Virus record (IMG/VR): IMGVR_UViG_3300009183_008543
Location: 1-64,000 of that record
DNA from: a virus
DNA length: 64,000 bases
Reading direction: 5' to 3' (one strand)
Shown: positions 1 to 64,000 of the stretch, in pieces
Layout: each line of letters begins with the position of its first letter
Numbering within the stretch: the stretch's first letter is position 1
Notes under the pieces: model-generated
Told to the model about the DNA's origin: nothing
The model's database searches: none
The model's input: the letters and a program-made list of their open reading frames with translations, nothing else
Translations under genes and position numbers: made by a program

Positions 1-819
1 AATAGATCATCTCCAGTACAAATTGGCAACGAAACAAACTGGAAGCAAGTTGATTGCGGAGGCGAACATACGGCTGCGGTAAAAACTGACGGAACCATTT
101 GGGCTTGGGGCGAAGGCGCAAACGGACGATTGGGAAATGAACAGACAAGTTCTTTTTCTTCCCCAATACAAACAGGAAACGGAAACAATTGGTCGAAGGT
201 TTCCTGCGGAGCAGACTTTACCTGTGCTATCAAGACCGACAAAACCATGTGGACTTGGGGAGATAATTATAATGGTAAATTGGGAGATGGAACGACAAAT
301 GATAAATCATCACCAGTCCAGATAAGTAGCGACAAATATTGGGGTGATGTGGCTTGTGGATTTTTCCACACCATGGCTATAACCAGTAATCCTCCAGTAA
401 GATTCAATTTCGTACATCCGACCTATACATTCGAAGTGGTAACATATACTCCAGAAAGCCTAATAGCTCTGGCTCCTTATCCAGACTCATTGGAGCATCT
501 GATTCTGAACCTACAGGCTCAGGAAGTAGTCATCAACAACAGAAGGTATAAGCATGGAGATCAATTCACGGAATTTGGATCAAGAGCTATACGACTCAAA
601 CAATTGTATGTTGATTCCAGCGATCCAGTACTAAAGATAGTTTGTGATGCTGGTTACAGATTTGAGAATAATAGATGCGTTCTTGATTGCCTTGAAAGCG
701 AAACGGCATGCGGTGGCGTTTGCTCCAATCTTCTTACCGATACGGACAATTGCGGTTCGTGCGGCAATGTGTGCGACAGTGGATACACATGCGTAAGTGG
801 AGTCTGCACAGCACCATAA
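1..819 (+). CDS. RCC1-repeat protein with Cys-rich C-terminus, 5' partial (tail fibre/adhesin-like)
   Basis: The reading frame is open from base 1, so the start lies upstream of the window. The visible part begins with RCC1-type beta-propeller repeats (recurring WxxVxCGxxHTxAxxxDGTxWxWGxxxxGxLG pattern, three copies seen). A middle beta-rich stretch follows, then a C-terminal Cys-rich segment with the CGGVC and NCGSCGNVC spacing known from Stig1-like modules of secreted proteins. In a phage this combination fits a virion adhesin or tail-fibre component, but function is inferred. It converges with the next gene, leaving only three bases between the two stop codons. Confidence 0.75.
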   Translation, partial: NRSSPVQIGNETNWKQVDCGGEHTAAVKTDGTIWAWGEGANGRLGNEQTSSFSSPIQTGNGNNWSKVSCGADFTCAIKTDKTMWTWGDNYNGKLGDGTTNDKSSPVQISSDKYWGDVACGFFHTMAITSNPPVRFNFVHPTYTFEVVTYTPESLIALAPYPDSLEHLILNLQAQEVVINNRRYKHGDQFTEFGSRAIRLKQLYVDSSDPVLKIVCDAGYRFENNRCVLDCLESETACGGVCSNLLTDTDNCGSCGNVCDSGYTCVSGVCTAP

Positions 820-822
820 CAA

Positions 823-1527
823 TTAAATTTCTTTAAAGTCTGCATCGAAAAAAAAGAAATCTTTGTAAAAGAAATCATACATTATTTTTTTTGCAAAGAT
901 TTCTTCGTTATCATTATCTTGAAATATTATTTTTGCTGGTATTCCTATTGTTCCAGCCAAATTTGCTATTTCTGCATCAATACCAAAATAATACGAACAA
1001 GAAAGAATTGTGTGCGAAATTCTTCTGGTGTCATCAAAATGATGAAGTCTATTTTTAAAATACTTTTTTGTTTTAATCCCGCCAACACAAATCGAATCTA
1101 TACTTCCAAATTCATTTATGATTTTATTCATTTCGATTTCCGACATGAGTTGGTTTAATTGAAAACAGGAAGATGTATTCTTGCCATAATATCTCAACTT
1201 GTTTAATGGCAAAAATACACTTTCAATTTTTTTATCAATTGTGAAATTTTTGTATCCAATTCTTTTTGGTTCATAATATTTATAATATTTTAAATCTAAA
1301 ATATCAAAATATTTAAATGGCGAAAAAGATTCCGCTTGATGCAATGGCATTTTCAAATAATTTAATACTGGTGCATAAGAAAATATTGTGAAGAAATCTC
1401 TTAGTGTTCTAGCATTTGAACTGGCTACAGATATTCTCATGCTATTCTCAATGGCATAAGAATACAATGAGTTCAAAGCGATTAAAGTTTCAGAAAAATT
1501 TAAGTTATGAAAATAAACATTGTTCAT
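823..1527 (-). CDS. Divergent GT9-like (heptosyltransferase-type) glycosyltransferase paralogue
   Basis: A 234-residue protein related to the three following GT9-like genes: it shares the order of a short N-terminal region mentioning residence of the substrate, a central FQLNQLMSE stretch, and a C-terminal YFGIDAEIANLAGTIGIPAKIIFQ-like block that matches the IDSGMSHLAGSL block of the paralogues. The Ser/His of that nucleotide-sugar-binding block are replaced (IDAEIANLAG), so activity is doubtful. It starts 17 bases downstream of the neighbouring paralogue's stop codon and is probably co-transcribed. No clear Shine-Dalgarno; a TATATAAG string sits just before the ATG. Confidence 0.6.
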   Translation of the reverse strand: MNNVYFHNLNFSETLIALNSLYSYAIENSMRISVASSNARTLRDFFTIFSYAPVLNYLKMPLHQAESFSPFKYFDILDLKYYKYYEPKRIGYKNFTIDKKIESVFLPLNKLRYYGKNTSSCFQLNQLMSEIEMNKIINEFGSIDSICVGGIKTKKYFKNRLHHFDDTRRISHTILSCSYYFGIDAEIANLAGTIGIPAKIIFQDNDNEEIFAKKIMYDFFYKDFFFFDADFKEI

Positions 1528-1544
1528 GACTTATATATCGCTTT

Positions 1545-2282
1545 TTATTTTAGAATTTTTCTATAATGCATTCTCAAACTTGGATACATGTGGTTGTACC
1601 AAGACTCAATTTGTTTTTGATGAAACAATGTTTGAATAACTACATCTCCAGACACTCCCAAAGAACCAGCAAGATGTGACATACCACTATCGATTCCAAA
1701 AAATCCTTGAGATCCCAAAAGAAATTTACTTTGTTCGAATAAATTTGAAAAATGAACTTTTACATCAGGCAAATATATTTTTGTTTCTGGTCTGCCAATA
1801 TAATATGAATTATCGTTGCCAAATAATTTTATTATGTTTTTAATTTCAATGAAATTAAAATGTCTTTTTTTAGGACCACAAGAAAAAGAATTTAATTGAA
1901 AACATTTATAATCTTTTTTATCAATACTACCAAGTTTATTTTTAGGCAAAATGAAATTATTGATCTTGATTGGTTCGATGCTTGTGTGTCCTATAATTAT
2001 TTCACACCAACCACCACCGATACAAAAATCTAAATCAGAAAAAAATATTTTTGAAAATGTAAATGGATATTTTAAAGATTGATTAATTTCAAATAATTCA
2101 ATTCTTTCATCATAATCAAAAATATCTAAAAGTTGTTTTACAACTAAGTCTTTCGTATGAATAATTACATAAAAATTTTCTTGGAAAGCCAAACTGTAAA
2201 TTCCATTTATAAGATGAATTATATCGCCAAGATGCAGGTGTCTAGTATTCTTCAAAGTAAAATATTCTATTCTTTTATTCAT
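1545..2282 (-). CDS. GT9-like glycosyltransferase (ADP-heptose:LPS heptosyltransferase family)
   Basis: The C-terminal half carries the GT9 signature GIDSGMSHLAGSLG followed by SGDVVIQ, which in this family forms the nucleotide-sugar site; the N-terminal LHLGDIIHLINGIYSLA block is the acceptor-side motif with the usual GD. At about 245 residues it is shorter than cellular heptosyltransferases (about 320-350). The start is placed at the ATG behind TTGAGTTTCAAA, the same leader as in the next paralogue. It is nearly identical over long stretches to the gene at 2330-3052, so the two are a recent tandem duplication. Donor and acceptor are unknown. Confidence 0.8.
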   Translation of the reverse strand: MNKRIEYFTLKNTRHLHLGDIIHLINGIYSLAFQENFYVIIHTKDLVVKQLLDIFDYDERIELFEINQSLKYPFTFSKIFFSDLDFCIGGGWCEIIIGHTSIEPIKINNFILPKNKLGSIDKKDYKCFQLNSFSCGPKKRHFNFIEIKNIIKLFGNDNSYYIGRPETKIYLPDVKVHFSNLFEQSKFLLGSQGFFGIDSGMSHLAGSLGVSGDVVIQTLFHQKQIESWYNHMYPSLRMHYRKILK

Positions 2283-2304
2283 TTTGAAACTCAATAATAA
2301 ACAT

Positions 2305-2312
2305 TATTTATA
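2305..2312 (-). promoter_or_regulatory. T4-late-like box TATAAATA
   Basis: TATAAATA on the minus strand, 22 bases before the ATG of the GT9-like gene at 1545-2282, just past the stop of the upstream paralogue. Confidence 0.4.
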
Positions 2313-2329
2313 CAATATATATCTATTAT

Positions 2330-3052
2330 TTAATTTAAAATTTTTCTGATGTGCATTCTCAAACTTGGATACATGAAATTGTACCAAGCTTGAACATATT
2401 TGGCTTGACAAGTTGCTTGAATAACTACATCTCCAGATATTCCCAAAGAACCAGCGAGATGCGACATGCCACTATCGATTCCAAAGAATCCTTGAGATCC
2501 TAAAAGAAATTTACTTTGTTCGAATAAATTTGAAAAATGAACTTTTACATCAGGCAAATATATTTTTGTTTCTGGTCTGCCAATATAATATGAATTATCG
2601 TTGCCAAATAATTCTATTATTTTTTTAATCTCATTGAAATTAAAATGTCGTTTTCGTGGTGGACTACAAGAAAAAGAGTTTAATTGAAAACATTTATAAT
2701 CTTTTTTATCTATATTGCCAAGTTTGTTTTTAGGCAAAATGAAATTATTGATCTTGATTGGTTCGATAGTCATACTACCTAGTGGTTTTTGACACCAACC
2801 ACCAAAACAAAAATCATTTTTAAATATATTTGAAAATGTAAATGGATATTTCAATAATAAACTAAATTTTGATAGTTCAATTCTTTCATCATAATCAAAA
2901 ATATCTAAAAGTTGCTTTACAGCTAAATCTTTCGTATGAATAATTGCATAAAAATTTTCTTGAATAGCCAAGCTATAAATTGCATTGATAAAGTTGATTG
3001 TATCTCCAAGGTGCATATTGCACAATATAAAAGATTCCATTCTTTTATTCAT
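2330..3052 (-). CDS. GT9-like glycosyltransferase, tandem paralogue
   Basis: Has the same architecture as the neighbour: N-terminal MHLGDTINFINAIYSLA, central NFILPKNKLG and C-terminal GIDSGMSHLAGSLGISGDVV. The middle of the protein (around the segment reading FGGWCQKPLG) is where the two copies differ most, which may mark acceptor specificity. Start at the ATG preceded by TTGAGGTTTAAC, a good Shine-Dalgarno. Likely first gene of a minus-strand unit running through 1545-2282 and 823-1527. Confidence 0.8.
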   Translation of the reverse strand: MNKRMESFILCNMHLGDTINFINAIYSLAIQENFYAIIHTKDLAVKQLLDIFDYDERIELSKFSLLLKYPFTFSNIFKNDFCFGGWCQKPLGSMTIEPIKINNFILPKNKLGNIDKKDYKCFQLNSFSCSPPRKRHFNFNEIKKIIELFGNDNSYYIGRPETKIYLPDVKVHFSNLFEQSKFLLGSQGFFGIDSGMSHLAGSLGISGDVVIQATCQAKYVQAWYNFMYPSLRMHIRKILN

Positions 3053-3171
3053 GTTAAACCTCAATTGTTATTTAAAAATAAACTAAAACAACAATACTAA
3101 TTTAAACACATACATAATATTTACATTTTGATGTTCGATTATTTAATGATAATGTTTCCAATTGAAAAGAT

Positions 3172-3639
3172 ATGAATAAAAATTATTGGTCTATTGAACT
3201 GTCGCATCCGTATTCGCCATCAAACGAAGATGTAAATACATATAAAAATAACATAAAAAAAGGAACTACTCTTTTACTAGGATGCACTCATAAATTGTTA
3301 CCATTTAGCGACTTTCAAATGGATATAGATCCTTGGTACGAAGCACCTACTGTAATCGTTAAAGATTGGGTCAATAATGATAAATTTTACAACAATATGA
3401 TTGGCGATGGCGTTTTGAACTTTACTAAAGATTTAACAGAAAAAATCATCAAAATGTCTGAGGCATATAGTGAGGTTTTGATTGTTAGATGCTTCAATAA
3501 GAAATTGCCAAACATGAAAATAGCAAATTATTTCCCAACAGAAAACGACTTTGTATTGAAGCCAAGTAAAGCCGTAAACCATCAAGATTACAACTTTTTT
3601 ATATGGAATTTCAAAAATGAATCAAAAGGCAGAAGCTGA
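3172..3639 (+). CDS. Class I SAM methyltransferase-like protein (small Rossmann fold)
   Basis: At 155 residues it holds a shortened Rossmann pattern: glycine-rich LLLGCTH (residues 34-40) for motif I, DIDPWYEAP, KDWVNN and GDGVLNF in the order expected for small methyltransferase-like proteins (LLGVTP...VD...GDW...GDG). The last 23 bases overlap the PaaK-like gene downstream, implying translational coupling. The N-terminus (YWSIELSHPYSPS) is unlike the common family start. Whether it still binds SAM cannot be told. The pair sits as a plus-strand cassette inside a minus-strand array of GT9 paralogues. Confidence 0.6.
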   Translation: MNKNYWSIELSHPYSPSNEDVNTYKNNIKKGTTLLLGCTHKLLPFSDFQMDIDPWYEAPTVIVKDWVNNDKFYNNMIGDGVLNFTKDLTEKIIKMSEAYSEVLIVRCFNKKLPNMKIANYFPTENDFVLKPSKAVNHQDYNFFIWNFKNESKGRS

Positions 3640-4645
3640 TCTTAAGATAACCTTAGAAAAATTTGAAATAGGTCAATGGTCACATAAGCCCAACTTCAAC
3701 ATCATTTCTAAATTTCCAATCATGAGCAAAGAATTTCTTCGAAAAGTAGAAATGAAAAAACATCTCTTTACATGTAGCACATCTGGATCGACAGGAGAAC
3801 CAGTATCAGTAGAAAAAACATATGAAGATTATATCTGGTACATGGCAACAACAATAAGAGAGTTTTTTTGGCGTAAATGGAATTTCACAAAAAATGTTGC
3901 AATAATTAGAGGCGACAATAAAATAGAAGATTTAGAAACTTGGGGACTACCAAAATTCATAGCACCAACACAAGGCATGACATACAAAATGAATTTTGCA
4001 CCTATAAGTGTAATTCAATCTTGGCTAGAAGAAAAAAATCCACATTACATTCATTGTTATCCGTCTGTTTTAAAACAAATTGATTTATCAAAAATAACAA
4101 ATCTAATTGATGTGAAAGGCACAGGAGAATTAGGCGGAACTATGTTTTCATCTGAAGAGTGTGGAACTATAGCAATACAATGTCCTGATAAAAAAAACAA
4201 TTATCATGTTATGGAAAATCAAATGGTAGAAGTCGATACTGATGGTGGCATGATCATAAGCACCATGACAAACCCTTACATTAGAAGATATAAAAATGGC
4301 GACCATATAGAGCTTGGAGAATGTACTTGTGGAAGAACACTACAAACCATTACGAAAATAAATGGTAGGGTTAGAAATATGTTTGTACTTCCAAACGGTG
4401 ACAAAAAATGGCCATTAGTTGGAAGCAGAGACTATTATTCAAGATTTGGTATTAAAAGGTACAAAGTCATTCAGACGAAAATAGACGAAATTGAATTGCA
4501 AATAATTTGCAATCCACTTAGAGAAAAAGAAAAAGAATTAAAAGAGTTGGTGTTGGAATGGCTGCAATCGCCAGTAAATATAAACATCAAATATGTTGAT
4601 TCTTTTCAAAATTACAAACATGAAGAATTTATTTCATTGATATAG
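3617..4645 (+). CDS. PaaK/CapK-type adenylate-forming enzyme
   Basis: A 342-residue member of the phenylacetate-CoA ligase/CapK branch of the ANL superfamily. Visible core motifs are the phosphate-binding STSGSTGEP (residues about 54-62), YHVMEN near 196 at the A5 position, RYKNGDHIEL near 224 (A7, with the ribose-binding Asp) and KINGRVRN near 248 (A8 hinge). The family activates a carboxylate as acyl-AMP and often passes it to a thiol or amine. It is shorter than cellular PaaK (about 430). It overlaps the preceding methyltransferase-like gene by 23 bases. Substrate is unknown; an acyl or amino-acid decoration of a glycan is one possibility. Confidence 0.8.
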   Translation: MNQKAEADLKITLEKFEIGQWSHKPNFNIISKFPIMSKEFLRKVEMKKHLFTCSTSGSTGEPVSVEKTYEDYIWYMATTIREFFWRKWNFTKNVAIIRGDNKIEDLETWGLPKFIAPTQGMTYKMNFAPISVIQSWLEEKNPHYIHCYPSVLKQIDLSKITNLIDVKGTGELGGTMFSSEECGTIAIQCPDKKNNYHVMENQMVEVDTDGGMIISTMTNPYIRRYKNGDHIELGECTCGRTLQTITKINGRVRNMFVLPNGDKKWPLVGSRDYYSRFGIKRYKVIQTKIDEIELQIICNPLREKEKELKELVLEWLQSPVNINIKYVDSFQNYKHEEFISLI

Positions 4646-4651
4646 TCAAAC

Positions 4652-5386
4652 TTAATTCTTTAATATTTTTCTACTATGGACACGCAATGTTGGATACATT
4701 ATTCCATAAGCTTGATAAATACAATCGGTAAAATTAGGATGTAATCCTTGAGCAACTACATCTCCAGAAATTTTTAAAGATCCTGCCAAATGTGACATTC
4801 CGCTATCAACTCCAAAAAATGATTTACAACCTAATATAAATTTACTTTGATCAATCAAATTTGCAAAATGAACTTTCATATCTGGTATTGATATCATTGT
4901 TCCAACATTCCCAATAAAATAAGAATTACCCTCATCAAATATATTTAATATTTTTTTAATTTCATGCATATTAAGTCTTGGCTTTGCCCACCAATGAGAC
5001 CTTGAATTTACTTGATAGCATTTATATTCTTTTTTTTCTTTTTGTGGCAATTTGCAATTTGGCAGTTTAAAACCTTCTAAATAAACAGGTTTAAATGTGC
5101 TTCCTCCAAATCTCCTGCCAGTCCAAACTGCTTTATTTTTTGTATTTAAATATTGCCCTATGGTAAAATGATAAGGTAATCCGGGAGTTCTTTTAACAAT
5201 TTCTATCTTATCTTGATAATCAAAAATTTCCATCAATTGTCTTCCAACAATATGTTGATTGTAATGTATTTTTGCTTTAAATTCATGTTGTAATGCAAGA
5301 TTATAAATTATATTTGTGCATGCAATATTATCACCAAGATGAATTGGACCAAGATTAAATAATTCTACTTTTTCTTCTTGTGTCAT
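4652..5386 (-). CDS. GT9-like glycosyltransferase, third full-length paralogue
   Basis: Shares the frame of the 1545 and 2330 genes: N-terminal IHLGDNIACTNIIYNLALQ, middle KKEYKCYQVNSRS, and C-terminal FGVDSGMSHLAGSLKISGDVVAQG followed by MYPTLRVHSRKIL. It is more diverged than those two are from each other. The start is supported by TTGAGGTTTATTT before the ATG, the same leader type as its paralogues, and an ATATAAAT box lies just upstream. It is separated from them by the plus-strand methyltransferase/PaaK cassette, with which it converges. Confidence 0.8.
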   Translation of the reverse strand: MTQEEKVELFNLGPIHLGDNIACTNIIYNLALQHEFKAKIHYNQHIVGRQLMEIFDYQDKIEIVKRTPGLPYHFTIGQYLNTKNKAVWTGRRFGGSTFKPVYLEGFKLPNCKLPQKEKKEYKCYQVNSRSHWWAKPRLNMHEIKKILNIFDEGNSYFIGNVGTMISIPDMKVHFANLIDQSKFILGCKSFFGVDSGMSHLAGSLKISGDVVAQGLHPNFTDCIYQAYGIMYPTLRVHSRKILKN

Positions 5387-5475
5387 AAATAAACCTCAAT
5401 TTATATATGTGATTAGAAAAATAGTTAAGTATGAACATGAAATATAATATGTTTTTAAGAAATAATGTTGATTTT

Positions 5476-5679
5476 TTAGATCAAATAATCAACAACTTTA
5501 GATTTATTGATAAAATTTTCTATTTTAGAAGTACAATTGCCACAAAAATTAAAAGATTTCCCATCCACTTTGACAAAAGTAGAATAATCATATACAGATA
5601 AATCAGATGCGTCTGCCACGCATGACTTATTGCAAATATCACAAATGACCGATGAAATTTTATCTTCAATTTTAATCAT
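5476..5679 (-). CDS. Small zinc-ribbon protein
   Basis: A 67-residue protein with two CxxC knuckles (CDIC near residue 14 and CGNC near 47), the pattern of a zinc ribbon. A Shine-Dalgarno GAAGGTATTCA precedes the ATG. It overlaps the upstream membrane-protein gene by 8 bases. Function unknown; small zinc ribbons in phages often bind nucleic acid or polymerase. Confidence 0.6.
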   Translation of the reverse strand: MIKIEDKISSVICDICNKSCVADASDLSVYDYSTFVKVDGKSFNFCGNCTSKIENFINKSKVVDYLI

Positions 5680-5995
5680 TGAATACCTTCAATAAGCAAA
5701 AGCCAATAAAAACAACAAACAAACCAACTAGTTGCATATAATTTAGTTTGAATTGAAAAATAAATATCGGAAGTATGTATCCTATAACCATTATCATTAA
5801 ATCCCAATACGCACTATTTAAAAGTATGCTTTCTTTGTTTGGTAAATTTTTAGCAAAATAAAACCAAAAAAAAGCTGCACATGTATTTAAAAAAAGATTA
5901 ATCCATATGAAATGTTTAGAAAGCCTTATGGATTCTGTAAAAGTCATCAGCATAATGGCTATGTAAAAAACAGAAGCAATAAGGTAATATATCAT
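5672..5995 (-). CDS. Four-helix membrane protein of EamA/SMR type
   Basis: The 107 residues form four hydrophobic helices; the last two read like the end of small multidrug-resistance or EamA-family transporters (GYILPIFIFQFKLNYMQLVG then FVVFIGFCLLKV). It starts behind AAGGACA six bases after the Bcs1-like gene's stop codon, in the same operon. In cells such half-size carriers move drugs, undecaprenyl-linked sugars or nucleotide sugars; in this glycosyltransferase-rich region a sugar-carrier role is possible but unproven. Confidence 0.55.
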   Translation of the reverse strand: MIYYLIASVFYIAIMLMTFTESIRLSKHFIWINLFLNTCAAFFWFYFAKNLPNKESILLNSAYWDLMIMVIGYILPIFIFQFKLNYMQLVGLFVVFIGFCLLKVFND

Positions 5996-6000
5996 TGTCC

Positions 6001-7116
6001 TTATATATAAGGATTGTTTTCACATATTTTTTTAATTTCATTAAAAGGCTTTATATCAAGTTTTTCTTTGCATTGTTCAATACTAAATCCAAGTTCTTTA
6101 AATTCTCCCATTCTTATCAATTGATCCAAATTCATATCTTCAACTTCACCCTCCCAATCGCCTAAAAATCTCTTTCTTATACTGCAACTTGGATTGTCAA
6201 AATTCCTTACATATTTAAATCTACTTGGTCTCTGTTTTAAGGCATCGTCAATTTTTTCAATATCATTTGCTGTCATAAAAAATGCAACTTGCTCATAATT
6301 GTTATAAACTCCATCCATGCAGTTCAAAATAGAATCAAATGTGAATTTGATTCCCATGTTATTTCCACCATGATTGCTTTCGCCAATAATGCATTTTCTT
6401 TTGTCAAAATAGTTATCGAAATCTTCGAGCAATACAATGCACTTTTCTGGTATTTGACTAAACAAAAACATGATGTCCATATTTGTAAATTCTGGAACAA
6501 AAGTTATTATAACTATTGGCAAATTATATTTGACAGACAAATATTTGATAAAAGAAGTTTTGCCATTTCCGGGTTTGCCATAAAGTATAGCTCCTGTTTT
6601 CATAAGGCTTCCATCAGCCACTTTGCTTACTTCTTCTTCAATGTCTTTCCATAATAGTTCATCTATTATTGGTTTATCTGCAATTTTTATTGATCCGATT
6701 TTGTCAGTATACCAAGGAGTTGCAACCAATACTGGAACTCCAAATAAATTCAATTGTATTTTTTTCAACTCATCTTCTAAAAATCTTTTAAGTTCTCCGT
6801 AAGACCAACGCAAGCAAGTGATTGTAGTTGTTAAATCTTTTCCTTGAAATCCTGCTTGTAATAGTCTTTCGCCATGAGACAAATAAAATGTTGGAACTCC
6901 TTTGAATTTCAAAAAAGCTCTATAAATGACAGGGTGTCTACTTTCAGTGAAAAACTCTTCTTCTACGATAAATTTTGGGCAAGTATCAACTATTTCATAT
7001 AAAGTTCTAAATGTATTGTTATCTACCCTTATTTCCATAAAAACGATATAACGCATAAAAGCCCAAATTCCAACTAAACTTCCGCCTATTGCAATGATAG
7101 CTGTAAACCAATTCAT
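6001..7116 (-). CDS. Bcs1-like membrane-anchored AAA ATPase
   Basis: After an N-terminal transmembrane helix (residues about 4-22) and a Bcs1-type middle domain comes an AAA module with Walker A GKPGNGKTS near 176, Walker B CIVLLEDFD near 225, sensor-1 FFMTAND near 276 and an arginine-finger region RPSRFKYVRNF. This is the mitochondrial Bcs1 layout, whose members move folded proteins across membranes. The start is set at the ATG behind TTGGAGTAGATCTT; a longer frame starting 36 bases upstream lacks this site and its first codons contain a promoter-like TATAATAT. Substrate in the infected cell is unknown. Confidence 0.85.
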   Translation of the reverse strand: MNWFTAIIAIGGSLVGIWAFMRYIVFMEIRVDNNTFRTLYEIVDTCPKFIVEEEFFTESRHPVIYRAFLKFKGVPTFYLSHGERLLQAGFQGKDLTTTITCLRWSYGELKRFLEDELKKIQLNLFGVPVLVATPWYTDKIGSIKIADKPIIDELLWKDIEEEVSKVADGSLMKTGAILYGKPGNGKTSFIKYLSVKYNLPIVIITFVPEFTNMDIMFLFSQIPEKCIVLLEDFDNYFDKRKCIIGESNHGGNNMGIKFTFDSILNCMDGVYNNYEQVAFFMTANDIEKIDDALKQRPSRFKYVRNFDNPSCSIRKRFLGDWEGEVEDMNLDQLIRMGEFKELGFSIEQCKEKLDIKPFNEIKKICENNPYI

Positions 7117-7176
7117 AAGATCTACTCCAAAATAATATTTTATATTATACATTCATTGAAAACGAATTGCAAATGC

Positions 7177-7184
7177 CATAAATA
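7177..7184 (+). promoter_or_regulatory. T4-late-like box CATAAATA
   Basis: CATAAATA on the plus strand 17 bases before the DUF5856-like gene start; a Shine-Dalgarno GGAG lies between, so this one has a short leader. Confidence 0.45.
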
Positions 7185-7201
7185 AGGAAAATGGAGATAA
7201 T

Positions 7202-7591
7202 ATGAAAAGTATAAATGAATTTAAGGCTGGAAATAAGATAAAAGGTTTTGTTGGTAAATTATTTGAAGCAAGGCAAGTTACTCATTCAGCACATCTCCAA
7301 ACAAAAAGTTATTCAGAACACAAGGCTCTTGGTCACTTTTATGAAGGTTTGCTAGATTTGTCAGATTCATTTATTGAAACATATCAGGGTCAATATGGAA
7401 TTGTTACTGGTTATGATTCGTTAAGTGTAAAAGTTCCAGATAGCATAGAAAAATACCTCGAAGACTTTGCTGGTGAAGTTAAATCTGCTCGTAAAAATTT
7501 AGATGAGGATGATACTCATTTGCAAAACATGTTAGACGAAGTTTTAGGATTAATTTATTCGACCTTATACAAAGTAAAATACCTCAAGTAA
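7202..7591 (+). CDS. DUF5856-like phage protein (ferritin/Dps-like helical protein)
   Basis: A 129-residue, helix-rich protein with LFEARQVTHSAHLQTKSY and HKALGHFYEGLLDLSDSFIE, the pattern I associate with the DUF5856 family found in T4-like phages. His and Glu spacing resembles ferritin-like four-helix proteins. The start is firm (GGAGATAAT before ATG) and is preceded by CATAAATA at 7177-7184, a T4-late-like box. The N-terminus MKSINEF resembles capsid-targeting peptides of T4 internal proteins. Confidence 0.65.
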   Translation: MKSINEFKAGNKIKGFVGKLFEARQVTHSAHLQTKSYSEHKALGHFYEGLLDLSDSFIETYQGQYGIVTGYDSLSVKVPDSIEKYLEDFAGEVKSARKNLDEDDTHLQNMLDEVLGLIYSTLYKVKYLK

Positions 7592-7599
7592 AATTTAAG

Positions 7600-8697
7600 A
7601 TGTTTTACTCAATAAATAATAATATATTTTATTCAATTTGGATTTACATGAAAAATAGGAAAATAGCAAATAGCGATTATATAAAAAGAAAAATCAATCA
7701 ATCATTGCAAAAAAAAATAATATTAAATGTAAAAATACCTAGTAAAATACCAAAAAAAATATTTTTAGAATCACACAATCATGATTGTAAAAGAAAAAAA
7801 GAAAGTCCATTTTTAACAACCATACCATCAAAAATTATAAGACTTGATTTGCCAGAAGCTGGGAGCTTTAATGCCGGAATATTAGATTTAGGCAATAAAA
7901 TATTATGTGTTTATAGATCAAACGAATACGAATTCATAGCTTGTTTTTTAAATTACGAATATAAAGTTATCGATGATTTTTATTATAAGTTCAAAATGTA
8001 CGGTGTTACCGATCCAAGAATAATTAAAACTCCTGACAATAAAGTTCTTATGTCTTATTCTATGAAGTTTGATAATTGCAATACAGAAAGTATTGCAGGA
8101 ACAATTATCATGGATTTAAGTAAATCAGATAATGAAATTTTTGAAGATAAAACAATTAGAATAAGCCCAAAAGAAATTGCAGGCAGACAAAAAAATTGGA
8201 TGCCTTTTGTTCATGAAAAAAAATTATACTTTATTTCAAACATACATCCACATGAGATTTATGAAGTCCACACAGGAAGCATCATAAAATCACAAAAAAA
8301 ATATATAACATCATTTAAAAACAAATGGTTTATGCAAACTGGATTAAGAGGTAACACAAATGCAGTTCTCTTGCCAAATGGCAATTATTTGACAACATTT
8401 CACACAGTTGCAAGAGACAGAAATTTACATTATTATGACAATGGTTTTTATATTTTTGAAGGCAAACCACCATTTAAAGTAACGCATATGTCTGAAAAAA
8501 CATATTTAAAAGCAGAAGATGCCACAGAACCTCATTATAGAAAATCTGGTCTTATACTGTGTGCATTTCCAGTAGGAATGATTCTTAAAGAAAATAAAGT
8601 TGTTATAAGTTATGGCGATAATGATTCTTGTGTAAAAATACTTGAATCATCCTTAGATGATGTCATGAGCATGATGGTGGAGGTAAACGACAAATAG
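7600..8697 (+). CDS. GH130/GH43-like five-bladed propeller glycoside enzyme
   Basis: About 350 residues with features of the GH130 mannoside-phosphorylase clan: DPRIIKTPDNKVLMSYS in the middle, a GLRGNTNAVLLPNGNYLTTFH block, and the C-terminal YGDNDSCVKILESSLDDVM, which matches the family's closing YGAADT...LDE element. It follows the DUF5856-like gene by 8 bases. An alternative start at 7648 (behind TTTGGATTTAC) is as likely as the one given. Role could be cleavage or phosphorolysis of a host-surface or phage-modified glycan; catalytic Asp residues are not assigned. Confidence 0.6.
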   Translation: MFYSINNNIFYSIWIYMKNRKIANSDYIKRKINQSLQKKIILNVKIPSKIPKKIFLESHNHDCKRKKESPFLTTIPSKIIRLDLPEAGSFNAGILDLGNKILCVYRSNEYEFIACFLNYEYKVIDDFYYKFKMYGVTDPRIIKTPDNKVLMSYSMKFDNCNTESIAGTIIMDLSKSDNEIFEDKTIRISPKEIAGRQKNWMPFVHEKKLYFISNIHPHEIYEVHTGSIIKSQKKYITSFKNKWFMQTGLRGNTNAVLLPNGNYLTTFHTVARDRNLHYYDNGFYIFEGKPPFKVTHMSEKTYLKAEDATEPHYRKSGLILCAFPVGMILKENKVVISYGDNDSCVKILESSLDDVMSMMVEVNDK

Positions 8698-8709
8698 ATC
8701 AAAAATTTT

Positions 8710-9309
8710 TTAGTCTTGTTTTTCAAAGTAAAAGCTATAACCTTCCCATCCAGAACCATAAACGGCTCTTTCTGGTGAATTATCATCCGAAGTATGAAAT
8801 AATTTTATTCCTTTTGATGCAGTAAATTCATCTACGGCTCTTTTTACATTATAGCTTTCATCAGGTCCAGCGGCATAGTCATGACCAGCAAAAATTCCAC
8901 CCTTCTTAATCTTAGGATACCAAATGTTTAAATCGTTGAGACAACCTTGATAACTGTGATTTGCATCTAAATAAATAAAATCAACATGGTTATCATAAAA
9001 CTTATTTACAGCAACATTTGACCACATTTTAAAAAATGAAACATGTTTATAATTCTCAAAATCTTTTAAAACTTGATGATATCTTGTAATTTGAACTTCA
9101 TTCGATAAATTACATGGATCATTGTATCCTTCACTTTGATTTTCCCAAAAATCAATTGCAAATAACTTTTGACATGTTTTCCAAGAATCAACAATTTGTT
9201 TTGTAAAGTGACCTGCTGCAACGCCAATTTCTACACCAATCCCATTTGGAAATTTTTTATCGATATACTCAAGTAGTTCTACTCTATTTTTAAAATTTTC
9301 ACTTAACAT
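8710..9309 (-). CDS. Class I SAM methyltransferase (Methyltransf_24 type)
   Basis: Motif I reads GVEIGVAAGHF, then IDFWENQ for motif II and VDFIYLDANHSYQGCLNDL with KKGGIFAGHDYA for the acidic post-I and motif III region. These are hallmarks of Methyltransf_24/TylF-type O-methyltransferases that act on sugars. The metal-binding style HDYA is present. It overlaps the upstream glycosyltransferase by 11 bases, suggesting that a sugar transferred by one is methylated by the other (inference). Confidence 0.8.
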   Translation of the reverse strand: MLSENFKNRVELLEYIDKKFPNGIGVEIGVAAGHFTKQIVDSWKTCQKLFAIDFWENQSEGYNDPCNLSNEVQITRYHQVLKDFENYKHVSFFKMWSNVAVNKFYDNHVDFIYLDANHSYQGCLNDLNIWYPKIKKGGIFAGHDYAAGPDESYNVKRAVDEFTASKGIKLFHTSDDNSPERAVYGSGWEGYSFYFEKQD

Positions 9310-10405
9310 AATATCTCCCGTTTGTCCAAGAATCGTTATAAATATCTACCTTTTCTTGAATTGTTTTGCCTTTCATATCTTCTGCTAATATTTGTAAATT
9401 CCTGCCTATTTTATATTTGGGTATAATAGTTGATTTATAAGAACTTTTATTTCGAATAAAATCATATGCTTCGGAAAAATCATTGTGCCAAATGATAGAA
9501 GACAAATGACATTTTTTGCATATCCAGATTTGATCTTCTTCAAAAATTTCTATTTCTCCTTTTTCTATTCTATTTTTTATATCAAATCTATTTGGTTCAT
9601 AAGTATATTGTGCTTTATCGCAAGCCTCACATGGCTTTTTAAATACATGATCAGGAACAATATTAGATCTACCAGAATGTGATCCATAATAATGATGCAA
9701 TCTGAACATTTTTTTAGAAAATCTTGCACAACGAGATCCAAACTTTCTTGCCCTTAAACAAAAATCCTGATCTTCCCAATGCTCGTTATTTGTAAATACT
9801 TCATCACAACCATTAATTTCTAACCATTCGTTTCTAAAAATCATATAATTACCATAACAATTAAGTGGCATTAATTTTTCTGGTTCATTAATTTCGCTGT
9901 GTTCTGTCCAAGAGCATCCAGATTTATTTATCTTTGGAATAGAATTCCAATTTACATTATCGCTATTCATGTCCCAAATAGAAATAGAATGACCAGTGTT
10001 TGGATGAATATCATTTATATTTTTAGGTTCGCAATTATGAAAATAAAAATCACAATTGCTAGTTGATTCAGCACAAATTTTTGTGAAGTCTGGTGTTACG
10101 AATCTCCAGCAAGACAATCTTACTATTCTATCTGATTCCGAATACATATATGGTGCATTAAATATTGCACAGTCTAATCTTTTGGCTATATTCAAATTAG
10201 GCTTGTAAGGAACATGAATGATGTTTAATTTATAATGATTTGCATATTGTGGAATAAGATCTTTTCTTTTAGAGTAGTGAGGGTCTATAGCATAAACATC
10301 AAAGTCTTTATGCTTTTGCTCAGATAAACATTTCAGTTGTGCTTTAAAAAGATAATCTCCTTCAAAAAAAAAGGATGGTGTCATTCCTACCGTAAGATTT
10401 GTCAT
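9299..10405 (-). CDS. GT-A glycosyltransferase (GT2/GT27-like) with inserted zinc ribbon
   Basis: N-terminal GT2-like Rossmann segment (LTVGMTPSFFFEGDYLFKAQL, then FDVYAIDP), a central acceptor block, and ENEHWEDQDFCLRARKFG in the style of galactosyltransferase C-terminal domains. Residues about 260-310 hold CEAC and CKKC, a probable zinc ribbon, unusual in a glycosyltransferase. There is no Shine-Dalgarno; CATAAATA lies 7 bases before the ATG, so the message may be leaderless. Coupled to the methyltransferase by overlap. Confidence 0.7.
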   Translation of the reverse strand: MTNLTVGMTPSFFFEGDYLFKAQLKCLSEQKHKDFDVYAIDPHYSKRKDLIPQYANHYKLNIIHVPYKPNLNIAKRLDCAIFNAPYMYSESDRIVRLSCWRFVTPDFTKICAESTSNCDFYFHNCEPKNINDIHPNTGHSISIWDMNSDNVNWNSIPKINKSGCSWTEHSEINEPEKLMPLNCYGNYMIFRNEWLEINGCDEVFTNNEHWEDQDFCLRARKFGSRCARFSKKMFRLHHYYGSHSGRSNIVPDHVFKKPCEACDKAQYTYEPNRFDIKNRIEKGEIEIFEEDQIWICKKCHLSSIIWHNDFSEAYDFIRNKSSYKSTIIPKYKIGRNLQILAEDMKGKTIQEKVDIYNDSWTNGRYYVK

Positions 10406-10412
10406 AATAAAT

Positions 10413-10420
10413 TATTTATG
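10413..10420 (-). promoter_or_regulatory. T4-late-like box CATAAATA
   Basis: CATAAATA with ATTTATT then ATG of the 9299-10405 glycosyltransferase; no Shine-Dalgarno between. Confidence 0.5.
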
Positions 10421-10549
10421 TAAGCTAACACAAAAAAAATTATAAGTAAAAAATAAAAACATATGATATAATAATGATGAAACTAATTCTTAATTGGGCA
10501 ATAAAGGGTGTCCTTCCAACTTTTTATAATTTTGGTAAATCAACAAACA

Positions 10550-11170
10550 ATGATATTTTCTGAATTTCTCAAAAATGAACACAAAAAAATTCTTGGTTGG
10601 TGCGATGAAGATAAGGCACAAAAATTTTATGATATTATTACAGAATCTAAAGCCAAATTATGTGTAGAAATTGGAGTTTTTGGAGGTTCGTCTTTAATTC
10701 CACAAGCTCTTGCGATGAAAGATAATAACGGTGGAATCGTAGTTGGAATCGATCCTTGGACAAATGATGCTGCATTAGAAGACATGGAAACAGATGAAAG
10801 TAAAAAATGGTGGTCAAAAATAGATCTAGATGAAATTTATGAAAATTTTATCGGACAATTAAAAAATTATAAAGTGGATTCATTTTGTAAAATATATAGA
10901 GATAAATCAGAAAATGTAATAAATGAATTTGAAGATGAATCTATTGATGTTTTGCATATTGATGGAAATCATTGCGAAAAAATTTCCTATCAAGACTCTG
11001 TTAATTATTTTCCAAAGGTTAAAAAAGGTGGCTACATATTCTTTGATGATATATTTTGGACTGAAAACAGGAAAAATATATCAACAGAAAAAGGTTTAAA
11101 TTACTTATTGCAATATTGTGAAAAAGAATGTATTGTTGGAAAAGATTGTGTGGTTTTAAAAAAGAAATAA
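10550..11170 (+). CDS. Class I SAM methyltransferase (Methyltransf_24 type)
   Basis: Shows LCVEIGVFGGSSLIPQA (motif I), VVGIDPWTNDAALE (motif II) and IDVLHIDGNHCEKISYQD with KKGGYIFFDDIFW. It is related to the 8710-9309 enzyme but not a close copy. Start chosen at ATG 10550; a GTG at 10508 would extend it by 14 residues and neither has a strong Shine-Dalgarno. Followed after 5 bases by a glycosyltransferase, so the two probably act on the same product. Confidence 0.78.
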   Translation: MIFSEFLKNEHKKILGWCDEDKAQKFYDIITESKAKLCVEIGVFGGSSLIPQALAMKDNNGGIVVGIDPWTNDAALEDMETDESKKWWSKIDLDEIYENFIGQLKNYKVDSFCKIYRDKSENVINEFEDESIDVLHIDGNHCEKISYQDSVNYFPKVKKGGYIFFDDIFWTENRKNISTEKGLNYLLQYCEKECIVGKDCVVLKKK

Positions 11171-11175
11171 TATAA

Positions 11176-12003
11176 GTGATTATAAAACCAAAAAGAATTA
11201 ATTGGCAAATACAAGTCAATATTCCAGACAATATAGGCGTTGCAGATTTCACGCCATTATCAATTCGCAATCAGCCAAATCTAAATGTTGTAATATCAAC
11301 ATGCAAAAGAGAAAATAGTTATATACATCAATTGCTAAGTACCATGATGCTTGGCAGTTCATCTACATTGAAAATAAATCTTGTTGTTTCTGGACAAGAT
11401 AGTTCTTATCTTGATTGTTACAAACATTTGCCGAATATAAAAATTCATACATGTTCTGATTCTGAATGGGATGTTATAAACCATTTGCCAAGTAAATTCA
11501 AAGCAAGTTATAATTACATTAAATGTCTTATGATAAACGATCATGAAAACAGTTTGGTGTTTGAAGATGATGTAATATTTCAATATGATTGGATAAGGAA
11601 ATTTTACACATGCCTAACAGACATAGAAAATGATGGAAACTCAAAATACATATTCAGTTTATTTTCATTCAATAAATGCAATAGTCAAAAAAATTACTTT
11701 TTAGTTCCAAAGCTTAGTTGGGCGGGAACACAAGCGATATATTATCCAAAATCAGTTCTGAAAAATATTGAAAAATATCTTCTAGATGTGACAAATTCTG
11801 TAAGTAGAACACAAATTGAACCAAGTAATCCTTCTTTTTTACATGCTTATGATATGATTATCAAAGAGTATTGCATGTTAGAAGATATAAAAATTTATAT
11901 GCCAGTTGAATCTTTAATTCAACATATTGGAAAAGTTACTGCTGGCGGAACTGGCGAAAATATCATTAGTAGTCAAGTGTTCTATAATTCAAATAATAGT
12001 TAA
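11176..12003 (+). CDS. GT-A fold glycosyltransferase (GT25/GT54-like)
   Basis: A 275-residue protein with LNVVISTCKRENSYIHQLL at the N-terminus, a VFEDDVIFQYDWIRK block whose EDD is the metal-binding triad of GT25/GT54-like enzymes, and a C-terminal QHIGKVTAGGTGE. Start is a GTG five bases after the methyltransferase stop; no ATG is available nearby. Family assignment below GT-A level is uncertain. Confidence 0.65.
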   Translation: MIIKPKRINWQIQVNIPDNIGVADFTPLSIRNQPNLNVVISTCKRENSYIHQLLSTMMLGSSSTLKINLVVSGQDSSYLDCYKHLPNIKIHTCSDSEWDVINHLPSKFKASYNYIKCLMINDHENSLVFEDDVIFQYDWIRKFYTCLTDIENDGNSKYIFSLFSFNKCNSQKNYFLVPKLSWAGTQAIYYPKSVLKNIEKYLLDVTNSVSRTQIEPSNPSFLHAYDMIIKEYCMLEDIKIYMPVESLIQHIGKVTAGGTGENIISSQVFYNSNNS

Positions 12004-12007
12004 ATAA

Positions 12008-12451
12008 TTATTTTTTGTCTATGTTGTACTTTTCCTTCAAATATGCAAGTATGATCTCTTGCTCAGTATCCATATCTTTATGTTTGTCGTAAAGGTCTTG
12101 ATAAATTTTTTGAATGTTTTGATATTTCTTTCTTTTCTCTTTAATTGGAAATTCTACTTTATAAGAAACCTCATCTGATAAATTAAAGGAATCCAAAAAT
12201 TCTGCGTATTCTGTTGCCAAAGAAATTCTTTTTTCTGCATATTTCAAAACCAAAGAATCAACATTTTTTGTAGACATACTTCTAATTTTTGCAATAGTTT
12301 GTTTTATTTCTAAAGCTGCGGTATTTGGCTTTGCATTAATCGCTTTGTTGAAGTTGTGAATAATATCATTGAAGCCAATCCAATAACTCTTAGTCGAAAT
12401 CTCTTGCTCTGGTGTAATCGCAAAAATAGTTAAAGCAAATATCAAAATCAT
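12008..12451 (-). CDS. Small exported helical protein of unknown function
   Basis: 147 residues: a short hydrophobic N-terminus (MILIFALTIFAI) that reads as a signal peptide, then charged helices rich in Lys and Glu. Shine-Dalgarno AAGGGG lies well placed before the ATG. It converges with the glycosyltransferase upstream, with only 4 bases between stops. I do not recognise the family; a periplasmic role during lysis or exclusion is only a guess. Confidence 0.5.
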   Translation of the reverse strand: MILIFALTIFAITPEQEISTKSYWIGFNDIIHNFNKAINAKPNTAALEIKQTIAKIRSMSTKNVDSLVLKYAEKRISLATEYAEFLDSFNLSDEVSYKVEFPIKEKRKKYQNIQKIYQDLYDKHKDMDTEQEIILAYLKEKYNIDKK

Positions 12452-12595
12452 GTGTAATCCCCTTTTAAACTTTAAACTCCCTCATTAATTTATTTTATCA
12501 AAAATTTCAAAAGATTAAAGAGATATATATTTAAAATTATAAAAATAATGTAATTTTTGCAGTCAAAATAATAACTTCAAACAAATCGTATAACT

Positions 12596-13264
12596 ATGTT
12601 TAAACCGGGACCTTTATACAAAAAAAGAAAAGAAATAATGGCAGAATTAAAATCAATGCCATTGAAAACTGGTGATATATTTTACAACGGGTCTAATGTT
12701 CGTGGACCATTAGGAATTCCTTTTGCTAAACTAATCCAATTATTTACCAAATCAAAGTATTCGCATGCAACAATGATACTTGTTGAGAATGGAGAATATT
12801 ATGCGATTGATGTTTGTGACTATGGAACTAGAAAATTAAGAGTGATTGACTGGTTTGATAATTGGTATGTAGAAGATTTTTGCATTTTCAGAATCAAAGA
12901 GCAAAAAGAAGAAGACGAAGATAGATTTGAAAAATCCATTTGTAAATTTCTAGAAGAAGATCCAGATTATGATTTTAACTTCAAAAATCCAAACGCATAT
13001 TATTGCACTGAGTCTGTGAAAAGAATGTGTTCTGAGGTTGGATATGATTTGGGTGGATCATATTTAGTAAAAGATATAGTTCCAAAATGGTTTTATCCAA
13101 TTCTTTTATTTGGATCACTGATAACAAAAATAGTTTCAAATTCATCTCTTCCGACTGACATTCCTATATCAATTGTTGGTAATGAAAATAAAGGAATGAT
13201 GGCTAGTTCTCTAACAAAAAAAATACTCGAATACGATGGTGTAAAATTTGAAAAATTCATTTAA
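12596..13264 (+). CDS. Permuted papain-like (YiiX/YebB-type NlpC/P60) cysteine hydrolase
   Basis: The circularly permuted NlpC/P60 layout is visible: GDIFYNGSN near residue 26, the catalytic His in SKYSHATMIL (H57), and the nucleophile Cys in NAYYCTES (C137) followed by an amphipathic segment. Relatives cleave peptidoglycan peptides, lipids or amides. No signal peptide is seen. It overlaps the CAP lipoprotein gene by 17 bases, forming a two-gene envelope cassette on the plus strand between unrelated minus-strand genes. Confidence 0.7.
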   Translation: MFKPGPLYKKRKEIMAELKSMPLKTGDIFYNGSNVRGPLGIPFAKLIQLFTKSKYSHATMILVENGEYYAIDVCDYGTRKLRVIDWFDNWYVEDFCIFRIKEQKEEDEDRFEKSICKFLEEDPDYDFNFKNPNAYYCTESVKRMCSEVGYDLGGSYLVKDIVPKWFYPILLFGSLITKIVSNSSLPTDIPISIVGNENKGMMASSLTKKILEYDGVKFEKFI

Positions 13265-13739
13265 ATTCATATTATTTGTTCTTATTTTCATTTGTGGTTG
13301 TCCGAGTCACAAAAACAATGATTGGAATGATATAGTTGTTGAAAAACAAAATGAAACAATTGAAAAGCCAGTCGAAAAACCAGTGGAAAATCACAACACA
13401 AAGTTGTTAATTCTTCATAATAAACAAAGAGAATTAAAGGGAAGAACTGGTCTTGAATTGCATAAAAATTTGATTGCATATGCACAAAATCACGCAGAAT
13501 GGATGGCTAAAAAAAATAATTTAAAACATTCTGATATTGATGTTTTGATGGGTGAATGGCATACGGCTGGAGAAAATATAGCTTGGAATCAAGAAGATGA
13601 AGAAGAAGTTACAACAGCATGGATGAATTCATCTGGTCATAGAGCAAATATTTTAAATAGAAGCTTCAGCAAAGTAGGATTTGGCGTTGCTGCAGCAAAA
13701 GATGGAAGCTTATATTGGTGTACTGTGTTCGCTGATTGA
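13248..13739 (+). CDS. CAP-domain (SCP/PR1-like) lipoprotein
   Basis: A TTG start inside the preceding gene gives an N-terminus with hydrophobic core and the lipobox-like FICGC, so the mature protein would begin at that Cys and be lipid-anchored. The rest is a CAP domain: LHNKQRE, NHAEWMAKK, HTAGENIAWN and TTAWMNSSGHRANIL, with the two conserved His and two acidic residues of the CAP cavity present. Bacterial CAP proteins are secreted and poorly understood; one in a phage is unusual. Length (163 residues) suits a single domain. Confidence 0.8.
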   Translation: MKNSFKFILFVLIFICGCPSHKNNDWNDIVVEKQNETIEKPVEKPVENHNTKLLILHNKQRELKGRTGLELHKNLIAYAQNHAEWMAKKNNLKHSDIDVLMGEWHTAGENIAWNQEDEEEVTTAWMNSSGHRANILNRSFSKVGFGVAAAKDGSLYWCTVFAD

Positions 13740-14171
13740 TATCATTTTCAAATATAAAATATTAGGTGGTTCTGTATAATAGAACTTTATATAAGGACAA
13801 ATCCAAGTTTGTTGTCCTGCCATTACACCCTGCAAGTTTTCACTATAAACATCATAAAGCCATCCATCATATAATGGTTCTTTATAGCCTAATCTAACAT
13901 CGCATGATGGAAAATAATTATTTGAAACAAGTAATACAAATCCATTTTCATAGTCTGCCATGTTTTTGCTTTTGCAGCCTAGATTTATAAGTCTATCTGC
14001 TCCTACAACAACAGGAGATAGTGATGCATCAGTAATTTGTGCTGGTGCAAAATCATATGTTTTCCCGCCCTTTTCAAAAACCCACCTACCACTAGACTTG
14101 GAAACTTTAAAGGCATTAATTCCAAGCTTTTCTAAGTCTGATCGATTGTCTGTTTCTGGAAAAATTCCCAT
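13710..14171 (-). CDS. Conserved hypothetical protein (weak DUF6717 resemblance)
   Basis: 153 residues with GRWVFEKGGKTY and SPVVVGADRLINLGC, loosely like the DUF6717 pattern known from planctomycetes, then a DVRLGYKEP segment. Shine-Dalgarno AAGGGT lies in the last codons of the upstream gene. The 3' end overlaps the convergent CAP gene by 30 bases. Function unknown. Confidence 0.5.
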   Translation of the reverse strand: MGIFPETDNRSDLEKLGINAFKVSKSSGRWVFEKGGKTYDFAPAQITDASLSPVVVGADRLINLGCKSKNMADYENGFVLLVSNNYFPSCDVRLGYKEPLYDGWLYDVYSENLQGVMAGQQTWICPYIKFYYTEPPNILYLKMISISEHSTPI

Positions 14172-14173
14172 TT

Positions 14174-14596
14174 TTAGCTACCCTTAATATCGTGATAATT
14201 TATTCTTGTTGTAATATTTACATCTTTAGCTGGTTTGCCATAAATTTTCACAGCGTATTGTTTCTTCTTGTACAAAATGTGAAAAATAAGAGTTTCACAT
14301 TCCAAATGTTTATTTCTGGTGGAAAATGCAACATCAACGACTTCTATTTTTTTAGTTTTGCACAAATCTAAAAACATTCCTATATGAAACATAAATCCAG
14401 AAAAAGAAACTTTACCATCTCTAGATCCGCCAACAATTTCTTTTTTGCTAGGACAAAAAAGCAAATGCGTAATTCCACTTTCTTCATCATAATTTTCAGC
14501 ATTATGATAAGTTACATCTTTCTTCTTGTTGTTGAAATCCCAACACTTAACAACAATCTTTGTAATCTTTTCTACATCTTGATTTTCTAAACTCAT
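14174..14596 (-). CDS. Hypothetical protein
   Basis: 140 residues after start correction: AGGAG sits eight bases before the ATG at 14596, which is better than the longer frame. No recognisable motif; the sequence alternates beta-rich stretches (KIEVVDVAFSTRNK, LIFHILYKKKQYAVKIYG). Adjacent genes on both sides are also small unknowns in the same direction, 2 and 10 bases apart, so this is part of a four-gene run. Confidence 0.5.
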   Translation of the reverse strand: MSLENQDVEKITKIVVKCWDFNNKKKDVTYHNAENYDEESGITHLLFCPSKKEIVGGSRDGKVSFSGFMFHIGMFLDLCKTKKIEVVDVAFSTRNKHLECETLIFHILYKKKQYAVKIYGKPAKDVNITTRINYHDIKGS

Positions 14597-14606
14597 ATAA
14601 AAACTC

Positions 14607-14840
14607 CTAAAAAGGTAATTCTTGTTCTTCCTGCTCAAATAAAATCGGAGCAGACATTCGATAATCAGAAGCGATGTTGTTTAAAATGTTTTGCCTCACC
14701 ATCGGAGAGACAGATTTGAAGGCAACGATAAACATATCAATCAACACATTAGCTTCATCCTCACAACTGGAAGATGCTGATTTTGAGACTTTAGTCAAAA
14801 AATCAATTATTGACTTTCTTTCATTTATGTCTTTTCTCAT
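14607..14840 (-). CDS. Small helical hypothetical protein
   Basis: 77 residues, predicted mostly helical, with a Ser-rich SKSASSSCEDEA turn and an acidic tail (FEQEEQELPF). Start set at ATG 14840 behind AAGGTGG; a TTG eight codons earlier is less likely. No family recognised. Confidence 0.5.
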   Translation of the reverse strand: MRKDINERKSIIDFLTKVSKSASSSCEDEANVLIDMFIVAFKSVSPMVRQNILNNIASDYRMSAPILFEQEEQELPF

Positions 14841-14903
14841 GTTGAAACGCCACCTTGCATTCAAGTTAAGTATACCTCAAATCGAAACAACATAAATCTA
14901 ATT

Positions 14904-15752
14904 TTACCAAGAAACTAATTCAAAATTGTGCAAATCATATTTATAATCAAAAATTTTATGATGAAGTATCTCTGCGAATACAGCAGGACTTACTAATTTA
15001 TGAGCATCACACATCTGCCAATTTTCTTTAGCTATTTCTTCTACTTTACGAACAAATACAGCCTTACCAAGACAGTCTTTGATGTTCTGAATTTCTTTTT
15101 TGCAAGTAGCAGAAATGATTTTTTTTCTTTCTAGAAAATCAAGCAATTTGACCAATTTATCAGAAGCATCAACCCACTCTGGATTAGCTGGTGAAATCAA
15201 ATCGATGATGTATAAGTTTTCGTTCTTTTCCAGATAAGAAAAAACAAATCTCAAATTATGAAAATATTCTCTATCTTCACTAAATCCCAAGGTCGAAATG
15301 ATATGTGCAACATCATCTTTAGAATCAGTCAAACTTAAACCTTGATGTAAAATTGCTTGAAATCTGCAATACTTAGAACAATCAACAATGTCTAATTCGC
15401 CTATCCAACTAACATCAAAATTATCTTCTATGTTGTAATTGAAAAGCTTCATCACCATAGAATTAGGCTTAACATCAACAACGGACAAAACATTTCCAAC
15501 AGAATTTTTCGTTATGTCTCCATCAATACAAAGTGCAAATGAATCTATTTTTGCAACACTCCTAAGAATCCTAATGGTGTTTTCAATTATTGAATTATCT
15601 TTAAACAGAATAATGGCAGAGCATATGTTATTTCTTCCGAAAACAACATATGAAGGTATTACTGCGGAATGGCTGTGTTCGCTCCAAAACTCTTTAAAAG
15701 TCTTGGCGAACTCAAAAACATTCTTTTCTCTTTCGTCTTGTAATTTGAACAT
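14904..15752 (-). CDS. Hypothetical protein (282 residues)
   Basis: An alpha/beta protein without motifs I recognise. The stretch SFALCIDGDITKNSVG and VVDVKPNSMVMKLF looks like a beta-rich N-terminal domain; the C-terminal half is helical. AAGGACT precedes the ATG closely. It lies between small unknown genes and the sigma-like factor at 15819, all in one direction. Confidence 0.5.
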   Translation of the reverse strand: MFKLQDEREKNVFEFAKTFKEFWSEHSHSAVIPSYVVFGRNNICSAIILFKDNSIIENTIRILRSVAKIDSFALCIDGDITKNSVGNVLSVVDVKPNSMVMKLFNYNIEDNFDVSWIGELDIVDCSKYCRFQAILHQGLSLTDSKDDVAHIISTLGFSEDREYFHNLRFVFSYLEKNENLYIIDLISPANPEWVDASDKLVKLLDFLERKKIISATCKKEIQNIKDCLGKAVFVRKVEEIAKENWQMCDAHKLVSPAVFAEILHHKIFDYKYDLHNFELVSW

Positions 15753-15818
15753 AGTCCTTATGCTTTTGGTTTAACTTCCATGATTATACATTATTTTTTT
15801 GTCAATAATCAATATAAC

Positions 15819-16724
15819 TTATTCAATGTTTTTGTCAATCTGCTGTCGTAAAATGCCAAATGCTTCCCTTAAATTATTGGTAATTGACATTTTACTGTAT
15901 GGCTCATTAGTTCTAGGATTTATGTTATTTTCTGCCATTTTGCTTTGCCAGCCCCAAGAATCATGCATGTATGCCATAACGCAATCTTTTTGTAACTTTG
16001 TAAGGGGAGCAGATTCAATGTCTATTTTTTGAATTTCTTTTGATTCCTTAGCCACAGGATCATTGTTGTCATTTTTGCATTCTGTGTCTATTCTTGCTAT
16101 GTTTGTCGCTTGCATCTGTTGAACAAGGTTATTTCTTTGCTTTTTACTCAATTCCATTAAATCCATAATTTCATTTATAGTCAAATGTGGATTCTGCGAC
16201 CTTTCATTTTCAAAAGAAATCCGAAGAAAATTCCAACGATCAGGCATAGTAATCAATTGTTGCATTCTAGATTTGCCCTGCGATGAACGAAATCTTTGAA
16301 ATGCCCTCTTCAAATACTGAATTAAAGATTTCTCTGGATTAGTAAACAAATAAATTGAATTCAATGCCTTCAAAATAAAATCTTGAAGCAAATCTTCATT
16401 GCCTTTACACCATTTAGCAAATAAACAGTGATAGCCTTCAATTAGGGAAACTTCGATGGTTTTACCATCTAGAAATTGATGATTAACATTCTTGGGAGCA
16501 AGAATATCACTCAAGTCGCCTTGTAAATCTGCGTGTAAATGTTCTGGTATTTCAGACAGGTTAGGTTTTCCAGAAAGTACACTTTCTCTAAATTCTACCC
16601 TATCATTTCTTGCAACCAAATCAGTATACTTCTTTAATATTTTAGCACTTATTGCGAGATGACTTTTGATGTAGTCACGATGTTCGTTAGAAAGAATTCG
16701 ATTCTGAATCTTGTAGTTAGGCAT
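15819..16724 (-). CDS. Sigma-70-like RNA polymerase factor (divergent)
   Basis: A 301-residue protein with a region-2-like helix pair (GNEDLLQDFILKALNSIYLF, then LIQYLKRAFQRFRSS), a region-3-like LTINEIMDLMELSKKQR, and a C-terminal region-4-like segment LTKLQKDCVMAYMHDSWG ending in SITNNLREAFGILRQQI. The match is structural rather than by strict motif. Start has ACGGAGAAATACT. It could be the factor that reads the late-type CATAAATA boxes seen elsewhere in the window (inference). The divergent upstream region 16725-16980 holds repeats and a palindrome. Confidence 0.6.
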   Translation of the reverse strand: MPNYKIQNRILSNEHRDYIKSHLAISAKILKKYTDLVARNDRVEFRESVLSGKPNLSEIPEHLHADLQGDLSDILAPKNVNHQFLDGKTIEVSLIEGYHCLFAKWCKGNEDLLQDFILKALNSIYLFTNPEKSLIQYLKRAFQRFRSSQGKSRMQQLITMPDRWNFLRISFENERSQNPHLTINEIMDLMELSKKQRNNLVQQMQATNIARIDTECKNDNNDPVAKESKEIQKIDIESAPLTKLQKDCVMAYMHDSWGWQSKMAENNINPRTNEPYSKMSITNNLREAFGILRQQIDKNIE

Positions 16725-16980
16725 AGTATTTCTCCGTATGCAGTCAATTAGTAAAAAGTTAGTTCGTTAGTACACTACTAATGTAAGTTTTTGTTTAAAA
16801 TAGTCAATAGTTTTTTACAATATAGTTTAATAGTTTTTACAAAATTTATTGCGTAAGCTCTTATTGTTTAAGGACTTATTGATTCTAAATGAAATTTAAA
16901 ATATCTATAATTTACTATTTTAATCATATGTAAAATTTGATTGTTTTTGATTTAAACGGAAAAATGAATATGGATTTAAA
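16725..16980. promoter_or_regulatory. Divergent intergenic region with palindrome and direct repeats
   Basis: At 256 bases this is the longest gene-free stretch. It holds the palindrome TTAGTA-CAC-TACTAA at 16767-16781, two further TTAGT copies just left of it (16748 and 16759), and a direct repeat of AATAGTTTTTACAA-type units at about 16806-16820 and 16829-16842. It separates the sigma-like gene from the divergent HAD gene. The arrangement fits an operator region controlling one or both. Confidence 0.45.
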
Positions 16981-17376
16981 ATGAATATAATTCATCTTGT
17001 AGAGTTTTCAGAATCAAAAATCATAAGCTTTGATTTTGATGATACCTTATGTTTTGATGGCGAAAAAAATGAAATAATGATAAGCAAATTGATAAATCAT
17101 CACATAGATGGAGATAAATGTATTATCGTTACAGCAAGAGATCCAGAACACGAAAAAGATGAATGGATTCAAAAAAACGAACCAAAACGAACCAAAGTTA
17201 TAAATTTTGTAAAAAAACATAATTTGCCAATAGCACAAATTATTTTTACAAACCATAAGCCAAAAGGTCCAATCTTAAAAAGCCATAATGTTTATATGCA
17301 TTTCGATGATAAAGATGAAGAAATTGACTCTGCTAACAATAGTGGAATAAAAACAATTAAAGTTGAGAAAAAATAA
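16981..17376 (+). CDS. HAD-superfamily phosphatase
   Basis: Motif I is SFDFDDTLCFDG (D18 and D20 as nucleophile and acid), motif II is IVTARDPE, a Lys follows in KPKGPILK, and motif IV acidic residues lie in HFDDKDEEIDSA. The compact 131-residue form without cap resembles phage polynucleotide 3'-phosphatases and small nucleotidases. The stop codon overlaps the next start by one base (TAATG), so the amidohydrolase-like partner is translationally coupled. Confidence 0.75.
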   Translation: MNIIHLVEFSESKIISFDFDDTLCFDGEKNEIMISKLINHHIDGDKCIIVTARDPEHEKDEWIQKNEPKRTKVINFVKKHNLPIAQIIFTNHKPKGPILKSHNVYMHFDDKDEEIDSANNSGIKTIKVEKK

Positions 17377-18065
17377 TGGAAAGAGTTGAATTAAGAGAAG
17401 GAAAGATACCAGTAATAGTATTTGCTCCACATGGATTTAATGGCAATGATGAAAATACTTCAATTATGGCTCGCTCTATTGCAAAAGAAATAAATGCATA
17501 CGCAGTTATAAACAAAGGTTGGGAAAGATCAGATGTTGTAAATTGTTTTGACGATAAAGCAGATTGTAACAATGTCGAGCATTGCCATGAAGATGTTGTA
17601 AAAGATGAAGTTCTTGATCCATTGATTCGATTCATAGCAAAAGCAAAAAAAAATCATGGAACTGCTTTCTTGTATAACATTCATGGGATGAGTGATAGGC
17701 ATCGTAAAAAAGCACAAGATAAGATGGATGTTGTTGTTGGCTTTGGCGATGGCGATCCACCAAGTTTTAGTATGGACATTTGGAGAAAAGATTTTTTTGT
17801 TTCAAAACTAAATGTTTTGGGAATTAATGCATACGAAGGTAAAGCTGGTGGAAATATGTCTGGTTGGAGTAGAAATAATATGAATCAATTATTTCGAAAA
17901 TGGTATCTTGACAGTAATGTTCAAAGTCTTCAAATAGAAGTTACTCATGAATTAAGATCAGATGTAACTATGGCATTAATTACTAGTGATTATCTTGCTA
18001 CTTGTATGCTCGAACTAATCAATATCACTAACTTTAGCACTGCTGAAAAATTTAAAAAGTATTAG
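17376..18065 (+). CDS. N-formylglutamate amidohydrolase-like protein
   Basis: 229 residues with PVIVFAPHGFNGNDENTSIMAR near the N-terminus, where the family has its metal-binding H and D/E residues, then AVINKGWERSDVVNCFDDKADCNN and a downstream NIHGMSD. These resemble zinc-dependent N-formylglutamate amidohydrolases and related peptidases. Coupled to the HAD gene (TAATG). The real substrate in phage is unknown; a peptide- or glutamate-linked amide is one option. Confidence 0.55.
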   Translation: MERVELREGKIPVIVFAPHGFNGNDENTSIMARSIAKEINAYAVINKGWERSDVVNCFDDKADCNNVEHCHEDVVKDEVLDPLIRFIAKAKKNHGTAFLYNIHGMSDRHRKKAQDKMDVVVGFGDGDPPSFSMDIWRKDFFVSKLNVLGINAYEGKAGGNMSGWSRNNMNQLFRKWYLDSNVQSLQIEVTHELRSDVTMALITSDYLATCMLELINITNFSTAEKFKKY

Positions 18066-18529
18066 GGTTTAATATTATTATCGATAAAGATCTTATCTTC
18101 TGATTGGATCTCAATATTTTCTGGCATTCTGTCGAGCGACCAATCGTGATTCAACAAAATAAATTTTTTATTTGGGTTCTGTTTATTTAAGATTGAAAAG
18201 TTTTCATTATGACTAATTCCAAGAAGATTTAGTCTTTTAGAATTTTTTTTAAGTTGTTCTTCAATAACATCGATTCTGTCCAAATGGCTTTTATCGACTT
18301 CCTTGCCTTCATGATGATTTTTATTTTTTTCAACTTTGAAATGACTTTCAACCCATAATCTAAATCCAGAAACTTTTTTATATCCATATAATGCAGCCAA
18401 AAAAATCAACAAAGCAAAAACAATAAAAATTAAGAATCCACTACATGATCTTTTTATTTTTTTCACAATAATAATTGGTTGCATTCTATCTCCCAATTGA
18501 TTATTTAGATCGATTTCCCATTGTTCCAT
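18062..18529 (-). CDS. Single-pass membrane protein
   Basis: 155 residues with a transmembrane helix at about 31-49 (FLIFIVFALLIFLAALYGY) after a basic KKIKRS stretch, so the C-terminal domain is likely outside the cytoplasm. That domain contains HHEGKEVDKSH and a predicted coiled segment. Shine-Dalgarno AAGGAGAATA. Overlaps the HNH gene upstream by 29 bases and the convergent gene by 4. Function unknown. Confidence 0.55.
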   Translation of the reverse strand: MEQWEIDLNNQLGDRMQPIIIVKKIKRSCSGFLIFIVFALLIFLAALYGYKKVSGFRLWVESHFKVEKNKNHHEGKEVDKSHLDRIDVIEEQLKKNSKRLNLLGISHNENFSILNKQNPNKKFILLNHDWSLDRMPENIEIQSEDKIFIDNNIKP

Positions 18530-19445
18530 TATTCTCCTTAATATAACTCAATAATGACCTCGGAATAAAAACAACAGTAGAATCTCCAATTTTACATTCT
18601 ATATGATCTTTAAAAACAAATAGAGATTCTAAAATCATATTCTTTCTAATGTTGCCAACATACTCGGTGTTTTTATCGACTTTATCAAATATAGATTTTG
18701 CTGATAAAGATCCATCTCTATTCTTATATACAGACAAATCACTTGATGTTTTCACTGATAATTCAGAAAAATTTTCCATTTCTTCTTTTTTTTGTGTATT
18801 CATTTTCCAAGGCTTAGTTAGCCTTATTCTTTCTTTTTCAACAATTTCATGTAATTGCTTTTTATTCTTTCCTCTATTTTTATCATATATCTTTCGTAGA
18901 GAAGCCAAATCTACAATACGCATATTCGAATGACCTTTAAGGCTATTGCAAATGCTACACATTGTCTGATAGTTACTATGTATATCCATGCCACCCAATG
19001 ATTTTGGCTTTATGTGATCTTTGGTCAAAAGAATAAGCTTTCCATTAGCCTGTGCATATAAATTAAAATAAGGATTTTGATCTGTAGGATTTTTCTCTAT
19101 AAAAACTTTTTTACCCTCAATGCCACAACAAACACATTTATTGTTTTCTTTAAACAAGAAGTATCTATGATGATTCATCTTTGCTGAGAAATTTTTCTTT
19201 CCAATTTTTACTTTATAAGAATTGTTTTTATTATGAATTTTATTTTTTATAAAATTCCAAGAAAACTCTTTAAGAGTCTTTGCTTCTCTTCCAGAAGACT
19301 TACTTGTAATTTCAATCTCGAAGCGAGGAATATCAGATTTAGATAGCAAGTCATTAATTGTTTTAATAGCTTGCTGTTCAATTTTATCTTTTGATAATTG
19401 AGATTTTATTTTCCATTTTAGATGTGCATGAATCTCATACTTCAT
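18501..19445 (-). CDS. HNH endonuclease
   Basis: A 314-residue protein; the HNH core sits at about 100-175, with zinc-binding CVCCG and CSICN flanking TKDHIKPKSLGGMDIHSNYQTM, where DH and N are the catalytic residues. The N-terminal 90 residues and the C-terminal 120 are of unknown fold and could give DNA specificity. The start overlaps the preceding small gene by four bases (ATGA). Could be free-standing homing or a packaging-type nuclease. Confidence 0.8.
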   Translation of the reverse strand: MKYEIHAHLKWKIKSQLSKDKIEQQAIKTINDLLSKSDIPRFEIEITSKSSGREAKTLKEFSWNFIKNKIHNKNNSYKVKIGKKNFSAKMNHHRYFLFKENNKCVCCGIEGKKVFIEKNPTDQNPYFNLYAQANGKLILLTKDHIKPKSLGGMDIHSNYQTMCSICNSLKGHSNMRIVDLASLRKIYDKNRGKNKKQLHEIVEKERIRLTKPWKMNTQKKEEMENFSELSVKTSSDLSVYKNRDGSLSAKSIFDKVDKNTEYVGNIRKNMILESLFVFKDHIECKIGDSTVVFIPRSLLSYIKENNGTMGNRSK

Positions 19446-19699
19446 GAAAACTCTTCATTCATTACATCGGCTTCAGCCTGAGAGTATAAAAGCTCATAAA
19501 CCATTAAGCCACAATAGGCAGTAAGTAATTTATTTTTAGAGGTTTGCGAAAAAGACTTAATCCATTTGCTTACAAGAGGATTTACTTCTTCGATTTCCAA
19601 AAGCCTTTTTTTAATATACTCATAATCATCGGCATTTTGTAAATTTCCAATAAGAGAATATGTTGTTTCTGTTTTTACTACTGGCAAATACTTTTGCAT
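19442..19699 (-). CDS. Small hypothetical helical protein
   Basis: 85 residues, helical, with INNLLS-style motifs absent and a notable KWIKSFSQTSKNKLLTAYCG segment. Start behind TTAGGTTATTT. The ATGA overlap couples it to the HNH gene downstream. No function recognised. Confidence 0.5.
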   Translation of the reverse strand: MQKYLPVVKTETTYSLIGNLQNADDYEYIKKRLLEIEEVNPLVSKWIKSFSQTSKNKLLTAYCGLMVYELLYSQAEADVMNEEFS

Positions 19700-19706
19700 A
19701 AATAAC

Positions 19707-20594
19707 CTAATTGATTTTTATCAAGGTGTAATCGTTGAATACCTGCTGCATCTGAAAGTCTGGAAAACCTTTACCATATGGTGGTCGTATAATTCTCGAT
19801 GCAACAATCTTTGTGTTTTTAAAGAATTCTTCGACAGGCGATTTGATTACATCGTGAGATACTATCTTAAATTTAGCCCTCTGAAACCACTTGGTATTAT
19901 CTGCCAATGGATGATATGTTTTTTGTTTTATGTCATTTTCCAAACCAATTTCCTTTAATTCATCTTCGGTGAATACAAGTTGCACAAATGCTTTATTTAA
20001 CTTACGATATTGATGAGTTCCATGTCTGGAAGTAATTGGATGACATCGAACATATACCTTAGAATTATCATTCATCAATTCACGCAAAGAAGACAAAATC
20101 GCAACTGGATCGTCAGCATGATCCAAAACATCATATAAAACTATAGAATCATATGGAGCATTAGCCTTTACCTTTTCAAAGTCGGTAGTTAACAAAAAAT
20201 TTCCATCTTCTTGATTCCAAGTTAAATTTTCAGATGTTTTAATATCGTATCCAATAGACTTTGTGGCTCCCAATCCAGCCACATGTTTAACAACATGACC
20301 TTCTCCACAGCCAAAATCCAAGAAATTTTTCCCATTTAATTCCAAACCAAGGTAGGAGATAATTCCATCTGCTCTTTCAATTTTGTCTTTTTCATTTTCT
20401 TCGCAAATCAAAAAATCAGGTGCCGCTTGCGGCCAACTTTCAGAATTCAAAAGTGTTTTAAGCTGTTCAAAAACATCCTTGCTATCCAACTCTGGTGGTT
20501 TATTTCGCACCTCTGGTGCGGTGACGATACTATTCTCATCTTTTAATATTTCTAAAACTTCTTCAAGCTTCTTTATAATTTTGCCAACATCCAT
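19707..20594 (-). CDS. Class I SAM methyltransferase
   Basis: A helical coil at residues 1-30 precedes a Rossmann domain with FLDFGCGEGHVVKHVAG (motif I), IGYDIKTS (II), YDSIVLYDVLDHADDP (post-I/III) and a distinctive VRCHPITSRHGTHQYRKLNKAF stretch. The last element also occurs in the paralogue at 35490-36353 as VRFHPYTSRNGTHLGNQINKAY, so the two share a substrate class. Start behind GGAGATTGATTT. Confidence 0.8.
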   Translation of the reverse strand: MDVGKIIKKLEEVLEILKDENSIVTAPEVRNKPPELDSKDVFEQLKTLLNSESWPQAAPDFLICEENEKDKIERADGIISYLGLELNGKNFLDFGCGEGHVVKHVAGLGATKSIGYDIKTSENLTWNQEDGNFLLTTDFEKVKANAPYDSIVLYDVLDHADDPVAILSSLRELMNDNSKVYVRCHPITSRHGTHQYRKLNKAFVQLVFTEDELKEIGLENDIKQKTYHPLADNTKWFQRAKFKIVSHDVIKSPVEEFFKNTKIVASRIIRPPYGKGFPDFQMQQVFNDYTLIKIN

Positions 20595-20638
20595 AAATCA
20601 ATCTCCATAGTTATTCATACATCTATAATAGATAGAAT

Positions 20639-21259
20639 ATGAAATTATTTATTGTAAATAGCAGCATTTGTTTGCTCAAAAAAATTATTGAAAAAGGCTT
20701 CATGAGAAAAGTTAATTTGTGTAAAATTAACAATGATCGATGTAAAGATATATCTCTTGGAACCAATAAATTTATATACCACCTAGCAAATAATGATTAT
20801 CTTATTGATGAAGAATTCGTTGGAATTGCAGATGCTGCATGGAATATGAAATTCAAAAACACATGTAAAATGCAATATTTGAATGCTGCGACATTCAATA
20901 ACAATGTTATCTATAGCCCTTGCGTTAGCACGACATGGTATAACGATAGTACTGTAAAAATGCCAGAAACAAAAGAATTGATGGATGATGTTTTGAATAG
21001 AAACTCATTTTCAAAAAAATATGAAAAAAGTATATTTAGCAATAATTTTGTTTGTCATAAAGATATAATGAAAAAATATATTGTTTGGTTTGCTGATAAT
21101 TTTGATTATTTTTTTGATAAGTATAAAAATACATTTGTTGGAAATATGAAAAACAAAAATGGGTTCTTTTACGAAAGATTAACATCAATTTACTTTGCAA
21201 ATCAAGATTATAAGATTGAACCAATTTTAAGTTCAGAAAATTATTTCAAATTAATTTAA
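20639..21259 (+). CDS. DUF4422-like glycosyltransferase candidate
   Basis: 206 residues. The C-terminal part (FSNNFVCHKDIMKKYIVWFAD followed by NGFFYERLTSIYFANQDYKI) resembles the DUF4422 glycosyltransferase family, where a conserved ERL element lies near the end. No clear Shine-Dalgarno for the first ATG; a second ATG at 20702 behind AAAAAGGCTTC is possible. A TATAAT lies eight to nine bases before the first ATG. Assignment is tentative. Confidence 0.45.
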   Translation: MKLFIVNSSICLLKKIIEKGFMRKVNLCKINNDRCKDISLGTNKFIYHLANNDYLIDEEFVGIADAAWNMKFKNTCKMQYLNAATFNNNVIYSPCVSTTWYNDSTVKMPETKELMDDVLNRNSFSKKYEKSIFSNNFVCHKDIMKKYIVWFADNFDYFFDKYKNTFVGNMKNKNGFFYERLTSIYFANQDYKIEPILSSENYFKLI

Positions 21260-21690
21260 GATTCGATTTTTTTTATCACTTTTCTTTGATTCTCTCTTTC
21301 CTGCATGTAATAAGATATGCCCTTGCGTATTTGTTCTTCTTTATCTGCAGAAACACTACCAAATTTTAAATGGTCGCTAATTCTGATAAATTTAGCCATG
21401 ATATCATCATCATATCCAAACAAACTTAATTCTCTAATTCTTGAATTAACTTCAGAAACAATTTTATTTTCAATTTCTTGATCTGTCATTTTTGCCAAAC
21501 TAAGATCTACAAGTGCTGGAACTCTTCTGATTTTTTCCCAAAGCCATATTGGAATTACCAAGGTATGTCCATCGCCTTCGCTTTTTTCTACCTCAATTTC
21601 AGACAAATTAAGATAGATGTTCTTATCATCAAAGCATTGATGGTAAATTTTATAGGACTCGCCAGAAAGTAATGTTTTCTTTGTTCCCAT
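21256..21690 (-). CDS. Hypothetical protein
   Basis: 144 residues, mixed beta N-terminus (YKIYHQCFDDKNIYLNLSEIEVEK) and helical C-terminus with many charged residues. Start placed at the ATG 21690; a TTG 13 codons upstream is possible and neither has a convincing Shine-Dalgarno. Overlaps the convergent gene by four bases. No family recognised. Confidence 0.45.
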   Translation of the reverse strand: MGTKKTLLSGESYKIYHQCFDDKNIYLNLSEIEVEKSEGDGHTLVIPIWLWEKIRRVPALVDLSLAKMTDQEIENKIVSEVNSRIRELSLFGYDDDIMAKFIRISDHLKFGSVSADKEEQIRKGISYYMQERENQRKVIKKIES

Positions 21691-21771
21691 AAAAATAAAA
21701 GAGATAACCAATGATATATTGCTTGACAAAAATTTGAATATTTTTTTTTACAATCTTATGATTACATTAAG

Positions 21772-22116
21772 ATGGGAAAAAAAATAACAAATTGGTTGAA
21801 AGAATACAAATCTACACTTGCTTGTGTATATTGCGGTATAAGCCATCCAGCACTAATTGACTTTCATCATAACGATCCAGAACTTAAAAAAAACAACATA
21901 TCATCACTAAGATCTAAAGATGAAATTATGAAAGAAATAAAAAATTGCACAACTTTGTGTGCTAATTGTCATAGAAAATTACATTCCGGAGGTACTTTAT
22001 GCCTTACAAAGATCCAGAAAAAAGAAAAGAGTATTCTAAAAAATATAACAAATCATGGTATCAAAACAACAGACCAAAAAGATTGGAACAAATCAGAAAA
22101 AGAAAAAAAAATATAA
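21772..22116 (+). CDS. HNH endonuclease, first of an overlapping pair
   Basis: The nuclease core (residues 15-72) reads CVYCG, LIDFHHNDP and TLCANCHRKLH, a complete HNH zinc finger. After residue about 76 the frame continues for 38 residues across the start of the next HNH gene in another frame; that tail is low-complexity and Lys-rich and probably not conserved. No clear Shine-Dalgarno. Confidence 0.65.
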   Translation: MGKKITNWLKEYKSTLACVYCGISHPALIDFHHNDPELKKNNISSLRSKDEIMKEIKNCTTLCANCHRKLHSGGTLCLTKIQKKEKSILKNITNHGIKTTDQKDWNKSEKEKKI

Positions 22117-22349
22117 GAAAACAATTAAACGAATATAAAATAAAAAATAAATGTTTCAAATGCAGAGAAGATCATCCAGCAGCTTTAGATTTTCATCACA
22201 TTGAAGATAAGAATTTTTTGGTAAGCAAAATGATAAGTGATGGATACAGCATTAATTCTATTATGAGTGAAGTAAAAAAATGCATGCTGCTCTGTGCTAA
22301 TTGCCATAGATTAGAACACTATGGACAAACACAAAGCAGCAGCGTATGA
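21999..22349 (+). CDS. HNH endonuclease, second of an overlapping pair
   Basis: Begins with MPYKDPEKRKEYSKKYNKSW, a basic N-terminus common in this HNH group, then CFKCREDHPAALDFHH and MLLCANCHRLEH. The strong Shine-Dalgarno CCGGAGG lies inside the first HNH gene. The two proteins are clear homologues (same CxxC, DFHH, LCANCHR order), so this is a tandem duplication in which the 5' end of copy two is overprinted on the 3' tail of copy one. Confidence 0.75.
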   Translation: MPYKDPEKRKEYSKKYNKSWYQNNRPKRLEQIRKRKKNIRKQLNEYKIKNKCFKCREDHPAALDFHHIEDKNFLVSKMISDGYSINSIMSEVKKCMLLCANCHRLEHYGQTQSSSV

Positions 22350-22352
22350 TTT

Positions 22353-23102
22353 TTAACTAGCGATTTCTGCAAAAACATCATTCAAATCTTTGATACTTTT
22401 GCTCTTAGCATTGAAAAATCCTGTAGATTGTTCCTTGTTTACAAGTTTAAACAATTTAAAGAATACAATGCACTTAGTGGCATGATGCGTTTTAATCTTT
22501 GGCAAAGTAACATCACGATAAGATACAGATTTGCCATATTTTTTAACAGATCTAAAACAAGAAGCTAATGGCTCTATCTGAAAGTAATCCAAGCTTTTAA
22601 CGAAATCAAACATATCTCGCACAACATCTAATGCTATGTAATTGTTGTGGTACTTTGTAGCAAGTACAAGAAATTCTCCAGAAACAAAAAATCCACCCTT
22701 AGATGACTTGGAAGGTTTGACAAATTTTTTCTTAGTATCATTATTCTTAATGGGCTTTTGAGTATCATTAAATTCATTCTTCCATACTTTGATTTTACCT
22801 TTAAGCCCATCAACAATATGCTGACATTCTTTTCTAAGAACATCATCAAAACTAATGATTGTTTTGTTTTTGGCGATAGCCATATCAATGTCACTACATT
22901 CCATTAATGTGGTGATAGCATGATTTACCATCGACTTTCTATTGTTTTCGAAACAATCAATAATGTTTCTTTCTATAGTAGAAGCGACATCATCAATAGC
23001 TTGCATACAAATAATTATTTCCGAAACAACAGCCTTTTCATTGTCGGTATTAACATTGTCAATTACAGATTCATCAATAGATGAATTTAATACATCAGCC
23101 AT
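22353..23102 (-). CDS. Hypothetical protein, 249 residues
   Basis: An acidic helical N-terminal half and a basic linker (KKKFVKPSKSSKGG, about residues 127-140) precede a C-terminal domain ending in KSKSIKDLNDVFAEI. Shine-Dalgarno AAGGAG is strong, and a terminator hairpin lies immediately upstream, so it probably has its own promoter or follows partial readthrough. No family recognised; the layout suggests a nucleic-acid-associated protein. Confidence 0.5.
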   Translation of the reverse strand: MADVLNSSIDESVIDNVNTDNEKAVVSEIIICMQAIDDVASTIERNIIDCFENNRKSMVNHAITTLMECSDIDMAIAKNKTIISFDDVLRKECQHIVDGLKGKIKVWKNEFNDTQKPIKNNDTKKKFVKPSKSSKGGFFVSGEFLVLATKYHNNYIALDVVRDMFDFVKSLDYFQIEPLASCFRSVKKYGKSVSYRDVTLPKIKTHHATKCIVFFKLFKLVNKEQSTGFFNAKSKSIKDLNDVFAEIAS

Positions 23103-23120
23103 GAAAACTACTCCTTAAGA

Positions 23121-23153
23121 AAAATTGACCAGTCGCCAACATAACGACTGGTC
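23121..23153 (-). terminator. Rho-independent terminator
   Basis: On the minus strand a perfect nine-base stem GACCAGTCG / CGACTGGTC with a nine-base loop (arms 23127-23135 and 23145-23153) is followed by AATTTT. It lies 12 bases past the stop of the 23165-24055 gene. Confidence 0.8.
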
Positions 23154-23164
23154 GAGAAACAAAA

Positions 23165-24055
23165 TTAATTAAAAGCACTCGTACCAAGGATGTCAGCAGC
23201 AGCACTAATCTTTCGATTACTTTGCTCGACAGGATTATCATTGATGGCAAATTTAGCGTAACTTGGATAAGCTACTGGAATTAACAAACTAAATATGCCG
23301 AGCAATTCATCGGAAGATCGTGCGTAATTACAAACCCTTTCAAGGAAACCAGTCCTAACTGTAACGCCACCATCACGCTGAATCATGGCTATTTTTTCAT
23401 CGTCAGTTAAAGGTTCAAATGTTCCAGCAATTTTTGCGGATAAAAATGCTGCGAGCTTTCGACCAGCACTTTTTTCAACATCTGTTGCCAAAACAAATTC
23501 ACGATTAGACCCAAAATGACCATTCAAAAGATCACTAATTGGTCGAACACCAATCACAGGGTTCAACATTAGCTCGTTATGAACCAATTTTTCAGAATCG
23601 CTAGAATGCAAGCCAACATCACAAAAAGCTGCTATGTAAACAGATTTTGCATCTTGACCATCAAGAACTTCTGGTAATCTAACCTTAAATTTATCGGTAA
23701 ATAACCAAGAAGCGATATGATCTTCTTTGCCGTCCTTATCTATCGCCAATTGCGGGTTAGAAGGACGATTACGAGCCTCATAAAACTTAGCCACATATTC
23801 TTGCAAACAAATATTATTTAGAGCATCTTTGCTCATCTCAAGTCTCTGAAGGACTGGTTCAGATAAAGTTTTAGCTTCAACCCACTGTCTGAAAATATCC
23901 TTACCATGTTCGTCAAAATCAATTCGCCACTTTTGAGCCTTGCCTTTAGCCACTGGTGCTATTGCGGGAAGTGATGCAACCAAAGAGTCTAAAATACTTG
24001 TTACGCTTTGCACTACCGTGTTAGAGGCTTCTGCGGATTTGGATTTCTTTGCCAT
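23165..24055 (-). CDS. Hypothetical protein, 296 residues
   Basis: Ala/Ser-rich N-terminus, then a soluble alpha/beta domain with WRIDFDEHGKDIFRQWVE and later VTVRTGFLERVCNYARSSDE. AAAGGAACTATGTATC precedes the ATG and a strong terminator follows, so it is likely a single-gene transcript expressed at a high level. Its codon use and Ala content differ from the AT-rich neighbours, which would suit an abundant structural or DNA-associated protein. Family not recognised. Confidence 0.5.
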   Translation of the reverse strand: MAKKSKSAEASNTVVQSVTSILDSLVASLPAIAPVAKGKAQKWRIDFDEHGKDIFRQWVEAKTLSEPVLQRLEMSKDALNNICLQEYVAKFYEARNRPSNPQLAIDKDGKEDHIASWLFTDKFKVRLPEVLDGQDAKSVYIAAFCDVGLHSSDSEKLVHNELMLNPVIGVRPISDLLNGHFGSNREFVLATDVEKSAGRKLAAFLSAKIAGTFEPLTDDEKIAMIQRDGGVTVRTGFLERVCNYARSSDELLGIFSLLIPVAYPSYAKFAINDNPVEQSNRKISAAADILGTSAFN

Positions 24056-24190
24056 GATACATAGTTCCTTTTGAGCAAAATCATTTTTTACAACAAGCCC
24101 ATTGCTGTTGTTGAAATAAGCTTATTGCAAAAAAGATAACTGTAAAGTATTTTTAAAAAAATAAATAAAAATGACATAAGTCTTTATTTA

Positions 24191-25063
24191 TCAATGATTT
24201 AAGATCAAAATCGTTTGTTCGCCCATTAAAATATAACTTTGAAGAAATGAAGCGTGTGGCAAATCAAGATCATTTAAGACTTTAATTAATTCGTTACCTT
24301 CTTCAATTTGTCTTTTTAAAATATCATAATTTTTTTTATCTAAAAGTAACTTTATCATATCGACACAATCATAATATTTTAAAATTACAGATTCATTCAT
24401 TGATTTTGGATCGAGATAAAAATATTTTAAAATCTTTTCCACCAAATCATTGTAATGCAATTGACCATTAGTGTGATGCATCCATCCAGCACACATTAAA
24501 TTTATCTTATCATTATAATTGAGATTTGGGTCATATGCCATTTCTTGTGTTGTAGACATCAAATGAGATTTGACGGTAATATCATCAAACAAAAAATCAT
24601 TTTTATGAAAAGCCAAAGAATTATATTTAGCGTAATGAATGTCTTTGTGTAAAAACAATTCAGAAACATAAACTGAACAATTTTTACAAGAAGCGTCACC
24701 ATTAATTTTATCGCCATTATTCTTAAAAGTGTGCGGACAAGAAGAAACTATTTTATATTTATTGAAAGCAGCTTTTTCTGCTTCTTCTAAGTTTATACCA
24801 TATCCTGTAATCCAAATTCTTTGTTTTTGCCATTTTTCAAAAATAAAAACATCTGGCATACTTATGTTTTCTGGAATAGGATGAAAGATTGCAAAAAGAT
24901 ATTTGTAATCAACATCTTTTTTGGTCTTCATTTTACCTTCTTTTATGTAAGAAATATCGGTAGTCGATATTTTCACAAAAGAATCTGCTGACCAAGGATA
25001 GACGCAAGAATAAGTGCCACCATCATATTCAACACTAGACAACATATTCTTTACCATTGTCAT
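24191..25063 (-). CDS. Hypothetical protein with possible zinc site
   Basis: 290 residues. A CPHTF...CKNC arrangement near residues 109-132 could bind zinc. The rest is unknown; the tail is helical. Start behind GAGGGAAACAATTA inside the last codons of the sigma-like gene (29-base overlap), so it is translationally coupled to it. Confidence 0.5.
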   Translation of the reverse strand: MTMVKNMLSSVEYDGGTYSCVYPWSADSFVKISTTDISYIKEGKMKTKKDVDYKYLFAIFHPIPENISMPDVFIFEKWQKQRIWITGYGINLEEAEKAAFNKYKIVSSCPHTFKNNGDKINGDASCKNCSVYVSELFLHKDIHYAKYNSLAFHKNDFLFDDITVKSHLMSTTQEMAYDPNLNYNDKINLMCAGWMHHTNGQLHYNDLVEKILKYFYLDPKSMNESVILKYYDCVDMIKLLLDKKNYDILKRQIEEGNELIKVLNDLDLPHASFLQSYILMGEQTILILNH

Positions 25064-25994
25064 TAATTGTTTCCCTCATATAAAACAAAAACTTCTCTTT
25101 CAATTGTCTAACTCTTTCTTTAGTAATTCCAAGCCTTCCGCTTATTTCTTCTAAATTTTTTCTTTTCCTTCCATTTAAGCCGTAATATTCTTCAACAATT
25201 TTAATTTGTCTTCTTACATCTTTATGCTGAAATCTAAATTTGACTAAACGAATAATCTTATTGATATAAAGTGCATTTTCTTTTTGATGTAATTCTAATT
25301 CAAAATCTTCATTAGAAGCAGCAGCATCTTCACAAATTTCATCGGATGTAAAATAATTTTCTATTGTATAAACCACTGGTTCTGCTTTCATTTTTTTTAG
25401 CTTAATTCCACGAAAAAAATTGTTTTTTATAACCCAAATACAATATGTTGAAAATTTATTTCCAAGTGTATAATTGAAATAATCTACACTTTTTATCACA
25501 TCAAGAAAAGCATCAGATAGTGAAAATTCAGAATTACATTTATGTATTTTATTGTAGGTGTTTGTGTTACTTTTAAAATCATTCGTCAAAATGTAAGATG
25601 CTAATCGAAAATTAGAATTAGCTATTTGATTTCGAATATTCAAATAGTTTTGTAGCATTCTTTCAATTTCTCGCACTATTTTTATAGTTGGCTTTTGCTC
25701 ACCAATAAAATCAATTAGCTTCTTGCATTGATATTTGTAATAATTCATTTTTTTGAAAAGATGATATTCTTGCTCTTTGGTAAGCAATGGCTCTTCATAG
25801 AAAGGTCGCATTTCTATGGTTTTGTTTTCTTTTCTTAAATTATCTGCCTTGATTTTTTCTTTTTCAAAAATATCTTTATTTGGGATTTCTCCCAATATAT
25901 GATTTATTTTTTCTTTATTGTCAAAGTCTGGATGGTAAAAAACCTTTATATTCAAATTAAGCAACGATTCTACTCTTTTTGAAATCTTTCCCAT
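25035..25994 (-). CDS. Sigma-70 family RNA polymerase factor
   Basis: Region 1.2 (LLTKEQEYHLFKKMNYYKYQ near 70-90), region 2 (NSNFRLASYI; SDAFLDVIKSVDYFNYTLGN; KFSTYCIWVIKNNFFRGI) and region 4 helix-turn-helix (NLEEISGRLGITKERVRQLK near 285-305) are all visible in order. The region 1.2 HLFKKMNY block resembles sigma factors of planctomycetes, hinting at the host. Region 3 appears shortened. Likely redirects host polymerase; coupled to the gene downstream. Shine-Dalgarno AAGGG. Confidence 0.85.
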   Translation of the reverse strand: MGKISKRVESLLNLNIKVFYHPDFDNKEKINHILGEIPNKDIFEKEKIKADNLRKENKTIEMRPFYEEPLLTKEQEYHLFKKMNYYKYQCKKLIDFIGEQKPTIKIVREIERMLQNYLNIRNQIANSNFRLASYILTNDFKSNTNTYNKIHKCNSEFSLSDAFLDVIKSVDYFNYTLGNKFSTYCIWVIKNNFFRGIKLKKMKAEPVVYTIENYFTSDEICEDAAASNEDFELELHQKENALYINKIIRLVKFRFQHKDVRRQIKIVEEYYGLNGRKRKNLEEISGRLGITKERVRQLKEKFLFYMRETINDNGKEYVV

Positions 25995-26066
25995 AACTTT
26001 ATATTCCCTTTATAAAAAAGTCATAGGTATAGTTTATTTTATAAAATAAACTATTGCAAGAAGATT

Positions 26067-26408
26067 TTACTCATATAAATCTTTTCCATCTAATTTATTT
26101 ATTATTTTCTTACGAACTAGATCTGTTGCTGTTTCTAAAATTTTTATAGATAGGGCTGGTGGAATATGAAAGCAATCTACAAATATGCCTTTATTAGTTG
26201 CTTTTACCAGTATGACAGAATTGAGTTCTCTATTATTTATCTCATGGACTATTTGATCCATTGTCGCTAATTCGAGATATTCTTTAAGATTTTTAGATTT
26301 GTCTGATTTTAATATCTGTATTTCAATCACTAATGTTGAAATACAGAGATATGAGATTGATATCAATAAAAGGAAAAGACATACAGTTAAAAAAAATATC
26401 GCATTCAC
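26067..26408 (-). CDS. Small membrane-anchored protein
   Basis: A GTG start two bases past the preceding stop codon, behind GAGGTGAAT, gives 113 residues beginning with a transmembrane helix (IFFLTVCLFLLLISISYLCI). The cytoplasmic or external remainder contains ATMDQIVHEINNRE and SVILVKATNKG. A longer frame from 26438 would overlap the neighbour by 28 bases and is less likely. Function unknown. Confidence 0.5.
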   Translation of the reverse strand: MNAIFFLTVCLFLLLISISYLCISTLVIEIQILKSDKSKNLKEYLELATMDQIVHEINNRELNSVILVKATNKGIFVDCFHIPPALSIKILETATDLVRKKIINKLDGKDLYE

Positions 26409-26410
26409 AT

Positions 26411-26827
26411 TCACCTCGATGACCAAAAAACCCCACATTCCTTGTATTTTGATATGTCTCGCAAATAAATATAAGCTTCTGCTGTTTTGCGATGTAAAAC
26501 TTGGAATGTTTTATTATGTACTGGTAGCTGGAACAAATTTATTTCTTCTAAATTAATTAATTCCCTAGAATACATTTCATATGCCACACCCTCAATTTTA
26601 TCTAGTTTATCTATGCATTCATCATTGACTTCATATAGTTCTCCATAAATTTTTCTCCCTGATGCAATTTCGGGCTTGGCATGTATTAATCCCGGAAAAC
26701 CAGATAGATCAAATAATGCATAATTATCAGTAGTTCTAGCCACACCAATATATCTTTGGTCTGACAAAGCACCTTCTCTAGAATGTCCGCCCTTCAATGT
26801 TCCATAAACAAAAATCAAATGGCTCAT
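26411..26827 (-). CDS. Gamma-glutamylcyclotransferase-like (AIG2/GGACT) protein
   Basis: 139-residue-class protein with the family fingerprint VYGTLKGGHSREG near the N-terminus (substrate-binding YGTL), a FPGLIHAKPEIASGRKIYGE block, and LDKIEGV carrying the catalytic Glu of the BtrG/GGACT fold. These enzymes release gamma-glutamyl groups as cyclised products. An amidoligase is encoded at 45861-46847, and the two activities are known to co-occur. Shine-Dalgarno AAGGATATATCGAT. Confidence 0.8.
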   Translation of the reverse strand: MSHLIFVYGTLKGGHSREGALSDQRYIGVARTTDNYALFDLSGFPGLIHAKPEIASGRKIYGELYEVNDECIDKLDKIEGVAYEMYSRELINLEEINLFQLPVHNKTFQVLHRKTAEAYIYLRDISKYKECGVFWSSR

Positions 26828-26839
26828 ATCGATATATCC

Positions 26840-27367
26840 TTATAATTCAGATTCTGTCTTTATCAATTCCACCTTGTAATCATACAACGAAATACAAAAG
26901 TTTATCAGAAAATCATGATAAAATTCTTTTTTTACCACTTCTCTATCCCTAAACCATCTAACATGTATACGAAATGCCTTTTCCCAAAATAATTCAGAAG
27001 CACAAACGACAGAACAATCATATATTTGCTTCGAATCAAATAGACGAGCGACTTTAGCCCTATGCTCAATGTTCTCCAATGAAGCAATTAAATCTTTAGA
27101 TTGTTTTGATGATTTTGAAAAACATTGAATTTCACAGTCTTTCTTCAATGATATTCCTGCAGACAAAGGATTTGAAACATACAAAGTATGACTTTCTCTG
27201 CGACCATTCAATATCGCTACAATATCGCCCTTTATAAACTCATGATTAGTCAAATCCAATGGTTCTGAAGAGACAACTATAGTCTTAATTCCATCTTGAT
27301 CAAGAATTTTTACTGTTTCAGAAAAATCTTGAAAATTTTTAGAATCATAATCAATGTAAGCATTCAT
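26840..27367 (-). CDS. Hypothetical protein, 175 residues
   Basis: Alpha/beta protein with FIKGDIVAILNGRRESHTLYV, otherwise without recognised motif. No clear Shine-Dalgarno. Twelve bases before the cyclotransferase gene and following ClpX in the same direction, so probably part of that unit. Confidence 0.45.
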   Translation of the reverse strand: MNAYIDYDSKNFQDFSETVKILDQDGIKTIVVSSEPLDLTNHEFIKGDIVAILNGRRESHTLYVSNPLSAGISLKKDCEIQCFSKSSKQSKDLIASLENIEHRAKVARLFDSKQIYDCSVVCASELFWEKAFRIHVRWFRDREVVKKEFYHDFLINFCISLYDYKVELIKTESEL

Positions 27368-27390
27368 CGTGCGTTAATATCTCGATTAAT

Positions 27391-28656
27391 TTAGAATGTT
27401 TTTTCAACAAGTGCTTGATCCACAACCATTTTTCTTTCAAGATTCGTAATATCAAACATAATATCATTCATAACCGCCTCTACAACAGTGCGTAATCCTC
27501 TTGCACCAGTCTTTTTATCTAAAGCTATCTTTGCCATAGTCTTTATGGCTTCTTCTGTGAATTGAAGGTCTACCTCATCGTAGTAAAACAACTTTTGATA
27601 CTGCCGAAGTAAAGCATTTTTTGGCTCCATCAGAATCCGAATCAGATCATCTTCGTTCATTGGATGAATAGGGGCTTGAACAGGTAATCTTCCTACAAAT
27701 TCTGGTATCATGCCAAATTCAATAATATCTTCATTAGTTATATTATTGATAATATCAATCTCGCTAAATTCTTTCTTATCTAATGAAGAAAATCCAATTT
27801 TACTTTTGCCAAGTCTTCTGGAAACTATATCATTAATTCCAGAAAATGTACCTCCGCAAATGAAAAGTATATTTGTCGTATCCACTCTTAAAAAAGATTG
27901 TTCTGGATGCTTTCTACCTCCTTGTGGCGGAACATTGCAAACACTTCCTTCAATGATTTTAAGCAATGATTGCTGAACGCCTTCACCACTAACATCTCTG
28001 GTTATAGACATATTCTTTGATGTTTTTGCAATTTTATCAATTTCATCTATGTAGATAATTCCAACTTGTGCTTTTTCTATATCGTAATTTGTTTCTCGAA
28101 GTAATTTTACAATTAGGTTTTCGACATCTTCGCCTACATAGCCAGCTTGTGTAAGTACAGTTGCATCACCAATTGCAAAAGGAACTTGTAAAAAATCAGC
28201 CAAACTTTTCGCCAATAAGGTTTTCCCACAACCAGTAGGACCAATCATCATAATGTTCGATTTTTCAATCTCAACATCTTGTAATGATTTTGGTAGTTTT
28301 AATACTCCAGAATAATCATTGATTCTCTTGTAATGATTGCTAACAGCAACGGCTAATTTTTTCTTGGCAGATTCTTGACCAACAACATGCTTGTCCAGAT
28401 GACTCACTACATCTTTTGGATCTATGGTAAATTTTCGAACATTAGTTGGTATTATTGACGACTTTTTTTTGGGAAATTCTTTTGATTGTAAAGAAGAATG
28501 AATCAACCCAACACAATTTGAGCAAATATAACTTTTTGATCCAACTTTTTTCCCATTTCTAATTTTAGATAAGGGAGAACTCTCCAACAATGTTGATCCA
28601 TTTGCTGCTGTTTTTTCACAAAACTCACACCAGAAACTATTCTTAATTTTTGACAT
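27391..28656 (-). CDS. clpX: ClpX-type AAA+ unfoldase
   Basis: 421 residues, the usual ClpX length. N-terminal zinc-binding domain with C10/C13 and C45/C48, then Walker A GPTGCGKT near 138, Walker B IIYIDEIDK near 199, pore-loop GYVGED, sensor and arginine-finger regions. An IGF loop (KIGFSS near 286) is kept; in cellular ClpX it docks on ClpP. No clpP is in this window, so it could work with host ClpP or alone. Start behind AAGGAGTGCAAA; the longer frame is rejected. Confidence 0.92.
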   Translation of the reverse strand: MSKIKNSFWCEFCEKTAANGSTLLESSPLSKIRNGKKVGSKSYICSNCVGLIHSSLQSKEFPKKKSSIIPTNVRKFTIDPKDVVSHLDKHVVGQESAKKKLAVAVSNHYKRINDYSGVLKLPKSLQDVEIEKSNIMMIGPTGCGKTLLAKSLADFLQVPFAIGDATVLTQAGYVGEDVENLIVKLLRETNYDIEKAQVGIIYIDEIDKIAKTSKNMSITRDVSGEGVQQSLLKIIEGSVCNVPPQGGRKHPEQSFLRVDTTNILFICGGTFSGINDIVSRRLGKSKIGFSSLDKKEFSEIDIINNITNEDIIEFGMIPEFVGRLPVQAPIHPMNEDDLIRILMEPKNALLRQYQKLFYYDEVDLQFTEEAIKTMAKIALDKKTGARGLRTVVEAVMNDIMFDITNLERKMVVDQALVEKTF

Positions 28657-28715
28657 TTTGCACTCCTTGTAATGTCGCTGAAACAATTTAACACAAGATG
28701 TGCAATAAAACAATA

Positions 28716-29477
28716 TTACAATCTCTGGTTTAGCTTATAAAAATATCTTTTTTCAATAATTTCATGATTATGATCATAAGATTTTCTGCAGTCATGTGTT
28801 TTTGCTACTTCCTTAATTGTTTTGTTTTCATGATGAATGACAAGACCAAGATGCAAAGAAAAAATATTTTTCTTTGCATCCAATAATCTCATGCTAAAAT
28901 CGCTATCTTCGCAATAAGCAAAATAAAGATATTTTTCATCAAACAAGCCAAATTCATCATAAATTTTTCTTGGAATACAAAAACACCAGCCGGGAATATA
29001 ATCTATTTCTGATCCAAAAGAAAATTTAACTCCTTTTCCTTTTGAATTTAAAATTCCGCCTAAATATCCAACTTGAGAAAAATTATGTTGCTGAATATGA
29101 GCGATCATCGCCTTATCCCAATCTGGAAGGACTTCTGTGTCGCTGTTAAGAAGGATTATGTATGGATTGGCAGATATCTTAGCCAAAGCATTATTTGGCT
29201 TAATGAAGCCTTCATTTATTTCACTTCGAACACAAATAATATCATTCTGATTTGATATCCATTCTTGAGTTTCTTTGTCAGAAGCATTATCCCAAATGTA
29301 AATTTGATATTTTTTTGTATTTTTTCTTATAGAATCAATACATTTTTTTAAATATTCAATTTGATTATGAACAACAATTAATATGTCTTTTTCTGCGGGT
29401 TCATATTTATTTGCACAAAGCAATTCTTGAAGAATTTGATCGTGGTATCCAGATATTCTATATGTTACATCACTCAT
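28716..29477 (-). CDS. GT2 family glycosyltransferase
   Basis: GT-A fold with ILIVVHNQIEYLKKCIDSI, IYIWDNAS, a nucleotide-sugar block ending in ILLNSDTEVLPDWDK (SDTE as the DxD-type metal site) and an acceptor-side FAYCEDSDFSMRLL where ED is the presumed base. Start is set at ATG 29477 because the longer frame's first codons coincide with a terminator hairpin. There is no Shine-Dalgarno, and TATAAT lies five to seven bases before the ATG, suggesting a leaderless transcript. Confidence 0.82.
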   Translation of the reverse strand: MSDVTYRISGYHDQILQELLCANKYEPAEKDILIVVHNQIEYLKKCIDSIRKNTKKYQIYIWDNASDKETQEWISNQNDIICVRSEINEGFIKPNNALAKISANPYIILLNSDTEVLPDWDKAMIAHIQQHNFSQVGYLGGILNSKGKGVKFSFGSEIDYIPGWCFCIPRKIYDEFGLFDEKYLYFAYCEDSDFSMRLLDAKKNIFSLHLGLVIHHENKTIKEVAKTHDCRKSYDHNHEIIEKRYFYKLNQRL

Positions 29478-29490
29478 TGTTAAATTATAC

Positions 29491-29518
29491 AAAAAAAGCG
29501 TGGATGATTCCACGCTTT
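29491..29518 (-). terminator. Rho-independent terminator
   Basis: Perfect ten-base arms AAAGCGTGGA (29495-29504) and TCCACGCTTT (29509-29518) with a four-base loop, followed on the minus strand by seven T. It lies directly after the stop of the 29522-29839 gene. Confidence 0.85.
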
Positions 29519-29521
29519 AAT

Positions 29522-29839
29522 TTAACATTGACAATTTTTTAAAACATCAATCAATTGTTGCAACCTATCAATACCACCAACTTTTGTTGCAAATGATTTA
29601 AGCTCAATAAGAATATGAGTGCAATTTGCTAAATCACTAACACTATTTCCATCTGTGCCTTTTTTGGCGAGTTCTTTATTTCTTATGGCATAGATGTTGA
29701 CTTTAGATACATCAACACCTTGTTCTGAAATTTTTTCCTCGACAATTTTTTTCCAACCCTTGGGAGGCTGATCTTTAATCGCACCGATTTCATATAGAGT
29801 ATTTCTAACAAATTGCGTCACATTTGTGACACTATTCAT
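29522..29839 (-). CDS. Small H1-like DNA-associated protein candidate
   Basis: 105 residues. VTQFVRNTLYEIGAIKDQPPKGWKK-type N-terminus, a VSKVNIYAIRNKE turn, and a C-terminal LIELKSFATKVGGIDRLQQL; this layout resembles small proteins abundant in planctomycetes that are thought to bind DNA. Start behind AGAGGTCATC; terminator follows. Together with the HARE-HTH-like gene upstream (15 bases away) it forms a two-gene unit. Assignment tentative. Confidence 0.5.
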   Translation of the reverse strand: MNSVTNVTQFVRNTLYEIGAIKDQPPKGWKKIVEEKISEQGVDVSKVNIYAIRNKELAKKGTDGNSVSDLANCTHILIELKSFATKVGGIDRLQQLIDVLKNCQC

Positions 29840-29853
29840 GATGACCTCTATTG

Positions 29854-30333
29854 TTATGCACAGAATTTCATAGTTCCATCAACCTTTTCCTGTCGCAATA
29901 CCTTATTACGAACATGAATATTTAAAGATTGATATACATTATTGGCAAAATTCTTTGCACTGCTCTTATATCCATGCTTAAGTGCAAGATCAGCAACTTC
30001 AGCATAGGTCAAAGGATGTTTTGATTCACTAACAATTTTTTGAACTAATGCTGGCAAACTACTTGGTTTGTCAATAGAAGAACTAGAAGCTATTACATCC
30101 TTTACACGACTAGGCTTTCGTTTTGTTGAATTCTTTTTTGCTGTGGATTTGCTTCGATTCGAATAATTCTTTTCTGGTTTAGCCACAGTCTCTTCAACAT
30201 CAATACCTTTAAATAACATATTGATTTTCTGTTCATATGGAAGAATAGCTTCCATTTTTTCAATCAAATCACCAAGCATCTTGTGCTGGTTCTTGTAAGC
30301 ATTTAGCTTTTCTTGCAAAATATTAGAACTCAT
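29854..30333 (-). CDS. HARE-HTH/winged-helix-like protein
   Basis: 159 residues: a coiled N-terminus (residues 1-45), a basic Lys/Ser/Arg-rich linker (about 60-95, histone-tail-like), and a C-terminal winged-helix-like domain LPALVQKIVSESKHPLTYAE and GYKSSAKNFANNVYQSLN. The order matches HARE-HTH type DNA-binding modules. Start at 30333 behind TGGAGATTGTGGTC; the upstream ATG at 30348 overlaps the Shine-Dalgarno and is rejected. Confidence 0.6.
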   Translation of the reverse strand: MSSNILQEKLNAYKNQHKMLGDLIEKMEAILPYEQKINMLFKGIDVEETVAKPEKNYSNRSKSTAKKNSTKRKPSRVKDVIASSSSIDKPSSLPALVQKIVSESKHPLTYAEVADLALKHGYKSSAKNFANNVYQSLNIHVRNKVLRQEKVDGTMKFCA

Positions 30334-30530
30334 GACCACAATCTCCAAATGTCATTTGTTTTTTGTATTTGTAGGATTAATGACCAAATCCATACAAATC
30401 TATAATAACCACAGTTTAATCTTAACACTTTAGATAAGATCGTAAAGTTAAAGTGATAAATTTTTTTCAAAATATATAAAAATACAATATACACACTAAA
30501 TTATAAGTACTGACTAACAAAGGAATTAAA

Positions 30531-30713
30531 ATGCTAGTACTATCAAGAAAAAAAGATGAAAAAATTATTTTAAAGCATCCAGATATGCCAGACATTAAAA
30601 TCACTATAGTAAGAATTGATAATAGAAATAAAGTTAGAATAGGTATTGAAGCAGACAAAGAGATCACTGTTATTCGTAGCGAACTTGAAGTCACTACATG
30701 TAACAACGATTAG
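30531..30713 (+). CDS. csrA: CsrA-type carbon-storage/translation regulator, copy 1
   Basis: 60 residues beginning MLVLSRKKDEKIIL, followed by KITIVRIDNRNKVRIGIEADKEITVIRSE: the whole five-strand CsrA pattern, with the RNA-binding LSRK at the N-terminus and the VIRSE element at the end. CsrA dimers bind GGA motifs in mRNA leaders and alter translation. Shine-Dalgarno AAAGGAATTAAA. Overlaps the convergent zinc-ribbon gene by 20 bases. One of two copies here. Confidence 0.92.
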   Translation: MLVLSRKKDEKIILKHPDMPDIKITIVRIDNRNKVRIGIEADKEITVIRSELEVTTCNND

Positions 30714-30990
30714 GAACCTTGGTTTCACGAAGATATACAATAAATTCATCGTGATTTAAACTGTCAATATTTATCTTTTGGTCAATAATTAAAGATTCTT
30801 GATCTGATAATTTTAATTTATTTTTTATCTGTTCAAATGTATAGTTCTTTTTTCTGACTATCCAAGCTGCTGCTAGTAACCTCGACTGTGCAGATGAATC
30901 GAAAAGCACATTACAATAAGTACAAATACATATTCCATCTTGAAGAGGTTTAGGTAACGAGTTACCACAATTCGGACAGGCATATATCAT
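30694..30990 (-). CDS. Zinc-ribbon protein
   Basis: 98 residues with N-terminal CPNCGNSLPKPLQDGICICTYCNVLF, a four-Cys zinc ribbon of the kind found in DNA- or RNA-polymerase-associated proteins, followed by helices. The longer frame from 31071 is rejected because it runs through the terminator hairpin at 31013-31044. CATAAATA lies five bases before this ATG and there is no Shine-Dalgarno, so a leaderless message is proposed; an ATG at 30996 is the alternative. Confidence 0.65.
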   Translation of the reverse strand: MIYACPNCGNSLPKPLQDGICICTYCNVLFDSSAQSRLLAAAWIVRKKNYTFEQIKNKLKLSDQESLIIDQKINIDSLNHDEFIVYLRETKVPNRCYM

Positions 30991-30995
30991 TACCA

Positions 30996-31003
30996 TATTT
31001 ATG
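30996..31003 (-). promoter_or_regulatory. T4-late-like promoter box CATAAATA
   Basis: CATAAATA on the minus strand, five bases before the ATG of the zinc-ribbon gene and just past a terminator. Same box and spacing as upstream of the 36354-36965 gene. Confidence 0.5.
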
Positions 31004-31012
31004 CATATCAAT

Positions 31013-31044
31013 AAAAAAACCCCACCATATAGTGGGGTTTTTTT
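31013..31044. terminator. Bidirectional terminator
   Basis: Stem CCCCAC (31020-31025) / GTGGGG (31032-31037) flanked by seven A on the left and seven T on the right, so it can work on either strand. It closes the ParB-like gene on the minus strand. Confidence 0.85.
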
Positions 31045-31055
31045 ATTTTGACACT

Positions 31056-32285
31056 TTAACTGGGAAAACACTTCTTCAAAATCTTAGAACAATCTTCATC
31101 TCCGTCATGAATTCCCTTGATAATCTTGACAATTGTCTTTAAAACATCTGTTTTTTCAATCTTTTCTGGTAATGAAAACATTGGCTCTGATTCAAGACAA
31201 GCACAATCATTTCTTTGCACCCTTGTCAAATAATCAAGATAATTATTCTTGATTTTATTTTGAGTCAAAGATTTTGGCTTCGAAACTTCAGAACTTCTAT
31301 TTGAATTGCCAGAAGATTTAATTGCAGCGACCACATCTTTGCCCTTGGTTGATTTGCGATTCTCTTTCTGACGAGTAACAGCATCAGCAACTTTGGCACT
31401 AGCTTTTTCAAAAGTGTGTTCTGCTTCAAAAATTTCTTCATCACTACCTTGAACAGTAGCAACTTTTACTTCTACCAAAGCAATTTCTTTTTCCCGATTC
31501 GCCCTTTCAATCCTTCTTTCATCACGCTCGCTACGAACCTTATTCTTTTCTTCGCTTATGGCATTAGCTTTTTCACGAATTTCACTTCTTTCTTCAACAC
31601 TATCAATGCTAGACAACTTAATGGCAGCAAGAAGATTGATCCTTCCTTCAAACAAATCATTTAAAGTTGCGGGATCAAGTTTCTTTACAAGTTCTTCGGT
31701 ATCTTTCAACCAAGACTTATTCTTTTGAAGAATAGCAAGGATTTTGTCATCTGGAGCTTTATACTTTCGCAATTCCATCAACAAGGCAATATCATGACCT
31801 TCGTTGAAGTTTTTGCGACAAGCGTTTTCGCTATAACTGTAAGACAAAGCCTCAAAATCATCTTCGGTACGATAAATTTGACATGGAATAGAAGCGTAAA
31901 CTTGACTTGCCTGTTTCCAAGCATATTCCTTATTGCCTTTTTTATCTTCAATGATTTGAGAACAATCTTTCACAACAATATTGTTTTCCATCAAATAGGA
32001 TACAGCCCTATATCTTCTTTCGCCACCAACGAGTTGGATCTTGCCTTCTTCTTGCATCCACCTGCAAATTATAGGAACCATCAACCCTTTATCTTTAATA
32101 TCTTCACGAAGAACTTCTGATAGTTCACTATCAATCAAATCGTTTTGACCCTGCTCGGTATATCTTCGAGGATTCTCGAATCCATATTTACCAGAGTTAC
32201 TATCATTCTCGGCAATTTCAATCAGATCAAAAGGAACAAGATACAGAGTTCCATGAAGATGCTTAATGCTGTCTGGAAGATTCAT
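31056..32285 (-). CDS. ParB/Spo0J-like nuclease-fold protein
   Basis: 409 residues. The ParB N-terminal domain is visible: YLVPFDLIEI..NPR, LREDIKDKGLMVPIICR, and the GGERRYRAVSYL box near 95-105 that binds CTP in ParB. A helical centre with FNEGHDIALLMELRKYKA follows, then a long charged coiled coil (about 215-290) and a C-terminal domain. It could partition the genome or act as a regulator. No parA is in the window. Start at 32285 behind AAGGAGTGTCAGT. Confidence 0.8.
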   Translation of the reverse strand: MNLPDSIKHLHGTLYLVPFDLIEIAENDSNSGKYGFENPRRYTEQGQNDLIDSELSEVLREDIKDKGLMVPIICRWMQEEGKIQLVGGERRYRAVSYLMENNIVVKDCSQIIEDKKGNKEYAWKQASQVYASIPCQIYRTEDDFEALSYSYSENACRKNFNEGHDIALLMELRKYKAPDDKILAILQKNKSWLKDTEELVKKLDPATLNDLFEGRINLLAAIKLSSIDSVEERSEIREKANAISEEKNKVRSERDERRIERANREKEIALVEVKVATVQGSDEEIFEAEHTFEKASAKVADAVTRQKENRKSTKGKDVVAAIKSSGNSNRSSEVSKPKSLTQNKIKNNYLDYLTRVQRNDCACLESEPMFSLPEKIEKTDVLKTIVKIIKGIHDGDEDCSKILKKCFPS

Positions 32286-32474
32286 ACTGACACTCCTTCG
32301 CATAATGGGATTGACATCCGTTTCAAAAAACCACTCAAATTACCTACAACGGCAAATTGATCTGAGCTAGAATATTCTCATTTGCCAAAGTTGTCAATAC
32401 CAACAATCTTTTTATTTTAAAATTTAAATTTTTGACAATTAATGAATTTTATGTGAGTCGTATAGATCTAACAA

Positions 32475-33419
32475 TCACTTTTTTTTGTGAGAAGAAATCT
32501 CAGAAACCCAAAATGAAAGATCTAGCTTTTCCCATTTGAAATTTGACCATGCATCTACATATGACCGCAATTTTATTGATAAATCGTGACTATTAAGCTT
32601 AGAAAACGCATTCCAATCATCAACTTCCCAAACAGGAAGACCATCATAAATTCCATTTATTGGGAGCTTCTGTATCACAGGTATTCTACCAAGTGACAAA
32701 ACCTCCCAAACTCTGTGGGTATCGTATCCTTCCCCGGCAGGGCAAATTACGAAAGCGGAAGATTTCATCGATAGCCAAAAATTACATCTACTGGAAAGTG
32801 ACAACCATTTTATCCATTTTACCTCACGCAAAGATTCGTATATTGGAATACGAATACTCGCTCGCCTCTTTGGTGTGTTCATAGCCAAATGAAAATTAGC
32901 TAAAACAGGAATAGCATCACAATTTGATATTGGTAAAATATTATTACGCAGTTCGATCAGTTCTCTCTCCTGATCCTCCGCAGTCATGCCTTTGTTGCCC
33001 CAAGGATGATCAGAAACAGATCTAAATAAAGTGTGGTAGTCAATTCCTATTGGTATAGAACCAAACTTAAATCCAAGGCAATTATTCTGTGTATAGACTG
33101 CCAGAACCTTGTCACTATCCAGCAGTCTCTGAATTGTCTCATCTGAATAGTCATATGGCATAATCTTATCATCACCATTAACTACTATCACCATAGGATT
33201 GGAAAATCTATCAAGTAGTTTTGAAAATCTGGCTACCTCATTGCCATGTACAAATACAGTATTTCCATAGAGATTATCGGCTTTCCAACCGTGTGTGACA
33301 TCATTATTTTTATATTTTGGAGGTTGATCACAGGAAAGTGCTATGCCAATGGAACTGACGATGGAGCATAGATGTTCTGTATGTTTTAAACCCACCGCCT
33401 CTTGATTATTCCGTAGCAT
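32475..33419 (-). CDS. Exostosin/GT47-like glycosyltransferase
   Basis: 314 residues, GT-B type. The C-terminal half holds SSAFVICPAGEGYDTHRVWEVL and LGRIPVIQ, the GT47-like nucleotide-sugar site; the N-terminus is an acceptor domain with NTVFVHGNEVARF. In the middle, RRASIRIPIYESLREVKWI is conserved in relatives. TATAAATA lies about 40 bases before the start. Likely adds a single sugar; donor unknown. Confidence 0.7.
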   Translation of the reverse strand: MLRNNQEAVGLKHTEHLCSIVSSIGIALSCDQPPKYKNNDVTHGWKADNLYGNTVFVHGNEVARFSKLLDRFSNPMVIVVNGDDKIMPYDYSDETIQRLLDSDKVLAVYTQNNCLGFKFGSIPIGIDYHTLFRSVSDHPWGNKGMTAEDQERELIELRNNILPISNCDAIPVLANFHLAMNTPKRRASIRIPIYESLREVKWIKWLSLSSRCNFWLSMKSSAFVICPAGEGYDTHRVWEVLSLGRIPVIQKLPINGIYDGLPVWEVDDWNAFSKLNSHDLSIKLRSYVDAWSNFKWEKLDLSFWVSEISSHKKK

Positions 33420-33432
33420 TATGTGTCCATAA

Positions 33433-33630
33433 TCACATTTTATTTGATTTATATAAATTATTTATAGCTTTTGTAATTGCATTTTCCTTTGTAGAAAAAA
33501 CAATTGCTCCACAAAAACCACAAATTAAATTCAAATCATCATCAAAAGAAAAGCTTTTGTCTCTAAGATGCTTACAGCAACTAGGACAACTTTTTTCTTT
33601 TGGTATGTGATTTTCCAGAAATGATGTCAT
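33433..33630 (-). CDS. Small zinc-ribbon protein
   Basis: 65 residues with CPSCCKHL and CGFCGAIVF, a zinc ribbon, and a short helical tail. Start at ATG 33630, behind AGGAAAG; the first 50 bases overlap the csrA gene in another frame, so both are co-translated from one message. Confidence 0.6.
   Translation of the reverse strand: MTSFLENHIPKEKSCPSCCKHLRDKSFSFDDDLNLICGFCGAIVFSTKENAITKAINNLYKSNKM
33459..33466 (-). promoter_or_regulatory. T4-late-like promoter box TATAAATA
   Basis: Exact TATAAATA on the minus strand, about 40 bases before the exostosin-like gene and inside the last codons of the zinc-ribbon gene. Confidence 0.4.
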
Positions 33631-33775
33631 CTTGTATTTCTTTCCTAAATACAGGTATATCAGTAGGAGCATCAATGCCAAGTCTAACCTTTCCATTGGC
33701 TGCTTCAACTAAAGTTACGATGATATTATTATTGATTACTATACTTTGATTTACTTTTCTAGATAAAATAAGCAT
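33581..33775 (-). CDS. csrA: CsrA-type translation regulator, copy 2
   Basis: 64 residues: MLILSRKVNQSIVINNNI, VTLVEAANGKVRLGIDAP and VFRKEIQDDI give a full CsrA fold, ending in a short basic tail. It differs from copy 1 in both the loop and the tail, so the two likely do not have the same RNA targets. Start behind AAGGACGGACAAACC; this leader contains a GGACGGA sequence, a possible CsrA self-binding site. Confidence 0.9.
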   Translation of the reverse strand: MLILSRKVNQSIVINNNIIVTLVEAANGKVRLGIDAPTDIPVFRKEIQDDIISGKSHTKRKKLS

Positions 33776-33831
33776 GGTTTGTCCGTCCTTGAAAACCTTT
33801 TTTATAACTCATTACAATCATAACCATACAA

Positions 33832-33868
33832 ACGAAAAAAGGCAACAGCATAATGCTGTTGCCTTTTT
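33832..33868. terminator. Bidirectional terminator
   Basis: Perfect ten-base arms GGCAACAGCA (33841-33850) and TGCTGTTGCC (33854-33863) with a three-base loop, six A before and five T after. It lies just past the 52-residue ORF and before csrA copy 2 on the minus strand. Confidence 0.9.
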
Positions 33869-33875
33869 ATTTATG
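33868..33875 (-). promoter_or_regulatory. T4-late-like box CATAAATA
   Basis: CATAAATA on the minus strand between the 52-residue ORF and the hairpin. If active it would place the hairpin at the 5' end of the csrA copy 2 message. Confidence 0.35.
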
Positions 33876-33884
33876 TTAATTAAA

Positions 33885-34043
33885 TTAGAAGAGTCTTTGA
33901 TTACATACAGTAACAGCAGCAACATAAGCTCCCCTCATGGCGCTACAAAGAACATTCAATTTAGGGCAACTTGGGTAAAAGTATCTCCAAGTAGCTACAG
34001 TATAAGTCGCTTGACCTTGATATTCGCCTGTTTTACAACGCAT
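33885..34043 (-). CDS. Small Cys-containing protein, 52 residues
   Basis: Begins MRCKTGEYQGQATYTVATWR and ends with VCNQRLF. GGAGG lies four bases before the ATG and a strong terminator follows 22 bases after the stop, so this short gene is convincingly expressed. Four Cys (positions 3, 26, 33, 47) and a beta-rich pattern; no signal peptide. Family unknown; a small virion or secreted factor is possible. Confidence 0.7.
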   Translation of the reverse strand: MRCKTGEYQGQATYTVATWRYFYPSCPKLNVLCSAMRGAYVAAVTVCNQRLF

Positions 34044-34067
34044 AGTTCCTCCAGTATTGTAGAAAAG

Positions 34068-34895
34068 TTAATCTATACTATTTATCTCTGAGGATTTTAT
34101 ATTTATTGATTCATAATATTCATTGCGTGTCTTTCGCAAAATTTCTTTCAATTTTGGCGATAAGTTGTTTGTTGTGCCATTTCCTTCATGGTTTATCCAT
34201 GAAGATCCAGCAATAGCTTGTTTATAACCTTTATCTCTCATGCGAGATGCAAATTCATGAGATTCACAACCAGCCAATGAAATATTGTTGAACAATCCAA
34301 CATGCTTGAAAATATCTCTATGTGCCAAAGAACAAAACATAGGAAGATATTCACTTTCATTTAAAATATAATCATCCGACTTTTGTGATCGTTCGGTCAC
34401 TAAATGACTCATATTTTCATCAAAATAATTGCTTCTAGCAGAAACCATTTTTATTCCATTGTCTTTCATTCTTTTTAATGTTCCTCCCAAGTTAGACAAC
34501 CAAGCTGGTCCCACTGGAATGGCATCGGAATGCATTATGCAAACATAAGGAATCCAATCATTTTTTCTATTTTGAAGAGCGAAATTTACTGCGGCACCAA
34601 AACCTTCATGCTCATTTTTTCTATAACAAACTAATCCATCTATTTTTTTTGAAGCTAATTCTTTGATAAATCCATGATTGGGAGAACCATCATCAATCAA
34701 AGTTATTTGATATCTATTGCTAGTCACAGTGGCAAAAATCGCCTCAATTAGATTGACAACCTTATGATACAATGTATGAAAAGGAATAATAATTTCTACT
34801 GAAGACATTAGGCGTGGATCAGGACTACTAAAATTATTAGAAGTCATTCTACCTTCCATAAACCCATCTGAGCCAACTTCTTGTTTTTCATCCAT
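34068..34895 (-). CDS. GT2 family glycosyltransferase
   Basis: An acidic N-terminal tail of about 30 residues precedes a GT-A domain with VEIIIPFHTLYHKVVNLIEA, ITLIDDGSPNHGF, and CIMHSDAIPVGPAWLSNL (HSD as the DxD equivalent). The acceptor side holds LAGCESHEFASRMRDKG. Start at ATG 34895, behind GGAGATTGGAC, overlapping the upstream gene by eight bases. Confidence 0.8.
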   Translation of the reverse strand: MDEKQEVGSDGFMEGRMTSNNFSSPDPRLMSSVEIIIPFHTLYHKVVNLIEAIFATVTSNRYQITLIDDGSPNHGFIKELASKKIDGLVCYRKNEHEGFGAAVNFALQNRKNDWIPYVCIMHSDAIPVGPAWLSNLGGTLKRMKDNGIKMVSARSNYFDENMSHLVTERSQKSDDYILNESEYLPMFCSLAHRDIFKHVGLFNNISLAGCESHEFASRMRDKGYKQAIAGSSWINHEGNGTTNNLSPKLKEILRKTRNEYYESINIKSSEINSID

Positions 34896-35421
34896 GTCCA
34901 ATCTCCATTAAAATTTCATCTAAGGTTCTTTTGAATAAAATAAGGTCATTTAAGAAAAAATATTTTTGCTGATTTTCCTCTATCAAATTCAATAATTTTT
35001 CATTTTGCCTTCTAACTTCAAAAACATTTATAAGACAATTATATTCTTTTCTTTCATTAAGCATGAAACATTTTTTGTAATAAAAAATATCTTTATCTGA
35101 AAATTTATTGGTCAAAATTAAAATCAATTTATTGCAATCTTCTTGATTTCCAATTCCATTGATACAATCTATAATTTTTTTTGAAAAAAGATTGTTGTCT
35201 TTGCTCATAGAATAATTATCAATTTGAGCCATACTTTCACCATAACTTTTTGGTAAATTTTCATTGCCAGCAACGAAAATTTTTGCGTTCATACCAATTT
35301 TTGTTGCGAACAACATCAACATTTCTTTGATCTGTTTCAGAGCAGATTTACCATTAAGTATAAAATCATCCATGTCAAAGATAACACCGACATAAGTTGA
35401 TTTTTCAAATCCAGATAACAT
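34888..35421 (-). CDS. VWA-like protein with degenerate metal site
   Basis: 177 residues with a Rossmann/VWA rhythm: YVGVIFDMDDF (first strand and MIDAS position, but DMDDF in place of DxSxS), then AKIFVAGNENLP and LILILTNKFSDKD. It may be a von Willebrand-type binding domain without the classical metal site. Start at 35421 behind CTGGAGATTAAAA. Coupled to the glycosyltransferase downstream. Confidence 0.45.
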   Translation of the reverse strand: MLSGFEKSTYVGVIFDMDDFILNGKSALKQIKEMLMLFATKIGMNAKIFVAGNENLPKSYGESMAQIDNYSMSKDNNLFSKKIIDCINGIGNQEDCNKLILILTNKFSDKDIFYYKKCFMLNERKEYNCLINVFEVRRQNEKLLNLIEENQQKYFFLNDLILFKRTLDEILMEIGHG

Positions 35422-35489
35422 TTTTAATCTCCAGAACTCTATTAGATAAGCCGCTTTAGCCAAGATAAAAGAGAGTGAGGAACTGGAAA

Positions 35490-36353
35490 ATGATAGATAA
35501 TAAACAAATTAAAGAATATATTCGTGCATGTGAACATATGATTCGTTTTTTCAACAATATTTTAAATAAAAAAATAAAAGATAATGATAATAGTCACGGG
35601 AATCTGGCGGAACTTACAGACTTAAGAATCATGGCTAAATCAAAAGAATGGGCAGAGGCTTATGATGAGAAAATATGCTCAATTGATAATCTTAGAAAAT
35701 TTATTGAGACTATAAGCACACCTATAAGCAATAAAAGTATATTAGAGTTTGGATGCAACGACAACGAATTAGCTTCATTATTCAAAAATGAATGCGGAGC
35801 AAAAAAAGTTGTATCTTACGATCTTGAACTTTGCAAATTTAAACAAGAAAATATAAATGATCAAAAAATTATTTACACAGAAAATTTTCGAATTGTTCAA
35901 CAAAATGCTCCATATGACATCATTGTTGCAAATGATGTTTTAGATCATGTTGAAAATCCAGTTCATTGGCTAAAACAAATATCATTATTGATGGAAGAAA
36001 ATTCAAGATTATTCGTTCGATTTCATCCCTATACATCTCGCAATGGAACTCATCTTGGAAATCAAATAAACAAAGCATATATTCATTTGATTTTTTCTGA
36101 TGATGAATTGGCAACCTTTGGAGTTTCAAATAAATTTACTAAAGAAATTGTTGATCTTCAAGTTTCTTACAAAAAATTCATAGAAGCATCTGGTCTTAAG
36201 ATAATCAAACATAGTGTCAAAAAGAATCCTGTAGATATTATCTTTTCAACAGATAATAGAATTGTAAATAGACTTAGAAAGTATCTGCCGGTAGAAACAA
36301 ATATCAACGATGTTCTTGAAGTTGAATATATTGATTATGAATTGATGAAATAA
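35490..36353 (+). CDS. Class I SAM methyltransferase, paralogue of 19707-20594
   Basis: 287 residues: ILEFGCNDNELASLFK (motif I), VVSYDLELCK (II), YDIIVANDVLDHVENP and VRFHPYTSRNGTHLGNQINK. The last element and the following HLIFSDDELATFG match the gene at 19707-20594. Motif I has CND instead of CGEG. Start at 35490 behind GAGGAACTGGAAA. Converges with the HNH gene (stop codons abut). Confidence 0.78.
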   Translation: MIDNKQIKEYIRACEHMIRFFNNILNKKIKDNDNSHGNLAELTDLRIMAKSKEWAEAYDEKICSIDNLRKFIETISTPISNKSILEFGCNDNELASLFKNECGAKKVVSYDLELCKFKQENINDQKIIYTENFRIVQQNAPYDIIVANDVLDHVENPVHWLKQISLLMEENSRLFVRFHPYTSRNGTHLGNQINKAYIHLIFSDDELATFGVSNKFTKEIVDLQVSYKKFIEASGLKIIKHSVKKNPVDIIFSTDNRIVNRLRKYLPVETNINDVLEVEYIDYELMK

Positions 36354-36965
36354 TCAAGCCTCGTCATTTTCTAATTCTATTAACCAATATGCCGCACCTA
36401 AAAAAGACTGCCAATCTTTGACAATATAATCACATTTTAAAGCATTGAATTTTGGTTTTTTTGGAATTCTCAACAAAGTCATATTTGCTTGAACTGGTGT
36501 TCTATTTGCTTTTTTAGTATTGCATTTTATACAAGCCAAAGCACAATTCTCCCAAGTTGTAAGACCGCCACGACTCCTTGGAATTATATGATCAATAGAA
36601 AGCTCTTCAGTTCCGGGTCTTTTCCCACAATACTGACACTGATACTGGTCTCTTTTGTATAGTGTTTTTCTGCAATAATAAGCCTTGCGATTTGGAATTT
36701 TATCATATCTCGTAAGCTGTATTACAGAAGGAATACGAAATGTCGCACTTACAGAACGAATAATTTCTTCGCCCTCTTTAGGCTTTGTTTTTGACCAATC
36801 ATTCCAGTTTAAAGTTTGAAAATCATTGGAACAATCAACTATTATGGCTTTTGGTTCACCATCTTTATATTCGCTGAATAATTTTATAAGAGCTTTCTCT
36901 AGCGTCAAAACCGCTACAGGTTTCCAAGAACGATTTAGAACTAAAACCTTTTTGTGAGCTATCAT
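36354..36965 (-). CDS. HNH endonuclease (IscB/Pst-like single-domain type)
   Basis: 203 residues starting with VLVLNRSWKPVAVLTLEKAL, a start common in bacterial free-standing HNH proteins. The nuclease centre is YQCQYCGKRPGTEELSIDH followed by IIPRSRGGLTTWENCALA and CIKCNTKKANRTP: two zinc CxxC pairs with DH and N catalytic residues. No Shine-Dalgarno; CATAAATA lies five bases before the ATG. Confidence 0.85.
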   Translation of the reverse strand: MIAHKKVLVLNRSWKPVAVLTLEKALIKLFSEYKDGEPKAIIVDCSNDFQTLNWNDWSKTKPKEGEEIIRSVSATFRIPSVIQLTRYDKIPNRKAYYCRKTLYKRDQYQCQYCGKRPGTEELSIDHIIPRSRGGLTTWENCALACIKCNTKKANRTPVQANMTLLRIPKKPKFNALKCDYIVKDWQSFLGAAYWLIELENDEA

Positions 36966-36970
36966 GAAAT

Positions 36971-36978
36971 TATTTATG
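36971..36978 (-). promoter_or_regulatory. T4-late-like promoter box CATAAATA
   Basis: CATAAATAATTTC directly precedes the ATG of the HNH gene. The same CATAAATAATTT string precedes the 9299-10405 gene. Confidence 0.5.
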
Positions 36979-36986
36979 AGTTACGA

Positions 36987-37208
36987 TTACAAATCATCGT
37001 AATTATTTTCTTCTGGTGGTTTTATATCAAAACATTTTTTGAATAGAGTTGTTTGAAATTGTTTGACTAATTGAATTGACTCCTCTCTGTTGAAGCCAGA
37101 TTCGCACAAACTCTTGTGATAACTTCCTAAAAAGTTAGCAAGCTGTCCAATATTTGCAGCAGCTTGTTCAAAATCTGAAATTCTTTTAAAAAAATCTGAA
37201 TTATCCAT
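36987..37208 (-). CDS. Small helical protein
   Basis: 73 residues, helical, beginning MDNSDFFKRISDFEQAAANI and ending in an acidic tail. Start at ATG 37208 behind GAGGAGTGGAAAA, inside the last codons of the glycosyltransferase (8-base overlap). No family recognised. Confidence 0.55.
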   Translation of the reverse strand: MDNSDFFKRISDFEQAAANIGQLANFLGSYHKSLCESGFNREESIQLVKQFQTTLFKKCFDIKPPEENNYDDL

Positions 37209-38154
37209 TTTTCCACTCCTCGATTCTTGTCTTGGCGATTCGAACAGCATCTTCAAACCACTCTTTTGTTTTTTTAAAGTGATCAGGACTATACATTTTT
37301 CCTGATGTGTAACTTCTAAAATGATCTATATTATCATCATTTGTTCGTTGTTGATTTTCTTCACGACCAATAATGCGACAATTAATTTTGTTCTTTCGAA
37401 GAATATAATTTCCCAAGATTTCAGTATCTGGCCAATTTGGTCGCATAGGATCTGGCTTATATTCAACAATATCATATTCATTGCAAAGTCTACGCAAACT
37501 CCATGCAAAGCCAATTCTGTCCATTATCTTCATATTGTACATGCTGGCTGTGTGTGAAATCATACCTTTCCAATCGGCATGTGATCTTGGACTCAATTCA
37601 TAACCTACAACTGGACAATCTTCATCGCACATGGATAGCATATCTTCTAATAAATCTCTTCTTTTCAAGAATACATCTGCATGTGTTGCAAACATATGTT
37701 TGGTGCGACAAAGTGACATAGCCATATCCATAGCCATGGCAGGATAATCGCTCGGATGAATAACGCCATTTAATGCAATGGTATGAACCTCAACATCTTC
37801 GTCACGAAGTTTAAGAACCTCTTCAATGTGATCGCTTTGACTGCCAGTATCAATAATCATGATAAATGGCTTAACAGTTTGAAGTCTTAGTAGTTCAATA
37901 CAATACTTAAGAGTCTCAGAAGTGTTTAAACAAGGTATAACCGCAGTTACCTTATACTCCCAAGGTTTTTTTTTACAGTTTCCTTCCCATGGAGCAGATA
38001 CAGTCAATTCTCCATATATGGGAGATATTTCGACCCTTGAAAGCTCTACTTCTTTCCAGATCGATTCTGTTTTAACCCAAACAAATTTTTTGTTAGAATC
38101 AATTCTTTTTTGATTTTCACTTAATTCATTCCATCTTGAATAAGAAATTTTCAT
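37201..38154 (-). CDS. GT2 family glycosyltransferase
   Basis: 317 residues. After a 65-residue N-terminal extension comes YKVTAVIPCLNTSETLKYCIELL, IMIIDTGSQSDHIEEVL, VIHPSDYPAMAMDMAMSL and MFATHADVFLKRRDLL (HAD in the metal-site position). This type is widespread in environmental phages and cyanobacteria. Start behind GAGAGAATTGC. Confidence 0.8.
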   Translation of the reverse strand: MKISYSRWNELSENQKRIDSNKKFVWVKTESIWKEVELSRVEISPIYGELTVSAPWEGNCKKKPWEYKVTAVIPCLNTSETLKYCIELLRLQTVKPFIMIIDTGSQSDHIEEVLKLRDEDVEVHTIALNGVIHPSDYPAMAMDMAMSLCRTKHMFATHADVFLKRRDLLEDMLSMCDEDCPVVGYELSPRSHADWKGMISHTASMYNMKIMDRIGFAWSLRRLCNEYDIVEYKPDPMRPNWPDTEILGNYILRKNKINCRIIGREENQQRTNDDNIDHFRSYTSGKMYSPDHFKKTKEWFEDAVRIAKTRIEEWKNG

Positions 38155-38247
38155 GCAATTCTCTCTGGTAATATAATAAATAAGTATTTAACTTACATTT
38201 TTCAATTGAAAATTGTAAATATAAAAGTAAAAGAAAGGAAAAATAAT

Positions 38248-38535
38248 ATGAAAAAATTTAATGAATGGATGAGTTTTAGGCAAGAAGTCGAACCAAATGG
38301 TGGCGATTATAATTTCATTGGAACATATAACACAGAAAATCTACAAGGGCTAAAAGAAAAGAGCAACTTAGTAGAAATTGATAAGGCACTTGAATTTATT
38401 CCTAATTCTTATCGAAATCAATTTTCTGATGCTATTAGTTTATCTGCCGGAATTACACAAACCGAACAAAACAAAGAAATTGTTTGGATAACAAACAATG
38501 ACCAAGAAATTACATACTTGTTTGAAAAAAATTAA
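38248..38535 (+). CDS. Small protein with capsid-targeting-like N-terminus
   Basis: 95 residues starting MKKFNEWMSFRQEVEPNGG; AAAGGAAAAATAAT gives the start. The N-terminal F..WM..R.E pattern recurs in three other small proteins of this window and resembles the cleaved capsid-targeting peptides of T4 internal proteins. The rest is beta-rich and unknown. An upstream ATG at 38206 is rejected. Confidence 0.55.
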   Translation: MKKFNEWMSFRQEVEPNGGDYNFIGTYNTENLQGLKEKSNLVEIDKALEFIPNSYRNQFSDAISLSAGITQTEQNKEIVWITNNDQEITYLFEKN

Positions 38536-38538
38536 AAA

Positions 38539-38895
38539 TTATTTTTTAATATGAACAATACTGAATGGACTTTTTTCTTTTGATTTATTGTGTTTTTCAG
38601 TCTGAGGCTCTGGACCTTCTATGTGCCTTATATTAAATGGCTCTTTAGTGCCACTGTTTGGATTTTTATACTGTTTGTGTCCGGGAATATGGCGAATATC
38701 AAATGGTGGACCATCGCCATTATCGTACAGCCTATCATCTAAAGATATGTACAAAAAAGCATCTGCTGATCTAGGAATATAAGTTTGAAGTGGGTATAAC
38801 CCAATGCCACCATATCCCAAAGGGTATAAGCCAGTTTTTCCAGAAGTTTGACCTTCTTGTATTATCATCCAATTTTTAAATGACATTTTTTCCAT
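38539..38895 (-). CDS. Small repeat protein (PFxIRHI repeats)
   Basis: 118 residues; three copies of a PFxIRHIxG-type unit (PPFDIRHIPG, EPFNIRHIEG, SPFSIVHIKK) spaced by Lys/Pro-rich linkers occupy the C-terminal half. The N-terminus SFKNWMIIQEGQ carries the same WM-type pattern as the 38248 gene plus an IxE|G site. CATAAATA lies four bases before the first ATG; an ATG three codons later is possible. Confidence 0.55.
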   Translation of the reverse strand: MEKMSFKNWMIIQEGQTSGKTGLYPLGYGGIGLYPLQTYIPRSADAFLYISLDDRLYDNGDGPPFDIRHIPGHKQYKNPNSGTKEPFNIRHIEGPEPQTEKHNKSKEKSPFSIVHIKK

Positions 38896-38899
38896 ATGT

Positions 38900-38907
38900 T
38901 ATTTATG
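38900..38907 (-). promoter_or_regulatory. T4-late-like promoter box CATAAATA
   Basis: CATAAATAACAT directly precedes the ATG of the repeat protein, and lies just past the terminator at 38918-38951. Confidence 0.5.
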
Positions 38908-38917
38908 TTTCATTTTT

Positions 38918-38951
38918 CAAAAAAAAAGGAGATGTCCAAAAAGACATCTCC
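38918..38951 (-). terminator. Rho-independent terminator
   Basis: Nine-base perfect arms GGAGATGTC (38928-38936) and GACATCTCC (38943-38951) with a six-base loop; on the minus strand a run of about ten T follows. It ends the secreted Cys-rich protein gene. Confidence 0.88.
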
Positions 38952-38984
38952 AATGAGTAACAAGTTTTATAACCAAATAATTTT

Positions 38985-39257
38985 TTACTTGGTGCTAGGA
39001 GCAATAGCCTTTGGTTTTTCTGCACCTTTAGCTTCTTCTTTTTTCACATTATTTGCAGAAGTGCAACTAGAAGCACAGCGTCCAGACGAACAAGAACTCT
39101 TGCTTTGAAGAATTCGTCCACCAGATGTGCCACCAGATGTGCCACAAGATGAATTGCCACCACGAAGTTTTCCGCCCAAAAGTCCGCCACGACATCCTGC
39201 TTCAGCGGTATTTGCTACAAACGCAGTAGCCAAAGCCAAAACTACAAAAATCTTCAT
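38985..39257 (-). CDS. Small secreted Cys/Gly-rich protein
   Basis: 90 residues. A textbook signal peptide (MKIFVVLALATAFVANTAEA with cleavage after AEA) is followed by a Gly/Ser/Cys-rich body (GCRGGLLGGKLRGG; SCSSGRCASSC) and a Lys/Ala tail. Start behind AAAGGAGTTTGAT; the longer frame is rejected. Its composition resembles small secreted proteins of planctomycete cell walls. Own terminator follows. Confidence 0.65.
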   Translation of the reverse strand: MKIFVVLALATAFVANTAEAGCRGGLLGGKLRGGNSSCGTSGGTSGGRILQSKSSCSSGRCASSCTSANNVKKEEAKGAEKPKAIAPSTK

Positions 39258-39277
39258 ATCAAACTCCTTTAAGAAAA

Positions 39278-39295
39278 ATATGGCTAACATTAGCC
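39278..39295 (-). terminator. Possible weak terminator hairpin
   Basis: GGCTAA (39282-39287) / TTAGCC (39290-39295) with ATATTTTTC following on the minus strand, 53 bases past the stop of the small membrane gene. The loop is tight, so confidence is low. Confidence 0.35.
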
Positions 39296-39347
39296 ACGCA
39301 CATAAGCATACCAACTATTATTGAATTATCAAATAAAATATTATGAT

Positions 39348-39566
39348 TTATTTATTTTGATGTGGAATCCATATACGGAACAGTATCCCAAACAATAGAT
39401 TTAATTCTAAAGCTTGTAAAAAACTAATTTCTTTAAGCCTATCTCCAGTAATATCTGGAATTATTGCATTCCATAGCCAGTAAACTGGCAGGGTTAGTAA
39501 AAATGCGTAAATTATGATTATACATATGACGGCAACAACAATAGCGATTGTTTGTTTTATATTCAT
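39348..39566 (-). CDS. Small membrane protein, two helices
   Basis: 72 residues: helix one IAIVVAVICIIIIYAFLLTLPVY, a loop LWNAIIPDITGDRLKEIS, and helix two FLQALELNLLFGILF. This W..IIP...I.F.QAL..LL....LF arrangement is common in phage and bacterial small inner-membrane proteins of unknown role. Start behind AGAGAG. Confidence 0.6.
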   Translation of the reverse strand: MNIKQTIAIVVAVICIIIIYAFLLTLPVYWLWNAIIPDITGDRLKEISFLQALELNLLFGILFRIWIPHQNK

Positions 39567-39586
39567 TTTCATTTCTCTCTGTTTTG

Positions 39587-39626
39587 ATGAAAAAAGCCTA
39601 CTACAAATTTATTGTAGTAGGCTTTT
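39587..39626 (-). terminator. Rho-independent terminator
   Basis: Fifteen-base perfect arms from AAAAGCCTACTACAA (39592-39606) and its complement (39612-39626), T-run on the minus strand. It lies 60 bases past the 39686-39910 gene. Confidence 0.85.
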
Positions 39627-39685
39627 CATTTTATGAAACAAATTATTTTAGCAAATATATAAATAATTGTAACCAAACAGTAAAG

Positions 39686-39910
39686 TTAAGATTCAATTAT
39701 AAAATCAAGATTGCCATTGTCTTCGATGGTATCGGTAAAGTTACCACCATCTAAAACACGACCAGCGATTTTTCTATTGGTTCCATTAACAATGGTCATG
39801 GCATGAACAGATCGTTGGATCGAGTTACCATTAGTAACAGATGTATCCAAAGATCCTTCAGTACCCAAATTCACCAAAACTGGTGACAAATTTACAGTAT
39901 AAGTAGCCAT
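39686..39910 (-). CDS. Small beta-rich protein
   Basis: 74 residues, without signal or Cys, reading as one beta sandwich (TYTVNLSPVLVNLGTEGS; TIVNGTNRKIAGRVLDGGN; LDFIIES). Strong Shine-Dalgarno AAGGAGAAAAATT and strong terminator: single-gene, highly expressed unit. Size and style fit a capsid decoration or minor structural protein, by inference only. Confidence 0.55.
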   Translation of the reverse strand: MATYTVNLSPVLVNLGTEGSLDTSVTNGNSIQRSVHAMTIVNGTNRKIAGRVLDGGNFTDTIEDNGNLDFIIES

Positions 39911-40009
39911 AATTTTTCTCCTTTTGCAAAAGTAAACTACTAAAATATATAAACTTTTTAAAGCCTATTTTGATTTGCAAAGTGTATATTTAAGTGAATT
40001 CGGTGAGAA

Positions 40010-40882
40010 TTAATTAGGAATCAACAAATTCATCTCTGCAAGCTTAGAGAAATAATATGAATAAGTGTTACTTCCTGTGTGAAATATACTTAAATTTGGA
40101 TTAAACTCTGAGATGGCTATGTCAGTTTCATCAAAAAAATCAGTAGATATATTGTTTTCCAAAGTGAATAGATTAAAAGAAAGTTCTTCTCTCGATCTCC
40201 CATCAGGACGAATTGCAAACATCATATCTGACATTGGATGCTTTTTATACATCAACTCATTGCAATATTTCAAAACACAAGAACCGTATTTTTTTATTAG
40301 TCCTTTGCGAAATAAAACAACTCCAGAGTTCATTGGAGAAATTACTTTTTTATGAAGTTTATTTTCAATAAGATAAGAAAACATTATATCAGTTTTATCT
40401 ATTCTTGAGGTATCTTGTTCTTTCAATAATGCTACCATTCGGCAAGCATAAATATCGGAATCTTTATATTTGGTAAAAACATAATCTATTGGCTTGAAAA
40501 TAAAAGTGTCCACATCAAGAAGAAGAACATTCTCTGTATCTATTCCTTCAAACAAACACCGTTGCATACTAACAAAATTCTGCGATCTATAAGGAAGCTT
40601 TTCAACAACACGCATGTCTATATTGCACAACTTAACAAGACCTTCGATGTTTTCAAAATTCCAAGCCATATATTTTTGAACAAGATTAGAGTCTAATGAT
40701 TTAAAAATTTCATTAGTTTCAGACCAAGAATCAACATTAGAATCCTTAACATAAATAAGTTGAATTGGGATTTGTGGATTTATTGATCTCAACAGACGAA
40801 CCGAAACTGAAAATATTGCGTGATAAAGAGGATTATCATTCAAAATATAAAGACAAGATGTATTATTCATATTTGCTTGCAT
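40010..40882 (-). CDS. GT8-like glycosyltransferase
   Basis: 290 residues with LLLDVDTFIFKPIDYVF (DxD at about 118-120), MNSGVVLFRKG and IFHTGSNTY near the end; this order follows GT8 retaining galactosyl/glycogenin-type enzymes. N-terminal SCLYILNDNPLYHAIFSVSV provides the first nucleotide-binding strand. It overlaps the small exported gene upstream by 20 bases; ATG 40870 is an alternative start. Confidence 0.7.
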   Translation of the reverse strand: MQANMNNTSCLYILNDNPLYHAIFSVSVRLLRSINPQIPIQLIYVKDSNVDSWSETNEIFKSLDSNLVQKYMAWNFENIEGLVKLCNIDMRVVEKLPYRSQNFVSMQRCLFEGIDTENVLLLDVDTFIFKPIDYVFTKYKDSDIYACRMVALLKEQDTSRIDKTDIMFSYLIENKLHKKVISPMNSGVVLFRKGLIKKYGSCVLKYCNELMYKKHPMSDMMFAIRPDGRSREELSFNLFTLENNISTDFFDETDIAISEFNPNLSIFHTGSNTYSYYFSKLAEMNLLIPN

Positions 40883-41246
40883 TTCTTAAAAAGACAAATT
40901 TTGTTATTTCCGATTCATTAATCTGCCAGTAGCAGCCATTTTCATTAAATTCGCAATGATGCACTTTCATATTCATTCTTAAAGAGTATTCTGACTCAAT
41001 TTTTCTATTTAAAAAGACTTTTGCAAATATCCAGCCCTTTTCATCTGCGTGACTACACATTCCAGCACCAACAAATTCTTCTCCTAAATAAATAGGAACA
41101 AATCTTTTTGATTTGGACCACTTCTCAAAACACTTTTGATGTATACTAAAATTATGAGAATTCATTGTATCCACTTTAGCAAATGGAACAAAAATTTCAT
41201 CTTTAGTGCCTATAAAATTAAACAAAATTAAAAAAATACTAATCAT
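40863..41246 (-). CDS. Small exported protein
   Basis: 127 residues with a short hydrophobic N-terminus (MISIFLILFNFIG), probably a signal peptide, then a domain with FVPIYLGEEFVGAGMCSHAD and HHCEFNENGCYWQ. Two Cys could form a disulphide. Start overlaps the zinc-finger gene by eight bases. Unknown function. Confidence 0.5.
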   Translation of the reverse strand: MISIFLILFNFIGTKDEIFVPFAKVDTMNSHNFSIHQKCFEKWSKSKRFVPIYLGEEFVGAGMCSHADEKGWIFAKVFLNRKIESEYSLRMNMKVHHCEFNENGCYWQINESEITKFVFLRNASKYE

Positions 41247-41427
41247 TAGGAATATCCAAAGAACATTTTCTAGATGTCATACCATTTTTACTCATTTCGT
41301 TGTCTTTTTTGTCTCTGCACTTAGGGCAGAATCTAATAGTCGCTTTGTCTGAACTATTAAATGTTTTGTTGCACCATCCAAGACAAGAAACAATTCCCTT
41401 GCGAGACACATCATTTTGTTTTTGCAT
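41239..41427 (-). CDS. Small zinc-finger protein
   Basis: 62 residues with CLGWCNKTF and CPKCRDKK giving a compact CxxxC...CxxC zinc site. AGGAGGATTT before the ATG decides the start (41427). Followed with overlap by the exported gene. Confidence 0.6.
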   Translation of the reverse strand: MQKQNDVSRKGIVSCLGWCNKTFNSSDKATIRFCPKCRDKKDNEMSKNGMTSRKCSLDIPND

Positions 41428-41471
41428 AAATCCTCCTAATTTTTGCAAAATAACAAAAAATAGATATTTCA

Positions 41472-42203
41472 TCAAGATAATTGCGTCAATATATTCATAT
41501 ATTTTTTTATTTCTTCAAAACTCCAAGGAGTTCCAAATGGAATTCCATCTCTACGATTATCCACACCAACATCAAGTGTTTTGAGTTTTGGTTTACTGGC
41601 TCTAATAGTTTCTATCATCGTATCGAGTACTATTGGGTCTTTAATGAAAAAAGAAAAATTTTCTCTTATTTTATTTTCTTGATCTAAAGACATTCCATTG
41701 ATATCCTCTGCACAATAAGCTCCGTGTACATGTCCATATAGCATCCATGATCCGTACAATCTTTTGTTCCATGATCTGCATGGGTAATGATTCGTAAATA
41801 TTTGTTGCCCATTCACATTGAACATATATTGATCGGCACACTCAAAAAACTTTTCACAAACTTTTCTATCATCATGATTCCCAATAATAAGATGAACATT
41901 TTGACAATTAATTCTAGATCGCAAACTACCAACATATTTCTCTCTATCTTTGCTTCTAGAATAGCAAAAATCACCAATAATGATAAGTTTATCTCTTCTT
42001 CCAACAACAGCATTGATCGAATCAATAATCGCATCTGTCATCAATTGTGTAGATTCTTTAGAGATACTAATTTCAGACAAAGGTATTGATCCATTATCAA
42101 CCAATTCCATCAATCCAAGCTCTATTTGATTCATAAATGGTCTTTTAGAGTATTTGATAATATTTGAATGATTTAGATGCAAATCTGCGGTAAAAAACCA
42201 CAT
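41472..42203 (-). CDS. Calcineurin-like metallophosphoesterase
   Basis: 243 residues with the full phosphoesterase set: TADLHLNHSNI near residue 4, IIGDFCYSR, LIIGNHDD, a later TNHYP and MLYGHVHGAY. This group (phage-encoded DLHLxH type) hydrolyses phosphodiesters; real substrate unknown. ATG overlaps the stop of the thioredoxin-like gene by one base (TAATG). Confidence 0.85.
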   Translation of the reverse strand: MWFFTADLHLNHSNIIKYSKRPFMNQIELGLMELVDNGSIPLSEISISKESTQLMTDAIIDSINAVVGRRDKLIIIGDFCYSRSKDREKYVGSLRSRINCQNVHLIIGNHDDRKVCEKFFECADQYMFNVNGQQIFTNHYPCRSWNKRLYGSWMLYGHVHGAYCAEDINGMSLDQENKIRENFSFFIKDPIVLDTMIETIRASKPKLKTLDVGVDNRRDGIPFGTPWSFEEIKKYMNILTQLS

Positions 42204-42478
42204 TAGGTGATACTCCCATCAAAAAGACCTATAAATCTATATTTTTCAACGCCATTAACAAAATATATTGTTGTGGGATATAATTCGATTTTGTTATTGT
42301 AAGCGAGATCATGGTTTTCTTCCACATTTATCAATCCGCATTTAGCCTTAAGTCTTGCCTTTTTGAATAAATCAATTTGTAAAAAAGATGGTTTACCCCA
42401 TGGAACCCAAAATAAAACATACCATTCATTCTTTTTGATTAAATGAAAATTTTCATTTGTTATATTGACTAATTCCAT
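42203..42478 (-). CDS. Thioredoxin-like protein lacking the active-site cysteines
   Basis: 91 residues with thioredoxin order: YVLFWVPWGKPS at 20-31 where thioredoxin has FWAPWCGPC, LINVEENHDLA and LYPTTIYFVNGVEKYRFIG (the cis-Pro YPTT is kept). The Cys pair is replaced by Gly28 and Ser31, so redox activity is lost while the fold seems intact. Its ATG lies within the last codons of the preceding gene (10-base overlap). Confidence 0.75.
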   Translation of the reverse strand: MELVNITNENFHLIKKNEWYVLFWVPWGKPSFLQIDLFKKARLKAKCGLINVEENHDLAYNNKIELYPTTIYFVNGVEKYRFIGLFDGSIT

Positions 42479-43125
42479 AAAAAGCTAAATCCAAAATTAT
42501 TTATTATTTTTTTGCAGTCTGGAAGTATCAACTTATTCTTTATGACACTCAAATCCGCCCCTACAAACTCAGAATGCCATCCGTGTCTTATCAGCGTAGA
42601 GCTTCCATTCATAAAAACTTGGGGCAAAAACCCCTGATACTTAGTGAAACCAAACATAAATCTAATAATGGCATTTTTTGTTTCTTTTGCCAATCGACAT
42701 TCTGAATAATCTCCGAACAAACAATCTTCAAAATTTTGATTTTTTATATCGAAATTTAAACTACATCTAAGAAGCAATGTCAATAAAGATCTTTTCAACA
42801 CACAATCAAGCCAAAAATTTGATGGTGTCATCCAAATAATATTGATTTTATCTGTTCTTCTAAAATAAGAATATTGCATAGTTGTTCCAGACATGCAAAT
42901 TACTTCTTCAAATTTTGCTATAAAATTTGCAACATTTTCTGATTTAAAATCATGATGAGAGAAATAAAATCCAGACATATTTAATGACATTTTTCCTAAA
43001 AACTGTTCACGACAATGATCCCAAATAATAGGCTTAGGGCTTTCCTGATCACAAGCAAAGTAGCCAATTAGAGGGCAATTATAAATTAAATTAATCGTTT
43101 TTGATTCTAAAAATTTTGCTGGCAT
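42469..43125 (-). CDS. Hypothetical protein, 218 residues
   Basis: Contains MSGFYFSHHDFKSENV and IIWMTPSNFWLDCVLKRSLL; no recognised fold. Start at ATG 43125, ten bases past the preceding stop, is preferred to the 34-residue longer frame that overlaps it by 92 bases. Part of the long minus-strand operon. Confidence 0.5.
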   Translation of the reverse strand: MPAKFLESKTINLIYNCPLIGYFACDQESPKPIIWDHCREQFLGKMSLNMSGFYFSHHDFKSENVANFIAKFEEVICMSGTTMQYSYFRRTDKINIIWMTPSNFWLDCVLKRSLLTLLLRCSLNFDIKNQNFEDCLFGDYSECRLAKETKNAIIRFMFGFTKYQGFLPQVFMNGSSTLIRHGWHSEFVGADLSVIKNKLILPDCKKIINNFGFSFLWN

Positions 43126-43135
43126 ATTTACCAAA

Positions 43136-43798
43136 TTAATTGTTGAATTCCAACCGACAAGGTGATTTATCGGCAAATAATTTTCCAATCCATGCACTAT
43201 AGCTCTTAAGATATACAAGCATTGCATTGAACCATATCGAACACATCGATCTAGAATCCAAGCTAATATGATTTACTATTTCATTTATACTTTGAATTCT
43301 TTTTTCTAAGGAATTTTTCAAATTTAAACTTTCCCAAAGAAGTGATTTTATATTGTGTGGAACTTCTAAAAAATAAAGATCAAACATATAGACAAATGAT
43401 TCCCATAACATAAAACGAGCATCTTCTTTTGAATTTGCAAAAATCCAATTTGTATTAGACTTTTTAACTGCATAATACCAACTATAAATGAACTCCTCAT
43501 AATCATCATATTCAATCTTTTGACTTGATAAAGTTTTGAACAAAGTATTATGACTTACAAATTCATCATTCCTAATAGAATTCAATATTGGATATTGTAT
43601 TTTTTGAGGATATTTAAATTCAATGAAATAATTACCCGGACTTTTTGTTCTATTGTTCCAGCTAATGCTTATGTAAAGATAAGTATTTGATGTGGTAATA
43701 ACTGATGGTTTTGCTATAGCAAATGTATTATAACAATGATGAACAACAGATAGATTTTGAAGATTTTTTCGCTGTATATATTCTTCTAATATATTCAT
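43136..43798 (-). CDS. Hypothetical protein, 220 residues
   Basis: An aromatic-rich protein (YLYISISWNNR, FIYSWYYAVKKS, FMLWESFVYMFDLYFLE) with no recognised motif. Start overlaps the stop of the preceding gene by four bases (ATGA), so translation is coupled. Confidence 0.5.
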   Translation of the reverse strand: MNILEEYIQRKNLQNLSVVHHCYNTFAIAKPSVITTSNTYLYISISWNNRTKSPGNYFIEFKYPQKIQYPILNSIRNDEFVSHNTLFKTLSSQKIEYDDYEEFIYSWYYAVKKSNTNWIFANSKEDARFMLWESFVYMFDLYFLEVPHNIKSLLWESLNLKNSLEKRIQSINEIVNHISLDSRSMCSIWFNAMLVYLKSYSAWIGKLFADKSPCRLEFNN

Positions 43799-44487
43799 TT
43801 TTTACTTGGTGTTAATGCCTTGTCTAAAATTGGAAGATTAGGTTCAATAATATCAAGTTTGATTTCTGGCTTTGGTTCTGGTTTGATTTCTGCCTTAGTA
43901 TCTATTTTTTGACGAATTCCAACAAGTTCTTTTTGTACTTCTGAAATTAGATATTTAATTTCATTAAAACTATTTTTTTTATCTTTATTTGTTTCAAGTC
44001 TTTCAAAATAATCAATTGTCTTAATTTGTGAGTTTTTTATTTCTAGAGCCATAGCATTAAGCTCCTCAATCTTTTTAGATAAATCTTTTATTTTCCCATC
44101 AACTGCGGACATACTATTGCTATTTATCATCTTGATGTCATTGATTTGTTTTTTAATTGCAGAAAATGTTTCCAAAAAACTTGGATCATTATTTCCAGCC
44201 TTTGACTCCAATTGATATGAAATTAATTTTTCATCTTTATAATCATTGCACTTTTTATCACTATAGTCAAAATGCAAATCGCACAAGTTTCCTTGCTTTT
44301 CATAAATAAATATGATGGGAACTTTTTTGTTTAAAATTGGAATGGTTATCTTATCGCCATTTGGCAAAATAGATTCTGCATGCTTACATGACTTTATTTC
44401 TTCTTTATAATTTATCGTATATGTATAACTTTTAAGATTTTGATGCTCTGAAAAAATCATTCCGATAATAAGTGCATAATATATCAT
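43795..44487 (-). CDS. Exported coiled-coil protein
   Basis: 230 residues: short hydrophobic N-terminus (MIYYALIIGMIF), a beta-rich domain with paired Cys (CKHAE, CDLHFDYSDKKC), a coiled coil at about 105-200 and a Pro/Lys-rich tail with PEPKPE. Layout fits a periplasmic spanin-like or fibre protein; none can be asserted. ATGA overlap with the upstream gene. Confidence 0.5.
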   Translation of the reverse strand: MIYYALIIGMIFSEHQNLKSYTYTINYKEEIKSCKHAESILPNGDKITIPILNKKVPIIFIYEKQGNLCDLHFDYSDKKCNDYKDEKLISYQLESKAGNNDPSFLETFSAIKKQINDIKMINSNSMSAVDGKIKDLSKKIEELNAMALEIKNSQIKTIDYFERLETNKDKKNSFNEIKYLISEVQKELVGIRQKIDTKAEIKPEPKPEIKLDIIEPNLPILDKALTPSKK

Positions 44488-44705
44488 TTCAATTCCTCAA
44501 GAAATTTATTTTGAAAAGTAAAATCCTTCAGCCTAATCCAACATTTTGAATCCTCATCCCAAGTAATGGGATATTTTTTTGGTATGGATTCCAAAATATC
44601 AAATAAATGAGTTACATTACTAGCATGTTCTAACGATCTTTGAAAAATTAATGGATGTAATTTTGGATATCTTTTTCTCAATCCATCAACGATATTATTA
44701 TCCAT
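44484..44705 (-). CDS. Small hypothetical protein
   Basis: 73 residues, helix-rich, with LRKRYPKLHPLIFQRSLEHA and a Trp-rich end. ATG lies in the last codons of the preceding membrane-protein gene (8-base overlap). Confidence 0.5.
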   Translation of the reverse strand: MDNNIVDGLRKRYPKLHPLIFQRSLEHASNVTHLFDILESIPKKYPITWDEDSKCWIRLKDFTFQNKFLEELK

Positions 44706-45000
44706 TCATTCTCTTTCCATTAAAGAAGTTTCTTGCACCATCTTTAGCTGTTTTCAAATTGTAAAATCTCCAAAAGGCACAAAAAATAACGCCACCTAAA
44801 ATTGACATAAAAAAGCCAGAAGGCTCATAAGGTGCTTTTCCAGAATTTATAACCCAATTTAAAAACCCACCAATCCACGATCCGCAAATTCCAATCAAAA
44901 TAGTTGGCAACAAACCAACTGGATCTGATCCGGGATGAATAATCTTTGCAATAAATCCAGTGATAAGCCCAAATATAGAAAAAATTATAATACTAAACAT
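44698..45000 (-). CDS. GlsB/YeaQ/YmgE-family small membrane protein
   Basis: 100 residues with three hydrophobic helices and the family fingerprint GLITGFIAKIIHPGSDP, then ILIGICGSWIGGFL and ILGGVIFCAFWR. The family, named transglycosylase-associated, is widespread in bacteria under stress and rare in phages. SD GAGAGG lies in the last codons of the upstream gene. Confidence 0.75.
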   Translation of the reverse strand: MFSIIIFSIFGLITGFIAKIIHPGSDPVGLLPTILIGICGSWIGGFLNWVINSGKAPYEPSGFFMSILGGVIFCAFWRFYNLKTAKDGARNFFNGKRMNG

Positions 45001-45002
45001 TT

Positions 45003-45848
45003 TTACCTCTCTGCTTTCTTAATTGTTAAATAACTATCTGGTGTTACTCTTTCCTGTAAATCTTTCGACAAACCATTTACATATCTCACATATGTTTTCT
45101 GAAAATCATCCATAATTTTGAATCCCAAAACTTTTTCCGTAGCAACCTTCGATCCACTATGATGAGATGTTTTCAAAAAACTATGAAATCTTACTTCTCC
45201 GAATTCTTTACGCAACAATAAGCACAAAGCTGCAGATTGCGAAGAAAATACTTTTTGTCTATCTAAACTCAATTTCAAAAATTGATCTTCTTGTAAATTC
45301 AAGATACTCTCTAAATCAAACAACTTACTACTAGATAAAGAAGATAAATCAACTTTAATGTCTGATGTCAGACCATTCAATTGACACATACCTTTGATAG
45401 ACCAAATCGGAAACTTAAAATTGTTTACTTGTTCAAATTCTGCAAAAATAATTTGACTTAAATTAATTGGTAAAATTTTTGCAGGTTTATCGTCTAAAGC
45501 CAACCACATAGCCGTAATTTCAATTGATCCATCTTTTCTTCTAATCTCAACTTTTGAATCATTTAAATTAAACAACTTATTTAACATCGCAGAATCTGGA
45601 ACGCAAAAAATTCTACATTCTTTAGAAAATTTAACATCTGGCAAACCCCATCTTGTTAAGCACCAAACTTTGATGTCATCAAGATTGTTTTTCATCCATA
45701 GCCCATGATCGTCATCAATGCTTAGAATGGTGAAATTACTTGTGACATATCGATGCCACGCCAAATCTTTCAACAATTGATCATCTTGTGCAATAACAGA
45801 TGTATTGAAAAAAAACAACATAAACATTAAAACAAAAGTTTTTCTCAT
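45003..45848 (-). CDS. Exported peptidase-MA-like protein, catalytic motif lost
   Basis: 281 residues. Signal peptide (RKTFVLMFMLFFFNTSVIAQ). A later block, FAEFEQVNNFKFPIWSIKGMCQ, sits where MA-type gluzincin peptidases have HExxH and the following WLSEG, and QSAALCLLLRKEFGEVRFHSF matches their YxxxxALVxFL..eGG..kF segment. The HExxH is replaced by AEFEQ, so it is probably an inactive relative. Function unknown. Confidence 0.5.
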   Translation of the reverse strand: MRKTFVLMFMLFFFNTSVIAQDDQLLKDLAWHRYVTSNFTILSIDDDHGLWMKNNLDDIKVWCLTRWGLPDVKFSKECRIFCVPDSAMLNKLFNLNDSKVEIRRKDGSIEITAMWLALDDKPAKILPINLSQIIFAEFEQVNNFKFPIWSIKGMCQLNGLTSDIKVDLSSLSSSKLFDLESILNLQEDQFLKLSLDRQKVFSSQSAALCLLLRKEFGEVRFHSFLKTSHHSGSKVATEKVLGFKIMDDFQKTYVRYVNGLSKDLQERVTPDSYLTIKKAER

Positions 45849-45860
45849 AATAATTTATCC

Positions 45861-46847
45861 TCAATCAATTTTGTATATCCTATCTAATAGAGTTTTTGCT
45901 TCTTTTTTAGCATTGATTTGTTTAAAATAATGATTTGAAGAAGAAGAATTTTGATTTTTTATGATTCTTTTTAATAGCCATTTTCTTAAATTGAAAAAAT
46001 TATTATCGTATATATCAAAGGATCTTTGCCTGTATAAGCCAAAAAATGATAACATATCTGTTACTGAGTATCTTCTTTTTGATAAATTATTTAATGGAAA
46101 TATTTTTTTATTTTTAACATAATCAACAAAGTTTACAAATAATATAATCCAACACTTAGCATCTTTTCCACAAACAGTTCCTTCTGGACATCTAAATTCA
46201 ACCGTATTACGAATGTCTGTTTTGTTGTGTAAAGAATTATAAAAGTTGACAATATTTAAAGTTGATCTTTTAGCATTTGTTGCCGACAAAACATCCTCGC
46301 TTGGCTTGAAAAACTTGGCAATGTTGACGGCATCCAATGATGAATAAAGATGTGATATTACCCAATGTTTTATACTAGGATTTAAAAATTTACAATATTT
46401 ATTTTCCCATCTTGAAAAAGGCAAAGCATAAATTAAAACTTGTTCTATTGCCATCCAATACAAAAGAAGTCTGCCTATATCGTCTTCATCAAAGTCACTA
46501 ACATCAACATGAACATGAAGTCCACAAAATTTATTGACTTCGGCTTTATTTTGTTTCACCTTGTTTATAACATGAGAAACATGATTCACATCTTTTAATC
46601 CAGAACAAATATAACTTGCTATTTCGATTCCTAATGGACCTCCAGATCCACGAGGACCACAACTGGCATCATTTTTCACATGCCAATAATTATTTCTATA
46701 TGAAAGCGAATAACGAGTCGTTATTGCTTTTCTGTAAGAATTCTGCTCTATAATTTTCTTTATGTCTTTTTTAGATAAATTGTTCGACAACTCGAATTCA
46801 ACTCCGAATTTACGATTAGAATTAAATTTTTTATATTTTATTTTCAT
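45861..46847 (-). CDS. Amidoligase (Amidoligase_2 / COOH-NH2 ligase)
   Basis: 328 residues with FGVEFELS at the start (Mg-ATP-binding Glu), CGLHVHVDVSDFD in the middle, and NTVEFRCPEGTV near residue 210, the GCS-like fold order of Amidoligase_2. These enzymes join carboxylates to amines, making small peptides or tagging proteins, and occur in phages. In this window a GGACT-type cyclotransferase (26411-26827) and a PaaK-type activator (3617-4645) are present as possible partners. No Shine-Dalgarno; GTTAAATAA abuts the ATG. Confidence 0.8.
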   Translation of the reverse strand: MKIKYKKFNSNRKFGVEFELSNNLSKKDIKKIIEQNSYRKAITTRYSLSYRNNYWHVKNDASCGPRGSGGPLGIEIASYICSGLKDVNHVSHVINKVKQNKAEVNKFCGLHVHVDVSDFDEDDIGRLLLYWMAIEQVLIYALPFSRWENKYCKFLNPSIKHWVISHLYSSLDAVNIAKFFKPSEDVLSATNAKRSTLNIVNFYNSLHNKTDIRNTVEFRCPEGTVCGKDAKCWIILFVNFVDYVKNKKIFPLNNLSKRRYSVTDMLSFFGLYRQRSFDIYDNNFFNLRKWLLKRIIKNQNSSSSNHYFKQINAKKEAKTLLDRIYKID

Positions 46848-46856
46848 TTATTTAAC

Positions 46857-47120
46857 TTAAACTAAGCCCCTATCATCTCGGCTTCTCCTTTGAACTTCAT
46901 CAAGCTCTTCTTCAAATTTTTGATCCCAAGACTTACCTCGATTACTTGTCGTGGCAGTCTTTTTTAATGTTCCAAAGTTTTCAAGAACATCAACAATGTC
47001 TGATATAAATTCTTTTTGTTCGTCACGAATCCTTACCAAGAAAGCACTTATAAAAAACAAAACTACTAAGTTTATTATAAGTAACAATATGATTACTATG
47101 CCAATAATTAAATCGTACAT
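46857..47120 (-). CDS. Small membrane-anchored coiled protein
   Basis: 87 residues: one helix (IIGIVIILLLIINLVVLFFI) then a basic/acidic coiled tail (DEVQRRSRDDRG). It starts three bases past the stop of the giant protein gene. Confidence 0.55.
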   Translation of the reverse strand: MYDLIIGIVIILLLIINLVVLFFISAFLVRIRDEQKEFISDIVDVLENFGTLKKTATTSNRGKSWDQKFEEELDEVQRRSRDDRGLV

Positions 47121-47123
47121 TTA

Positions 47124-50100
47124 TCACACATAAAATTGGGATTGTGGTTCGGGTCGAAGAGACGATATATCAATAATATTCGTGTCGAGACTAATATTTC
47201 TATCAAGTATTCTGCAAACAAAGTCATTGGCATCCCAATAAGTTCCCTTAAATATATTTAACTCATCATAATAACTGAATGTGTCTACATTAATTTTAAG
47301 ATCATTTGTAACATACTCTGGTCTAAAGTGAAAGTCAAATGTAAAATCTATTCCAAAACTTGTAAATTTATTGCATAAATCTTCTGATGGAAATAAAACA
47401 AAAAGTCTAGCATCTGTATTACTTCCTGTTTGCAAATTGATTCTTTTTGCATAAAGACCAAATTTCCACATAGATGATGATAAAACATCTTCTCCGTATT
47501 GAGATATACAAGACCAGTCAAAATTAATATGCCAAAGTTCCTGAGCATTAGAATTATCACTTCCTATGCCACGAAGATGCAATGAATATTGCCAACTATT
47601 TGTAATAGTATTATAAAACAACTGTAAAGATTCTGGTATCTTAAGATTATTTCGTAATAAAAAGTCTTGCAATATATTTGCACTGCCTAGATTGGTTCTC
47701 ATGTACAATGTTTCTGGTATCGCATCACAATTGCCACATGTGGTTGTTATGTTTTGCGTAATAGCAGCCAAATCTGTCACAAAATCTTCAGCATAAGCAA
47801 TTTCTAAAAAATCAATCTCAGTAATAACCCCCATGGATATATCATCGACATTTAATGGCGAATCATAAGTTCCAGACAAATAAATTGATCCACTACCATC
47901 AAATGCATAACCCGGAACAACATATTCCGAGTCTCCTCCCAAAGATATTGGCGATAATAAAGATGTATACCAAAAATCTCCAGCTATAGAATCTCTTGTA
48001 GATGCTGCATCTCCCAAAGTAATAGGAACCGAATCATCTACTGGAATTTCAAAAGATGCAATTCCAATGTCAATTGAACCATCCAAAATTATGGTTCCAC
48101 TTCCCTCATAAGATTGATATGGAGAAATTGCTTTCGCTGAACCACCAATTGAAACTGTACCCAAAGATTCAAATATGTAAATATTTCTTGAATATATAGA
48201 ATTTCCATAAACATACATTAATCCATCTACATATGGTTTAATCGGATAATCAGCACTTCCGTAAACCACAACTCCTGCATAAGATGGATATATATATCCT
48301 AATCCAGTAGACGCAAAACTCAATTTAAATTCGACCAATGACTCATTTGAAGTTGTAATACCACCAGAAGTATTATACTTATAATAAGGACTTACTGGTA
48401 TGGATTCGCCTTCTAAGGTTATAGATCCTGATGATTCGTAGTTGTAGTTTGATAGTGATATCAAAGCAGAATCATCTATATAAACATTTCCATCTCCCAC
48501 ATAAATATAAAATGCACATAAAACTTCAGAAGATCCAGAGGTTGAAATATTTCCGCTAGAAATATATTTTCTTTCTAAATTTGCTTGAGAATTTATTGTT
48601 ATTCCGCCAGATGCCTCGTAATACGACAATTCAATAATTCCAGTTTTTATGCCCATAGAAACTACTGTTGTTGCAACAATAGTGAATGGTATGCATTCTG
48701 GTATTTTTGAAAATGGAACTGAGACGAATTCATTGCTTGAAGGTACTGGCAGTCCATTTATTGCAATTCCTGTTGAACCTATGGCGACAAAAGAATTAAC
48801 AGGATGAATTGATCTTTGAATGTCTGCTATTGGCCAAGTCCAATTGACATCAGTTAAAAACTGGCAAACTTCTCCTAAATCTCTAGCAACAATCTCTTGA
48901 AACATTCTGTTCAAACCATTTGGTATTGCACAAAATGGAATATTATCACAATTGTAGTACTCAACACCAACAACCCTAAATGTTCTTAGTGGTAATTCTC
49001 CAACATTAAAATTAAATGTTTGACTAAATTCAAATTGTTTATAAATATCAAAATTAAAATCAAAATTAAAAAAAACAGAAACGGTTGGATTAGTATAAGC
49101 CACATAACTTAAAGATATCTTCCCATTTCCAACAAAATTAATACTTGAATTACAAATAGCATTTCCAGATATTAAAATTTCTCCAGAACCAACAAGTGGT
49201 ATTAGTGTGGTGAGAGAAATTTCTTCGCCAATAGACTCTGGAGATCCGTGAGAAATTGGTCTAAAATAATATTTTACTCCTGAAATCAAATTGGAAATAG
49301 TCACTCTATGTTCAAAAACCAAATTGCTATCTTCTACTGTCGAATATGCATATCCATAAGTAGGACTTTCACCTAAACCTGAGCGAGAAACAGTATCGTA
49401 AACAACACGACTAGTCGAAGGAGTATTCGTAATCCAAGATATTGTTATCAAAGTAGTCGTTGAAGTAGCTTTTGAAATAGCTGAGACTGCACTTATTACT
49501 GGAGGCTCTTTTGGACTTATGGAGCTTTCATAGCTCAGAATAACTCCTCCATCAGCAATGACGCTAAGATTTAAATTAACAATAGCTGTTCCAAATATTA
49601 TAATATTTTCAGAATCAGAAATAAAAGTCAAAGCATATTCGAATAAACTATTTGCGTCATTTGTGCCACTTGGAGTTGTAACCAACACACTTGCAGAACC
49701 AAGAACATTAGAATCTGTGATCGCAATGATAGTATTCGAGTCCACGACTGTAAATTCGATAACAGCAATGCCACCAATTGTGACTTCTGTAGTTCCCGTA
49801 AAATTTTCTCCAGTAATCGTAATCGAAGTTCCGCCAGATATAGAGCCATTAGACGGATAAACGCTGGTTACTGTAGGTGGCACTTCAATGTATTCGAATA
49901 AGCTATTTGCGTCATTTGTACCACTTGGCGTTGCGACCAACACACTTGAAGAACCAAGAACATTGGCACCTGTGATAGCAGTGATAGTAGTCGAATCCAC
50001 GACTGTAAACTCGGTAACAGCAATGCCACCAATTGTAACTTCTGTAGTTCCAGTAAAATTTTCTCCAGTAATTTCAATTGAAGTTCCACCCAATGTTGAT

Positions 50101-53100
50101 CCGCCAGAGGGAGAAACGCTGACTACTGTAGGTGGCACTTCAACATATTCGAACAAACTATTTGCATCATTTGTACCACTTGGCACTATAACTAACACGC
50201 TAGAAGTTCCAGCAACATTAACATCTGTGGTTGCAGTGATGGTGGTCGGATTAACTACTGTGAACTCAGTAACAGCAATGCCACCAATTGTAACTTCTGT
50301 AGTTCCCGTAAAATTTTCACCAGTAATCGTAATGAAAGTTCCGCCCAATGTTGATCCACTAGATGGAGAGACGCTGGCTACTGTGGGAGCATTTTCAATG
50401 TATTCGAACAAAATATTTGCGTCATTTGTACCACCTAGCGTTGTAACTAACACACTTGCGGGACCAGCAATATTAACATCTGTGGTTGCAGTTATAGTGG
50501 TCGAGTCAACAACTGTAAACTCAATAACGGCAACACCGCCAATTGTAACTGATATCACATCAGCAAAATAAGTTCCAGTAATCGTAATTAAAGCACCACC
50601 TGATGTAAATCCACTAGATGGAGAAACGCTTGCTACTGTTGGAGAAGTTTCAATATATTCGAAAAAACTATTCGCATCATTTGTGCCACTTGGCGTTGTA
50701 ACCAACACACTTGAAGAACCAGCGACATTGGCATCTGTGGTTGCAGTTATAGTGGTTGAGTCAACGACTGTAAACTCAATAACGGCAACGCCACCAATTG
50801 TAACTGATATCACATCAGCAAAATAAGTTCCAGTAATCGTAATCGAAGTTCCGCCTAATATAGAACCACTAGACGGAGACACGCTCGACACTGTCGGAGT
50901 AGTTTCGACATATTCGAACAAACTATTTGCTTCATTTGTGCCACTTGGAGTTGTGACCAACACACTTGCGGAACCAACAACATTGGCACTTGTGGTCGCA
51001 ACAATGGCTGTAGAATTCACGACTGTAAATTCGGCAACAGCAACGCCACCAATTGTGACTTCTGTCGCATCAGTAAAATAAGTTCCAATAATTGCAATCG
51101 AAGTTCCGCCTAATGTTGATCCACTAGACGGAGACACGCTTGACACTGTCGGAGTAGTAACAACATATTCGAACAAACTATTTGCTTCATTTGTGCCACT
51201 TGGAGTTGTGACCAACACACTTGCGGAACCAGCAACATTGACATCTGTGGTAGCAGTAATGGTGGTCGAGTCAACAACTGTAAATTCAGTGACGGCAACG
51301 CCACCAATTGTGACTGCTGTCGCATCGGTAAAATAAGTTCCAGTAATCGTAATAGAAGTTCCACCCAATGTCGATCCACTAGAAGGAGACACGCTTGAAA
51401 CTACGGGCAGTACTAAAACATATTCGAACAAGCTATTTGCATCATTTGTACCGCTTGGAGTTGTGACCAACACACTTGCGGAACCAGCAACATTGACATC
51501 TGTGGTTGCAGTTATAGTAGTCGAGTCAACAACTGTAAATTCAGTGACGGCAACGCCACCAATTGTAACTGCTGTCGCATCGGTAAAATAAGTTCCAGTA
51601 ATCGTAATCGAAGTTCCACCTAATGTCGATCCACTAGACGGAGACACACTTGCTATTTCTGAAATAGGTAATGTATAAAGGAAAATAGTTGTTTCGTCAT
51701 TTGTACCGCTTGGAGTTGTGACCAACACACTTGCGGAACCAGCAACATTGGCATCTGTGGTTGCAGTTATAGTAGTCGAGTCAACAACTGTAAATTCAGT
51801 GACGGCAACGCCACCAATTGTGACTGCTGTCGCATCGGTAAAATAAGTTCCAGTAATCGTAATTGAAGTTCCGCCTAATGTTGATCCACTAGACGGAGAA
51901 ACGCTTGATACTGTAGGAGCAGTTTCGATATATTCGAACAAACTATTTGCATCATTTGTACCGCTTGGAGTTGTGACCAACACACTTGCGGAACCAACAA
52001 CATTGACATCTGTGGTTGCAGTTATAGTGTTCGAGTCAACGACTGTAAATTCAGTGACTGCAATACCACCAATTGTAACTTCTGTAGTTCCCGTGAAATT
52101 TTCTCCAGTAATCGTAATCGAAGTTCCTCCCAATGTCGATCCACTAGAAGGAGAGACGCTTGATACTGTAGGAGAAGTTTCAATATATTCGAACAAGCTA
52201 TTTGCGTCATTTGTACCGCTTGGAGTTGTGACCAACACACTTGCGGAACCAACAACATTAGCATCTGTGGTTGCGTTAATGGTAGTCGAGTTCACGACTG
52301 TAAATTCAGTAACCGCAATACCACCAATTGTAACTTCTGTAGTTCCCGTGAAATTAGTTCCAGTAATCGTAATAAAAGTTCCGCCTAATGTAGATCCTCT
52401 ATATGGAGAAACACTGGCTACTGTAGGTGGAACAACAGAATAGGTAAACAAACTATTTGCACTATTTGTGCCACTTGGAGTTGTGATCAACACACTTACA
52501 ATTCCAGCAGATCTAGCAGATATGATTGCTGTTATGGTGGTTGAGTTTACGACAGTAAAAATAGAAACTGGAGAGCCACCGATTGTAACTGCTGTTGCTC
52601 CAGTGAAATTTGCTCCAGTAATCGTAATGGAAGTTCCGCCCAATGTTGATCCGCTAGAAGGAGAGACGCTTGATACTGTGGGAGCAGGAGCCACATAAGT
52701 GAACCAGTGATTTATGTTTCCATCACTTGTTCCTCCTCCAGTTGTAACCAACACACTTGCAAGACCAGCAACATTTGCCGGGGTAATTGCGGTAATAAAG
52801 GTTGGACCAATAACGGTAAGTCCTATTCTGCAAAAAGATGTCAGAAAGTTCTTGCTTGGACCTATTTGCCCTCTGGCTAAAAAAGAAAAAGAAATTAAAT
52901 CGTTGACATTCACCATTAAAGAGTCAGAAGCTTGTACATTGGCAGAAGCGCCGACATATACTCCGTTGACTTGAACCGAAGCTAAAATGGCGTTAGTATG
53001 ATCCCCATATGGCCAAGATATGCTGATATATAAATGTCCAGCCTTGACAACTTTTAGCGTTGCCCTTAATGATACTGGACTAGAGGTTGGGTAATCAGTT

Positions 53101-56100
53101 CCAAGAAAAAAATCACTATCTACTTCATACAAAAAAGCAGGATTACTAGAATAGACAGTCTCAAAAGGCATTATGACTTTGGTCGAGTTCACAACGGTAA
53201 AACCAGTGGCGGCAATGCCACCAATGGTAACTGCTGTTGTTCCCGTTAAATTAGTTCCATTGATCGTAATGAAAGTTCCACCCAATGTTGATCCGCTGGA
53301 TGGAGAAATGCTGTTTATGGAAGGGGGAGGAGCCACATAAGTGAACAAACTGTTTGCACTATTTGTGCCTCCTGCTGTTGTGACCAACACGCTCGCAGTT
53401 CCAGCAGTTCTGGAACCTATTTTGGCGTTTATGGTGGTCGAATTGACAACTGTAAAGGTAATGACCGAAACGCCACCAATGGTTACTGCTGTCGCTCCCG
53501 TTAAATTAGTCCCAGTAATCGCAATCGAAGTTCCGCCCGATATGGAACCACTAGATGGAGAAACGCTTGCTACTGTGGGAGCAGGAACCACATAAGTGAA
53601 CAAGCTGTTTGCACCATTACCACCTCCATCTGTTATGATCAATACGCTTGCAGTTCCAGCAGATCTAGCAGATGTGGTTGCCGTTATGGTGGTTGAGTCA
53701 ACAACGATAAAACTGGCGACTGAAAATCCTCCGATTGAAACTGCTTTCACCCCCGTGAAATTTACTCCAGTAATCGTAATCGAAGTTCCACCCAATGTTG
53801 ATCCGCTAGAAGGAGAAACACTTGATACTGTGGGAGCAGGAACAATATAAGCGAATAAGATATTTGCGTTACTTGCACCTCCAACTGTTGTGACCAATAC
53901 ACTTGCTGTTTCGGCAGTTCCAGAAGATCTAGAAGATATTGTTGCCGTTATGGTGGTTGAGTTCACAACAATGAAACTGGCAACGGCAACTCCTCCAACT
54001 GTGACTGATATCACATCGGCAAAATAAGTTCCAGTAATCGCAATTAAAGTTCCTCCGAATGTTGATCCGCCAGATGGGAAAACTCTGGTTACTACAGGAG
54101 CAGGAACGATATATTCGAACAAGCTATTTGGACTATTTGTGCCACTCGGAGTAGCTACTAGCAGACTTGCATAGCCAGCAACATTGGCTGCTATAGTAGC
54201 GGTGATGGTCGTTGAGTTCACAACGGTAAAACTAGTAACAGAGATGTCGCCAATGGCAACTGCTGTCGCTCCCGTGAAATTTGCTCCAGCAATCGTAACC
54301 GAAGTTCCTCCGAATGTTGATCCGCTAGACGGAGAAACGCTTGCTACTGTAGGAGCAGGAATATAAGTAAACAAACTGTTTGTGTCATTTGTGCCACTTG
54401 GCGTTGTGACCAGAACACTTGCAGTTCCAGCAACATTAGCAGCTATGATGGCGGTGATAATAGTCGAGTTTACAACGGTAAAACTAGTGACAGAGATGCC
54501 ACCAATGGTAACTGCTGTCGCTCCTGTAAAATCTGTTCCGGTAATCGTAATTGAAATTCCGCCTGATGTGAAACCAGTAGATGGAGAGATGCCGACTACA
54601 GTAGGTGGCACTACGGCATAAGTAAACAAGCTAGTTCCAGTATTTGTGCCACCCGCTGTTGTGACCAATACACTTACAATACCAGCAGATCTAGCGGACG
54701 CAATTGCGGTGATAGTAGTTGAATTCACAACGGTAAAACTACTAGCTAAAACTCCACCGATTATAATTGCTGTCGCTCCTGTGAAATTTGCTCCAGTAAT
54801 CGTAATCGAAGTTCCGCCCAATGTTGATCCACTAGACGGAGAAATACTTGCTACTGTGGGAGTAGGAATCACATAAGTCAATAGGCTGTTCGCACCATTT
54901 GTTCCACTTGGTGTTGTGACCAAGACGCTTACAGTTCCAGCAGATCTGGCGGATGTGATTGCCGTTATGGTAGTTGAGTTCACAACAATAACGCTAGTGG
55001 CTAAAACTTCACCGATTGCAACTGCTGTTGTTCCCGTGAAATTCGTTCCAGTAATCGTGATCGAAGTTCCTCCGAATGTAGAAGCGTTAGACGGAGAAAC
55101 GCCGGCTACTGTAGGTGAAACAACAGAATAAGTAAACAAACTATTTGCACTATTTGTGCCACTTGGAGTTGTGATCAACACACTTACGATTCCAGCAGAT
55201 CTAGCGGATATGATTGCTGTTATAGTGGTTGAGTTTACGACAGTAAAACTAGCGACAGAAACGCTTCCAATCGTAACTGCTGTTGCTCCAGTGAAGCTAG
55301 TTCCAGTAATCGTAATGGAAGTTCCGCCCAATGTCGATCCACCAGATGGAGAAATGCTGGCTACTGTAGGAGCAGGAACGGCATAAGTGAAAAAACTGTT
55401 TGTACCATTTGTTCCACTCGGAGTCGTGATCAAAACACTTGCAGTTCCAGCAGATCTAGCGGATGTGGTTGCCGTTATGGTGGTCGAATTCACAACGGTA
55501 AAACTAGTAACAGAGATGCCACCAATCACAACCCCTGTTGCTCCAGTGAAATTAGCTCCAGTAATCGTAATAGAAGTTCCGCCAAATGTTGATCCACTAG
55601 ATGGAGAAATGCTGGCTACTGTAGGTGGTATTACAACATAAGTAAATAAGCTGTTTGCATGACTTATCCCACCCGCTGTTGTAACCATTACACTTGAAGC
55701 ACCAACAGGTCCAGCTGGTACGATTGCCGTTATGCTGGTTGAGTTAACAACGATAAAACTAGCGACTGGAAATCCTCCAATTGTTACCGCTGTAGCTCCC
55801 GTGAAATTTACTCCAATAATTGCAATGGAAGTTCCACCCAATGTTGATCCACTAGATGGAGAAAAACTAGATATTATAGGTGGAACTACAATATAAGTAA
55901 ACAAGCTATTTGCACCATTTCTACCACTAGGTGTTGTCACCAAAACACTTGAAATTCCAGCAAATCTAGCTCCTATGTTGGCGGTTATGGTGTTCGAGTT
56001 CACAACCGTAAATCCAGTGGCGGCTACGCCACCGATTGTTACCGCTGTCGCTCCTATAAAACTGGTTCCTGTAATCGTAATGGAAGTTCCACCCAATGTT

Positions 56101-59100
56101 GATCCACTGGATGGAGAAACGCCAGATACTGTAGGTGGTATTGCGACATAAGTGAACAGGTTGGTCACTGTAGGTGACCCAGATCCAAGAATGTTATAAA
56201 CTATTACATTTACATTTCCAAAAGATCTAGCTGCCGTGACTGCTGTGATGGTGGTGGAATTCACAACAGTAAAACTAGTGACTTGAACACCACCAATTCT
56301 CACATCTGTTACTCCAATTAGGTCGGTTCCAGTAATCGTAATGAAAGTTCCACCTAGTGTTGATCCACTAGACGGAGAAACGCTGGTTACTGTAGGTATC
56401 ATGATGGCGTAAGCAAACAAGTTGTTTGGATTATTCATGCCACTAGGCGTTAAGACAAGAACACTTGCAGTACCAACGGGATATAAATCTCCTCCATATC
56501 CTGCTCTGGTAGCGGTGATGGCTGTGATGGTGGTCGAATTTACAACAATAAAGCTAGCAACTGAAATTCCAATCGTAACTGCTGTTGCTCCAGTAAAGTT
56601 AGATCCAGTAATCGTAATGGAAGTGCCTCCCAATACGAAACCGCTAGATGGAGAAACGCTGGTTACGGTAGGAGGAATTGCAGCATAAGTAAATAATGTT
56701 GCTCCGGTATTAGTGCCACTAGGAGTCGTAATATATATACTTGCGTTTCCAGCATACCTAGGAGCTATAGTGGCTGTGATGGTAGTTAAGCTTATGACAG
56801 TAAAACTAGTTACCGAAACTCCACCAACAGTAACCGCTGTCGCTCCAATAAAATCAGTTCCAGTAATCGTAATGACAGTTCCACCTAATGTTGATCCACT
56901 CACTGGTAAAAAATTAGTTATAGATGGAGGAATTGCAACATAAGTAAACAAGCTGTTTGCATTATTTGTGCCACTTGCCGTTGTGACTAATATACTTGCG
57001 GCTCCAGCAGATCCAGCAGATGTTGTTGCCGTTATAGTGGTTGAGTTCACAACGGTAAAACTAGTGACTGGAACGCCACCAACAGTAACTGCCGTAGTTC
57101 CCGTAAAATTAGCTCCGTTAATTGCAATTAAAGTTCCACCTAATTTTGATCCACTAGATGGAAAAACGATGTATGGTGTTGGTGAGGAAACAGTCAAATC
57201 GTATACTGCCAAAGAACTTGTGTATTTAGTTGGATTTAATTTCGTATTTAAAACAGAAACATAAACATTTGCACCGTCTGGTGAAACAAAAATATTTTCA
57301 GGATTTTCATACGATGAAACATTTTGCTGAACTGTATTGATTTTAGTCAACGAACCATTTGAAACATTTCTGTTTAAAATTATAATTTTTCTGTACCCAG
57401 ATAGATTCACTCCAACATAAAAATTCTTTCCATTAGGAGAAATGCAAACAGAAGTGCAAGAACCAGAACCGGCAGGAGATGTCAAATTCAAATCGAATGT
57501 TGTACTGACAGTCAACCAGCTACCACCAGTGGTTTCTGAAATACAATCGAATATTGAAATCTTATCGTTATTGTTTACATAAACAAATCTGCTATCTGAA
57601 GAAATTGCGACATCGTTGATTATATTTCCAATCTGTGGTAGATCTCGCCTAATCCCGAAACTAATAGTTCCAGCTGGTTGCAACTGCGAAACTTGATCTT
57701 GAATGATACCTAAAGCCGAAATTGAACCTCCTCCACTGATGTAAATACGCAAACCATCAGGAGAAGCATAAACTCCATTGATTCCACTTCCATAATTGTT
57801 TCTTTTTTGACCACCATAATACTTAAGGCTGAATGCATTGGAAAATAACAAATCTCGGTTCATGCTGAAATTGCCAATCAAAACACCTGTGATGGAATCC
57901 CTCTTGAACATGGCGATTGAAACATAATTAGCAGGATCATCAAGGTTGTTGGGAGCCGTTGTTTCGCCTCCTTGACCATTGCAAGCCACATAAACATATT
58001 TTCCGTTAGGCGTTATGCAAATCGCAGCAGGATTGATATTAGCCCAAGGGCTTTTTATTCCGGTAGAAATCCTAGATGTTCCTTCGATCAATAATCCCGT
58101 CAAAGCATCTCTGTAAAACATAGAAATCTTATCTCGATGCAAAACATACAAATTTTTCCCATCTGGAGATGCACATATATCGACAGGTAGCGAACCAACA
58201 GATGTGTTTGAATCCAAACTAAACAAACCAGTACTAAAATTTTTAGAATAAATAGATATTTTACTGTCAAAATTGCTGTTAAAAGTAAGTGCGTAAATAT
58301 TCATTCCATCTGGAGAAATACAACTTTTTAAGCCACTAAAATCGTTTGCGACTATTTGTTTTTGTGACAGCCATGGTTTTGATTCAGATTCAAAGTAAGT
58401 TAAATTTTTATCGATAGTTATATTTGTATTTTGGGATGTAACAGAAATCGCAGCATTTCCGAGAGTTTTTGGAGGCACTAGAACAGCAATGATTTTTGAG
58501 TCAATACCGTAAAATGTAGTGGCTGTTATACCTCCAACGGCAACAGCGGTTACTCCAGAAAAATTAGGACCAGTAATATAAACCAATTCATTGCCCAATG
58601 TGGAAACACCAGATGGGTAAATGTCAACAGACGCAAGTGCGTTTGCCTCATATTGAAAAATATTGATATTATTTGTGACATTTGTTCCATTGGGCGTTGT
58701 CACCAAAACTATTGCAGGTCCAGCAACATTGACTGGTACAATTGCGGTTATAGTGATCGAATTGACAACTTTAAAGCCAGTATCAGCAATGCCTCCAATT
58801 GTCACTGCTGTCGCTCCAGTGAAATAAGCACCAGTAATCGTAATAGAAGTTCCGCCCAATGTCGATCCGCTAGACGGAAAAACGCTAGTTATCTGAGGTA
58901 AAGGAGAAAGTGTCGATTCTCCATTTCCTCTATTGAACATTGAAATCGTTTTTTCGCCATTACTGATGGAATAAAGACTGTCTCCTGCAGCGTTTATGAC
59001 ATAAACGCTGTTTCCGTCTGACGAAATAATGATATCTACTGGATAGATCCCAGTAGGAATATCTATTGATTTCCCAAAAGAACCTGTTTGTGGATTTACG

Positions 59101-60083
59101 CCAAAATTAGAAATAAGACTTTTTTCATATAAGTCATATCCTACTTCTGAAAATGGTCTGATTATTTCGCCATATCTTGAGGGTAAGTTCAATGAACCAG
59201 AAAGACCGTAAAAATTATTGCCATCCGGTGAAACTGAAATTTTTACAGTCGAACGCTGGTTATATCCATGATAGGCTCCATTATGAACATAACTGGTTGT
59301 ATTCAGAGCATAGGGTCCACCATAGAAAACACCAAAAGCCCATATCGTACTTTTCTTCTGGAATCTGAAAACATTGTTGCTTTCATAAAAACTCACATAG
59401 ATAAATTTCCCATCCGGAGAGAAAAACAAATCATCGGGACTCTGTTTTTCCGGAAGCCACTGGTAAGGATCTGCGTTGAATACCGAACCTTGGCTTATTT
59501 TTCCGTTCAAGGTATTTCTGTAATGAACTCCAATCTTATTGCTCACATTATCTGTCGCACAAAGATAATCTCCGGCTGGCGAAATGGCGATTTTAACTAG
59601 CGCCATGCCTATAGAATAAAATGTTTCGACATAAGTCAATAGACCAGTTCCTGTATTGCGATTGCAAACAAAAAAAGCATTGGATATACCATTGCCAAAA
59701 TAAATATTTTTATCGTCTGGCGAGATCGCACTGCAAATTCCCCCATATCCAAACAAAGCGGAGTAAGTCAACAAGCCAGTTGAAATGTTTCTATCGTAAA
59801 TCCTTGTCTGACCTGTTCCAATTACATAAACATTTTTTCCGTCTTGAGAAATCAAAAGTTTGGAATAGCTTGAAACTGGGTTTGCTGGATCTACTGGAGT
59901 CGTGCTGTTTAAAGTTAAAGTTCCAGTCAAAGTGTCACGATTGTAGATTAAAATCACAGAAGAATTGGAACTGTTGACATAGACATTTTTGCCGTCAGAA
60001 GAGATGCATCCAGATGTGGGCGCATCTCCAGCCGATATCACTCCATTTTCAATCAGATACCCAAGACTCCATCTGTCTGCCAT
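47124..60083 (-). CDS. Giant beta-propeller/TIG-repeat virion-adhesin-like protein, 4319 residues
   Basis: Domains in order: propeller 1 (about 8-395, SDGKNVYV repeats of the lactonase/YVTN type), two TIG/IPT domains (about 395-563), propeller 2 (about 563-966), some 28 tandem TIG/IPT repeats (about 966-3480, consensus SVSPSSGSTLGGTSITITG), a fibronectin-III-like domain (about 3520-3630) and a Gly/Ser beta-repeat tail (GSGxIxLxG). No signal peptide or membrane anchor is seen. The repeat count and lack of export signal suit a long tail fibre. Start behind GAGGAAACAATTGTT; it heads the minus-strand run of genes down to 41.5 kb. Confidence 0.85.
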   Translation of the reverse strand: MADRWSLGYLIENGVISAGDAPTSGCISSDGKNVYVNSSNSSVILIYNRDTLTGTLTLNSTTPVDPANPVSSYSKLLISQDGKNVYVIGTGQTRIYDRNISTGLLTYSALFGYGGICSAISPDDKNIYFGNGISNAFFVCNRNTGTGLLTYVETFYSIGMALVKIAISPAGDYLCATDNVSNKIGVHYRNTLNGKISQGSVFNADPYQWLPEKQSPDDLFFSPDGKFIYVSFYESNNVFRFQKKSTIWAFGVFYGGPYALNTTSYVHNGAYHGYNQRSTVKISVSPDGNNFYGLSGSLNLPSRYGEIIRPFSEVGYDLYEKSLISNFGVNPQTGSFGKSIDIPTGIYPVDIIISSDGNSVYVINAAGDSLYSISNGEKTISMFNRGNGESTLSPLPQITSVFPSSGSTLGGTSITITGAYFTGATAVTIGGIADTGFKVVNSITITAIVPVNVAGPAIVLVTTPNGTNVTNNINIFQYEANALASVDIYPSGVSTLGNELVYITGPNFSGVTAVAVGGITATTFYGIDSKIIAVLVPPKTLGNAAISVTSQNTNITIDKNLTYFESESKPWLSQKQIVANDFSGLKSCISPDGMNIYALTFNSNFDSKISIYSKNFSTGLFSLDSNTSVGSLPVDICASPDGKNLYVLHRDKISMFYRDALTGLLIEGTSRISTGIKSPWANINPAAICITPNGKYVYVACNGQGGETTAPNNLDDPANYVSIAMFKRDSITGVLIGNFSMNRDLLFSNAFSLKYYGGQKRNNYGSGINGVYASPDGLRIYISGGGSISALGIIQDQVSQLQPAGTISFGIRRDLPQIGNIINDVAISSDSRFVYVNNNDKISIFDCISETTGGSWLTVSTTFDLNLTSPAGSGSCTSVCISPNGKNFYVGVNLSGYRKIIILNRNVSNGSLTKINTVQQNVSSYENPENIFVSPDGANVYVSVLNTKLNPTKYTSSLAVYDLTVSSPTPYIVFPSSGSKLGGTLIAINGANFTGTTAVTVGGVPVTSFTVVNSTTITATTSAGSAGAASILVTTASGTNNANSLFTYVAIPPSITNFLPVSGSTLGGTVITITGTDFIGATAVTVGGVSVTSFTVISLTTITATIAPRYAGNASIYITTPSGTNTGATLFTYAAIPPTVTSVSPSSGFVLGGTSITITGSNFTGATAVTIGISVASFIVVNSTTITAITATRAGYGGDLYPVGTASVLVLTPSGMNNPNNLFAYAIMIPTVTSVSPSSGSTLGGTFITITGTDLIGVTDVRIGGVQVTSFTVVNSTTITAVTAARSFGNVNVIVYNILGSGSPTVTNLFTYVAIPPTVSGVSPSSGSTLGGTSITITGTSFIGATAVTIGGVAATGFTVVNSNTITANIGARFAGISSVLVTTPSGRNGANSLFTYIVVPPIISSFSPSSGSTLGGTSIAIIGVNFTGATAVTIGGFPVASFIVVNSTSITAIVPAGPVGASSVMVTTAGGISHANSLFTYVVIPPTVASISPSSGSTFGGTSITITGANFTGATGVVIGGISVTSFTVVNSTTITATTSARSAGTASVLITTPSGTNGTNSFFTYAVPAPTVASISPSGGSTLGGTSITITGTSFTGATAVTIGSVSVASFTVVNSTTITAIISARSAGIVSVLITTPSGTNSANSLFTYSVVSPTVAGVSPSNASTFGGTSITITGTNFTGTTAVAIGEVLATSVIVVNSTTITAITSARSAGTVSVLVTTPSGTNGANSLLTYVIPTPTVASISPSSGSTLGGTSITITGANFTGATAIIIGGVLASSFTVVNSTTITAIASARSAGIVSVLVTTAGGTNTGTSLFTYAVVPPTVVGISPSTGFTSGGISITITGTDFTGATAVTIGGISVTSFTVVNSTIITAIIAANVAGTASVLVTTPSGTNDTNSLFTYIPAPTVASVSPSSGSTFGGTSVTIAGANFTGATAVAIGDISVTSFTVVNSTTITATIAANVAGYASLLVATPSGTNSPNSLFEYIVPAPVVTRVFPSGGSTFGGTLIAITGTYFADVISVTVGGVAVASFIVVNSTTITATISSRSSGTAETASVLVTTVGGASNANILFAYIVPAPTVSSVSPSSGSTLGGTSITITGVNFTGVKAVSIGGFSVASFIVVDSTTITATTSARSAGTASVLIITDGGGNGANSLFTYVVPAPTVASVSPSSGSISGGTSIAITGTNLTGATAVTIGGVSVITFTVVNSTTINAKIGSRTAGTASVLVTTAGGTNSANSLFTYVAPPPSINSISPSSGSTLGGTFITINGTNLTGTTAVTIGGIAATGFTVVNSTKVIMPFETVYSSNPAFLYEVDSDFFLGTDYPTSSPVSLRATLKVVKAGHLYISISWPYGDHTNAILASVQVNGVYVGASANVQASDSLMVNVNDLISFSFLARGQIGPSKNFLTSFCRIGLTVIGPTFITAITPANVAGLASVLVTTGGGTSDGNINHWFTYVAPAPTVSSVSPSSGSTLGGTSITITGANFTGATAVTIGGSPVSIFTVVNSTTITAIISARSAGIVSVLITTPSGTNSANSLFTYSVVPPTVASVSPYRGSTLGGTFITITGTNFTGTTEVTIGGIAVTEFTVVNSTTINATTDANVVGSASVLVTTPSGTNDANSLFEYIETSPTVSSVSPSSGSTLGGTSITITGENFTGTTEVTIGGIAVTEFTVVDSNTITATTDVNVVGSASVLVTTPSGTNDANSLFEYIETAPTVSSVSPSSGSTLGGTSITITGTYFTDATAVTIGGVAVTEFTVVDSTTITATTDANVAGSASVLVTTPSGTNDETTIFLYTLPISEIASVSPSSGSTLGGTSITITGTYFTDATAVTIGGVAVTEFTVVDSTTITATTDVNVAGSASVLVTTPSGTNDANSLFEYVLVLPVVSSVSPSSGSTLGGTSITITGTYFTDATAVTIGGVAVTEFTVVDSTTITATTDVNVAGSASVLVTTPSGTNEANSLFEYVVTTPTVSSVSPSSGSTLGGTSIAIIGTYFTDATEVTIGGVAVAEFTVVNSTAIVATTSANVVGSASVLVTTPSGTNEANSLFEYVETTPTVSSVSPSSGSILGGTSITITGTYFADVISVTIGGVAVIEFTVVDSTTITATTDANVAGSSSVLVTTPSGTNDANSFFEYIETSPTVASVSPSSGFTSGGALITITGTYFADVISVTIGGVAVIEFTVVDSTTITATTDVNIAGPASVLVTTLGGTNDANILFEYIENAPTVASVSPSSGSTLGGTFITITGENFTGTTEVTIGGIAVTEFTVVNPTTITATTDVNVAGTSSVLVIVPSGTNDANSLFEYVEVPPTVVSVSPSGGSTLGGTSIEITGENFTGTTEVTIGGIAVTEFTVVDSTTITAITGANVLGSSSVLVATPSGTNDANSLFEYIEVPPTVTSVYPSNGSISGGTSITITGENFTGTTEVTIGGIAVIEFTVVDSNTIIAITDSNVLGSASVLVTTPSGTNDANSLFEYALTFISDSENIIIFGTAIVNLNLSVIADGGVILSYESSISPKEPPVISAVSAISKATSTTTLITISWITNTPSTSRVVYDTVSRSGLGESPTYGYAYSTVEDSNLVFEHRVTISNLISGVKYYFRPISHGSPESIGEEISLTTLIPLVGSGEILISGNAICNSSINFVGNGKISLSYVAYTNPTVSVFFNFDFNFDIYKQFEFSQTFNFNVGELPLRTFRVVGVEYYNCDNIPFCAIPNGLNRMFQEIVARDLGEVCQFLTDVNWTWPIADIQRSIHPVNSFVAIGSTGIAINGLPVPSSNEFVSVPFSKIPECIPFTIVATTVVSMGIKTGIIELSYYEASGGITINSQANLERKYISSGNISTSGSSEVLCAFYIYVGDGNVYIDDSALISLSNYNYESSGSITLEGESIPVSPYYKYNTSGGITTSNESLVEFKLSFASTGLGYIYPSYAGVVVYGSADYPIKPYVDGLMYVYGNSIYSRNIYIFESLGTVSIGGSAKAISPYQSYEGSGTIILDGSIDIGIASFEIPVDDSVPITLGDAASTRDSIAGDFWYTSLLSPISLGGDSEYVVPGYAFDGSGSIYLSGTYDSPLNVDDISMGVITEIDFLEIAYAEDFVTDLAAITQNITTTCGNCDAIPETLYMRTNLGSANILQDFLLRNNLKIPESLQLFYNTITNSWQYSLHLRGIGSDNSNAQELWHINFDWSCISQYGEDVLSSSMWKFGLYAKRINLQTGSNTDARLFVLFPSEDLCNKFTSFGIDFTFDFHFRPEYVTNDLKINVDTFSYYDELNIFKGTYWDANDFVCRILDRNISLDTNIIDISSLRPEPQSQFYV
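49640..57190 (-). repeat. Tandem TIG/IPT domain-coding repeats (about 28 copies)
   Basis: Units of mostly 255 bases (85 codons). Within 50.9-52.3 kb the string gttgtgaccaacacac recurs at exact 255-base steps (50953, 51208, 51463, 51718, 51973, 52228). One unit (about 52800-53175) carries an inserted segment of about 115 residues. Near-identity of neighbouring units implies recent duplication or gene conversion. Confidence 0.9.
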
Positions 60084-60108
60084 AACAATTGTTTCCTCTA
60101 TATGAAAA

Positions 60109-60834
60109 TCATACCTTCTTTTCTATTTCTGAAAACTTTTCTAATATATCAGCAATAAGTGGATGGCGAACTATATTGCATGGCTTGAATTTTATAACTC
60201 CAATTTTGCCAATTTCGCTCATTTTATTTACAACATCTGTTAACATAAAATTTCCATTTCTAATGTCTGATTGATCTGGATCTCCTGTGATAATCATTTT
60301 GCTATTCTTACCAAACCTTGTCATAAATAATTTAATTTGTGTTGTAGTTGCATTTTGAGCTTCATCGAAAATACATATAGCATCATTGAATGTTCTTCCC
60401 CTACAATATGCTATTGGTGCTATCTCTATAGCTTTATTTATAATTTCTTTTTCTGGACTTTCCTTTCCAATGCATCTGTCCATACAATCATACATTGGCA
60501 TCATGTATGGATTTAGCTTTTCTTCAAACGAGCCGGGAAGAAAACCAAGTGACTCACCAGATTCAACCACAGGTCTTGTAAGAACTATTTTTTCTCTCTT
60601 TTTCGCAAGAACTTCGCTAATAGCAAAGGCACAAGCTAATTGACTTTTCCCTGTTCCAGCTGGACCGATAAGAAATAAAACATCATATTGATCGAATGCA
60701 GCCCACGCATCTCTTTGAGCAGTATTTAAAAATTCAAATTTAAATCCAGACTCTACCTTACTTGCGTGTTTTGGTATATGTGGTTCATATTGTTTAGGTT
60801 TTCTATCTGTCTTCTTTTTTTTATATCTTGGCAT
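60109..60834 (-). CDS. phoH: PhoH-like ATPase
   Basis: 241 residues. Walker A GPAGTGKS near 56, LTRPVVESGESLGFLPG, YCRGRTFNDAICIFDEAQNA (Walker B near 154) and MIITGDPDQSD are all typical of PhoH-like proteins, which are common in large phages. A basic N-terminus (KKKKTDRKPKQ) precedes. Start at 60834; the longer frame adds 18 residues without a Shine-Dalgarno. Just upstream of the giant protein gene, 25 bases away. Confidence 0.9.
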   Translation of the reverse strand: MPRYKKKKTDRKPKQYEPHIPKHASKVESGFKFEFLNTAQRDAWAAFDQYDVLFLIGPAGTGKSQLACAFAISEVLAKKREKIVLTRPVVESGESLGFLPGSFEEKLNPYMMPMYDCMDRCIGKESPEKEIINKAIEIAPIAYCRGRTFNDAICIFDEAQNATTTQIKLFMTRFGKNSKMIITGDPDQSDIRNGNFMLTDVVNKMSEIGKIGVIKFKPCNIVRHPLIADILEKFSEIEKKV

Positions 60835-60911
60835 TGATGGTGTCCATAAAAGGTAACTTGATAATCTATATATATCGATAGACAACACAAATAATGAAGC
60901 ATAGGAAATTC

Positions 60912-61352
60912 ATGATCAATTTAAATTTCAAAATGTTTTTTGAATCAGAAAAAAATGGTGATTTAAAAAAATTACTTAAAAAGATTCCTTCGAGCCACAA
61001 AGAACTGGTTAAAGATTTTAAGTTCAAATATACAAAAAATAACACCATAAATAGTAAGAATAAACATATAGGCGTGATTCACAAAGATAAAATTGAAGTT
61101 GCAGCACCATGGAATTACGGAAGGGAATTCACTACTCTTCACGAAATAGCACATATGGTTTGGGCATATAAGATGACAAATAAACTAAAAAAAGAATGGT
61201 CTAATATTGTAAAAAAAACCAAAAATAAACCACAAGATACAGATGAAGAGCTTTTCTGTCATTCTTATGCACAATATTATGCGAAGAATAAGTTGTTGAA
61301 ATTTGATATTCCAGAATGGAATAAATTTATCTCTAAAAAAATACCCGCTTAA
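60912..61352 (+). CDS. HExxH metallopeptidase-like protein
   Basis: 146 residues. HEIAH at 77-81 (zinc-binding), preceded by FTTL and followed by DEELFCHSYAQYYA, whose Glu near 112 may be the third ligand as in gluzincins. The N-terminus INLNFKMFFESEKNG shows the WM-like targeting pattern. Start at 60912 behind TAGGAAATTC. Converges with the GT2 gene (4-base overlap). Could be a virion protease; unproven. Confidence 0.65.
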   Translation: MINLNFKMFFESEKNGDLKKLLKKIPSSHKELVKDFKFKYTKNNTINSKNKHIGVIHKDKIEVAAPWNYGREFTTLHEIAHMVWAYKMTNKLKKEWSNIVKKTKNKPQDTDEELFCHSYAQYYAKNKLLKFDIPEWNKFISKKIPA

Positions 61353-62074
61353 AGAGGTCTTGACTGCGTTTGACTTATCAATCTTGGTAATACAGAAACT
61401 GCCTCTTCTTGTAATTTTTCATATTCATTAATTCCAAGAGAGAAAATCTTATAGTGATGCAAGACTGGTGTACGCATAATTTGAGGTTTATGACCACGAG
61501 ATTGTGCTTTCATAGTCATTACAAAACTTGTTCCAATTTGTGGCAATTCTTCTGGCCAAGGTCCAATATCGCTCCAACAATCCCTTGTCATCATGATGCA
61601 ATGATCCATAATGAATCCTACATCTTGACTTCCAACTGTATAGGTTTGCGTATCAAGACCTATAAATCCAGATGATGTAGATTCAGCTACATTCAACAAA
61701 AGATCTAACCAACTTGGATTTGTAATAACAATATCACAATGCATAAAGATAAGATATTTAGAATTTTTATCAGATGCATTGGCACCCTTATTACAAGCTG
61801 CCGACCAATAAAGATTCTTTTCATTACGAACTACCTTAACAGTTCCTTCGATTTCATCAAGAAACTGTTGAGATTCTTTTTCGCTTCCATTATCAACAAC
61901 AATAATTTCATAATTAGAATTAAAACTAGTCACACAAATGCTTTGCAAAAGCAAATTGAGATATTCTGGTCTGTCTTTATGAACAACAATAATAGAAATT
62001 TGTTCATCGCTATAATTTTTCAATGAAACTGTCAGATCTGATCTTGATGTGTCTAAAATGCTTCCAGAACTCAT
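61349..62074 (-). CDS. GT2 family glycosyltransferase
   Basis: 241 residues: ISIIVVHKDRPEYLNLLLQSI, YEIIVVDNGSEKES, a donor loop and YLIFMHCDIVITNPSWLDLL (HCD as metal site), then LGLDTQTYTVGS. A plain GT-A core without extra domain. Start behind GGAGAATTAATT. Confidence 0.82.
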   Translation of the reverse strand: MSSGSILDTSRSDLTVSLKNYSDEQISIIVVHKDRPEYLNLLLQSICVTSFNSNYEIIVVDNGSEKESQQFLDEIEGTVKVVRNEKNLYWSAACNKGANASDKNSKYLIFMHCDIVITNPSWLDLLLNVAESTSSGFIGLDTQTYTVGSQDVGFIMDHCIMMTRDCWSDIGPWPEELPQIGTSFVMTMKAQSRGHKPQIMRTPVLHHYKIFSLGINEYEKLQEEAVSVLPRLISQTQSRPL

Positions 62075-62076
62075 AA

Positions 62077-62289
62077 TTAATTCTCCACTTCAATTTCAAA
62101 CACCGCACGGATACAGACACACTGAACTGGTCCTGTTGGAGTTTGAATTGTTTCTGCGTATTGTTTTGCTAATTTATTTACAGCCTCTTCTGCCTTATTT
62201 CTGGCACTAAAGGCTCTTTCTGGCTTTACAACAATGTATTCGCCTTCTACTTGTCTTGCGACACTGATAATTGCATAAAATTTTTCCAT
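62077..62289 (-). CDS. Small protein with VARQVEGEY motif
   Basis: 70 residues: MEKFYAIISVARQVEGEYIV and PTGPVQCVCIRAVFEIEVEN. Predicted alpha/beta; two Cys near the end. A related small-protein family occurs in phages, function unknown. No Shine-Dalgarno. Confidence 0.5.
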   Translation of the reverse strand: MEKFYAIISVARQVEGEYIVVKPERAFSARNKAEEAVNKLAKQYAETIQTPTGPVQCVCIRAVFEIEVEN

Positions 62290-62309
62290 AAAATAATTGA
62301 GTATGTTAT

Positions 62310-62888
62310 TTAAAATTCATCATTTGAAATTTCTTTTAATCCATAAGGAATTTTAATTTCTTCTTTTTTTTGCACAATTTCTTCTTGTTTTTGATCTTTT
62401 AAAATTTCTTCTTGTTTCGGAAAAATTTCAATTTCTTCTTGTTTTGAAACAATTTCTTCTTGTTTTTGAGTTTTATTTATTTCTGGCATGTCCATTTCAT
62501 CAAAATCATTTTTTATGCTTTTGATTGATGGCAAAGACATATTTTTTGGCTCTGGTTTTTTAAAATCGTCATTTAACGAATCTAATTTTTTGTAATTACT
62601 ATCACCTAATTCGCCAATAAATAAAGGACGACTTTTATGAGCAGCCTTCTGAGCAATTGCAAGATTATTTTGAAAGTTCTTCCCAAAATTAGAATAAGCA
62701 CTGTGTGGATATTTGCTTACCATTTTTTTAAGTTCTTCTTTTACTGTTTCATCGTAACCTCTCTTATCAATCCAAGCAAATATTTTATCTAATGTTAAAA
62801 TCCTAAAGTCACGATTTGGCTGTGTATCTTGATCATTTTTTAATTGCGTTACCTTAAATTTCATTGATTCTGCTGAGTGATCTGGCAT
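62310..62888 (-). CDS. Protein with KQEEI repeats
   Basis: 192 residues: a helical N-terminal domain (to about 85), a variable middle, and a C-terminal stretch with at least five KQEEI or KKEEI units. The low-complexity acidic tail could be a length- or assembly-related element. Start behind TAGGAAATT. Confidence 0.55.
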   Translation of the reverse strand: MPDHSAESMKFKVTQLKNDQDTQPNRDFRILTLDKIFAWIDKRGYDETVKEELKKMVSKYPHSAYSNFGKNFQNNLAIAQKAAHKSRPLFIGELGDSNYKKLDSLNDDFKKPEPKNMSLPSIKSIKNDFDEMDMPEINKTQKQEEIVSKQEEIEIFPKQEEILKDQKQEEIVQKKEEIKIPYGLKEISNDEF

Positions 62889-62894
62889 AATTTC

Positions 62895-63215
62895 CTACTT
62901 TTTTGTTTTTTCATTTTGAACTGAAATATTTTCCATATCAGGAGTAAGACCAAAAAACGATTTGTCTCCCTGTCTTGCATGACTCATATTTTCAAAAATA
63001 TGTGCTGGAATTGCAAAATCTAAACTTTCTATCGAATTAGAACAATGTTTTACAAGTTCATTTTCTATAAATTCTTTTTTTTGCTGATCCATGCTTCCGA
63101 CAAAGAATACTTTTTTAGAAGTGTGTTCAAAAAAAACCAACACAGATTCCGAAGAATCTTCTTCTTTTAATGTTATTTGGAATGGAGTCAACATATTTAT
63201 TTCTGATATTTGCAT
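62895..63215 (-). CDS. Hypothetical protein, 106 residues
   Basis: Starts MQISEINMLTPFQITLKEED (ATG 63215); the longer frame from 63329 would run across the divergent gene start and is rejected. Beta-rich N-terminus. Divergent to the 63236 gene with only 20 bases between starts. Confidence 0.5.
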   Translation of the reverse strand: MQISEINMLTPFQITLKEEDSSESVLVFFEHTSKKVFFVGSMDQQKKEFIENELVKHCSNSIESLDFAIPAHIFENMSHARQGDKSFFGLTPDMENISVQNEKTKK

Positions 63216-63222
63216 TGTAACT

Positions 63223-63230
63223 CGTAAATA
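63223..63230 (+). promoter_or_regulatory. T4-late-like box CGTAAATA
   Basis: CGTAAATA, five bases before the ATG at 63236, no Shine-Dalgarno: the same spacing as the CATAAATA boxes elsewhere. Confidence 0.35.
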
Positions 63231-63235
63231 TAAAC

Positions 63236-63580
63236 ATGAAAAGTAATTTTTCCATGTACTGTAGATTACAAGAGTTATGTGAATCTCACTCTTTGTATAT
63301 TCCAGAAAATTTTGATTGGGTAAAACCATATTTGAGCTTACTGCCCAATTATGATTTGCAATTGCCCATTATAACCAGAAAGTCAAAGATTCACATGATT
63401 CAAAGAAATAAGAATCCAATAACAATACATTTCGAGAACGGAGGAAAAATGTATTGTAGTCACGATGAATTTCTTCGTTTGCCAAAAAATCTGGAGCTTG
63501 GGAAAACAATTGAATACACTCTTTTTGATCGTGGTTTCGATAAGCCCATGATCATAAAATCTTTTAAAATTATTTCTTAA
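63236..63580 (+). CDS. Hypothetical protein, 114 residues
   Basis: An acidic-to-basic small protein with LQELCESHSLYIPENFDWV and a C-terminal FDRGFDKPMIIKSFKII. Overlaps the convergent holin-like gene by 11 bases. Unknown function; apparently a leaderless message. Confidence 0.5.
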   Translation: MKSNFSMYCRLQELCESHSLYIPENFDWVKPYLSLLPNYDLQLPIITRKSKIHMIQRNKNPITIHFENGGKMYCSHDEFLRLPKNLELGKTIEYTLFDRGFDKPMIIKSFKIIS

Positions 63581-63773
63581 TCTTATTGATATCAATCTTA
63601 TCTGGATCAAATCCGGGAGAAAAAGGCGAAGGAGAGTATTCCCTTTGTAACTTTTGAATAACTCTATCCGCTACTTTATCTACAATGATTTTATTGCAAA
63701 CCAATAAAATAAAAATAAATGAAGCAATAATAACCACCGGAATAAACAATTTGTTTTCTGTAATGTCTTTCAT
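63570..63773 (-). CDS. Small membrane protein, single helix
   Basis: 67 residues with one N-terminal helix (LFIPVVIIASFIFILLVCN, residues 9-27), then a basic domain with Pro-rich SPSPFSPGFDP. SD AGGAGACTT. Could be a holin-like or spanin-like protein; no partner seen. Confidence 0.55.
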   Translation of the reverse strand: MKDITENKLFIPVVIIASFIFILLVCNKIIVDKVADRVIQKLQREYSPSPFSPGFDPDKIDINKIKK

Positions 63774-63789
63774 AAGTCTCCTATATTAT

Positions 63790-64000
63790 CTATAAATATT
63801 TTTTTGTTTTTTCAATCCAATCTTGTCTTCTTTTGGAAACATGCTTTTCTTCAAATTCTGTAAGCTTTGCAACAATATCTTCATATTCTTGAGGCATATT
63901 TCTAGGAACATCAAGCTTTGGTATTATAAACATATCGCCCAATACAGATTTGCCACCCGGCAACCCCTTTCCAGCAATTCTAATTTGAGAATTTGGATAA
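63790..64000 (-). CDS. DnaJ/CbpA-like C-terminal domain, 5' partial at window edge
   Basis: The frame is open to base 64000 and has no start in the window. The visible 69 residues read IRIAGKGLPGGKSVLGDMFI and PKLDVPRNMP, as the final beta domain of DnaJ-type co-chaperones. The J-domain, if present, is upstream of the window. Large phages often carry such chaperone helpers. Confidence 0.6.
   Translation of the reverse strand, partial: YPNSQIRIAGKGLPGGKSVLGDMFIIPKLDVPRNMPQEYEDIVAKLTEFEEKHVSKRRQDWIEKTKKYL

Follow-up and report, generated by a model that had tools for sequence, protein, structure and literature searches.

Two csrA genes in a phage contig

The stretch of DNA analysed here, which we call the window, is the first 64 kb of a linear IMG/VR virus contig of 136,406 bp. 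A record-wide search finds exactly two csrA genes on the whole contig, csrA1 (copy 1) and csrA2 (copy 2), and both lie in the window. The preliminary description of the DNA had read them as CsrA frames of 60 residues on the plus strand and 64 on the minus strand; its coordinates proved exact, and both proteins match Pfam CsrA (PF02599) above the curated cut-off of 27 bits. The two genes and their neighbours are as follows.

27391..28656, minus strand: f4, a ClpX-like AAA+ protein and conserved block gene (Pfam AAA_2, 99.2 bits, plus ClpB_D2-small)
29854..30348, minus strand: f7, a conserved block gene of 164 aa with no Pfam match, upstream of csrA1 and divergent from it
30531..30713, plus strand: csrA1 (copy 1), 60 aa, Pfam CsrA 57.8 bits
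30694..31071, minus strand: f2, a conserved zinc-ribbon protein convergent with csrA1 (CPNC...CxxC motifs by reading), present in 15 loci
31056..32285, minus strand: f3, a ParB-N domain protein between both csrA genes (Pfam ParB_N, 33.6 bits), present in 15 loci
33581..33775, minus strand: csrA2 (copy 2), 64 aa, ordinary CsrA architecture, Pfam CsrA 72.8 bits
33836..33870, no strand assigned: a terminator-like hairpin upstream of csrA2, read from the sequence as an inverted repeat between A and T runs

The record carries a phage replication set comprising a DNA polymerase III alpha-like protein, DnaB-like and other DNA helicases, a UvsX/RecA-like recombinase, a single-strand binding protein and ThyX. 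Its scanned proteins include no terminase, portal or capsid protein, so the contig probably represents only part of a larger genome. Adjoining csrA2 is f10 (window 33885-34043, minus strand), a conserved 50-residue Cys-containing protein that recurs in L121 (8153-8959) as the C-terminal portion of a protein of 268 aa. Further along the window, positions 47124-60083 on the minus strand form one open reading frame that encodes 4319 aa. In L004, a SpoVR-like protein (353 bits; 15770-17347, minus strand) adjoins one that matches a PHROG annotated as 'sporulation protein'.

The two proteins and their evolution

Membership of the CsrA family is secure for both proteins. The preliminary description had the copies differing throughout, which is fair at 40% identity over 53 aligned residues (copy 1 has 4+1 extra residues), yet they are clear homologues. 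Monomer models support a CsrA fold for both, with RsmE (2mfc/2jpp) and CsrA structures as the best PDB matches, and the residues to which the same description had tied RNA binding, the N-terminal LSR and the R44 type, are all kept in the alignments (L4, R6 and the R44-type position).

CsrA2 is of the ordinary type. Across 17 relatives R44 is invariant and L4, R6 and K7 stand at 90% or more; the window protein has VFRKE at the VHRE/D position, where most relatives have VHR. Its model (pLDDT 88.6) finds its best PDB matches in RsmE, CsrA and RsmA.

CsrA1 has hallmarks of its own: a longer stretch before the second strand, an IDNxNKVR motif and V(L/I/V)RSEL replacing VHREE. In an alignment of 22 sequences L4, R6, K7 and R49 (the R44 of E. 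coli) are invariant, as are the stretches MLVLSRK, ID..N.VR and R.EL. The VHRE/D motif around R44, which is common in the CsrA/RsmA family and not universal, is absent from the window protein (VIRSE there), and its His is also absent from several cellular CsrAs. Because the H43A substitution weakens RNA binding by RsmQ (PMC9928087), the missing His may mean that binding by CsrA1 is altered. The AlphaFold model of CsrA1 has a pLDDT of 83 and RsmE–RNA as its best PDB match, a weaker structural match than that of CsrA2 (E 0.008, TM 0.66, monomer model). From the short tail we had suspected that the C-terminal helix was lost, an idea set aside when the model retained a helix, at low confidence, at residues 50-57. 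The csrA1 proteins of L015, L016, L020, L025, L026, L030 and L035 have in common a C-terminal tail near RAPIGQISAETA, possibly a partner-binding peptide; those of the window lineage lack such a tail and terminate in ND.

A profile built from copy 1 scores all its members above 73 bits and everything else at 61 or below, and every collected cellular CsrA scores better to the ordinary CsrA profile than to the csrA1 profile. All finds of the subfamily are in viral contigs (up to 595 kb) or in one misbinned phage contig. CsrA1 thus looks, by sequence comparison, like a phage-dedicated, slowly evolving CsrA subfamily, distant from any host CsrA.

Strong purifying selection acts on csrA1, and csrA2 is evolving faster. 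Where dN/dS is measurable it is 0.025-0.09 for csrA1 and 0.14-0.18 for csrA2. Between the window and its two nearest relatives the synonymous sites of csrA1 are saturated, with the protein still 78-83% identical. In the same five phages, identity to the window is 68, 63, 48, 35 and 43% for csrA2 against 83, 78, 77, 78 and 75% for csrA1. The preliminary description had also proposed a phylogeny against host CsrA. In a tree of 62 columns, copy 1 makes up one side of a branch whose support (73/88; 70% of bootstraps) is not strong, and the window csrA2 falls within a clade of eight phage csrA2 (95/96), in a region common to Planctomycetota and phage CsrAs and apart from Pseudomonadota. We rejected naming a host from that position, 62 columns being insufficient. 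We likewise rejected the host suggested by the best 'cellular' match (80%), a contig binned in a Neisseriaceae MAG (L123, RXKI01000134.1), as this is a phage contig by synteny: its gene order is that of a piece of the same phage group, so the MAG either contains contaminating sequence or took in the phage along with its host during binning.

The convergent pair in related phages

A copy 1 query recovers 63 related loci in viral contigs of 10-533 kb, with identity reaching at least 75% in 19 of them. From the annotated collection it recovers a single record, LR756511.1, a 595-kb uncultured phage that carries no annotation. In 20 of about 35 records, the window's included, one copy-1 and one copy-2 gene lie 2-13 kb apart on opposite strands, always convergent; with near-duplicates (G003-G005, G013/G015/G016, G006/G007, G032/G033) taken into account, these represent about 14 distinct lineages. 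The second csrA of G014 is 127 kb distant, and G017 (527 kb) has three copies, the third (L113 2907-3113) about 91 kb from the pair. Records with copy 1 and no copy 2 include G011 (533 kb), G022, G024 and LR756511.1. When the clade was searched with the ParB-like gene instead of CsrA, 16 of the 17 records recovered were already known csrA1 carriers, so the pairing is not merely a product of csrA1-based searching, though the ParB-like query alignment was itself built from paired loci.

Around the pair lies a conserved block. The order common to 20 related loci runs, on one strand, csrA2, f6, f5, the ParB-like f3, the zinc-ribbon f2, then csrA1, f7, f9, a glycosyltransferase and the ClpX-like f4, with csrA1 the lone gene on the reverse strand. 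The window block is without f5 and f6, and some relatives have extra genes inserted; LR756511.1 keeps f4, f7, csrA1, f2, f3 and f5, with csrA2 missing.

Could both genes be host-derived passengers without a dedicated role, their pairing persisting by chance in closely related phages? It is true that csrA2 varies, is lacking from some records and is placed close to Planctomycetota CsrA in the tree. Against this stand the saturated synonymous sites and low dN/dS of csrA1 and a synteny maintained across contigs of up to 595 kb, and we disfavour the passenger explanation, which strikes us as very improbable. Since 19 other contigs have homologues of both genes in matching relative positions and csrA1 dN/dS is low, the pair is not due to chance. 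By gene content and order, the two-CsrA state is instead an inherited trait of a clade of large and huge phages and not a local accident.

Leaders, self-repression and targets

A single CsrA dimer bridges RNA sites 10-63 nt apart, 10 nt being the minimum; glgC is repressed through one site at its Shine-Dalgarno (SD) sequence and another upstream, and E. coli csrA is autoregulated through translational inhibition (PMC7652899). The window leaders offer the following candidate sites.

30520..30524, plus strand: AAGGA (an ANGGA) over the csrA1 SD, with no second GGA within 90 nt upstream in the window
32294..32321, minus strand: candidate CsrA site pair in the f3 leader, ACGGATGT at -36 (ACGGA(TGT)) and AAGGA at -13
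33782..33790, minus strand: AAGGACGGA, two overlapping ANGGA at the csrA2 SD, ending 6 nt before the ATG

It was the copy 2 leader, with its GGACGGA, that the preliminary description had proposed as a site of self-repression. The AAGGACGGA is indeed there, near the SD. As a repressor site it is weak, because only 4 nt separate its two GGAs, less than the 10-nt bridging minimum, and the two also make up the SD. At this position the nearest relative, L102, has AGGGATGGA and most others a single ANGGA SD, 15 of 17 csrA2 leaders having an ANGGA there. Given the terminator-like hairpin upstream, the csrA2 leader is predicted to be about 60 nt or less.

The stronger signature belongs to csrA1. An ANGGA stands at -10 to -13, the SD, in every one of the 29 distinct csrA1 leaders, compared with about 26% of 2398 genes in seven of these phages. 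A second ANGGA at -40 to -19 is found in 15 of the 29, against 3.5 expected, and none of 2000 dinucleotide-preserving shuffles reached 15; the leaders of related phages are not independent samples, and in the non-redundant set the figure is 10 of 23 against 2.6 expected. The second site lies 10-27 nt above the SD site, typically as CAAGGA 10-17 nt above it. These 15 leaders thus have the bridging layout, an SD GGA plus a site 10-63 nt off, with many pairs closer than the optimum spacing, which lies above 18 nt. Window csrA1, with its SD site alone, is not among them. Five of 277 conserved genes near the locus have both sites closely spaced, and all five are csrA1. When the 115 families present in at least four of the seven phages (2398 genes) are ranked by dual sites, csrA1 comes first and the ParB-like f3 second (2/6, with presence and spacing of the pair differing among phages); beyond these, no family has more than one dual-site member. 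Applied to phage leaders, the scan proposed in the preliminary description showed dual ANGGA enriched at csrA1 and gave no phage-wide signal; the predicted hairpins are inconsistently placed in csrA1 leaders. The best self-repression signature, and the one with statistical support, sits at the csrA1 leaders of related phages, not at csrA2. In many of these phages csrA1 probably holds down its own translation.

Paired ANGGAs might simply be strong or dual ribosome-binding sites that raise csrA1 translation. The ANGGA at -11 is SD-like and purine-rich leaders are common, but an upstream site at -22 to -29 is too distant to serve the csrA1 start codon as an SD, and the layout occurs in at most two members of any other family; we give this idea scant credence. 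Nor is it probable that the dual-ANGGA leaders answer to host CsrA, with csrA1 silent until infection shifts host CsrA levels. CsrA proteins in general recognise ANGGA (PMC7652899), and csrA is present in 43 of 60 sampled Pseudomonadota and 16 of 40 sampled Planctomycetota genomes; the layout nonetheless singles out csrA1 among 115 phage families, the usual pattern of autoregulation. Dual ANGGA also occurs in leaders of loci where csrA2 was not found (L025, L026, L031 and L036), which makes CsrA1 itself the likely regulator.

The reading that we favour, with reasonable though incomplete confidence, is an autoregulated phage translational repressor, CsrA1, accompanied by a variable second CsrA. 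The locus would encode two CsrA-family translational regulators, predicted to bind GGA and inherited together by a clade of large-to-huge phages. A CsrA1 dimer would bind ANGGA sites overlapping ribosome-binding sites and, in about half of the csrA1 relatives, would bridge the upstream ANGGA to its own SD, capping its own translation. CsrA2 is an ordinary CsrA that evolves faster; most relatives keep its gene on the strand opposite csrA1 and some lack it. The two would presumably divide the labour. Several observations count against this reading: the window csrA1 leader has the SD ANGGA alone, an ANGGA at the SD also serves normal ribosome binding, upstream GGA is not in excess across the phage, neither a decoy RNA (Rfam) nor FliW was found, and CsrA1 lacks the VHRE His.

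Which mRNAs, then, would the two proteins act on? Upstream ANGGA is not enriched across the phage: of the record's 172 leaders 24 have one, where shuffling predicts 19.9 (95% limit 26), and we dismissed a phage-wide GGA regulon on that count. With no such excess, host mRNAs are the likelier main target, by analogy with the plasmid protein RsmQ (PMC9928087). Both CsrAs would most probably work in trans to reset translation during infection. Host mRNAs would make up the bulk of their targets, alongside a small number from the phage, among which the mRNA of the neighbouring ParB-like gene is the best candidate. No CsrB/RsmZ-type decoy RNA gave an Rfam match at the gathering threshold, a result with which a decoy of undescribed type, or a host-derived one, would be compatible. 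We also rejected as decoys the tightest ANGGA clusters, near 41.7 kb and 85.8 kb on the minus strand, since called genes overlap them. FliW was found in none of the 20 records searched.

There are more elaborate possibilities. One that we hold tentatively is a dedicated two-protein Csr circuit, in which a phage-only, self-limiting CsrA1 of altered RNA preference and a replaceable, host-like CsrA2 would reprogramme host translation through GGA leaders, independently of host Csr. More doubtful is an early/late translational switch worked by CsrA1 and CsrA2 jointly, through putative heterodimers or mutual sequential repression. The convergent pairing is conserved, an ANGGA SD is usual in both sets of leaders (29/29 csrA1, 15/17 csrA2), and there is a precedent in an unusual CsrA member acting in series with RsmA in Pseudomonas aeruginosa, according to a title cited in PMC8545117; against a joint switch, the four records named above have CsrA1 without CsrA2.

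Relation to known Csr systems

The preliminary description called CsrA uncommon in phages, and in isolated phages so it is: an E. coli CsrA query matches 85 of 50,697 INPHARED records, each at one place, and CsrA was reported in 30 of 2517 phages (PMC7366521). Its view that two copies are rarer still needs correcting for this clade of large and huge phages, in which two is the common state. The phage CsrA homologues already described (RsmM type in Pseudomonas phages; PHROG 9500, 'CsrA-like regulator') are likewise phage-carried (PMC7366521). Those in INPHARED come mostly from 39-64 kb Pseudomonas and Vibrio phages and are near host Rsm proteins, whereas here there are two copies in a fixed convergent layout, one of them from a subfamily distant from host CsrA. 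Our search of the open-licence literature found no published account of the csrA1 subfamily or of the csrA pairing, phage and plasmid CsrA being known.

With bacterial CsrA, RsmA and RsmE both proteins have in common the fold, the equivalents of L4, R6, K7 and R44, and the logic of GGA in leaders. CsrA2 differs little from canonical CsrA. In CsrA1 about 4-6 additional residues precede the second strand, IDNxNKVR replaces the usual xxRGDKVR and V(L/I/V)RSEL replaces VHREE; it was found nowhere but in phages. Several CsrAs per genome are also seen in Planctomycetota and Pseudomonas (11 and 13 in two planctomycete genomes); those paralogues are cellular, and none prefers the csrA1 profile over the ordinary one.

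Translation genes are known from huge phages, where they are thought to redirect the host's ribosomes (PMC7162821, the text of which does not mention CsrA), and phages with the csrA pair may run a translation-control circuit of their own. Through a small, testable protein, a phage-specific CsrA that is conserved and whose leader looks self-limiting, huge phages could select the mRNAs that are translated. The closest parallel is RsmQ, the plasmid-encoded Pseudomonas CsrA, a mobile-element homologue that acts on host mRNAs through GGA/AnGGA (PMC9928087). Unlike CsrA1, RsmQ is near the chromosomal Rsm proteins and has the VHRE motif; the phage-specific CsrA would extend this use of CsrA by mobile elements from plasmids to the largest viruses of bacteria.
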